A DNA stretch of 34,346 nt from a virus (IMGVR_UViG_3300013132_002749:1-34346), one strand, 5' to 3'. Shown: positions 1-34,346, counted from the stretch's first letter. Translations and numbers: made by a program. Notes: a model not told the origin generated them from the sequence alone.

Positions 1-1396
1 CATCTTTATATACGGCTTGGTCATTTGCGTATTCATTTGGGTCATTGGCCTCTCGATATAAATCTATTAGAGCGTTTAATCTTTTTTTCTTTATTGGATC
101 CAAGCCTTCCGCCACACCTTGCTGATTTATTCTTTTGAACACTTCATTAGCCACACGGTTATAAATTGTTTCTGGAATATTATGCTTGGCAAAATAACGA
201 TCTAACGCACGATATACGGTAGAGTCATAAGCCATACCACGCAATTTTTCTAGATTTTTCCCAGTTGTTAATTTAGTAGCAATATCCATTGCCTGTGCGT
301 CTAAATCAGCGCCTTCCGCCACTGCCTTCTTTTCATCCTTTTTCTTCTCAGGCTTAACAGGTTTAGCCACATCCTTATCACTTACTGGATAGTCTCTTAA
401 ATGACGAGTAGTAGCATTAGGTTTTTTCACAGCCTCTCCTAGCATTTTAATAAGTTCTGGTATTGATTTCCCATCAAAACTAGCAGACGTTAGTTTTGGA
501 TATTTGTCTAACAAACGATTAATAGTCTGTTGTCTCATTTTATTACTAAAGTCTTGATCATTTGGACCGTCTCTATCTATACGATCAGTGCGTGGCATAC
601 GTCCACCTTGACTAAATTGGTCATCTCTATCACGACCAAACCTACCTTCGTCGGCCTTGGCCTTGACCTTTTCTTGTGGTTTCTTATAAATGTTTTTTGC
701 TACCTTTTCAGTATCATCGGCAGCACGAACAAATCCTTTATCACGCATATCCTTGGCCTGTTTCTTAAAAGCATCTATGCGTTCTTGATCTGTTGCTCCT
801 TTATACTCTTTAACTTTCATTGCCTTTTCCTTTTTCACAGGTCGAGCCTGCTGTGTGAGATAGTGTTTTACCACATCAAAAAATGAGTTATCGCCCAATG
901 GTGTATCAGCATCAATACCAGCAGCCTGACTAAATGCTGCTCTGTCGTCTGCGGCCACAGCGTTTCTAAGTTCTGTAGCACTGCTGAGTCTTGGTGTGCC
1001 CACTGGATCAATAGTTTTAAAATTATAAAAACCGTGGGCGCCTTCTTTACCGTTATACTGAATTATAGTTTTAACTACCCATTCTTCATCGGTATAAATT
1101 TTTAGCACAATGTCGCCATATTTTTCATAGATCCTGCTGGCCATCGTGAGCCAACTTTGTTCTGGCATAATATGACCCTCTATCTCAGGGTAGATCATCT
1201 TCATTGCTTCTATTTTGACACCATAAGGTAGTGGATCTTTTGGACCTTGTGTTGATTGGTTAGTGCCCACAAACCAAGCGTCATTTTCACTGGCCATTTC
1301 CCAGGCCCGACGGTGACCTTTATGTGGAGGGTTAAACCTACCAAATATTATTCCTACTGACTGCGCACGGGCTTCAAATAAGTTTCTTAATTTCAC
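1..1396 (-). CDS. Nucleotidyltransferase-domain protein with long charged C-terminal extension (partial, cut by left edge)
   Basis: Reading leftward from a GTG at 1394-1396 the frame stays open to base 1, giving at least 465 residues with no stop. Residues 15-30 contain GRFNPPHKGH, the HxGH nucleotide-binding signature of the cytidylyltransferase/NMN adenylyltransferase superfamily, and residues 138-144 (SSATELR) fit the second signature (S-x-T-x-x-R type). The N-terminal ~150 residues are therefore very likely a nucleotidyl-transferring Rossmann domain; the substrate (NMN, phosphopantetheine, CTP-linked alcohol) cannot be told. Residues ~200-465 are Lys/Asp/Arg-rich and low in hydrophobics, with two VAEG tetrapeptides (359-362 and 428-431). 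The start GTG overlaps the stop of the upstream 117-residue gene (GTGA), suggesting coupling. The C-terminus lies outside the window. Function of the tail is unknown. Confidence 0.8.
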   Translation of the reverse strand, partial: MKLRNLFEARAQSVGIIFGRFNPPHKGHRRAWEMASENDAWFVGTNQSTQGPKDPLPYGVKIEAMKMIYPEIEGHIMPEQSWLTMASRIYEKYGDIVLKIYTDEEWVVKTIIQYNGKEGAHGFYNFKTIDPVGTPRLSSATELRNAVAADDRAAFSQAAGIDADTPLGDNSFFDVVKHYLTQQARPVKKEKAMKVKEYKGATDQERIDAFKKQAKDMRDKGFVRAADDTEKVAKNIYKKPQEKVKAKADEGRFGRDRDDQFSQGGRMPRTDRIDRDGPNDQDFSNKMRQQTINRLLDKYPKLTSASFDGKSIPELIKMLGEAVKKPNATTRHLRDYPVSDKDVAKPVKPEKKKDEKKAVAEGADLDAQAMDIATKLTTGKNLEKLRGMAYDSTVYRALDRYFAKHNIPETIYNRVANEVFKRINQQGVAEGLDPIKKKRLNALIDLYREANDPNEYANDQAVYKD

Positions 1397-1746
1397 TGTT
1401 GTTCTTCCCTGCGCTTTTGTTGATTCTCGTAGTATTCTACTTCTCTGCCGTGTAGTTTTTCACAGATTTCTGTTAGTTCTTCTTCGTCTAATTGTTCTTT
1501 TAGTTGTGGTATAGGAAATTTGTTCTTATAGTTTTCATAGGCCTTGACAATGATCTGCTTAAATGCCAAGGGATCTACATTACGTCCTGCTTCACAGTGT
1601 CCTTGAAAACGATGTTGTATTGGATAGTAGTTGCTGCGATAGAATTCAGGATCAGCGTTCATAAAATAGATTAGATCATCGTGTAGATCATAGTCTAATT
1701 CACTTTTAGGTTCAGGATTAGGATTAAACAGTTCAGTAATCAGCAT
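1393..1746 (-). CDS. Conserved phage hypothetical protein, 117 aa
   Basis: I do not recognise a domain. The protein is acidic in its first third (several Asp/Glu around residues 10-35), then has a Tyr-rich middle, and ends in a charged helical, Glu/Gln/Arg-rich tail predicted to be a helix. One Cys sits near residue 51 and another near 94, with no metal-binding spacing. The ATG at 1744-1746 starts two bases after the stop of the upstream 149-residue gene, and the stop overlaps the GTG of the downstream nucleotidyltransferase gene, so the three are probably cotranscribed. A virion or head-associated role is only a guess from gene order. Confidence 0.75.
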   Translation of the reverse strand: MLITELFNPNPEPKSELDYDLHDDLIYFMNADPEFYRSNYYPIQHRFQGHCEAGRNVDPLAFKQIIVKAYENYKNKFPIPQLKEQLDEEELTEICEKLHGREVEYYENQQKRREEQQ

Positions 1747-1748
1747 AA

Positions 1749-2198
1749 TTATTCCCAGGCTCTACAGGACCAATAACGTGCTTTCCAACGTGGTCCGGGA
1801 TTGGCACAGTTATGTCTTGCTCTAAAACTTTTACGGCGCTTGGGATTAGACTTTTTAATAGTCATTTTCTTATCGCCAAAGTTTACTTTAACAACTTTGC
1901 CATTAGGTTTGCGCACATAGACTTTGGATTTTTTAACATCGCCCGACATAGGCTTGCCCAAGGGCACACTACGTCCTTGATATTCTGCTTCACCTAGGAA
2001 ATTCACTCCGTATTGCTCTAAAAAATCAAGAGCACCAGCATCTGCTTCTACCAACACTGAGTCGTCCCAGGCTTCTATGATATAGGTTTCCAGAGCCACG
2101 TCTTCAGCAAGTTCTATGACAAATTCGTCACCTGCCTCTAGCTTATCGCTGCTCATATTAAATTCAATGTCTTCTATGTATTCTCGTAGCGTAGTCAT
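1749..2198 (-). CDS. Conserved phage protein with basic C-terminal Cys-containing module, 149 aa
   Basis: Acidic N-terminal half (residues 1-70) followed by a strongly basic C-terminal module from about residue 105: an FGD turn, NPKRRKSFRARHNC (118-131) and NPGPRWKARYWSC (133-145). The basic module with two cysteines (C131, C145), one His and conserved-looking Trp/Tyr residues resembles a tail I recall in several environmental T4-like phage proteins, sometimes attached to different N-terminal parts, but I cannot name its function; nucleic-acid or capsid-lumen binding would fit the charge. The ATG at 2198 has a GAGGG Shine-Dalgarno about 7 bases upstream and a GATAAATA late-promoter-like box just beyond. 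Confidence 0.8.
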   Translation of the reverse strand: MTTLREYIEDIEFNMSSDKLEAGDEFVIELAEDVALETYIIEAWDDSVLVEADAGALDFLEQYGVNFLGEAEYQGRSVPLGKPMSGDVKKSKVYVRKPNGKVVKVNFGDKKMTIKKSNPKRRKSFRARHNCANPGPRWKARYWSCRAWE

Positions 2199-2216
2199 AA
2201 GAAAGCCCTCATACGA

Positions 2217-2224
2217 TATTTATC
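2217..2224 (-). promoter_or_regulatory. Possible T4-type late promoter (GATAAATA)
   Basis: Read on the minus strand this octamer is GATAAATA, 7 of 8 matches to the T4 late-promoter box TATAAATA. It lies 18 bases upstream of the ATG at 2198, which leaves room for a start of transcription and the GAGGG ribosome binding site. The box is inside a small inverted repeat (CGATA-TT-TATCG), so it might instead be part of a hairpin. Assignment is by pattern only. Confidence 0.35.
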
Positions 2225-2252
2225 GCAGAGGGCAATATTGGTTCGACGAAAA

Positions 2253-2855
2253 TTACTTCTTAGTTAGCTCTTCTACCTTGCGTATATTATCGCCTATCAT
2301 TAGTTTTGCCATAGTTAGGCTACGATCGTCCTTGATATAAAAGTAATAACCTCCCCAAGAACCACGTGGATTGCTTAATTCCCACTTGGCTGCTTTGCCT
2401 ATTTTGCCGGTTCTTTCAATATAACTAACAAATTCAGGGTAGGCCTTGGTAGTTCTGCCCATAATCACACGATACTTATAGGTCATATACTTGGCAATGC
2501 TTAGACCCTGATCCAGCAAAGCTTCAGTGCCGGGCTGCGGATACTGAACATACTTTAACAATGGCTCGACTACTGACAAAAATTGTTCGGCATCTGATTC
2601 ACTGTCGGTGTAGAATGCCACATAAGGCGCTTCTACTCTAATGTGATAATTATCAAGTTTTTCCAAACACTCTATAATCTTTGTTAATCGAGGACTGTTA
2701 GGGTCCTTATATAACTCTACTTTCTTTATAAGACTTTTAAGCACTCCGCCTCTGAACCAGCTGGCCTTGCTGTTCACGAAAACTACTTTATACTTGTAGC
2801 GACCCCTAAACTTCTTGGTCGTGAACTTGTATTGTGGTATCTGTTGTAATTTCAC
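2253..2855 (-). CDS. Hypothetical protein in clpA operon, 200 aa
   Basis: Unrecognised protein, basic N-terminus rich in Lys/Tyr/Phe (residues 5-30), mixed alpha/beta composition, no membrane segment and no cysteine pair. Near the C-terminus there is a Gly/Tyr/Trp-rich strand region (about 165-175) followed by a Leu/Lys helix. The GTG start at 2853-2855 lies 50 bases inside the 3' end of the clpA-like gene and has no clear ribosome binding site, which points to translational coupling with ClpA. Position makes a role connected with the unfoldase (for instance an adaptor) worth considering, but nothing in the sequence itself demonstrates this. There are no early alternative Met codons that would remove the overlap. 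Confidence 0.7.
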   Translation of the reverse strand: MKLQQIPQYKFTTKKFRGRYKYKVVFVNSKASWFRGGVLKSLIKKVELYKDPNSPRLTKIIECLEKLDNYHIRVEAPYVAFYTDSESDAEQFLSVVEPLLKYVQYPQPGTEALLDQGLSIAKYMTYKYRVIMGRTTKAYPEFVSYIERTGKIGKAAKWELSNPRGSWGGYYFYIKDDRSLTMAKLMIGDNIRKVEELTKK

Positions 2856-5079
2856 TGGTGTCTACTTTAAGTTTGCTTTTGACATTAAGAGTTAACGCAT
2901 TATCTACTACATTAATATTTAATATTCCTCCCTGCTTTAGGTCTCCAAACAGCATACGCTTGGCCAAAGGACGTTTAATTTCGCGATCAATAACACGATG
3001 TAAAGGACGAGCTCCCATCTTGCTATCAAACCCCTTGTCCACTAACCAATCAATAGCTTCATCTGTGATCTTAATCTTGATCTTCTTGTCCTTGACCTGT
3101 TCACGCACTTCTAGCATAAACTTGCCCACAATCTTGATCATAGTTTCTTTGCTGAGTTTACCAAAGGTAATAACACCATCCAGTCTGTTTCTAAACTCCG
3201 GAGGAAAGAATTTCTTAAGTTCTTTATCTTCATACTCACGTTCTTGACTGCCAAAGCCAATTTGATTCTTTTCAGCATCCTTGGCACCAGCATTGGTAGT
3301 AAGAATTAACACAATATTACGACAGTCTGCTACTTTACCATTACTGCCGGTCACTGTGCCATTATCCATTAATTGTAATAAAATACTGCTAACATCAGGA
3401 TGGCTCTTTTCTATCTCATCTAACAGTAGCACACAGTTTGGCGTTTCCTGTAGTTTAGTGATCAGTAGGCCAGCATTTTCCTCAAAGCCCACATAGCCCG
3501 GAGGACTTCCAATAAGCTTGGCCACACTGTGCTTTTCCTGATATTCACTCATATCAAAGCGAACAAGTTTTACGCCAAGATGTTTGGCCAATGCCTTGGC
3601 TGTTTCAGTTTTACCTGTGCCCGTTGGGCCCATAAACACAAAGCTACCAATTGGTTTATTTTCCTGCTTGAGTCCCGCACGACTTACTAGGATCTTGTCC
3701 ACAATCTCAGTGACTGCGGTATCTTGCCCATATACTTCTTGATTAATATTTGACTCTAGGTTAGCAAGGTTATTACTTTCTTGTTCTGCGATAACTTCTT
3801 CAGGCATTTGAATCATCTTACTTAATTCAAATTCAATGCCCATCTTGGTAACCACACGTTCATCACTGAGTTTAAGATTGAATCTACTACAGGCACAGTC
3901 AATAAGGTCAATGGCCTTGTCTGGTAATTTTTTATCAGTTTGGTATTTTACACTGAGACTTACTGCCGCATCTAATGCTTCCTGTAGAATTCTTACATTA
4001 TGAAACTTTTCGTAATACTTTTTAACACCTTTTAGAATTTCTAAGGTCATTTCCGAAGTAGGTTCGTCTACAGTGATGCGTTGGAAACGACGCATTAAGG
4101 CACGATCTTTTTCAAAGTGCTTGCGATATTCTTCCCAGGTTGTTGAAGCTATTACCTTAATATTGCCTTTGCTCAATGCGGGCTTCATCATATTGGCAAG
4201 GTCATTGCTACTGTTATTGGCAGCACCTGCTCCACTGATCATATGTGCTTCATCGATGAATAGCACAGTTTTGCCACGTTTCTCTAAGGCTCTGAGCACT
4301 AGTTTAAATCGTTCTTCAAAGTCTCCACGATACTTACTACCTGCCAGCATACTACTGATATCTAGGTTATACACGGTATATTCTTTTAGAAATTCTGGCA
4401 CACGACCATTTACAATGTTATAGGCCAGTCCTTCAGCAATAGCAGTCTTACCTACACCTGGATCGCCAACTAGGATTACGTTATTCTTACTACGGCGTCC
4501 TAGTGCTAGAGCAATATTTTCCAGTTCATCGATTCGACCAATAACAGGATCAATCTTTTCTTTCTTTACACCTTCGTTTAGGTTTGTAGTAAACGCTCTC
4601 AATGCTCTGTCCGCCTGCCCGTTGCCACCTTCTTCCTCTTCCTGTTCACTGACTTCATTACTTAGATATTCAGCAAACTTTTCTTTATCGATTTCAGCCT
4701 GCTGAATATAGTAGCTAGCATATGATTTCTTTTCACCCATCATACTTAAAAAGACATCTGTAGGTTCTATTTTTTGACGACCGTTAAATAAAACCTGAGT
4801 AAATGCTCTGTTAAGTACACGTTCTACAGCCTGTGTTTTGCGTGGTTTAACTTCTTCTTCACAAATTATTTCATTTAGTTTAGTTTTAAGATAGTGCTCT
4901 AATGTCTTTTTTAGATAATCTGCATCTGCTCCGTATCCATTCACACATTTGTAAAAGCTTTCTTCACAAAGCATAGCAAAGAGCAAATGCTCTAGGGTTA
5001 AGTATTCGTGTTTGAGCTTTTTAGCTACATCTATAGCTTTTTCAAATACTAGTTGTAACTCGTTGCTGGGCTCTACCAT
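2806..5079 (-). CDS. clpA: ClpA-like AAA+ unfoldase (ATP-dependent Clp protease ATP-binding subunit)
   Basis: At 757 residues this matches the usual ClpA length (E. coli about 758). Order: Clp-N repeat domain (about 1-140), an acidic linker (143-155), first AAA+ module with Walker A GDPGVGKT (205-212) and Walker B LFIDEAH (273-279), and second AAA+ module with Walker A GPTGTGKT (484-491), Walker B LLLDEIE (551-557), sensor-1 TTNAG (594-598), arginine-finger region FRNRLD (629-634) and sensor-2 GARPL (689-693). No ClpB-type coiled-coil middle domain is present. Residues 607-609 are IGF, the tripeptide by which ClpA/ClpX dock on ClpP, so it could feed host ClpP. The ATG has AAAGGA about 7 bases upstream and the gene starts 38 bases inside the deformylase gene. 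No clpP or clpS is seen in the window. Confidence 0.95.
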   Translation of the reverse strand: MVEPSNELQLVFEKAIDVAKKLKHEYLTLEHLLFAMLCEESFYKCVNGYGADADYLKKTLEHYLKTKLNEIICEEEVKPRKTQAVERVLNRAFTQVLFNGRQKIEPTDVFLSMMGEKKSYASYYIQQAEIDKEKFAEYLSNEVSEQEEEEGGNGQADRALRAFTTNLNEGVKKEKIDPVIGRIDELENIALALGRRSKNNVILVGDPGVGKTAIAEGLAYNIVNGRVPEFLKEYTVYNLDISSMLAGSKYRGDFEERFKLVLRALEKRGKTVLFIDEAHMISGAGAANNSSNDLANMMKPALSKGNIKVIASTTWEEYRKHFEKDRALMRRFQRITVDEPTSEMTLEILKGVKKYYEKFHNVRILQEALDAAVSLSVKYQTDKKLPDKAIDLIDCACSRFNLKLSDERVVTKMGIEFELSKMIQMPEEVIAEQESNNLANLESNINQEVYGQDTAVTEIVDKILVSRAGLKQENKPIGSFVFMGPTGTGKTETAKALAKHLGVKLVRFDMSEYQEKHSVAKLIGSPPGYVGFEENAGLLITKLQETPNCVLLLDEIEKSHPDVSSILLQLMDNGTVTGSNGKVADCRNIVLILTTNAGAKDAEKNQIGFGSQEREYEDKELKKFFPPEFRNRLDGVITFGKLSKETMIKIVGKFMLEVREQVKDKKIKIKITDEAIDWLVDKGFDSKMGARPLHRVIDREIKRPLAKRMLFGDLKQGGILNINVVDNALTLNVKSKLKVDTSEITTDTTIQVHDQEV

Positions 5080-5575
5080 TTAGTTTCCTTTGTCGTTTAA
5101 TTGCTAAATCTAATTTAAGTTTACTCATACTATCAGTGAAGCACACACCATTTAAGTGATCAAGCTCGTGTAAAAAACATCTAGCATCAATATCTGTTAG
5201 TTCGATTATATACTCTTTATTATCTCTGTCAAGAAATTGTACAACCACATTTTTAGCTCTTTTAACAGGTAAAAATAAATTAGGGAAACTTAAGCAGCCT
5301 TCATAATCTTGAATAAGTTCTTGATCTGCACCTACTAATATCGGGTTGAATAGTGCAAATGGCGTTGTTACACCTTCTAAATATTCCGTTTTTATAACAA
5401 AAGCTCTTGCATCTATTCCGACCTGGCTGGCTGCTAGACCTCGTCCATTTTCCTCAACCATTAATTGAATCATCTGTTCTTCCAGATCTCTAGGATTTAT
5501 TAGGGGATTATTGAAGTCGAAGTCAGATAACTTTTTCTGTAAAAATGGATTAGGGCTTTTTATTAATTTTAGCAT
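5042..5575 (-). CDS. def: Peptide deformylase
   Basis: Removes the N-formyl group from nascent proteins at the ribosome exit. All three family motifs are present: GRGLAASQ (44-51; motif I GxGxAAxQ), EGCLS (92-96; metal-ligand Cys94) and HELDH (136-140; HExxH metal site, H136/H140 ligands and E137 catalytic). The usual Gln before the HExxH motif is Leu here. The length of 177 residues matches cellular enzymes and is longer than the stripped-down deformylases of some cyanophages, with a polar basic C-terminal tail from about 158. The gene overlaps dnaJ upstream (26 bases) and clpA downstream (38 bases), with no clear Shine-Dalgarno, suggesting coupled translation. Catalytic competence is inferred from intact motifs. 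Confidence 0.95.
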   Translation of the reverse strand: MLKLIKSPNPFLQKKLSDFDFNNPLINPRDLEEQMIQLMVEENGRGLAASQVGIDARAFVIKTEYLEGVTTPFALFNPILVGADQELIQDYEGCLSFPNLFLPVKRAKNVVVQFLDRDNKEYIIELTDIDARCFLHELDHLNGVCFTDSMSKLKLDLAIKRQRKLNGRAQQRVTTSI

Positions 5576-6404
5576 ATATTGTTTCTAACTCTTTAACTAT
5601 TTCGGGATCAGTTACAGCAGGAATATCAATTTTTACTTTTATGTACATATTACCCGGCCGTCCAGTGTTAATGTCTTTAAATCCACGTCCAGAAGCAGCG
5701 AACTCTGTGCCATCGTTTACCCCTGGCCTAATGTTTATGCTAAGTTTAGATCCATCGATATGAGTAACTTCCCTCTGACATCCTATCATTGCTTCTAAAC
5801 TGTTAACTTTTAATGTAGTCCACAAATCATTATTAATGCGTTCGAAAGTTTCATCTGGATCGATCAGTATTTGTACATTAAGGTTTCCTCTAGGCATATT
5901 AGGAAAGCTGTCATCTCCTAACCCTCCAAATCTTATTGTTTGGCCGTGGTTGATTCCAGGAGGAATATCAACTACAGCAGTTTGATTACGACCGTTTGGA
6001 AGATTATATCTAGCTTCTATCTGTGTGCCTAAATAACTTTGCTTTAGAGTAATTCCTATCCTAATAGTTAAATCTTTATTTCGTTTGACCTGTCTAGTAA
6101 ACCCTGATCCAAATTGGGGACCATTAGGTCCAAAATGAAAACTAAACATTTCATGCATTTGGTCAAACGGGTTTGCTTGATGTGAGTGGTTAGATCCAAA
6201 AGGATTAAATCCGTTCTTCTGAGCATCATACTGTGCTTTTTTTTGCGGATCACTAAGCGTATCATAGGCCTGAGATATTTCTTGGAATTTAGTAGTATCT
6301 CCGCCTCTGTCAGGATGATGTTGCATAGCAAGCTTTTTGTATGCTATTTTTATTTCATCCTGACTAGCTGACTCTGTGATTCCTAAAGTTTGATAGTGGT
6401 CCAT
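5550..6404 (-). CDS. dnaJ: DnaJ/CbpA-type co-chaperone (class II J-protein)
   Basis: J-domain at residues 1-62 with the invariant HPD (30-32), which stimulates the ATPase of DnaK. A short Gly/Phe/Asn/His-rich linker (about 65-105) leads to two C-terminal substrate-binding beta domains (about 107-284) with typical DIPPGI and RGNLNV segments. There is no CxxCxGxG zinc-finger domain, so this is a class II (CbpA-like) protein; length 284 is close to CbpA (306). I chose the ATG at 6402-6404 because the protein then starts MDHYQTLG as J-domains do; a TTG at 6420-6422 would add six residues. An AAGGAG lies just upstream of that TTG, so the start is not fully settled. The 3' end overlaps the deformylase gene. 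It must work with host DnaK, since none is encoded here. Confidence 0.93.
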   Translation of the reverse strand: MDHYQTLGITESASQDEIKIAYKKLAMQHHPDRGGDTTKFQEISQAYDTLSDPQKKAQYDAQKNGFNPFGSNHSHQANPFDQMHEMFSFHFGPNGPQFGSGFTRQVKRNKDLTIRIGITLKQSYLGTQIEARYNLPNGRNQTAVVDIPPGINHGQTIRFGGLGDDSFPNMPRGNLNVQILIDPDETFERINNDLWTTLKVNSLEAMIGCQREVTHIDGSKLSINIRPGVNDGTEFAASGRGFKDINTGRPGNMYIKVKIDIPAVTDPEIVKELETIYAKINKKP

Positions 6405-6435
6405 AGTGCTATTATATAGCAAGACTCCTTGCCTG

Positions 6436-7017
6436 TCAATCTAACTCTGGGTGGTCATCTTCCAAAGGCGGTCTACTAGGTTGCGGTGGGGCAAATGCCA
6501 TTGGAGCAGGCTGGGCTGGATCCTGCGCCATTGCCATACCTGCGGCTGCTCCTACTGCTAATCCGCCCATTGCTGCCGCAGGCGCACTAAAATTTGCTGT
6601 TGGCCTTGGAGGTGTGCCGAAGCTGTTCATTGGTTGCTGTGGTGCTCCAAAACTGCTAGGTGCTGCGCCAAAACTGCTAGGTGCCCCAAATCCACCAGGT
6701 TGTGGAGGAGGTTGAATACCACCATTGTTAGCTCCTGCTAGTTTTTCCTGTGTGCGACCAAATGCTGCCAATCCAAGAACCGCACCCATAGCAATATGAT
6801 ATAGGCCAGCACCTTGTAAGGTCAAAGGTTGCCATTGAGTTACCTGTATGCCTTTGACACTTTGTAGCAAACTCCATAGTATAGGAAATATAACAAAATC
6901 AAAGGTGCAGGTTGCCATATAGAGCCATCCCATCATAGGACGCCACTTGGCATTCATCCAATCTTCTTTTTTCTTTTCACTATCGCTCATTTTAGCGTAG
7001 TCTTCTGATGTGGCCAT
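6436..7017 (-). CDS. Holin-like membrane protein with Pro/Gly/Ala-rich tail
   Basis: N-terminal soluble charged segment (1-24), an RP pair (26-27), two clear hydrophobic segments at about 29-52 and 66-86, then a long low-complexity tail with FGAPSSFG-type repeats (about 108-135), a further Ala/Gly/Met-rich hydrophobic stretch (147-164) and an acidic end. The RP followed by two membrane segments resembles the three-TM holin family found in phages and gene transfer agents (GTA_holin_3TM), which makes the hole in the inner membrane at lysis. It lies next to spanin genes. Family assignment is moderate; the proline-rich tail is not typical. Start supported by AGGAGCGAA directly upstream of ATG. 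Confidence 0.6.
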   Translation of the reverse strand: MATSEDYAKMSDSEKKKEDWMNAKWRPMMGWLYMATCTFDFVIFPILWSLLQSVKGIQVTQWQPLTLQGAGLYHIAMGAVLGLAAFGRTQEKLAGANNGGIQPPPQPGGFGAPSSFGAAPSSFGAPQQPMNSFGTPPRPTANFSAPAAAMGGLAVGAAAGMAMAQDPAQPAPMAFAPPQPSRPPLEDDHPELD

Positions 7018-7029
7018 TTTCGCTCCTAA

Positions 7030-7593
7030 TTACCATAACAGTAGTGCGCCCTGCGCACTTAACAATATGCCGGCTCCTGCTACTACAAAACTGCCCCAGA
7101 ATAAAGGCATACTTACAGCTAATATGCTGGCTGATAGTAGCACAATGCTGAGTTGATAAGCAGTAGAAGCATAACCAATCCAAGGGCTGCGCTTTTTAGC
7201 TTCATCACGTTCAGCTTCTAAGGCCTTGGCTTTTTCCATAATCTCTTTTTTGTCATCATTCATACGCTTGGCTTCAGCTTCAAACTTTTCTTTGTTTTCC
7301 GGTAGCCTTGTATCCATAGCCGCAGTTGTATATAGCACCTCACGCATATTTTTAGCCTGATACCAAGCCCACTGATTGTTAGCACTTATAGTATTGTTTA
7401 ACACGGTAGAACTTAGCTTGCCACCATACCAGGCATTTACAGCCAAGCATAGAGCAAACACATTAATCACAAGACCCGCTTTGTCTTTGATCTTGGCTTC
7501 ACGCTCTGAACGTGACCCTACAGGTGGTTTAGGAGCATCGGGATCCTTTGCTTCCTTGGTAAAAAATCTCAATAGTGTATCTACTGCGCTCAT
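7030..7593 (-). CDS. DUF4337-like membrane protein
   Basis: 187 residues with a membrane segment at about 39-56, a conserved-looking NNQWAWYQAKNMRE block (72-85), a charged coiled-coil stretch (about 97-135) and two C-terminal hydrophobic segments (about 145-163 and 168-187). The WAWYQAK block followed by a coiled coil and terminal membrane helices is what I know of the DUF4337 family, which is of unknown function and occurs in bacteria and phages. The ATG has AAGGAGCGAA immediately upstream, the same leader as the neighbouring holin-like gene, so the two are probably expressed together. A lysis or membrane-remodelling role is inferred only from position. Confidence 0.7.
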   Translation of the reverse strand: MSAVDTLLRFFTKEAKDPDAPKPPVGSRSEREAKIKDKAGLVINVFALCLAVNAWYGGKLSSTVLNNTISANNQWAWYQAKNMREVLYTTAAMDTRLPENKEKFEAEAKRMNDDKKEIMEKAKALEAERDEAKKRSPWIGYASTAYQLSIVLLSASILAVSMPLFWGSFVVAGAGILLSAQGALLLW

Positions 7594-7613
7594 TTTCGCT
7601 CCTTAATGTGCTA

Positions 7614-7895
7614 TTATTTAACCTTGTCGTATAGTTCTTTTTGACGCTTATACCATTCATTCCAACCGTCATTTTTAATACTACACTGATAATATAGTGT
7701 GTAATTTTCTACTACTGCTTTAAGTAGTTCAGTGACAGCAATATGATCACCTTCAATCTTTTTAAGATCTGGACAAGGTTCAGTAAGTTCTTTGACTGCT
7801 TCTGGAAATGGAGTTCTTACCTGTACTATCTTTGGCTGTAGTAGGCTACAACTGGCCATAACAATGCTTAGACAAGCTATAAGAATTAATCTCAT
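7614..7895 (-). CDS. Rz1-like o-spanin lipoprotein
   Basis: 93 residues with an N-terminal hydrophobic signal (about 2-15) ending in a lipobox-like VMASC, with Cys16 as the likely lipidated residue. The mature part is short and polar, contains PFPEAV and PCPDL segments and ends in a Trp/Tyr/Lys-rich helix (about 76-93). Outer-membrane spanins join with the inner-membrane spanin to fuse the two membranes at the last step of lysis in Gram-negative hosts. Its ATG overlaps the stop of the i-spanin-like gene (ATGA, 7892-7895), the common separated or overlapping spanin arrangement. A second Cys pair (about 41 and 71) could form disulfides. It implies a Gram-negative host. Confidence 0.7.
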   Translation of the reverse strand: MRLILIACLSIVMASCSLLQPKIVQVRTPFPEAVKELTEPCPDLKKIEGDHIAVTELLKAVVENYTLYYQCSIKNDGWNEWYKRQKELYDKVK

Positions 7896-8422
7896 TTTTT
7901 GTCTCCTTCTGGCTTGCTGGCTGCTTTGTTATGTGCGTCAATTAAGACTTGAGGCAATACACATATTTCATTAAGCTTCTTTAGTTCGTCAATTTTCTTT
8001 TGATACTCTTGACGTTGTTCGTCGGTCATATCTTTAGTGATCTCTTTTATTCGTTCTGGACCAGGAACTTCAATAGTTTTTACAATATCCTTGCCACGCT
8101 TTTCAATTACCTTGGTTTTTTCTACAATCTTTTCCTGTATTTCTACGTTAGTGTTGGCACTTTGGTCTTTGTATTTTTCGATTACAGCATTAAGTCTGTC
8201 TAGTTCTTCCTTATACATTTTTTCATTAAACAGTAGGCCTTCAACAAAAACACCTATGACAAGACAGACTACGCTGACAAAGAGTATAGGGAATCTGTAA
8301 AGGCTTACCATAGGTATGCGTTTTAATACCCAGGCTACAATAATTCCTGTAACGCCTGTTAATAAGATTAGAAACCAAAACCAGTCAGGTAATAGGTTCA
8401 ACATCCAAACAATTTGCCACAT
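7892..8422 (-). CDS. Rz-like i-spanin with coiled coil
   Basis: Two hydrophobic segments near the N-terminus (about 11-34 and 43-65) anchor the protein, followed by a long charged coiled-coil region (about 68-155) rich in Glu/Lys with EKIVEKTKVIEK-type heptads, and a short tail. This matches an inner-membrane spanin, although classical Rz has only one membrane segment. Start ATG at 8422 has GGAG about 9 bases upstream and overlaps the stop of the 246-residue gene (TAATG). The overlap with the lipoprotein gene supports the spanin-pair call. Some phage proteins with this layout are simply annotated as membrane proteins, so the role is inferred from context. Confidence 0.65.
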   Translation of the reverse strand: MWQIVWMLNLLPDWFWFLILLTGVTGIIVAWVLKRIPMVSLYRFPILFVSVVCLVIGVFVEGLLFNEKMYKEELDRLNAVIEKYKDQSANTNVEIQEKIVEKTKVIEKRGKDIVKTIEVPGPERIKEITKDMTDEQRQEYQKKIDELKKLNEICVLPQVLIDAHNKAASKPEGDKK

Positions 8423-9162
8423 TAGATTTTCTCCAAGGCCACAGCATATCCTTGATTTTCAAATATATACTGATTATTAATTTTTGTAATATTGTAGTTG
8501 CCTATATATTTTGTGTAAAACATAATTTCACTAATGTCTTTACCTTCTAACATTATAGGACCTTTGATATTTTCATATACACGATGTTTTGGACCACTAT
8601 CTTTTATCCTCATTTTGATAGGATCTGCCTGATATCTTTGAAATACTAAGTTATCATTATCTGTAGCAATCTTATCAACAAAGCTGTTGGCAAAAAAATT
8701 ACTAAAGTTTTTTAGATGGTTTTCTTGAATGCTAGTTTGATAGGTTGTTTTATTATTCGGAATCATTTCCCTAAGTGAATTAACATTTGCAGGCACACTT
8801 TTAAAATCTTTGTGATATCTAAATTTAAAATCGTCAATTTCAGCTAACTGTTTTATACCGTTTAGAAGTTCATCAATTTGGTCTGCTACTCTGCGATTAC
8901 GTTCAATCTCTACAAAAACTTTGTATTTGCCATTGTCTAGTTCACCTGGGCTATGGTCTGCGTCTAGTACAAAGTCAAATCCTCGTTCACAAAATCTGAC
9001 TAGATCTTCCGCAGGGTCTTTGCTTTCTACAGTAAAACTTAACACTACGATATCTTGATCAGAGCCCATTTTACTAGCATAGCTATCTATTTCAAAAATA
9101 TTGTTTACTAGCCTTTTAAGATCACCGGCTAGTAGTTCTTCATTAAGCTGTTGGTGCGGCAC
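8422..9162 (-). CDS. Conserved phage protein of unknown function, 246 aa
   Basis: I do not recognise a known domain. The protein is soluble, acidic in the first half with VVLSFTVESKDPAEDL (39-54) and an ExxRN-like region near 107, and ends in a beta-rich C-terminus with many Asn/Tyr/Ile residues. The GTG start at 9160-9162 is supported by AGGAG 7 bases upstream. It begins 20 bases inside the end of the 197-residue gene, and its stop overlaps the i-spanin start, so it belongs to the same transcript. A similar-looking gene pair occurs, as far as I recall, in marine T4-like phages without assigned function; a virion role is possible. Confidence 0.7.
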   Translation of the reverse strand: MPHQQLNEELLAGDLKRLVNNIFEIDSYASKMGSDQDIVVLSFTVESKDPAEDLVRFCERGFDFVLDADHSPGELDNGKYKVFVEIERNRRVADQIDELLNGIKQLAEIDDFKFRYHKDFKSVPANVNSLREMIPNNKTTYQTSIQENHLKNFSNFFANSFVDKIATDNDNLVFQRYQADPIKMRIKDSGPKHRVYENIKGPIMLEGKDISEIMFYTKYIGNYNITKINNQYIFENQGYAVALEKI

Positions 9163-9736
9163 TTGGTGCTCCTCCTAATGGTGATGCAGGCGCTGCCCCT
9201 GCTGCTGGTGCTGCGGGCATTCCTCCTGGTGGCGCCATAGCTGCTGCTTGATCAGAAACTGCTGCTGGTGCCGATTGTGCTTTATCACCTTGGTCAATGC
9301 CCATACTTTCTCGCAATCTTGACATATAACCGTTAAAGGTATCTTCGACTAGCTTTCTGGGCATACTTATTTCCACTATCCAGATAGGACGTTGATCTAT
9401 TTTTCCTTTGCGTGTTCCGGGCCTAAAATCATCTGGACTTTTAATTTTTCTTGGTTCTAACAGGTTGCTTTTCTCATATTTTACTTCGCAACCGTATTCT
9501 AATAGACGTTTTGCTGCCATGGGATCAGGCATTTTTTCTTCAGGCCACATAAAGCTGGCACGAACCCAATGACGGTCTATAACCGGTCCAGATGCTAGTT
9601 CTCCGTCAAGCCAGTTTTTATATACGTACATATTCATCTCACTTAAAACTCTTTCAAAGTCTTTCAATGCAGAAAGAGCTGAATTTGAGTTATAAATGGA
9701 TTCAACGTTTTTAATTACTTCAAGTATATCACGCAT
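9143..9736 (-). CDS. Conserved phage protein with Ala/Pro-rich tail, 197 aa
   Basis: Residues 1-150 look globular with a conserved-looking central block (DGELASGPVIDRHWVRASF, 44-62, and LLEYGCEVKYEKSNL, 78-92) and a beta-strand WIVEISMPRKL near 118-128. From about residue 155 the chain becomes almost entirely Ala, Pro, Gly and Ser, a flexible tail. No catalytic motif recognised. The central block reminds me of hypothetical proteins in pelagic T4-like phages but I cannot assign a role. Start ATG at 9734-9736 has a weak GGAAA upstream. It is the first gene of the minus-strand string that runs away from phoH. Confidence 0.7.
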   Translation of the reverse strand: MRDILEVIKNVESIYNSNSALSALKDFERVLSEMNMYVYKNWLDGELASGPVIDRHWVRASFMWPEEKMPDPMAAKRLLEYGCEVKYEKSNLLEPRKIKSPDDFRPGTRKGKIDQRPIWIVEISMPRKLVEDTFNGYMSRLRESMGIDQGDKAQSAPAAVSDQAAAMAPPGGMPAAPAAGAAPASPLGGAPSAAPTA

Positions 9737-9888
9737 TATATTTTCCAGAATAAGCTATTCTTATTTAGCTGGCCTTAATCTATATATAACTGCTTTATTA
9801 ATAAACCAAAATAGTAAATAGTTTTGTAGGACCTCTGTAGAGATTAGGCGGTCACTACAAGTCCTGCTTACCAAAGTGGGAGAACTTA
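9737..9888. promoter_or_regulatory. Divergent intergenic region between the 197-aa gene and phoH
   Basis: This 152-base AT-rich region must carry promoters for both directions. It contains a hairpin-capable repeat at 9745-9772 (CCAG-AATAAG, 5-base loop, CTTATT, TAG bulge, CTGG) near the minus-strand start, an AT-rich stretch TATATATAAC (9781-9790), and a second structured segment at 9826-9867 just ahead of phoH. No exact TATAAATA is present; the closest minus-strand match is GCTAAATA (6/8) at 9762-9769. Promoter positions are inferred, not demonstrated. Confidence 0.45.
9826..9867 (+). other. Possible structured RNA leader upstream of phoH
   Basis: GTAGGAC (9826-9832) and GTCCTGC (9861-9867) can pair over 7 bases with one G-U pair, enclosing 28 bases that include a small CTC-TGTA-GAG hairpin. 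The element lies 22 bases before the phoH ATG and before its GGGAG ribosome binding site, so it could be a 5' leader that regulates phoH. It resembles a tRNA acceptor arm but is far too short to be a tRNA. I do not recognise a riboswitch class. Confidence 0.3.
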
Positions 9889-10605
9889 ATGAGTAAAAGA
9901 GTGAAGAAGCGTTTTAATAGTAATGTAAACGTAATTGATTTTCATACATACCTTCCTGCGAAAAAGCATCGTGTAGATGTCAATCCTCGCAATAAAAACC
10001 AACAACTATATCTACAGCAACTACAAAACGATGACAAAAATATAGTCATAGCAGTAGGACCAGCCGGCACAGGTAAAACTATGCTAGCTGTGCAATACGG
10101 TATACGTATGTTTCAAGAAGGTAAAGTGGACAAAATCGTAATCACTAGACCCGCCGTGAGTGTTGATGAAGACCTAGGATTCTTGCCAGGAACATTACAA
10201 GAAAAAATGGCTCCGTGGACAAGACCAATTTTTGATGTATTAGGAGAATATTATAGTCAAAAAGACATAGAAAATATGCTAGCCGAAGGTGTAGTAGAAA
10301 TCAGTCCATTAGCTTATATGAGAGGGAGAACATTTAAGAGTGCTTATATAATTGCTGATGAAATGCAAAACGCTACTCCTAACCAAATGAAAATGCTGTT
10401 AACAAGGATCGGTGATTTCAGTAAAATGGTAGTCACTGGAGACTTAAATCAAGCAGATAGGTTAAAAGATAATGGTTTAATTAATTTTATTGAATTGTTA
10501 ACAGAATACAAACAGACAGAATATCTTGCTGTTGTTCATTTTGATCATACAGACATCGAACGACATCATGCCGTTAAGGAGATACTAGCAATTTACGGAG
10601 ACTAA
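9889..10605 (+). CDS. phoH: PhoH-like P-loop ATPase
   Basis: 238 residues forming a single PhoH-type helicase-like ATPase domain. Walker A is GPAGTGKT (57-64); the family block TRPAV...DLGFLPG lies at 87-101; the ISPLAYMRGRTF block is at 138-149; Walker B is IIADEMQNA (154-162); and the sensor VTGDLNQAD is at 182-190. PhoH is among the most common auxiliary genes of marine phages; its exact role, suggested to be RNA-related or phosphate-stress-related, is unresolved. It is the sole plus-strand gene in the first 32 kb, with GGGAG about 8 bases before the ATG and a strong hairpin after its stop, so it forms its own transcription unit. An N-terminal basic extension (1-30) precedes the ATPase core. 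Confidence 0.96.
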   Translation: MSKRVKKRFNSNVNVIDFHTYLPAKKHRVDVNPRNKNQQLYLQQLQNDDKNIVIAVGPAGTGKTMLAVQYGIRMFQEGKVDKIVITRPAVSVDEDLGFLPGTLQEKMAPWTRPIFDVLGEYYSQKDIENMLAEGVVEISPLAYMRGRTFKSAYIIADEMQNATPNQMKMLLTRIGDFSKMVVTGDLNQADRLKDNGLINFIELLTEYKQTEYLAVVHFDHTDIERHHAVKEILAIYGD

Positions 10606-10609
10606 ATTA

Positions 10610-10630
10610 GTAGGGCGACTATCGCCCTAC
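10610..10630. terminator. Bidirectional hairpin between phoH and the clamp-loader gene
   Basis: A perfect 9-bp inverted repeat, GTAGGCGA-type stem written in full as GTAGGGCGA (10610-10618), loop CTA, TCGCCCTAC (10622-10630), begins five bases after the phoH stop. It also covers the stop codon of the convergent clamp-loader gene (10627-10629). GC-rich stem plus convergent gene ends indicate a terminator serving both strands; the T-tracts after it are weak. Confidence 0.7.
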
Positions 10631-11544
10631 ACATGACTTAATCTAATCATAGTAGCTGCAAGGTTAATTTCAGGGTCGTTTACTAATGTGTGATCAACTA
10701 GGCCCTGTTTTATAATCAAGATAGCCTTTTCTTGTTTAGCGTCATCACCAAACAGCTCAATATTATCATAAAGCCAACGATAGATATCTTCCATTTCTTC
10801 TGGTCTTGCTTGGCTACAAACTAATTTACGTGCCTCGCTGATTTTGCCTTTTTTAAACAAATCTACCATTTCAACATGATAGTCAGCGGTTTTATCGGCG
10901 GAATCTGCACCGTGTAATCTTCCGTCAATGCTATTCATCTGAACACTGTTAATACACTTTCTAAGATCTGGATACGCAGCCCTTACATAGGTATCTAGGG
11001 TATCTAGGTCAAAGTCTACATTTTCTTCTACAAGAATTGTGGCCACTCTGGCACAAAATTCATTTGCATCTGTTTTTTCAATATGAATTTTTTGGCATCG
11101 GCTATGTAAAGGAGGAATAATGCGATTAGGATAATTACAGGTTAAAATAAATCTTACAGTTTGACTATACTGCTCCATAAGGTTTCGCATAGCTGGTTGC
11201 ACACTTTGTGGATTCAAATAGTCTGCTTCATCGATAACAACAACTTTAAATTCGCCAAACGGGATAGTTTGGCAAAATCCTTCCAGTTTATCTCTAAGCC
11301 AGTCTATTTTACGGCCGTCTTTGCTACCATTTACAAACATAACATCCGTATCTTGTACGTTTAGCTGGTTAATTAGTATTTTAGCTAATGTAGTTTTTCC
11401 AACTCCTGCACTGCCGCTAAACATAAGTTGTGGTATACTTCCTTCTTCAATCCATTTTTCAATTTGGGCACGTTGAGTTTCATCTCGGAATACATATCCA
11501 TCCAAGGTGGCAGGCCTGTACTTTTCTGTCCAGAGTTCTTTCAT
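10627..11544 (-). CDS. 44: Sliding-clamp loader large subunit (T4 gp44-like)
   Basis: AAA+ ATPase that with the small subunit gp62 opens the sliding clamp and loads it at primer-template junctions during phage replication. 305 residues, close to T4 gp44 (319). The N-terminus carries the clamp-loader WTEKYRP signature (5-11), Walker A GSAGVGKT (44-51), Walker B VVVIDEAD (101-108), and the SRC motif (148-150) that supplies the arginine finger to the neighbouring subunit. The remaining C-terminal part is helical, as in the collar domain. AGAGG lies about 7 bases before the ATG and within the end of the small cysteine-rich gene upstream, so expression is coupled. Genes for gp62, gp45 or gp43 are not in the window. 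Confidence 0.95.
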   Translation of the reverse strand: MKELWTEKYRPATLDGYVFRDETQRAQIEKWIEEGSIPQLMFSGSAGVGKTTLAKILINQLNVQDTDVMFVNGSKDGRKIDWLRDKLEGFCQTIPFGEFKVVVIDEADYLNPQSVQPAMRNLMEQYSQTVRFILTCNYPNRIIPPLHSRCQKIHIEKTDANEFCARVATILVEENVDFDLDTLDTYVRAAYPDLRKCINSVQMNSIDGRLHGADSADKTADYHVEMVDLFKKGKISEARKLVCSQARPEEMEDIYRWLYDNIELFGDDAKQEKAILIIKQGLVDHTLVNDPEINLAATMIRLSHV

Positions 11545-11546
11545 AA

Positions 11547-11693
11547 TTACCTCTTTAGTAGTTTTTTAATTGCTTGAATAAGATTATAAAATCTTAAGTA
11601 GTGAATGTCAATACTAGGTGGATGATGTGGACATCTGCCTTGTCTGAAATCACAGTTTATTGTGTATTCTTTACGGCAGATATCGCATTTCAT
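11547..11693 (-). CDS. Small Cys/His-rich protein, 48 aa
   Basis: A short frame that encodes 48 residues beginning MKCDICRKEY. Cys3, Cys6, Cys14 and Cys21 plus His23-His24 form a plausible zinc-binding set, followed by a basic amphipathic helix (about 32-48) ending in KKLLKR. Its ATG overlaps the stop of the MazG-like gene by four bases (ATGA, 11690-11693) and its TAA ends two bases before the clamp-loader ATG, filling the gap exactly as a coupled operon gene should. The downstream gene's ribosome binding site lies in its last codons. I do not recognise the family; a nucleic-acid-binding or protein-binding mini zinc finger is likely from the residues alone. Confidence 0.7.
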   Translation of the reverse strand: MKCDICRKEYTINCDFRQGRCPHHPPSIDIHYLRFYNLIQAIKKLLKR

Positions 11694-12046
11694 TGTAAAA
11701 AAGGTTTAAGATCGGGGGGTTGCCAACCGTCTGGTTTGAGTACCTTGCCGTCCTCTCGTTTACGAACTTTGCCAGTAAGTTCGTCGATTTTAGAAAAATT
11801 AGTTCGCATAACCTCGTTCCAAGCGCCTTCGCCGTCGGCTCCCATACTATGGATAGCTCCTATAGTAACAACTAGTATGTCTGTAAGAGCATCAAGTTGT
11901 TCTTCTTGACAGGTTGCGTCGTCGAGCTCTTTTACTTCTTCTTTTATTAAATTTTTATATAAAATAAATTGTCTTGAATTTATTTCGTTAACAGTTTGAT
12001 CACAGGCTGTCATGAACTTAGCCTGATCCTTGAATGGGTTTGTCAT
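11690..12046 (-). CDS. mazG: MazG-like nucleotide pyrophosphohydrolase
   Basis: Short all-helical protein of the MazG/PRA-PH superfamily, which hydrolyses (d)NTPs or alarmone-like nucleotides to monophosphates. The first metal-binding motif EExxE is present as E36-E37-V-K-E40, and the second as DALTDILV with D52 and D56. The C-terminal half, with VMRTNFSKI and KVRKREDGKVLKPDGW (about 92-109), is typical of single-domain phage MazG-like proteins. It overlaps the GroES-like gene upstream by four bases and the small Cys-rich gene downstream by four. Phage MazG has been proposed to adjust nucleotide or ppGpp pools; substrate here is unknown. Confidence 0.85.
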   Translation of the reverse strand: MTNPFKDQAKFMTACDQTVNEINSRQFILYKNLIKEEVKELDDATCQEEQLDALTDILVVTIGAIHSMGADGEGAWNEVMRTNFSKIDELTGKVRKREDGKVLKPDGWQPPDLKPFLQ

Positions 12047-12384
12047 TGTACTAAAATATCCTCTGGGCGGTCATCTGCTGATAGTAATATATCATCTGGG
12101 TCGATGCGTCTCACTGTAAAAACTTCTTCACCGTCTTCAAGTTGAACACCTCTAGTCCATCTTCCGTGCATTACATAAACCCATTCACCTTCTTTAACAC
12201 TGTGTTGATCTGGCCCAATAGCATAAACTTTGGCCCATCTAGGTTTAATCCCACTGCTTTTTCCATCTTGGCTAGGTATATAAAGGCCGGAGGTCAATCG
12301 TATACCTTCAGAATCTAAGTCTCTTACAAGAATGGCATCTCGTAAGGGACGTAATTTTACCTTTTTAAGAGTATCAAAACCCAT
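12043..12384 (-). CDS. GroES-like co-chaperonin (T4 gp31 functional type)
   Basis: 113 residues, near GroES (97) and gp31 (111). The start of the beta-barrel KLRPLRDAILVR (10-21) is followed by a mobile-loop region about 24-46 containing EGIRLTSGLYIP, in which the hydrophobic I-R-L resembles the I-V-L that contacts GroEL, and then RWAKVYAIGPD, KEGEWVYV and PDDILL barrel strands as in GroES. It would cap host GroEL, probably to fold large phage proteins such as the major capsid protein. Start ATG at 12384 directly follows the stop of the 71-residue gene with AAGGAT upstream. The C-terminal end after DILL is a little longer than in GroES. A roof hairpin is not obvious. Confidence 0.9.
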   Translation of the reverse strand: MGFDTLKKVKLRPLRDAILVRDLDSEGIRLTSGLYIPSQDGKSSGIKPRWAKVYAIGPDQHSVKEGEWVYVMHGRWTRGVQLEDGEEVFTVRRIDPDDILLSADDRPEDILVQ

Positions 12385-12385
12385 A

Positions 12386-12601
12386 CTATTTCATATCCTT
12401 ATTGTCTGTATGATATTCGACTGACGATTCTTCACGTTTTCTGATAATTTTACCGTTTGGTCCTAATTCGTCTCCTCTTGCATTCATCTTGGCATTGCCA
12501 ACAGCAAGAGTTGATTCATGTTTAATCCGTAGTTTGTCAATGTCTAATTCTCTACCCTGCATTGTTCTATACACCCGTCTTTGTTGTTCTTTCATCGGCA
12601 T
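12386..12601 (-). CDS. Conserved phage hypothetical protein, 71 aa
   Basis: Small, highly charged protein with a conserved-looking pattern: RTMQGRELDIDKL (12-24), an AVGNAKMNARGDELGPNGKIIRK-type middle (33-55) and an acidic/His tail. I recall very similar small proteins in T4-like phages of aquatic bacteria, always without function; the Arg/Gly/Asn-rich core suggests a structural or nucleic-acid-associated role. The ATG at 12599-12601 has AGGAG nine bases upstream; a second Met two codons later is an alternative. It sits just upstream of the GroES-like gene, with a gap of one base. Confidence 0.8.
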   Translation of the reverse strand: MPMKEQQRRVYRTMQGRELDIDKLRIKHESTLAVGNAKMNARGDELGPNGKIIRKREESSVEYHTDNKDMK

Positions 12602-12624
12602 AATAGTCTCCTAATAACTTTTAC

Positions 12625-13113
12625 TTATCTTAGAAATTCTTGCCAGTCTAAATTATATTTTATAGGGTCGATTTTATGAACACCTAGCAAAAATAATACA
12701 TAACTGGATACGCTGCTGCCTCTTCCTACTCCCCAAACAATATTGTTTGATCTAGCAGTGTCGACAAAATATTTTAGCCAACGTAATAGATTTAGCATAT
12801 CTCTAGATCTAAATTCCTCGAGTTCTTTGATTACTCGAGTATGCTCTGGATCCCACGGCGGGGTAAGGTTTATAATATATGTTTCGATATCCAGCGTTTT
12901 ATATTCTTCTGGCATAAGCCAGTTTTCTTGGGACAATCTATCAAAATCTTCTAAGCTTATATTTAAGTCTTTGGAAAAATTTACTGGTAAAGATTTAGTT
13001 TCATCTGTGTGCTCAACCTGTATAAGGTCGAGTTTTTCTATTTTTCCTTGATATAATAATTGAAAGACATCGTCGGCTTGAAAGATTGGCTGACCATATT
13101 TATTAGTTTTCAT
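12625..13113 (-). CDS. DNA polymerase III alpha (DnaE)-related fragment, 162 aa
   Basis: Residues about 108-162 align in pattern with the bacterial replicative polymerase DnaE: a helix, then GVGRGSSVSSYVLFLLGV (128-145), IDPIKYNL (147-154) and a final WQEFLR. In DnaE the equivalent GPGRGS...IDPLxYxLLFERFL is immediately followed by NPER and the PDFDxDF catalytic aspartates, which are absent here because the protein stops after FLR. The N-terminal half (1-100) resembles the preceding DnaE PHP-palm linker only vaguely. The frame is intact, with a normal stop, and no catalytic block appears in other frames downstream. It is therefore not a polymerase by itself; a host replisome mimic or template/nucleotide-binding module is possible. 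No Shine-Dalgarno is seen. Confidence 0.75.
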   Translation of the reverse strand: MKTNKYGQPIFQADDVFQLLYQGKIEKLDLIQVEHTDETKSLPVNFSKDLNISLEDFDRLSQENWLMPEEYKTLDIETYIINLTPPWDPEHTRVIKELEEFRSRDMLNLLRWLKYFVDTARSNNIVWGVGRGSSVSSYVLFLLGVHKIDPIKYNLDWQEFLR

Positions 13114-13122
13114 ACTAATATT

Positions 13123-13356
13123 TTAGTCTATATTAATGAGTTTGTCAAGTCCTTTGTCTAGAGATTGGCGTTGTTGCTCCCAATTTTTGTGTCGTCTTGT
13201 TTGCAATTCTTGATTATATCCTTCAAGTAACATTGCCACCTGTTGTTGTAGCATTGGATTTCTGGCCTGCCAATATTTTCTACTAAGAGATTGAATCTTA
13301 GTCTCTAGTTCTGTGTCTTTTAATTTAGATAGGTCTTCTGCTAAAGGATGTAACAT
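13123..13356 (-). CDS. Conserved phage hypothetical protein, 77 aa, helical
   Basis: Almost entirely helical and rich in Gln, Lys, Leu and Glu, with a likely coiled coil from residue 8 to about 65 (HPLAEDLSKL, RKYWQARNPMLQQQVAMLLEGYNQEL). Similar short helical proteins occur beside structural genes in T4-like phages, to my recollection, but I cannot assign a function. Its ATG overlaps the stop of the upstream fibre-associated gene (TAATG), so it is cotranscribed with the virion gene block; it may be a small assembly factor, which is inference. Confidence 0.75.
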   Translation of the reverse strand: MLHPLAEDLSKLKDTELETKIQSLSRKYWQARNPMLQQQVAMLLEGYNQELQTRRHKNWEQQRQSLDKGLDKLINID

Positions 13357-13934
13357 TATTCTTGGAACTTTCCTAAATATCTCATCATTACTTTATTAGC
13401 CCCTACCCTCCAAAATTCTAAAACAGTGGGTTTGCTTGTTTCAAGAACAACTTTATGTACTCCACCAGATCCAGTTATAGATCCGCTATTGTCTCTCATT
13501 ATTCCTGGACTTGAGGTAAAAGTTATTTCATTTCCAGTTGTTCCTTGTAGCTCTATCCTTAAAAGGTATTCTTTAGAAGTTGAAGTAGTTACGGGCCATC
13601 CAATTAAGTTATAGGTTAGGTTTCCTGTAATGTTACTAACAATGAAGTACCTTGCTGTGCTAACATTTATGTCTCCGCTGGAAGCTGAAACAGTTGCTCC
13701 TTTACCGTATATACTATTAGCAAATGCATTGCTTATTGTGTTGCCATTAAAATCAGTATCAGCATTAGTTTTAGCTGTGTTAGTCTGTAAACTGGTTAAT
13801 TCTGTGTTGGTTTGATTAAATGCACTTTGAATAGCAGCAAAATTAAGTCTAAATTTTACAGTGTCGTTATCTTGTCCTGCTACTGGATAATTTGCATCGT
13901 AATTGGTTAATTGATCATTCACTTGACTTGTCAT
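13356..13934 (-). CDS. Virion structural / fibre-associated protein, 192 aa
   Basis: N-terminal region (about 18-60) has PVAGQDNDTVKFRLNFAAI then QTNTELTSLQTNT, the 'NDT..FR.NF..I' adaptor found at the start of fibre-related proteins in T4-like aquatic phages, followed by a coiled segment, a DFNGNTISNA strand turn, and a C-terminal beta domain rich in Ser/Thr/Gly (about 90-192). This suggests a trimeric fibre or baseplate-decorating protein. It starts by overlapping the stop of the 883-residue gene (ATGA) with AGGAAT about ten bases upstream. A GATAAATA late-promoter-like box lies about 34 bases upstream at 13968-13975. Exact location in the virion is unknown. Confidence 0.75.
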   Translation of the reverse strand: MTSQVNDQLTNYDANYPVAGQDNDTVKFRLNFAAIQSAFNQTNTELTSLQTNTAKTNADTDFNGNTISNAFANSIYGKGATVSASSGDINVSTARYFIVSNITGNLTYNLIGWPVTTSTSKEYLLRIELQGTTGNEITFTSSPGIMRDNSGSITGSGGVHKVVLETSKPTVLEFWRVGANKVMMRYLGKFQE

Positions 13935-16582
13935 GATATTGTATTCCTGTCATTTTTAAATACGAGATATTTATCGGCACTATAGCCTGTAACGCTGTCG
14001 ATAATGTATCTGTCTATTTCGTAATCTATAGTAGTAAAATCAAAACCATTTTTAGATATATTTAAAATAATATCTTTAGCGTACCCTGGTTTGCAGAAAC
14101 AAATCGGAACAGCTAGCTGATAGTCTAGTTCTACTACGCTGCCGTCTTGTACAGTGCGCATCCATAACGGAAGGTAATTCCTATCTCGTAGCCCTAAACT
14201 TCTTATTCTTTTTCTCCATAGGCTAATACTACTAGGGCTTTTCCAGGTTGTATAACTATCACCTGCAAAAATAAAATTACTATCAGCAGGTGTGTACATT
14301 GGATCAGCTGGGCCCCAAAATGGATTAACTTGATTGAAAGGTCCTGTATTATAGCTATTATTTTGATCTATTGTGATAGCTCGGTTAGCACCGTTAGTCT
14401 TAATATTAAAAGGTAATACTTTTTTATTAGGTTCTAAAGGATCTATTATTTCTACATATATTACTTCATAGACAGTTTCTTTCTTTCCTGGAAGTTTTGC
14501 TTGAGCTGATTTTATATTGCCTAAAATGAATCTTTTACGACGATGATTTTTCATCATCATAGCGGCAATAGTATTAGCAGGCTTAGTTTCTATTCCTGCA
14601 TACACAAGCATTTTAAGCTCTTTTTGTACACCAAAATTTGGGTCATCTGGTCTGTATATATAATCTGGTGTGAACACTGCTGTATTAGTTAAAAATGATT
14701 TTAATAGTGACCTTTGATCTAATTTCAAGAATGGTTTAACTACAATGTTGCTATACAGTTCGTCATTTGGTGTGGTTATTTCTAAAATAAATTCTTTATC
14801 TACACTATCAAAATTAATAATATCTGTAGCTGTTACAGTAAATTTATATTTTTTATCGAAGGTTGTTTCGGAATTATCAAAGGTTGTTTCGGTATCATCG
14901 AAAGTTACTAATCCTGGATTACCTATAGTTCCATATTGATTAACTTTACCTATTAGTTCTCCATCCAAGTTTAAATTAATTCCTGGAGGTAAATGCCCTG
15001 ATTTTATAGTATAAACTAAGCTGGTGTTAGGTATTGTAGTTGTTGCCTCTACAAAAAAGTTACAGATCAGGTTAGCAGGCAGTTGACCTAAATTAGAGTC
15101 AGTGATCCATTCAATAACACTATCCACAGTGCCTAGAATAGTAACTGTAAATGTTCGTCTGCTTCTTGCCATCTCTATATGATCTGGTCTAAATTCCATT
15201 CTATAAGCTATGGCAGTAAAGTTATAAGTTTGGCTTATGCTTGTTTGATATGGAACTACACCAAAGACTTCTCCATTACCTATGTCAAAAGACAACCCTG
15301 GAGGAAGTTGACTAAGAGTTCCTATTCCTATGTAAGTGTTATTAGGTATGCTAATGGTAAGATTAGGGTAAACAGTAAGTACATATTCGCTAGCAGAAAT
15401 AGTTTGCACTGATGTTATATTATATATAGTACTATCTGCAATTAATGATACGATGGGATCTATAGAATTTTCAGGAATAATATATTTTTCTATATAGTTT
15501 TTAAGATATACTTTATCGGAGGTCAATGGAGCTGATGAGCAGTTTTTAATTCTTATTTTGTTTGTCCCAATTTTATTTTCTGTGTTTGAATTAAAACTTG
15601 CCTTTGCTGATATTCTAGGATTAATAGCATCTAATTCATAAGCAATCGGGCTAGGGTTTTTATCATCGTAGACGTCAAGTTTGAAAATGTGGTAATTACT
15701 GGCACGTTTAATACCTAAATTTTTAGGTGTAGTCCAGATAGGAGCTCTTACAAATGATACGTCTGCTGTATAAGTTCCTGCGTTTTGATTATTAATACCT
15801 GTAGTATCTGCGTGAAAATAATCATCCCCTACAACAAATATTTTAAATGTTCTATCGTAACTACTATCTCCATCACTTACTCTGACTGTAAATTCATAAA
15901 ATCTGTTCAATTTTTTAGGAGCTGTAGTTGGAGTATAAAAGTCAAAAGTAGTGCTTTCATATAAGAAACTGTCATAGCCGTTGGATGATAGTGTACCAAA
16001 ATCAAAAGCGATATAGTCAAAAACATTTGAATCATATCCCGCACTAACAACATTAGCGGGAATAGTTAAAGCAGGTTGTATAAATCCTACTATCCTACCG
16101 CTCTCTGTAAGAATTAAGCCCGGAGGTAATTCGCCTTTTATCCTATTAAATTTTAATACCTGTCCTGCTGCGGTATCTGTGTCAATAGCTTCAAGCTGAA
16201 AATCGATATAAGTGCTGTCTAAGACATAGAACTGATCCGGGTTTACTACAGCCAGAGACCCAACAGGTGTTTGCCATATAGGTTCATCTGCACCTTCTAC
16301 TGTTATTAAAAAAGTTCTATCTGAAATGTTATTGCCTAACTTTGCTCGTAAAACAAATTTAAAATCTGTAGTTCTAGGAACTTCTCTTGCAGATCCAAAG
16401 ATACGGTCATTTTTAATTCTTAAACCATCAGGAAGCTTTCCAGAAATTACACTAAATGATAGCTCTGTGCTATCATTAAATCCTGAGGTATAATTTACTG
16501 GCAGGGCTATATCTACTAACTGATTTTCTTCAATTGAAGAAAATCTATAGCCAGATGATACCGTCCAAATACTTAAAGTCAT
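13931..16582 (-). CDS. Large virion protein with four He_PIG/Ig-like repeats, 883 aa
   Basis: Contains four copies of the LPxGL...G motif of the putative-Ig (He_PIG/cadherin-like) family: about 48-65, 149-166, 421-443 and 526-548. Domain starts are marked by IWQTP (102-106), IWTTP (near 280) and IEWIT (near 485), each followed by a beta sandwich. The C-terminal 250 residues are non-repetitive with Trp/Pro/Asp clusters (about 740-880). Ig-like surface repeats of this kind occur in phage tail fibres and baseplate proteins and bind carbohydrates weakly. A near-perfect 7-residue tandem repeat sits near residue 560-580. The gene begins two bases from the stop of the 407-residue protein, and no strong ribosome binding site is visible. 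Confidence 0.8.
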   Translation of the reverse strand: MTLSIWTVSSGYRFSSIEENQLVDIALPVNYTSGFNDSTELSFSVISGKLPDGLRIKNDRIFGSAREVPRTTDFKFVLRAKLGNNISDRTFLITVEGADEPIWQTPVGSLAVVNPDQFYVLDSTYIDFQLEAIDTDTAAGQVLKFNRIKGELPPGLILTESGRIVGFIQPALTIPANVVSAGYDSNVFDYIAFDFGTLSSNGYDSFLYESTTFDFYTPTTAPKKLNRFYEFTVRVSDGDSSYDRTFKIFVVGDDYFHADTTGINNQNAGTYTADVSFVRAPIWTTPKNLGIKRASNYHIFKLDVYDDKNPSPIAYELDAINPRISAKASFNSNTENKIGTNKIRIKNCSSAPLTSDKVYLKNYIEKYIIPENSIDPIVSLIADSTIYNITSVQTISASEYVLTVYPNLTISIPNNTYIGIGTLSQLPPGLSFDIGNGEVFGVVPYQTSISQTYNFTAIAYRMEFRPDHIEMARSRRTFTVTILGTVDSVIEWITDSNLGQLPANLICNFFVEATTTIPNTSLVYTIKSGHLPPGINLNLDGELIGKVNQYGTIGNPGLVTFDDTETTFDNSETTFDKKYKFTVTATDIINFDSVDKEFILEITTPNDELYSNIVVKPFLKLDQRSLLKSFLTNTAVFTPDYIYRPDDPNFGVQKELKMLVYAGIETKPANTIAAMMMKNHRRKRFILGNIKSAQAKLPGKKETVYEVIYVEIIDPLEPNKKVLPFNIKTNGANRAITIDQNNSYNTGPFNQVNPFWGPADPMYTPADSNFIFAGDSYTTWKSPSSISLWRKRIRSLGLRDRNYLPLWMRTVQDGSVVELDYQLAVPICFCKPGYAKDIILNISKNGFDFTTIDYEIDRYIIDSVTGYSADKYLVFKNDRNTIS
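13968..13975 (-). promoter_or_regulatory. Possible late-promoter box (GATAAATA) inside the preceding gene
   Basis: Minus-strand GATAAATA, 7/8 to the T4 late box, located 34 bases upstream of the ATG at 13934 but inside codons of the upstream gene. It might drive the 192-residue gene and those after it at late times. As it coincides with ordinary codons (Asp-Lys-Tyr), chance is quite possible. Confidence 0.2.
14855..14907. repeat. 21-base tandem repeat inside the Ig-like virion gene
   Basis: Two near-identical 21-base units (14855-14875 and 14876-14896) plus a half-copy of a third encode the seven-residue motif TFDxxET in the 883-residue protein. The two full units differ by three bases. It is likely a slippage-prone linker between Ig-like domains. 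Confidence 0.7.
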
Positions 16583-16583
16583 A

Positions 16584-17807
16584 TTATGATTCTAAACTTA
16601 AAATAGTTAATGTAGATTCTATGGTAGTTGTAGCCAGGTCTTTATTTGTTACTTTTAAATATATTGTAGAAACTGGTGGAGATTCATTATTAAAACCTAT
16701 TAATCCTGGACTAAACAACACTGTTTGATTAATTGAAGTTGTTACTACTTCCGCAATAACTCCACTTCCTGCCGCAGGACTCACTCCTTCGGACCTGGAT
16801 GCATCAGCTGTTCTGGCTGCTGTACTAGCATAAATTCTAACCCAGGCCGGATTACTAACAGTAATTTTATAAAGTAAATATCCTTTAGATGAGCTAGTTA
16901 TATTCAGATCCGCAGTAACTCCTGTGCTAATTGAACCTGTGATTCCTGATACAGTAGATCTTGAAAAGTTAATATTATTCCAACTCAGTGTTCCAGAACC
17001 ATTTGTAGTTAAAACTTGCCCATTTGATCCATCTGCACTAGGCCAACTTAGGTTGCTTAAAGTTATCTTTCCTGTACCATTAGCTGTTAGTTCAAGATTT
17101 GAATTAGTGGTCTTAGAAGTAATTTTATTTGTTTTTAAAAATCCATCTGTGGTTAATTCTAAAATTTCATTCAGCCCTGCTGTTCCTGGTGTTGTTGTGT
17201 CATGCACAGAAAAAGTTAAAGATCCAGGGACTAGGTTATTTGATACAGATCCGGCTACAACTGCGCCAATCTTAGCCATTGTTCTATAAGCTGTTCCATC
17301 GTATGCTTGAAAAAACATATCGACAATATCATCGTTTGTCTGAACTACTGTAGGAGAATTAAATGTGCCTCTGCTTCGTCTAAATACAAAATTAGAGCCA
17401 TCTGAAGGGTCTGTTATATTAGCTCCACAATAAAAATATTGAAAGCTATTAATTGCATTATCACTATTAACAATTGTAAGCTTTCCTGACTTACTATTGC
17501 TTCCTATTACAACATCCCCTGAGTTAAGCAAAAGTGCTCCAGTTCCATCTGGAGAGATAATGATGTCGTTGTTACTAGTGCTTATAATACTATGGCCATT
17601 AAGATCTAAGTTTCCGCCGAGTTGTGGACTTGTATCTTGTACAATATCTGTAAGAGCAGATCCACTTGTATCTACTGCAACTCCTCCACCGGTCGAACCA
17701 TCTCCAACATATAATTTCTTAGTGTCTGTAGTATAGATCAATTCGCCTTCTGCTGGAGTTATGACGATTCTTTGTGCGTTGGTTCCTCTTCTTAATTTCA
17801 ATGACAT
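16584..17807 (-). CDS. Tail-fibre protein with Mtd-N-like start, 407 aa
   Basis: The first 45 residues (LKLRRGTNAQR, GELIYTTDTKKLYVGDG) match the N-terminal attachment domain seen in major tropism determinant-type and other phage fibres. Next come a QLGGNLDLNGHSI strand-turn and a beta-rich shaft; near 265-280 is the NGQVLTTNGSGTLSW segment shared with the 318-residue and 3293-residue fibres. The C-terminal 110 residues (ITGSISTGVTA..., KGYLLYKITVS, WVRIYASTAARTADASRSEG) form a compact beta-sandwich that I recall from T4-like aquatic phage structural proteins. Expected to be a virion surface fibre; ligand unknown. ATG supported by AGGAAA; the stop is one base before the 883-residue gene. Confidence 0.8.
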   Translation of the reverse strand: MSLKLRRGTNAQRIVITPAEGELIYTTDTKKLYVGDGSTGGGVAVDTSGSALTDIVQDTSPQLGGNLDLNGHSIISTSNNDIIISPDGTGALLLNSGDVVIGSNSKSGKLTIVNSDNAINSFQYFYCGANITDPSDGSNFVFRRSRGTFNSPTVVQTNDDIVDMFFQAYDGTAYRTMAKIGAVVAGSVSNNLVPGSLTFSVHDTTTPGTAGLNEILELTTDGFLKTNKITSKTTNSNLELTANGTGKITLSNLSWPSADGSNGQVLTTNGSGTLSWNNINFSRSTVSGITGSISTGVTADLNITSSSKGYLLYKITVSNPAWVRIYASTAARTADASRSEGVSPAAGSGVIAEVVTTSINQTVLFSPGLIGFNNESPPVSTIYLKVTNKDLATTTIESTLTILSLES

Positions 17808-17820
17808 GTTATTTTCCTAA

Positions 17821-18777
17821 TTATATTGATCCTAGATCTAATGTAAACCCAGACGGATTTGTGAATGATCCAAAGTCTAGATCGCCGCCACCACCGCCTC
17901 CAGTTACTGTAGTAAATGAAAATGCACCACTACCGTTAGTAGTAAGCACCTGACCGGCAGTGCCGTCACTAATACCGAAGTTCAATATGCTTGTTGGTTT
18001 ATTAGTTAAATCATTATAACTACCACTAGTTGCCACTGTGGCGAATGTTGGCTTTCCAGTTACACTAGCCCAGCTAACTGAAGTTAGATAACCGCTATCA
18101 TTAGTTAATTGGCTAACTAATGTAGGTATGCTAGGTTTATTAGTTAGATCAGCATAGCTGCCACTGGTTGCTACTGTAGCTAAAGTTGGTTTTCCTGTAA
18201 CATTAGTCCAGGTTACATACGCTGATGTGATGAATCCTGAATCGTTCGTTAACTGACTAGTTGTAGATGGAATGCTTGGAAGAGTAGTGTATCTCCATAA
18301 GCCTGTTAGATATTGCAAAAATTGTCCATCAGTTGGAGCCAAATTGCTTACATCTGATAATTCACTTAGTGCGTGATTTGTAATATCACTGACCTGTCCA
18401 ATTACATTACCAGTTACATTACCTGTTAAATTTCCAGTTACATTACCTGTTAAATTTCCAGTAACATTGCCGGTGACATTACCTATTAAATTAGCCGTGA
18501 TAGTGCCTGTAGTAGTAACTGTGATTGTGGTGCTATCGTTAGTAACAGCAATGTTTGTGCCAGCTACTAAGCTGCGGAAACTTAGTTTACTGCCTGTGCC
18601 AGCGTCTGCTACCACATTGGCAAATACTGGACTGCCTGAGCCTAGATTAGTGCCACCTACTATGGTTAAAGAGTCTAATTCAGCAAAATTGCTGTTAACC
18701 TTGGTAAATGCTGTGCGTAGGTCATCACCCGTGCCATCGTTTGCGTAGGTTCCTAAATTTACAGTTTGTATGGCCAT
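17821..18777 (-). CDS. Repeat-containing tail-fibre protein, 318 aa
   Basis: The N-terminal domain (about 1-38: VNLGTYANDGTGDDLRTAF then KVNSNFAEL) is the same module found at the start of the 718- and 3293-residue fibres, probably the site of attachment to the tail or to another fibre. Residues about 96-130 consist of a four-residue GN(V/L)T repeat; downstream are two copies of a TGKPT-ATVATSGSY-DLTNKP unit (about 195-215 and 240-265), a motif typical of phage side-tail fibres. A glycine string (about 292-297) leads to the end. ATG preceded by AGAGAGCGAACT. Likely trimeric and exposed on the virion. Confidence 0.85.
   Translation of the reverse strand: MAIQTVNLGTYANDGTGDDLRTAFTKVNSNFAELDSLTIVGGTNLGSGSPVFANVVADAGTGSKLSFRSLVAGTNIAVTNDSTTITVTTTGTITANLIGNVTGNVTGNLTGNVTGNLTGNVTGNVIGQVSDITNHALSELSDVSNLAPTDGQFLQYLTGLWRYTTLPSIPSTTSQLTNDSGFITSAYVTWTNVTGKPTLATVATSGSYADLTNKPSIPTLVSQLTNDSGYLTSVSWASVTGKPTFATVATSGSYNDLTNKPTSILNFGISDGTAGQVLTTNGSGAFSFTTVTGGGGGGDLDFGSFTNPSGFTLDLGSI
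18398..18492. repeat. GN(V/L)T-coding tandem repeat in a fibre gene
   Basis: A 12-base unit encoding GNVT or GNLT is reiterated about eight times; the strongest part is two perfect 24-base copies at 18410-18433 and 18434-18457. It is a collagen-free fibre shaft repeat that could change length by slippage. Confidence 0.8.
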
Positions 18778-18804
18778 AGTTCGCTCTCTTTAGTATATTT
18801 ACCG

Positions 18805-20196
18805 TTACAGTCCATATGCTGGTTTGGTAGCATTGTAATTTGCTAGTATTTCGTTAGCAGTGAGTACTCTGCTATAGATAAAAGCTTCTCCAAGATCTCC
18901 GACCCATTGATAGGCACCGGCAAATGCACTTCGTCCAATCCATACTTCTTGACTGTTAGAAACCGTAGCTAGACTAGCAGAACCGTTGGCGACTTCAACA
19001 CCATTTACATATAATCTAAGATTTGAAGCGTTTCTAGTAAACATTACCAAATACCAGTTACCGTTGTTATAGGTGCTTAGTGGCGATCCTATGCTTTCGT
19101 AAGCACCCGAGCTATTAGCCACATCCGCAGCAATAGCGCCGCCATTCAGCCATATCCTATAGTTCCAAGGATAGCCTCCGGTAGTCTCTTTACATATGGT
19201 CATTTTAACACCAGCAGCACTGGTCCTAAACCAAAGTCCTACTGAAAATGCTTCTGATGCTAGGCTTTGATTAGTGTCAACATATCTAGCTGTGGTATTA
19301 GGGAAGTTGAAGTAAGTGGTGTTAAATGTAGGCGAACCTACCAATGTTGTAGTATAGGTATTGGGGCTGTTGTCAATCCAGCTAGTACCAGATCCGGAAT
19401 ACGCTCCTGGGATTAGGTATAATTGTTGATCTGTTGCCGCTACGCCTATGGCTTCGAGGCCATATCGTGCTCGGTATTTGTTAAATTCTGTTACGACTTC
19501 ATCAGCAGTTAGCACACCATTGTATACTTGGAAAATGCTCATTCTGCCTCGAAAACCATTTACACCTGTGCTGGTAGGTTCACAGTCTCCAACCAATAAT
19601 GGCTGTGTTGTATTGATGTTAGCAAAGTTTCCTACATAGTTTGTATCGTTCACCACCAACACACCATCTTTGTAGATCTTGCCACCAGCGGAGCCTACAG
19701 TTACTACTATCTGTTGCCAGGCTCCCACAGTAGGTGAGGTAGTCCAGTCTAAGGAATTGCCCGTGCCGCTACCTGAAGTTCCTACTCTGAATCTATATAA
19801 TGTTTGATTATAAAATCCTACCAGCCCGTCACCGGTGGTAGTTCGTTTAGTGAATAACAGATTAGGATCAGCATTAGGAATCACGCTGATATAGATCCAC
19901 ATTACAATAGATATTCCTGAACTAGGGTGTAGGGAAGCTGAATCAGCAACAGAAAAACTATCAACAGATCCGGGCGGTGATGCGGAACCACCGTCAAATG
20001 TAAAGTATCCAGCCTGTGAAGAACTGTAAGTTGGACTCTGAACTATGGTAGCATCATTATCGTTGGCTGTGCTATCCAACCAAGCACCTGATCCGCTGTA
20101 GGTGTTAGCGTCTAGTCCCAGCACTAGAGCAGCAGGAGTTGCGGCAGCAACTCGCCTGAGACCAAACTGAAATGAACCTGTAAAAGAACTAAACAT
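18805..20196 (-). CDS. Virion protein with two LamG/concanavalin-like domains, 463 aa
   Basis: Two related beta-sandwich lectin-like (Laminin_G_3) modules: the first about 20-235 (DANTYSGSGAWLDSTANDND through QVYNGVLTADEVVTEFNKYRARYGL), the second about 250-463 (IPGAYSGSGTSWIDNS through EAFIYSRVLTANEILANYN). Both start with YSGSG and end with a V-LTA-E helix and the same terminal YGL, so the gene arose by internal duplication. LamG folds often bind glycans, so this is a good receptor-recognition candidate. The ATG abuts the TAA of the 718-residue gene with AGGA upstream. It has no shared N-terminal fibre module and may be carried by a neighbouring fibre. Confidence 0.85.
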   Translation of the reverse strand: MFSSFTGSFQFGLRRVAAATPAALVLGLDANTYSGSGAWLDSTANDNDATIVQSPTYSSSQAGYFTFDGGSASPPGSVDSFSVADSASLHPSSGISIVMWIYISVIPNADPNLLFTKRTTTGDGLVGFYNQTLYRFRVGTSGSGTGNSLDWTTSPTVGAWQQIVVTVGSAGGKIYKDGVLVVNDTNYVGNFANINTTQPLLVGDCEPTSTGVNGFRGRMSIFQVYNGVLTADEVVTEFNKYRARYGLEAIGVAATDQQLYLIPGAYSGSGTSWIDNSPNTYTTTLVGSPTFNTTYFNFPNTTARYVDTNQSLASEAFSVGLWFRTSAAGVKMTICKETTGGYPWNYRIWLNGGAIAADVANSSGAYESIGSPLSTYNNGNWYLVMFTRNASNLRLYVNGVEVANGSASLATVSNSQEVWIGRSAFAGAYQWVGDLGEAFIYSRVLTANEILANYNATKPAYGL

Positions 20197-22353
20197 TTAG
20201 AATCCTGTTAGTTGTCCAAGCACGGTATAACCGCTGCCAGTTAAAAATACACTGAATGTTACTACATCTACTCTATTAGTACTAGGAGTAGGTGTTGCGT
20301 TGCCCTGCCAATTAATAGTTTGAGCAGTACCGCCAATCTGTAGAGCATTAGGATAGTAGCCTGTTCCGCCCTGAGATATGATTATAGTTACGGTTGTAGC
20401 ATAGTTAGTTAAAAGGCTAAAGTTAGTTAGATTCACAGTCCAGTTAGCATCTGACGAAGTGTGATAGAATATGTGCCCGTTAGCACAGTCGTGTGTGACT
20501 ACGCCTGTTGCGTCTTGTAGGCTGCTAAATTTTTCCTGTATTGCCTTCCTGAAAACGACATCACCGTTAAAGAATCCACTGCCATTGAATGTGGTATTAC
20601 CGTTAGTGTCAGTTGCTCCTATAGTTATACTATTGTCTAATCCCGCGGTGTTAAAAATCTGTGCCCCATTGGACAACTGTATCGCACCGGGGACAGTTAA
20701 GACACCGTTGGCACTAAATGTCCATTCTTTCCAAGTGCCCGGTATGGCAGCAGGCACTCTGATTTGTGTATTATTATTACCGTCATCTCCTATGATGGTA
20801 CCATTAGGCAATATAGTATCACCACTACTACCATCAAAGGTCCAGGTGCGATCGTTATCACCATAGTCTGTTACAATGTATGCACTGTAATTTGCACCTA
20901 TGGTCACACCTTGCGGACCTGTTCCAAGAATGACTCCGGGTATAGTTAAATTACCGTTGGCAGCAAACGACCATTCGTTATTTTCTTGATTAGTTTTAAT
21001 AGAAACTGCACCAGTTCCGTCTGTGCCTGCTGATAATATAATATGATTAGGAGCGGCGGTCAATAAACTTCCATTGTCTTCTTCGATACCAATGTTGCCC
21101 GGTAAGTAGATAGATCCCGGTATAGTTAGGTTTCCGGTATTGCCAAAAGTCCAGGTATTTGCTCCGCTGTTGGATTTGATGTTAACAACACCGTTGAATC
21201 CAAGACCTGTTGCTGTCAATGTAACATTTCTACCTTTTGCTAATAGACCACTGTTTTCTTCTAAAGTAGCCGCTTCTGCTGAACTTGGTAATGTTAATAT
21301 CCCATCCTCACTAAATGTCCATCTACGCAGGGTAGAATCTGTAAGATTGATGTCTATGTTGATAGCACCTTCGCTGCGGATATCACCTGGGATAGTTAAA
21401 CTAGCACCACTGTCATCGAAGGTCCAGATATGCCCACCGGTTCCAATGATAATAGGACCTTCTTTGGCAAGTTTTAGATATTTGCCATCGTCACCAAAGT
21501 ATTGATCATAGGCTATATTGTCGCCTGTGTCAAGATGTAGGTGTGTAGGATTATCACCGCCGCGTATTCTAAAATATTGACCAGTTTCCACCATACTTGG
21601 ATCGGGGCTTAATTGTATGCCACCACCACCGTAAACATCGCCAACACCCTGTATGGTTATTCCATCAAAAGTTATGTCACCGGTGTCCTGAGCAGCATTT
21701 ACCCAAGAACCACCGTTCCACGTCAGCACATCACCCACTGAAGGTGAATTAGCACTAACATCTGTGAGATTGTCTAATACTAGATATTCACCGTTCTCTT
21801 GAACGATGCGATTGTTGTTCAGTGTGAGATCACCGTTGCTGTCTATCTTTAGAGCATTACCACCAATGTAGATAGTATTGTTGCTAACATATAAACTACC
21901 CCAAGGATGTGTAGGTGATCCTAAATTGTGTTCGTTGGCAACATTTGGGACAATGTCGCCTTGCATTGTAAGTTCGCTTCTAATGACTAGATTTTGATCT
22001 ATAATAATGTTACTACTATCTGTGGTAGTCATTACATTATTTGTAAATTCAAAAGATCCTAGGTTAAAACTGGATCCATTTACTTTTAGTATCCCACCTT
22101 CTACAGTCAAAGGTATATTGTCTAAGTAGATAGTATTACCACCTACATATAGGCTACGCCATTTTTTAGTCGGCGAGCCTAGGTCATAGGTATCATCCTC
22201 ACTGGGAATAATATGTGTTTCTAAATTTTCAAAGTCTGCTCCTAATGCTGCATATAATTCATTAAAGTTTGCATTGACCTTAATAAACGCTGTGCGCAAT
22301 GGATCCCCATTACCTTTGTCCGCCGTTCCTACATTAATTGTCTGTTGTGTCAT
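20197..22353 (-). CDS. Tail-fibre protein with repeated W(T/S)F beta units, 718 aa
   Basis: N-terminus (INVGTADKGNGDPLRTAF, KVNANFNELYAAL) is the shared fibre module. Two DLGSPT-like segments (about 56 and 146; DLGSPTKKW, NLGSPTHPW) with SLYVGGNTIY strands follow. From about 330 to 620 a beta unit W(T/S)FxxxGxLT(I/V)PGxI recurs about six times (W near 334, 358, 404, 449, 500, 545), probably a triple-stranded beta-helix or prism shaft. A THLHLD with one HxH lies near 268. The C-terminal ~110 residues are a distinct beta domain. The start ATG overlaps the stop of the giant fibre gene by one base (TAATG). Confidence 0.85.
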   Translation of the reverse strand: MTQQTINVGTADKGNGDPLRTAFIKVNANFNELYAALGADFENLETHIIPSEDDTYDLGSPTKKWRSLYVGGNTIYLDNIPLTVEGGILKVNGSSFNLGSFEFTNNVMTTTDSSNIIIDQNLVIRSELTMQGDIVPNVANEHNLGSPTHPWGSLYVSNNTIYIGGNALKIDSNGDLTLNNNRIVQENGEYLVLDNLTDVSANSPSVGDVLTWNGGSWVNAAQDTGDITFDGITIQGVGDVYGGGGIQLSPDPSMVETGQYFRIRGGDNPTHLHLDTGDNIAYDQYFGDDGKYLKLAKEGPIIIGTGGHIWTFDDSGASLTIPGDIRSEGAINIDINLTDSTLRRWTFSEDGILTLPSSAEAATLEENSGLLAKGRNVTLTATGLGFNGVVNIKSNSGANTWTFGNTGNLTIPGSIYLPGNIGIEEDNGSLLTAAPNHIILSAGTDGTGAVSIKTNQENNEWSFAANGNLTIPGVILGTGPQGVTIGANYSAYIVTDYGDNDRTWTFDGSSGDTILPNGTIIGDDGNNNTQIRVPAAIPGTWKEWTFSANGVLTVPGAIQLSNGAQIFNTAGLDNSITIGATDTNGNTTFNGSGFFNGDVVFRKAIQEKFSSLQDATGVVTHDCANGHIFYHTSSDANWTVNLTNFSLLTNYATTVTIIISQGGTGYYPNALQIGGTAQTINWQGNATPTPSTNRVDVVTFSVFLTGSGYTVLGQLTGF
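20690..21450. repeat. Six dispersed W(T/S)F-GxLTIPG coding repeats
   Basis: Within the 718-residue gene, segments encoding a W(T/S)F...G.LT(I/V)PG.I pattern recur about every 40-55 codons: examples near 20720, 20845, 20960, 21145, 21310 and 21415. The DNA of the units has diverged, so this is an old protein repeat rather than a recent amplification. Confidence 0.65.
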
Positions 22354-25300
22354 TATACACGCCCCACTGCTACTTCAATTACGCCCGCCTGGTCGTAATC
22401 TTTGTCTTCTAATGCTTTACCGATTATTGTGCCTACCTGAGGATTTACAGCCTTGGCTGCGTGCCCTGCTATTGCGCTAGTAGTTAGTAGATCACCCTTC
22501 CTAACCTTGCCTACAACTCGACAAGGAACACGCCCTTGAAGTGCTATACAAACTCTAGTTCCTTCTAATCCTGCGTTCATAGTATATGCTGGATTAGTTG
22601 TAACTACGCCCGCAACACGGCTATCTCCAAATGTTTTTGTAATTGTAGTTTCTGCTACCCCACCAAATATTAGAACAGTGCCTGGATCATATTCTTGGTC
22701 ACTAGTATAATATTCTGCCAAGTCAGCATAAGTAGCTTGCCATTTACTATTAGCAGTTAGTGTCCAATCACCAGTAACAGTTCCAGCAGTGGCAGCATCA
22801 CCTGTAGTTAAACTAGCTGTTTGGACACTAGCAAACTGAACATTTGATGTTGTAGTTAGCCCTGAGCAAGTACCTGTAATAGTGCCAGTGTTTAGTGTAA
22901 GATCAATTCCATTTTGACCTGTAGTATCAGACACAGAAATTCCTGCTACTAAACCACCAACGTCGACCCATTCAGGCGCATTATCGGCTCCATTTGTTTT
23001 CAACACATATCCGGATGTCCCTGGCGCTAAGAAACTAGTAGTACTAGCAGCACTTTGGTATGGAACACTACCTACTACAGAACCAGATAAATTTGTAGCA
23101 GTTGTAGCACTTCCAGCAGTTGTAGCACTTCCAGCAGTTGTAGCACTTCCAGCACTAGTTGCATATGTTGCATTAAATGCTGCTCCAGAACCAGCACTCC
23201 AGGTTCCATAATAAGTAACAGTTGTGCCGTCTGCTGAAAATAATGCGCTTCCTGCACTGTTTTGATAAGAGTTAGTTTTAATATGATTGACAACTATACC
23301 ACCGGTTCCGTTAGTTTTTACTAAAGCACTATTTTCACCTGTAGTTGTTACTAAGTTTTTAGTTAAAAAGTTACTTTCGTCCCCGCCAACATTTTGCTTA
23401 TTAAAAGTAAAAGCATATGTTGTATCAGCAGTTGATCCGCTACTAAAGAAATTCCACATTCCACGCTTTAATGCTGATTCTGGAGTAACGTGCTGAATAC
23501 TTGCAGCACTTCCTGTAAGATTTCCTAATAAGCTTCCAGCATCAACATTTTGTATTTTACTATATCCAATGCTGCCATTTGTAATACTAATCCAACCACT
23601 ATTGGCAGTAAAAGTGCTGCTATCAAAGCTAGCTAGCCCTCGATCTGCCTGTGTAATAGAAGTAGCGTTTGCCCTAGTTGTAGCAGCATTCATAGCAAGT
23701 TTGCTTTGTTGTATAGCTGCGTTAGAATTTACATCTGCGTCTACAATAACATTAGCACTAATTTGTAAGTCTAATCTAGCACTATTAAGTGGTATAACAC
23801 TGTCTCCACTATTATGTGATTGGGATGTCGACTGCTTTTGCGCTCTTGTTACGCCAGTTAGTTTACCTGCGTTTGGATAAGCTGGTGCTATTGGAACTAG
23901 ATCGAACCCAGTGTAACTAAACAGTTCTCCGTTTATTTGGAAATAATTTTTTGGACTTATCCCTGGTGTTGCACCATAAATCTGATTGCTATCAATAAAG
24001 CCGCTTACATCAAATACATCTACGCCTGATGACACAATAGTTTGAGCAATCGTTGGGTCAGGGTCAGTGCCCACAGAGTTTTGTAGTGTAGTTATACCAT
24101 CAGCAGTATACTTACTATGAATATCACCAGTAATATCAGTATATGCTATAGCATTATTAGCACCTAGAAATGTTGCTATTTGCCCAGTAAGGTCTTTGTA
24201 AACGTTGACTGTTAATGAGCTAGTAGTTCCGACAGAAACCGCAGCTCCGCGCTTAGTTGTAGATACTATAAAGGTTGAAGATGTTTTACTTAAGACATAA
24301 TAGGTTACATTAGCTCTTAGATTTCCTACAGCACTAGTTAACCTAATTGGCATATCAATGCTTAATGGGCCAGTGTCGTTACCTGCACTTACAGTAATAG
24401 TAGTACCGCTTGAGCTGCCGATTTGAGTTAAAGTTTCACCGTATCTTACTACAACATCTTTTAGCTCTTCTAACTCATCTGTAACATTTAATTTATTAAG
24501 AACGTATCCCACAGTAGCAGCGTAGTCAGTATTTCCATCACCAGGAGTACTTAATCCTGTTATATAATTACTGCCCATCGTAAGATTAGCTTCCATTGGA
24601 ACCTGGCCATTTAATGGCATAAACCCTGGACCAATTTTGTTAGCTACCGGTACATTTGTACCATTATGGTCAATACCTAAACGTTTATCGATATATCCAC
24701 GCACTGCTTGCTGAGTAGGCACAGTATCAGCAGCATTATTAGTCATAGTATTGTCTGTGCTAAATTCACTTACTGTAACGCCACGCTTAAACCCTAGTCC
24801 ATCAAGATTACTTAAGGCAATACTTGCACTAAATGTAACAGTTCCTGTGCCCTGGTCAACTTTAAAGTAAGGGCCTACTTTAAATACTCCATCTTGGTCA
24901 CTGGTAACATAGAAAACTCTACCCTTGGTTTCTTCTAAAATTTCATAAGCATCGCTAGGTTCAATGCTGGGATTTCCGTAAATAGCAGTTGGGTAGTTAC
25001 TAGTATTAAAGCCTCCTGTACCAATGTCTAAGAAGTCGTGGCCTGTAGCACGGCAGGTGCTAATTTTAATTGTTATAGCGCCACTGCTACCCGAAGGCAA
25101 CCCAGAGCGGAAAGTCCTAGTACCGTCGCTAGGAATGGCTTCTCTAATACCGCTACTACCTGGAATATTATTATTATCAAATACATCTACAAATGAAATA
25201 TAAGCACTGCTAACTCCTACTACTTCGTCTGTATAGCCTGTAATACGATGTAGTTTACCGGCCCAAGCAAATTGTAATGTTCCTGTGTTTAATAAATCTA

Positions 25301-28300
25301 CAATATAAGAAGTGGAGATACTATCGATTGCTATATTAGTATCTCCAACAGCTGACCCGTATCCTCCAGTCAAAGCATTGGCTTTACTATTTGGTTTAAC
25401 GTAATTAAATGTTTGATCGGTTGTAAGAATAGCAATATTGTCTGGTAGTTGGTCCCCAGTAGATGCTGTAAGGTTATAAGCTATAACTCTTAAAGTAGAC
25501 TGTGTTGCGTGTTGTCCATAGGCATCCAATTCAAGAGCTGTACTAGGTCTTGTGGGGCTAACATTTTCAATATTATTGAATCGCATATTCTGTAATATTC
25601 TTATTACAGCATTACTATGATCAGGGACCTGAGTTGATAGGCCAGTGGCGCTTCTATTGTCAGCAGCATTAGTGCTTAGTGAAAGTTGAATTAATTCTTG
25701 ACCACCGTAGGCACTTGGTAACAATTGCACTGTGCTGCTACTTGATCCTAGAACTGATCCTACACTAACTGCTTCAAAAATTTCCCCGTTAGCTGGAGTT
25801 GTATCTGCTCCTAGTGTAGTAAGATCGCTATTAGCACTGGTAATTTTATAAAGACCGCCTTCAATAACATTTGTAGCATTAGTGTTAGTTGCATTTTCTT
25901 CAAAGTATTGTAAAAACGCCTCACCGGTTGTATTGCTATTACCAGCTCCTGTAGCAGTAAAGATTACTCCAGCTGTATTAGCAGTTGCTCCTAATGTTGT
26001 AAAGTCAGTTGTTCCAACTACTACAATTTTATAGCGTTTACCAATAACAAAATTTCCTGCTTTTACTCTCGAAATTAATGAAACAGGAGTCACTAAAGTG
26101 TTATTAGAATATAGTGCAACCTGTGTTGGACCTAAAGGTGTTACTAATTGTGCTTTGCCTGTAGTTGTACTATCGCCTGGCCCTGATGCAGTAAAGGTAA
26201 CTCCTAAGAAACTTCCACCTACTGCGGTAGCTCCTAGTGTGGCCCATGCTGTAGATCCTACTAAGGTAATTTTATATTGTTCTCCTGGAATAAAGTTTCC
26301 AGCACTAACAATAATACTTCCTCCTTTTCTAATATAATGAGTATTATTAATAGCTGGAATAGATAGAGCACCACTTATAGCGATTATATCACTATTTTCT
26401 AAATGAATAGGTTGATCAAATGTGACAATAGCAGGGCTTGTACTACTAATATCAGTAATTCGATATTTTGAACGTTCATAAGCCCAACCACCGTAATAAG
26501 CACTACCTGTTGTACCGCTAGCTGTAGCAACAAAATGGTTTAGTAAAGTATTAGCACTAGCACCGATTCCTGTAAACGATCCTGATGCGGTGATCATATA
26601 CTGTCTATTAGTTACAAATGCACCACCGTTATGTGTTCCAGTTCCAGCTCCAAATGCTGTAATACCAGAATTACTTAATCCTTCATAAAAACTGATATCG
26701 CTAGCAGTTACACTTTGACTTATATTTACAGTCCAGCTAGAACCACTACCAGCAGTAACCTTTGTTCCTTTTCTTACTCCTGGGCCTACTAAGTAGTGCC
26801 CAATAGCTAGAGTTCCAAAGTAAGTTGTTGTAACAGTTAATGTAGTTCCTTCTATACTGCCTCTGACACTATTGTTATAAGTTACAGATCCTGATCCCAG
26901 TGTAGTCGATGAACTAGCAATAAATGTGCTACCAATCACATAGGTTTTGTTAGTAGTTCCTGCTTGTGCATTCCAATCTGTTGATCCTACATCTGCTATT
27001 GTGTATAATTTACCACTTGTTAAACTTGTAGTGGTATTTGATCTATTATCAGTATATAAAGCAGTTTCATTAAAGGTACTTGTTGGAGCAACTAAGAATT
27101 TACGTCTGTTAAGTTCTACAGAATTTATTAATCCATCTATGTAGATTACATCGCCGGCATAGAATTTTAATCCTATGTATACAGTACCATCGCTGACATA
27201 AGTGTTATATAATGTAGAATCGACGGGAGCATTTAGTGTATCTTTATAAATTTCAAAAGCAGTGCTACTAGTCACTTTAACATAATAGCTTCCACCGTTC
27301 AATTGGGTCATACCTTTGATGCCCCACATTGAAACGAAGTCACCTGTTACTAATCCGTGTGAGCTACCTGTTGTAACTACGCAAGGATCAGTTCTACTTA
27401 TTGATGAAATTCCAATACCGCTAGAGCCTATACCGTAGCTATCAAATTTTACTTTTACAGGAGTGCCAGTTAGGTCAATAGCAGTTACTCTGTACTTGTA
27501 TTGGCTATCAGTAAGACCTGTTTTTGTAATGCTTCTTACTTCGTATCTACTACTATCACCATCAACGTGCTCAATTTCTAATTCACTAATTGATTCTGGA
27601 ATATAAGAATAACGTTTAGCATAAACTATAATATCATTTTCAAGATTTTCGTTACTAAAGTCACCGTATCTAAATACCTTTAAAGTCTGTGTTTGGTTAA
27701 AGGTAAGAGCTACCTGATCTGGTAATTCAGTAGGATCGGCACCCGCAGCTCTAAGTCCGTAATTTCCGTTACTGTTTGATCCAGCTACACTTCGTATTTG
27801 ACCACCATTACTAGCAAAATATGCTGTATGGCAATAATATGTAAATGTTGAAACCTGCTCAGTTAACCCTGCATTATGTGCTACTATGCCATAGCCTAGG
27901 TCATTAACCTGTGTATAGTCATTGGCTAACATACTACGATTACCTGGAGTTTCTAAAATAATTTGTAAATTACCATTACTCCAGGGTGTAGTTGCATTAA
28001 GTTCTACTATGGCCTGACCTGCACCGCTAGGGCTCCAAGAAATTATATTATCTATTTGGTATCTAAATCCATTATAGTAAAATGCTGTAGGTGCTATTGG
28101 TCTACGTTTTGTTAGCCCTTCTAAGGTAAGCTCTAGCCCGCCACTGGATACATTTGTTATTTTAGCTAGTAGTCTTCCGCTAAAGCCATCAATAAACATA
28201 CCTCCTCTAAATGCTTTTTTATTAATACTGGCACTAAAGCAAGCGCTTTCTTGTACATACGGGCTTTTACTTCCAATGCTGCCTGATGGATCAAGCACAC

Positions 28301-31300
28301 ACATAAATCCACCTTGACCTTGTCCAGTAATATTGCTCACTCTTACTGCGTCATTAAACATGAACATATCAAGTTCATTGCTATTTTTTGGAGGATTGTA
28401 TGGGCTTGCTCCCGAATAATTTGTAGATTCTAATGCATATGTTACACTGCTAATCAGATTTGACACAGAAGTTGTAGACCCTGACTCAATAATGATAATG
28501 TTGTCTAAAAGTTGACTAATACTTACGTTACGTTTTTTAGCTACATTCACACTATCTGTTCCTGAACTTGGAATAGCAGTATCAGGGTCGTTTAAGATTG
28601 CATTAGAAAGTGTAGCTATGTATTGCACACTTTGTTTAAAAGAATTATTAACTGATGTAGTATTATAAAATCTAGCAGCAATATCAATTATATTACTTCT
28701 ACCTCCATCTTTAAGATCTGTAATTAAAGCATCTAAGATAAATCCTAAGTTTCTTAATACTATTACTTGCTCGTTGGCTGATAAACTAGTAAGTGTTAGC
28801 ATAAACAATTTTGCTTCTTCTTGTATAAATTGTTTATTAATCGAAATCATATAGGAAGCGTTATCGTAGTTGCCTGCGTTAGTATAGCTAGCTCCGATAT
28901 TCATAGGTTTAAGGCTATTTTTAAGATAATGATAGCCATATTTAGGGCTGTCTAAATCTCCAAAAGCACTAGTAAGATTTCCCAAACCGTTCCTGATAAC
29001 ATCGGCAATATCATCGCATAGACCTTCAGCTTTAGTCCTTCCAGCAGTTTCACTAACCAGTCTTACAGTTCCAGTTCCTGATCCGTTCGCAGTCGCAGTA
29101 AATTGAGTGCCGATATTATTATTGGCAGCTCCGAATGTATTGAATAATGGTCCAGTTCCTTGAGTAAGAATAATATAAGTTTTTCCTAATTCTACACTGG
29201 TAGCAGAGTAGCTAGCCTGTAAAATGCTAGCCTGTAATGCTGTTACATTGTTGCCCTGCATTATTGTAGTAAGAAGTGATTTTAGTTTAGAATCTATAGC
29301 AGCAGCAGTTTCATTTATTTGGCTAGTGTTAAGATAACCTACACCTACTTTACTAACTGCTCCATTCCAATATAAGCTAGCTGCATTATAGCTTTCTCCA
29401 TTACCACCAAATTTAACGTCATTGATAATAGCATCGATGATTAAGCCAACATCTCTACTACATTTTCCTTTGTTAAAAACTAGTGTAGGATATGTAGACT
29501 CGACCCAAGCAGTTACTTCACGTTTACAGAATTCTCTATTGTCAGTCAATAGTCTAACACTATCGTTATAGTATGTTGGTAGAAGATCGATTCCATCAAA
29601 GCTAGTGTCTCTATAAAAATATGTTTCTATCCAGGGACTTGAGCTTGTTTTATTTTTAGGTCTTACTATACATCTACGGAAATCGTTACCTCTTATTGTA
29701 ACATTAGAAGGAACTCTAATTGGTAAATCCTCGTAATATATACCGCTTTCAACAAATATAGTTATTTGTATATTCTTATTCGATTCGGCGAATTCTAATT
29801 CTTCTCCTAATACAAACTCAGTTGGGGATAATAATGTTGTATAGATATGGTCAACGGGATCGCCGTTGGTATCAACACCAGCTGTACGAACGTATTCAGT
29901 AATTCTACCAACAGCACCGCTTACTAGACCTTTGACAATTTTTCCTGGAATAATATCTATATTAGTTGGTAAACCTTGGTCAGCACCGCTACCACCATTG
30001 GTAAATTTTAACAGTGTAGTTCCAGTTCCGTAATCGATCACTGGATGAGAATTACTTCCATCTACTGCATAATCTTCTATTATGTTTTTTATTATATTAA
30101 GTTTTCCTACAGCACTTGTGATTTGTGCTCCACTAATATTTGTATGGCCTGCTTCATTATAATATCTGATATATGTTGTTTGGTAACTTGTAAATGTGCT
30201 TACTGCAACAGCATCGTTCTCTAAAGCAATAGTTACTAGCTCAATAACTCTATCAATAGCATTTAGTGTAGATGTTTTTTGAACAGTACTAGCGATTAAT
30301 GCACTAGAATTTTTAAAGTAATTACGTCCTGCATTAATACTTTGCCAGTTAGAGTTATTAATTACATCTAGCTTAATAGCTTCTACAATTAATTCCACGT
30401 CCCTAGCACATAATTCTTGATTATAAACTAAGGTAGGCTCATTAACATTAATATAAGAAATAGTTTCAGCTCTTATCCATCCTATGTTTCTTTCAATAAG
30501 AGTCTTAAAGTCATAAAACCAAGTTTGACCACTATTGCCGCCATTAAATTCGATTTCTGTAGTTTGGGCAGCATATTGCAAACCATTTACAGTGTAATAA
30601 ATTTTTTGTCTATAAGGCCCAGGTTCATTGCTTGCTAGTTCAATCATATTTTCTGCACGTTGACAAGCAGCATTAATTGTGGCATAAGCATATGCTAATG
30701 CACTTCCTTGTTTACTAAGCGGTATATTAACCTGTTTGTCGTCGCCGCTATTGCTAACATAAAGATTAGTGTCACTGCTAAAGCTACTATTATCTACATA
30801 AAATTTAGTAGCTGCCTGTAGATCATCTGCACCATTAGGGCTTCCTGCACCTGAAAGAGCACCTGGATGGTCTGATAGATACAATGCGCCAGTCATTGTA
30901 TCGCCTTGACGTCGTACTACATTTTTCCTTGGTAATGCTTCATTGCTTAAGTAATAACCAGCTAATTCGCTATTATAATATGCATCTGTTATTGTATGAA
31001 CACTTTGAACAGTTAAAGAAATACTTGTTTGTGGGCTAGTATTAGGAGTAAGTTGGCTTTGGCTTACAGTATAAGTTCCGACGCCACCAGTGTAAAGACC
31101 TGTTTGGCTTAAAATAATAGTATTAGAAGTTACACCTGCTCCTGCTACCCTACTACCAATAGTTATTGTTCCTGATGTAATAGCAGTTATAGTCAGTGTA
31201 GTTCCTGTTATATAACCTGAACAAATTGTATCTGAAGATGGAGTAACAATTATTCTATTGTTTTGGTTGTTTGCTAGACTATCTTCGTTAACTTCTTTAG

Positions 31301-32234
31301 CTTCTTCAATTTTATAATAAAGGTTTAGGTAATTGTCGTTGTAGTACCTAATATAATATACAGGAATAGTTTTGCCTGAAGGAGTTTGTCCTGTGGGCAC
31401 AGTTACATTACCATTTCCTGATGCTATAAACAGGTCACCGACTCTATATGTTTTACCAATAGTGCCAGCAGCATTATTCCAGTCTGTATTACCTAGCACT
31501 GATATTTTGTAAGTTCTTAGTGCGATAAAAGATCCTGCTGAAATTTCTTCAGCTAACGGTCCTAAATAGGTTCCACTACTGTTATAAGTAAATGCAGCCC
31601 CGTTCGATCCTAAATTAAATCCGTGGATAGGAATATACAGTCTACCATCATTTACTGGCACTGTTCCTAAAGTTTTTGAATGTACACTAGCAGAATTTGG
31701 TTCATCTCGTAAACGTATCGATCCTGCAATAGATGTACCAGCTGTGCTTTGCACATATCTTTTATCTGCATAACCTTTTGTAATTACAACATCATCTGGA
31801 GTGATGGGAAATGGACTTGGATGAGTTATATTCCAAGCTGCATAATCTTCTGGGTCTGCTATATTTGCAATTACAAAATTTGATCCATTTAGATCGTTAC
31901 CTAACGACGGTTTAGCATCTACTTCAATTTTTCCGCCTTTAGCTCTAAATGTGACACGATCAGATAGCGTATTACCGATTTCTATACTGTCGTCTAATGC
32001 TACTAATTTTTTACTTAAAACATTTTCACCTAATGGGTCTGTAATTAAAATAGCATCAGTTTGATAAACATTAGGAAAGTCATCTAATAGTTCTGTACTT
32101 TTAACCTGTGTTTCAGCATTAAATATAGCATAAAGATCTGTAAAGTTTTCATTTACTTTTCTAAATGCCTCGCGAATACTATCGCCTGTGCCGTCGTTAC
32201 CTTGAACGCCAATATCAATTATTTTGCGTGCCAT
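22353..32234 (-). CDS. Giant tail-fibre / adhesin protein, 3293 aa
   Basis: N-terminus MARKIIDIGVQGNDGTGDS, then REAFRKVNENFTDLYAIF, is the shared fibre module. Downstream: three copies of an R-D/N-V/L-xx-I-xx-A-xxx-D helical unit (near 608, 926, 1159); a right-handed beta-helix-like block (about 816-850, VESGIYYEDLPIRVPSNVTIRG); about seven dispersed Y-x-I-xxx-G-x-TD modules (near 240, 1018, 1744, 1875, 1985, 2065, 2125); an (S/T)-A-G-SATT tandem (near 3030-3050); and a C-terminal domain (about 3180-3293, DLAEYYTSDQEYDPGTVLIFGG, ALQGRVPCRVVGKVRKGD) widespread at the end of T4-like aquatic-phage fibres. AGAGGT precedes the ATG one base after the Fe-S carrier gene. Probably the main long fibre; the ligand is unknown. 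Confidence 0.9.
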   Translation of the reverse strand: MARKIIDIGVQGNDGTGDSIREAFRKVNENFTDLYAIFNAETQVKSTELLDDFPNVYQTDAILITDPLGENVLSKKLVALDDSIEIGNTLSDRVTFRAKGGKIEVDAKPSLGNDLNGSNFVIANIADPEDYAAWNITHPSPFPITPDDVVITKGYADKRYVQSTAGTSIAGSIRLRDEPNSASVHSKTLGTVPVNDGRLYIPIHGFNLGSNGAAFTYNSSGTYLGPLAEEISAGSFIALRTYKISVLGNTDWNNAAGTIGKTYRVGDLFIASGNGNVTVPTGQTPSGKTIPVYYIRYYNDNYLNLYYKIEEAKEVNEDSLANNQNNRIIVTPSSDTICSGYITGTTLTITAITSGTITIGSRVAGAGVTSNTIILSQTGLYTGGVGTYTVSQSQLTPNTSPQTSISLTVQSVHTITDAYYNSELAGYYLSNEALPRKNVVRRQGDTMTGALYLSDHPGALSGAGSPNGADDLQAATKFYVDNSSFSSDTNLYVSNSGDDKQVNIPLSKQGSALAYAYATINAACQRAENMIELASNEPGPYRQKIYYTVNGLQYAAQTTEIEFNGGNSGQTWFYDFKTLIERNIGWIRAETISYINVNEPTLVYNQELCARDVELIVEAIKLDVINNSNWQSINAGRNYFKNSSALIASTVQKTSTLNAIDRVIELVTIALENDAVAVSTFTSYQTTYIRYYNEAGHTNISGAQITSAVGKLNIIKNIIEDYAVDGSNSHPVIDYGTGTTLLKFTNGGSGADQGLPTNIDIIPGKIVKGLVSGAVGRITEYVRTAGVDTNGDPVDHIYTTLLSPTEFVLGEELEFAESNKNIQITIFVESGIYYEDLPIRVPSNVTIRGNDFRRCIVRPKNKTSSSPWIETYFYRDTSFDGIDLLPTYYNDSVRLLTDNREFCKREVTAWVESTYPTLVFNKGKCSRDVGLIIDAIINDVKFGGNGESYNAASLYWNGAVSKVGVGYLNTSQINETAAAIDSKLKSLLTTIMQGNNVTALQASILQASYSATSVELGKTYIILTQGTGPLFNTFGAANNNIGTQFTATANGSGTGTVRLVSETAGRTKAEGLCDDIADVIRNGLGNLTSAFGDLDSPKYGYHYLKNSLKPMNIGASYTNAGNYDNASYMISINKQFIQEEAKLFMLTLTSLSANEQVIVLRNLGFILDALITDLKDGGRSNIIDIAARFYNTTSVNNSFKQSVQYIATLSNAILNDPDTAIPSSGTDSVNVAKKRNVSISQLLDNIIIIESGSTTSVSNLISSVTYALESTNYSGASPYNPPKNSNELDMFMFNDAVRVSNITGQGQGGFMCVLDPSGSIGSKSPYVQESACFSASINKKAFRGGMFIDGFSGRLLAKITNVSSGGLELTLEGLTKRRPIAPTAFYYNGFRYQIDNIISWSPSGAGQAIVELNATTPWSNGNLQIILETPGNRSMLANDYTQVNDLGYGIVAHNAGLTEQVSTFTYYCHTAYFASNGGQIRSVAGSNSNGNYGLRAAGADPTELPDQVALTFNQTQTLKVFRYGDFSNENLENDIIVYAKRYSYIPESISELEIEHVDGDSSRYEVRSITKTGLTDSQYKYRVTAIDLTGTPVKVKFDSYGIGSSGIGISSISRTDPCVVTTGSSHGLVTGDFVSMWGIKGMTQLNGGSYYVKVTSSTAFEIYKDTLNAPVDSTLYNTYVSDGTVYIGLKFYAGDVIYIDGLINSVELNRRKFLVAPTSTFNETALYTDNRSNTTTSLTSGKLYTIADVGSTDWNAQAGTTNKTYVIGSTFIASSSTTLGSGSVTYNNSVRGSIEGTTLTVTTTYFGTLAIGHYLVGPGVRKGTKVTAGSGSSWTVNISQSVTASDISFYEGLSNSGITAFGAGTGTHNGGAFVTNRQYMITASGSFTGIGASANTLLNHFVATASGTTGSAYYGGWAYERSKYRITDISSTSPAIVTFDQPIHLENSDIIAISGALSIPAINNTHYIRKGGSIIVSAGNFIPGEQYKITLVGSTAWATLGATAVGGSFLGVTFTASGPGDSTTTGKAQLVTPLGPTQVALYSNNTLVTPVSLISRVKAGNFVIGKRYKIVVVGTTDFTTLGATANTAGVIFTATGAGNSNTTGEAFLQYFEENATNTNATNVIEGGLYKITSANSDLTTLGADTTPANGEIFEAVSVGSVLGSSSSTVQLLPSAYGGQELIQLSLSTNAADNRSATGLSTQVPDHSNAVIRILQNMRFNNIENVSPTRPSTALELDAYGQHATQSTLRVIAYNLTASTGDQLPDNIAILTTDQTFNYVKPNSKANALTGGYGSAVGDTNIAIDSISTSYIVDLLNTGTLQFAWAGKLHRITGYTDEVVGVSSAYISFVDVFDNNNIPGSSGIREAIPSDGTRTFRSGLPSGSSGAITIKISTCRATGHDFLDIGTGGFNTSNYPTAIYGNPSIEPSDAYEILEETKGRVFYVTSDQDGVFKVGPYFKVDQGTGTVTFSASIALSNLDGLGFKRGVTVSEFSTDNTMTNNAADTVPTQQAVRGYIDKRLGIDHNGTNVPVANKIGPGFMPLNGQVPMEANLTMGSNYITGLSTPGDGNTDYAATVGYVLNKLNVTDELEELKDVVVRYGETLTQIGSSSGTTITVSAGNDTGPLSIDMPIRLTSAVGNLRANVTYYVLSKTSSTFIVSTTKRGAAVSVGTTSSLTVNVYKDLTGQIATFLGANNAIAYTDITGDIHSKYTADGITTLQNSVGTDPDPTIAQTIVSSGVDVFDVSGFIDSNQIYGATPGISPKNYFQINGELFSYTGFDLVPIAPAYPNAGKLTGVTRAQKQSTSQSHNSGDSVIPLNSARLDLQISANVIVDADVNSNAAIQQSKLAMNAATTRANATSITQADRGLASFDSSTFTANSGWISITNGSIGYSKIQNVDAGSLLGNLTGSAASIQHVTPESALKRGMWNFFSSGSTADTTYAFTFNKQNVGGDESNFLTKNLVTTTGENSALVKTNGTGGIVVNHIKTNSYQNSAGSALFSADGTTVTYYGTWSAGSGAAFNATYATSAGSATTAGSATTAGSATTATNLSGSVVGSVPYQSAASTTSFLAPGTSGYVLKTNGADNAPEWVDVGGLVAGISVSDTTGQNGIDLTLNTGTITGTCSGLTTTSNVQFASVQTASLTTGDAATAGTVTGDWTLTANSKWQATYADLAEYYTSDQEYDPGTVLIFGGVAETTITKTFGDSRVAGVVTTNPAYTMNAGLEGTRVCIALQGRVPCRVVGKVRKGDLLTTSAIAGHAAKAVNPQVGTIIGKALEDKDYDQAGVIEVAVGRV
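23101..23154. repeat. 18-base perfect tandem triplicate in the giant fibre gene
   Basis: Three identical copies of GTTGTAGCACTTCCAGCA (23101-23118, 23119-23136, 23137-23154) encode (SATTAG)3 on the minus strand. Perfect identity suggests recent slippage or selection for copy-number change at a flexible linker. Confidence 0.85.
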
Positions 32235-32235
32235 C

Positions 32236-32589
32236 TTATACCTCTAAGTGATCATAGTAGTCATCTGCTACTGAAAAACTTGACCCGCAACCACAGGTAG
32301 TTTGTGCATTGGGGTTTTTTATACTAAAGTTTGCACCGTTAAGATCTTCTTTATAGTCAATCTCGGACCCTTGAAGATACTGCATACTCATTGCATCAAT
32401 TAGAATTTTAGTTATTCCCAATGGTATTTCAAAATCGTCTTCGTTTTGGTCTTCATCGAATGTGAATCCGTACTGCATACCACTACAACCGCCTCCTTGA
32501 ACAAAGGTTCTAAGCTTAAGGTTTGGGTTGTTTTCTTCTTGAACTAGTTCTAAAATTTTATTTTGTGCTGCTAAACTAATGTTTATCAT
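32236..32589 (-). CDS. A-type Fe-S cluster carrier, ErpA/IscA-like
   Basis: Delivers Fe-S clusters to target proteins. Counting from the ATG at 32587-32589, the three cluster-ligand cysteines are Cys35 ([11 protein letters not shown]), Cys99 and Cys101 (CGCGSSF); the intervening [15 protein letters not shown] and [14 protein letters not shown] blocks are closest to ErpA. The length of 117 is usual. AAAGGG lies ten bases upstream of this ATG; a GTG at 32608-32610 would add seven residues. The stop precedes the giant fibre gene ATG by one base, so the fibre depends on the same message. An [11 protein letters not shown] acidic loop is an ErpA-like feature. Which phage or host Fe-S protein it serves is not known. 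Confidence 0.93.
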
Positions 32590-32650
32590 GTCTAAAGTGC
32601 CCTTTAACACTATTTACCTGATATTTTTATAACCTTAATGTAAATATAAA

Positions 32651-32938
32651 ATGTATTTAGGTGAAGAAAAACAGAAAGTTGAGCACTATAGACCTAGTAA
32701 GCTAGGAGCTGTTCACTCTTACATCAGAATAAGAACCTGGTTAAGATTTAGATGCGATAACTGCGGAGAGATTTTTACAAGATTAAAAGGAAAAATTAGC
32801 CCAAAGAGGATTAGCAACAACTATTTTCATTGTTGTTTTAATTGTGACAGTAAACGATTTGCTCAACGTAAAGGCATTGAACGTAGAAAAATTTGGGATA
32901 TACCAGTTAGCAGTGACTTAAATATTAGCCGATTGTAA
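32651..32938 (+). CDS. Conserved zinc-ribbon phage protein, 95 aa
   Basis: Four cysteines in two CxxC pairs, C35-C38 and C62-C65 (with an additional C61), make a zinc ribbon. Between them are the basic RLKGKISPKRISNNYFH, and after it SKRFAQRKGIERRKIWD, a nucleic-acid-binding composition. I recall a near-identical layout in many T4-like phages of aquatic bacteria, always of unknown function. No Shine-Dalgarno is seen; a TGTAAATA late-like box (32639-32646) lies so close to the ATG that the message might be nearly leaderless. Its last 21 bases overlap the SOD-like gene tail to tail. Confidence 0.8.
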   Translation: MYLGEEKQKVEHYRPSKLGAVHSYIRIRTWLRFRCDNCGEIFTRLKGKISPKRISNNYFHCCFNCDSKRFAQRKGIERRKIWDIPVSSDLNISRL

Positions 32939-33490
32939 TCTAGCACCAATTACTACCCAGTTTATAATTTTCCATTGGTTTTCTAGGTATTTTTTCTTGT
33001 CCCACTTATAGTCTAAGGCCCAGGCGTGTTCCCACCAATCAACTAGTAGTACTATATCTTGTCTTATTTGGTGATTTGTAATTGTTTTGATATCGCCATC
33101 TTTGGCTAGATAAACCCACCCGCTACCTTGTATGCTCATAGCAGTTTCCTGGAATTTATTTTTAAATGCATCGAATGATTTGAAATGTTCAATAATAAAA
33201 TCTAGTGCAGGGCCGTTGGGTTCATTACTGATAACAGTTCTTTGAAACTGAGGAAACCATAGATTATGTAAGAAGGCACCTGCCTCATTAAAGTCTAAGT
33301 CACCTTCTCTTTTATTGTAGCGATCAACGTAGGCCTGTGCTAGTTTATTATAGTGATAAAACAATGCGTCTTCGCTGAGAACAGGTTCGAGGTCTGTTTT
33401 ACTATAAGGTAGTGGAAGTAGTTCTAACTCTTTACTAGGAGTATTTTCGTTTAGGATAACATTTTTTATAAAATTATAGGCCATACACAT
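32918..33490 (-). CDS. Fe/Mn superoxide dismutase-like protein
   Basis: Dismutates superoxide to hydrogen peroxide and oxygen if active. All four metal ligands are in place: His46 (FYHYNK), His75 (FLHNLW), Asp151 and His155 (DWWEHAWALDY); the active-site Tyr54 is also kept. Gln141 (NHQIRQ) is at the MnSOD-type glutamine position. However, the second-shell His pair that follows the first ligand in E. coli SodB is Leu50-Ala51 here, and the stretch between the ligand 1 and ligand 2 helices is short, so activity is uncertain. A ~20-residue N-terminal extension precedes the family start. ATG at 33490 or a second ATG at 33484; no clear ribosome binding site. Confidence 0.85.
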   Translation of the reverse strand: MCMAYNFIKNVILNENTPSKELELLPLPYSKTDLEPVLSEDALFYHYNKLAQAYVDRYNKREGDLDFNEAGAFLHNLWFPQFQRTVISNEPNGPALDFIIEHFKSFDAFKNKFQETAMSIQGSGWVYLAKDGDIKTITNHQIRQDIVLLVDWWEHAWALDYKWDKKKYLENQWKIINWVVIGARLQSANI

Positions 33491-33497
33491 ATTTAAC

Positions 33498-33505
33498 TAT
33501 AAATA
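33498..33505 (+). promoter_or_regulatory. T4-type late promoter (TATAAATA)
   Basis: An exact TATAAATA octamer, 26 bases before the ATG at 33524, with AAGGAG (33512-33517) in between. This is the consensus T4 late box read by the phage sigma factor gp55, at the expected distance from a short leader. It serves the EF-hand membrane protein gene. It is the only perfect match I found near a gene start in the window. Confidence 0.75.
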
Positions 33506-33523
33506 TACCACAAGGAGACTAGT

Positions 33524-33853
33524 ATGGAAGTACTATTTGGAATTTTATTGCTCGTGGCTGTGGTTGCCGGTGCCTGGATTGTGTTAAACAAAGGTCGTAT
33601 CGATACTAACCACGATGGCAAGATTGATGCTGAAGAGGTTAAAGCAGCAGCAGTTGAAGCTGTTCAACCTGTGGTAGCTAAAGTAGAAGAAGCAGCTAAA
33701 CCACTTGACCTTAATAATGATGGTAAAGTAGATTTAGCTGATGCTAAAGAAGCAGTTAAACGAGGTCGAACTAAGGCAAAAGCCAAAGTTGAAGAAGTTA
33801 AAACAGCAGTAAAAAAACGTACAGGTCGTAAACCTACTTCAAAGAAGGCTTAA
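33524..33853 (+). CDS. Membrane-anchored double EF-hand protein, 109 aa
   Basis: N-terminal hydrophobic segment (about 5-22) followed by two calcium-binding loops: D27-x-N29-x-D31-G-K33-I-D35-A-E37-E38 (canonical EF-hand, Glu at position 12) and D62-x-N64-x-D66-G-K68-V-D70-LA-D73 (dockerin-like, Asp at position 12). Between the loops is an Ala/Val/Glu helix, and the C-terminal 35 residues are Lys/Arg-rich. This layout suggests a membrane-linked protein whose loops sit outside or in the periplasm and change with calcium, with a basic tail. AAGGAG and a perfect late box support late expression. The last 15 bases overlap the uvsE-like gene. Confidence 0.85.
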   Translation: MEVLFGILLLVAVVAGAWIVLNKGRIDTNHDGKIDAEEVKAAAVEAVQPVVAKVEEAAKPLDLNNDGKVDLADAKEAVKRGRTKAKAKVEEVKTAVKKRTGRKPTSKKA

Positions 33854-34346
33854 TTCTTTTGCCTGCTTATGTAAGGCAAAACTAGCTAGGTTTTTAGCTT
33901 TAGATTCACACATTATGTCGTGAGTTTCTGTAAAACCTAGTGCCCAATCATTAACTGCGGTGTTCCAATAGAAGTCACTATGGGCCCGCAGTTTTTGTTT
34001 CTTATGCCCGGATTCTAGGAGGGTCTTATGATCTGGCTTAGTTTTAGTGCAATGCGAAACTAAAATATCTTCGCGACTAACGCTATAATGGCAAACAGGG
34101 CGCCTCCCGCGCCAACTATCGATAACCCTCTTAACACGATCATCTCCTCTCTGGATATACTCGCCTTCACGAATCCAATGATGATGTATGTCAAGAACAA
34201 TAGGAACAACATCACTAAGTTGAAGGCAATCAGTGAGTCCATAACTTATTTCCTCGTTTTCGATGGTAATGGTGTTTCTTGCTTCTGGAGACATTCTCTT
34301 AAGTGCTGCTCGAATACCTTGGGGACCGGCGCGACCCGCGATGTGG
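33839..34346 (-). CDS. uvsE: UV damage endonuclease UvsE-like (partial, cut by right edge)
   Basis: The frame is open from 33839 beyond base 34346, so this is the C-terminal part (at least 168 residues) of a ~300-residue enzyme; the internal Met at 34294 is not the true start. Recognisable family elements are the IENEE segment, VLDIHHHW (metal-binding His cluster), VCHYSVSRED, the HSDFYWNTAVNDWALGF block and the ESKAKNLA end. UvsE/UVDE nicks DNA 5' to cyclobutane dimers and 6-4 photoproducts and feeds alternative excision repair. It implies a sunlit habitat for phage or host. Its 3' end overlaps the convergent EF-hand gene by 15 bases. Confidence 0.9.
   Translation of the reverse strand, partial: HIAGRAGPQGIRAALKRMSPEARNTITIENEEISYGLTDCLQLSDVVPIVLDIHHHWIREGEYIQRGDDRVKRVIDSWRGRRPVCHYSVSREDILVSHCTKTKPDHKTLLESGHKKQKLRAHSDFYWNTAVNDWALGFTETHDIMCESKAKNLASFALHKQAKELSLL

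Follow-up and report, generated by a model that had tools for sequence, protein, structure and literature searches.

The DNA analysed here is a fragment of 34,346 bases from IMG/VR (the window), which carries on its minus strand a block of four genes, dnaJ, pdf, clpA and u200 (Table 1). A sequence-only reading of the window had described four genes in one direction, overlapping by 26, 38 and 50 bases, and this was confirmed exactly; the identities it had assigned (a class II J-protein, an intact peptide deformylase, a full-length ClpA and a 200-residue protein of no recognised family) likewise held in Pfam and PHROG searches and in alignment with E. coli ClpA. The four genes are, however, not a separate operon, since they sit within a longer minus-strand run, extending from o197 (9736) down to a cytidyltransferase-like gene (position 2), together with virion, spanin and holin genes; o246 and o197 belong to virion structural families. 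An in-frame TTG upstream of dnaJ, at 6422, is a possible alternative start. As the block is placed in a virion-and-lysis gene run, it is probably expressed late. The T4-type late promoter sequence TATAAATA is rarer than chance, with a single copy in the window and none near the block, so it is the gene context that points to late expression. The biggest gene of the fragment (22353-32234, minus strand) encodes a tail-fibre-like protein of 3,293 aa.

Table 1. Coordinates of the four-gene block and of neighbouring features in the window.
Feature	Position	Strand	Remarks
Same-strand run upstream of dnaJ: holin-like, DUF4337, spanin, o176, o246, o197	6436-9736	-	
dnaJ, class II (B) J-domain protein, 284 aa	5550-6404	-	ATG start
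dnaJ/pdf overlap, 26 nt	5550-5575	-	
pdf, peptide deformylase, 177 aa	5042-5575	-	PF01327, E 7e-39
pdf/clpA overlap, 38 nt	5042-5079	-	
clpA, two-ring AAA+ unfoldase, full-length, 757 aa	2806-5079	-	phrog_4871, E 5e-250
IGF tripeptide of the ClpP-docking loop of ClpA, residues 607-609	3253-3261	-	
clpA/u200 overlap, 50 nt, contains the u200 GTG start	2806-2855	-	weak ribosome-binding site
u200, lineage-specific family, 200 aa, GTG start	2253-2855	-	tandem ferredoxin-like predicted fold
o117, protein without PHROG or Pfam match, downstream of u200 without overlap	1393-1746	-	

The known members of the block retain the motifs of their families. First, the dnaJ product has a J domain with the HPD motif (PF00226, E 1e-22) and C-terminal substrate domains (PF01556, DnaJ_C, E 2e-30), and lacks the zinc finger, which makes it a class II (B) J-protein; among its relatives HPD is present in 117 of 118 and the zinc motif in none of the 118. 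No DnaK was found in the 16 records searched, so the phage J-protein should use the DnaK of the host, as had been expected from the window itself. The J-protein of phage RB43, likewise phage-encoded, was shown to work with host DnaK (PMC3486835); the effect of the RB43 protein, stabilisation of sigma32, cannot be assumed here. Second, the deformylase contains all three motifs, GLAA, EGCLS and HELDH, aligned to solved deformylases, with EGCLS found in 81/81 and HExDH in 79/81 of its relatives. Finally, residues 6-732 of ClpA align end to end with residues 4-745 of E. coli ClpA (E 7e-201), and the protein scores higher against ClpA than against ClpB or ClpC, having an N-domain and two AAA+ rings with Walker A and B motifs in each, and no ClpB middle domain. 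The Walker motifs and pore loops are retained in 81 aligned sequences, and IGF, which aligns with IGL of E. coli ClpA, is found (as IGFG) in all 144 lineage sequences; the earlier observation of a preserved docking loop is thus borne out, and ClpA appears competent for ClpP docking. Matches to 'Acinetobacter phage MD-2021a' were set aside, the records being judged probable bacterial contigs because they also carry clpB, cbpA and dnaJ. The huge-phage loci LR7565xx/LR745206 contain dnaJ with no clpA nearby.

Linkage of the genes was followed in relatives from IMG/VR, where the ClpA search gave at least 579 relatives and an alignment-based scan with u200 gave 421 (a single-sequence scan gave none); the best 80 of each were kept for neighbourhood counts, and, as the two sets have some contigs in common, they are not fully independent. 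Wherever ClpA-based loci had room (best 80 of at least 579), dnaJ was upstream in 62/62 and pdf in 38/62, with u200 and o117 downstream in 76/76 each. For the u200-based loci (best 80 of 421) the counts were 75/75 for clpA directly upstream, 47/47 for dnaJ, 30/47 for pdf and 74/74 for o117. Hence dnaJ, clpA and u200, never missing where there is room, are the fixed parts of the block, and the deformylase is optional. Free shuffling of the neighbours, which had been named as grounds for giving up the proteostasis module, is seen for pdf and not for dnaJ, clpA and u200; a fixed set of four genes, at any rate, does not exist.

The overlaps are not due to chance, since they are found again in relatives: dnaJ/pdf in 58/58, pdf/clpA in 57/59 and clpA/u200 in 113 of 114 non-redundant loci. 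In the remaining locus (L114:3-2003) the clpA ORF is split in two frames, by a frameshift or an assembly error, and its second piece overlaps u200. The holin/dnaJ and u200/o117 junctions had no overlaps and frequent insertions, and these two, as well as dnaJ/clpA, were opened in some loci, whereas the clpA/u200 junction was never opened in the 114. A further gene, o149 (phrog_7595, C-terminal RHNC..PGPRWKARYWSCRAW; window 1749-2198, minus strand), separates u200 from o117 in only a handful of loci (6 in the non-redundant set), in some of which it belongs to a 559-aa ORF (L028:10910-12586). In L165 (G004:78731-79348) the u200 match crosses one TAG codon.

Where present, pdf always occupies one slot, between dnaJ and clpA. 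Its presence changes 15 times on the ClpA tree (101 rows), at least 8 of the changes being forced by well-supported branches, and its distances agree with those of ClpA less (rho 0.50) than do those of dnaJ (0.78) and u200 (0.87). The deformylase is best regarded as an accessory gene; the simplest reading of the tree, which cannot separate gain from loss, is that it was repeatedly lost and replaced at its single slot.

The u200 gene starts with GTG or ATG at the same position in close relatives, and its constant overlap with clpA, together with the weak ribosome-binding site before the GTG, suggests translational coupling to clpA. The window protein has no Pfam or PHROG match, and the 55 members of the family compared with PHROGs gave only scattered matches with E above 0.001. 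Head or tail PHROG matches were absent, which places u200 outside the known virion families. Profile and fold comparisons with the PDB yielded nothing at E < 0.001; RRM/ferredoxin-like matches were weak (TM about 0.2-0.3) and were not taken as homology. No match was found in the phage collection by tblastn with two queries, and no relative in GTDB bacterial and archaeal genomes by a non-exhaustive pattern scan with a narrower alignment. The AlphaFold2 model (alignment of 55 members, mean pLDDT 92.7) is confident, and we read its secondary structure as two successive beta-alpha-beta-beta-alpha-beta units, i.e., a tandem ferredoxin-like fold, matched by uncharacterised phage proteins (best A0A6J5L0Q2, TM 0.87). 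The fold also weakly matches a protein of Agrobacterium phage Atu_ph07, probably AUZ94826 (208 aa, not near clpA), and a distant relation between the two predicted folds is possible. The distance between the AUZ94826 gene and a ClpX-like gene is about 7 kb (L185:807-2066 and 9284-9910). The u200 protein evolves fast (mean distance 0.51 vs 0.21 for ClpA), and in the loci sampled its gene is located only directly behind clpA.

Parts of the block have counterparts in known giant phages. Genes 193-195 of Sinorhizobium phage Phosso encode a dnaJ-like protein, a peptide deformylase and a Clp ATPase in the order and direction seen in the window, and Phosso ClpA is 45% identical to that of the window; this phage also encodes ClpP and ClpS, but its genes are non-overlapping as annotated and have thymidylate synthase and dihydrofolate reductase downstream of them, and u200 is found nowhere in its genome. 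In Atu_ph07, which also encodes ClpP, ClpS, ClpX and ClpB, DnaJ (gp293) directly precedes ClpA (gp292) as in the window, but the two are not separated by a deformylase gene, and clpA is not followed by u200; the roles proposed for its Clp and DnaJ proteins are virion assembly, replication and aggregate clearance (PMC6102473). Pseudomonas phage PA5oct (EST35_0297-0298) has the order o197-o246-dnaJ-clpA in common with the window, with the clamp loader and inverted phoH upstream in both, but its block is without lysis genes, pdf and u200, and a virion protein follows clpA. Mass spectrometry underlies the annotation of its o197 homologue as a virion protein. The order groES-like gene, clamp loader, inverted phoH, o197, o246 (window 9143-12384; L005:1382-5886) is common to PA5oct, and the shared order ties the window to that jumbo-phage group. 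Surveys of ClpA, ClpP, ClpS and DnaJ in jumbo phages have been published (PMC7824862), ClpA is a core gene of moraphages (PMC12619734), freshwater bS21 phages carry chaperones with Clp protease (PMC9723584), and deformylase has been reported in huge phages (PMC7162821). The literature covered, which holds few subscription journals, yielded no description of the four-gene block or of u200. The sequence-only reading knew of no such set in a phage; given dnaJ-pdf-clpA in Phosso, dnaJ-clpA in Atu_ph07 and PA5oct, and a published proteostasis role, this is too strong for the known parts, which are ordinary for giant phages, and holds, within that literature, for u200 and for the block of all four genes.

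We interpret the locus as a late protein-quality block of a jumbo-type phage, of freshwater type and related to Atu_ph07, PA5oct and Phosso, an explanation that as a whole we consider evenly poised between right and wrong, its DnaJ/ClpAP part being the rather more probable portion. The phage J-protein would lend host DnaK to the folding of phage proteins, and ClpA with phage ClpP, possibly also with host ClpP, would form a ClpAP of phage origin, which would unfold and break down selected host proteins or misfolded proteins of the phage. The deformylase, as an optional add-on, may sustain N-terminal processing during heavy late synthesis. Lastly, u200, translated together with ClpA, would stand in for ClpS by acting on ClpA as adaptor or regulator.

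This last step is the most tentative. ClpS is a small adaptor acting on the N-domain of ClpA. All five reference phages with ClpA carry it and lack u200, and it was found in none of 47 u200-lineage contigs, all partial genomes; from this distribution u200 could have taken over from ClpS as an adaptor of ClpA, a suggestion we make while thinking it unlikely, the absence of ClpS being weak evidence because the lineage genomes are all fragments. The u200 protein is not itself a ClpS: it shows neither a PF02617 domain nor a sequence match to ClpS, has about double the length, and differs in its two-domain ferredoxin-like predicted fold. Its distances correlate with those of the ClpA N-domain after removal of D1/D2 (partial rho 0.45, vs 0.26 for dnaJ and 0.32 for o117), a correlation that is confounded by shared descent and is not a test of binding. 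The linkage of u200 to clpA may reflect lineage synteny, since o117 is linked about as strictly, and the position of AUZ94826, whose fold may be related, away from clpA in Atu_ph07 also counts against an adaptor. An adaptor or regulator of ClpA in the broader sense is a slightly better prospect, if still a rather unlikely one.

The main alternative, quite possible though we would sooner doubt than accept it, is a role for u200 in the virion or in its assembly; u200 would then simply adjoin clpA within a structural gene run and make no contact with ClpA, and ClpA and DnaJ would be assembly chaperones. The run holds the two virion structural families as well as the lysis genes, in PA5oct the position behind clpA is taken by a gene annotated, from mass spectrometry, as encoding a virion protein, and both the fast evolution of u200 and the equally strict linkage of o117 agree with such a role. 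On the other hand, the clpA/u200 overlap stays closed in every locus while most neighbouring junctions vary, and the lack of a PHROG match sets u200 apart from the virion families known so far.

The protease partner was sought in the same genomes. A gene for ClpP (PF00574) is present in each of the five reference phages having this ClpA, whose genomes are complete or nearly so, and in the lineage in four partial contigs (G003, G005, G007 and G009) and a fifth, G042, where it lies on the strand of clpA, 43-57 kb upstream. By their coordinates, all four contigs that extend 57 kb or more upstream (G003, G005, G007 and G042) have clpP; in G009 it is about 46 kb from clpA, and G008 reaches 52 kb without it. 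None was found in 30 mid-size contigs, none of which reaches 57 kb upstream by the coordinates checked, and none was seen in the window, which reaches only 29 kb upstream of clpA. The ClpP sequences read retain their catalytic motifs (GQACSMGS, MIH and the D region at the C-terminus). Given these phage clpP genes, the partner of ClpA is probably not just host ClpP. The sequence-only reading had the phage ClpA reprogramme host ClpP, and ClpA acting as a lone unfoldase that turns the protease of the host from its own purposes to those of the phage now looks improbable: the invariant IGF loop would suit it, and no phage ClpP is seen in the window or in most other contigs, but these are mostly too short upstream, and ClpP is present in every reference genome and in every lineage contig that is long enough.

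That u200 is instead an inhibitor or counter-defence protein (e.g., against host ClpAP or a chaperone-dependent defence), co-translated for dosage only, is very unlikely, for all its fast, lineage-restricted evolution and lack of an enzyme fold match, as it is unrelated in sequence or fold to known inhibitors and universal in the sampled lineage, whereas typical counter-defence genes come and go. Returning to the protein-quality block, in its most specific form our proposal is that u200 founds a new, tandem ferredoxin-like family of ClpA adaptors, which replaced ClpS in a large aquatic jumbo-type lineage and steers a complete protease, the phage-encoded ClpAP; in this form it is somewhat more doubtful than the plain replacement of ClpS.

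Were u200 to prove an adaptor of ClpA, jumbo phages would own a self-contained degradation system comprising an unfoldase, a protease and a targeting factor; such a system could eliminate particular proteins of the host, and with u200 ClpAP would be programmed in a new way. Regardless of the role of u200, the fixed parts of the block (dnaJ, clpA and u200) are now distinguished from the optional deformylase, and phage ClpP, not host ClpP alone, is a probable partner for the phage ClpA.
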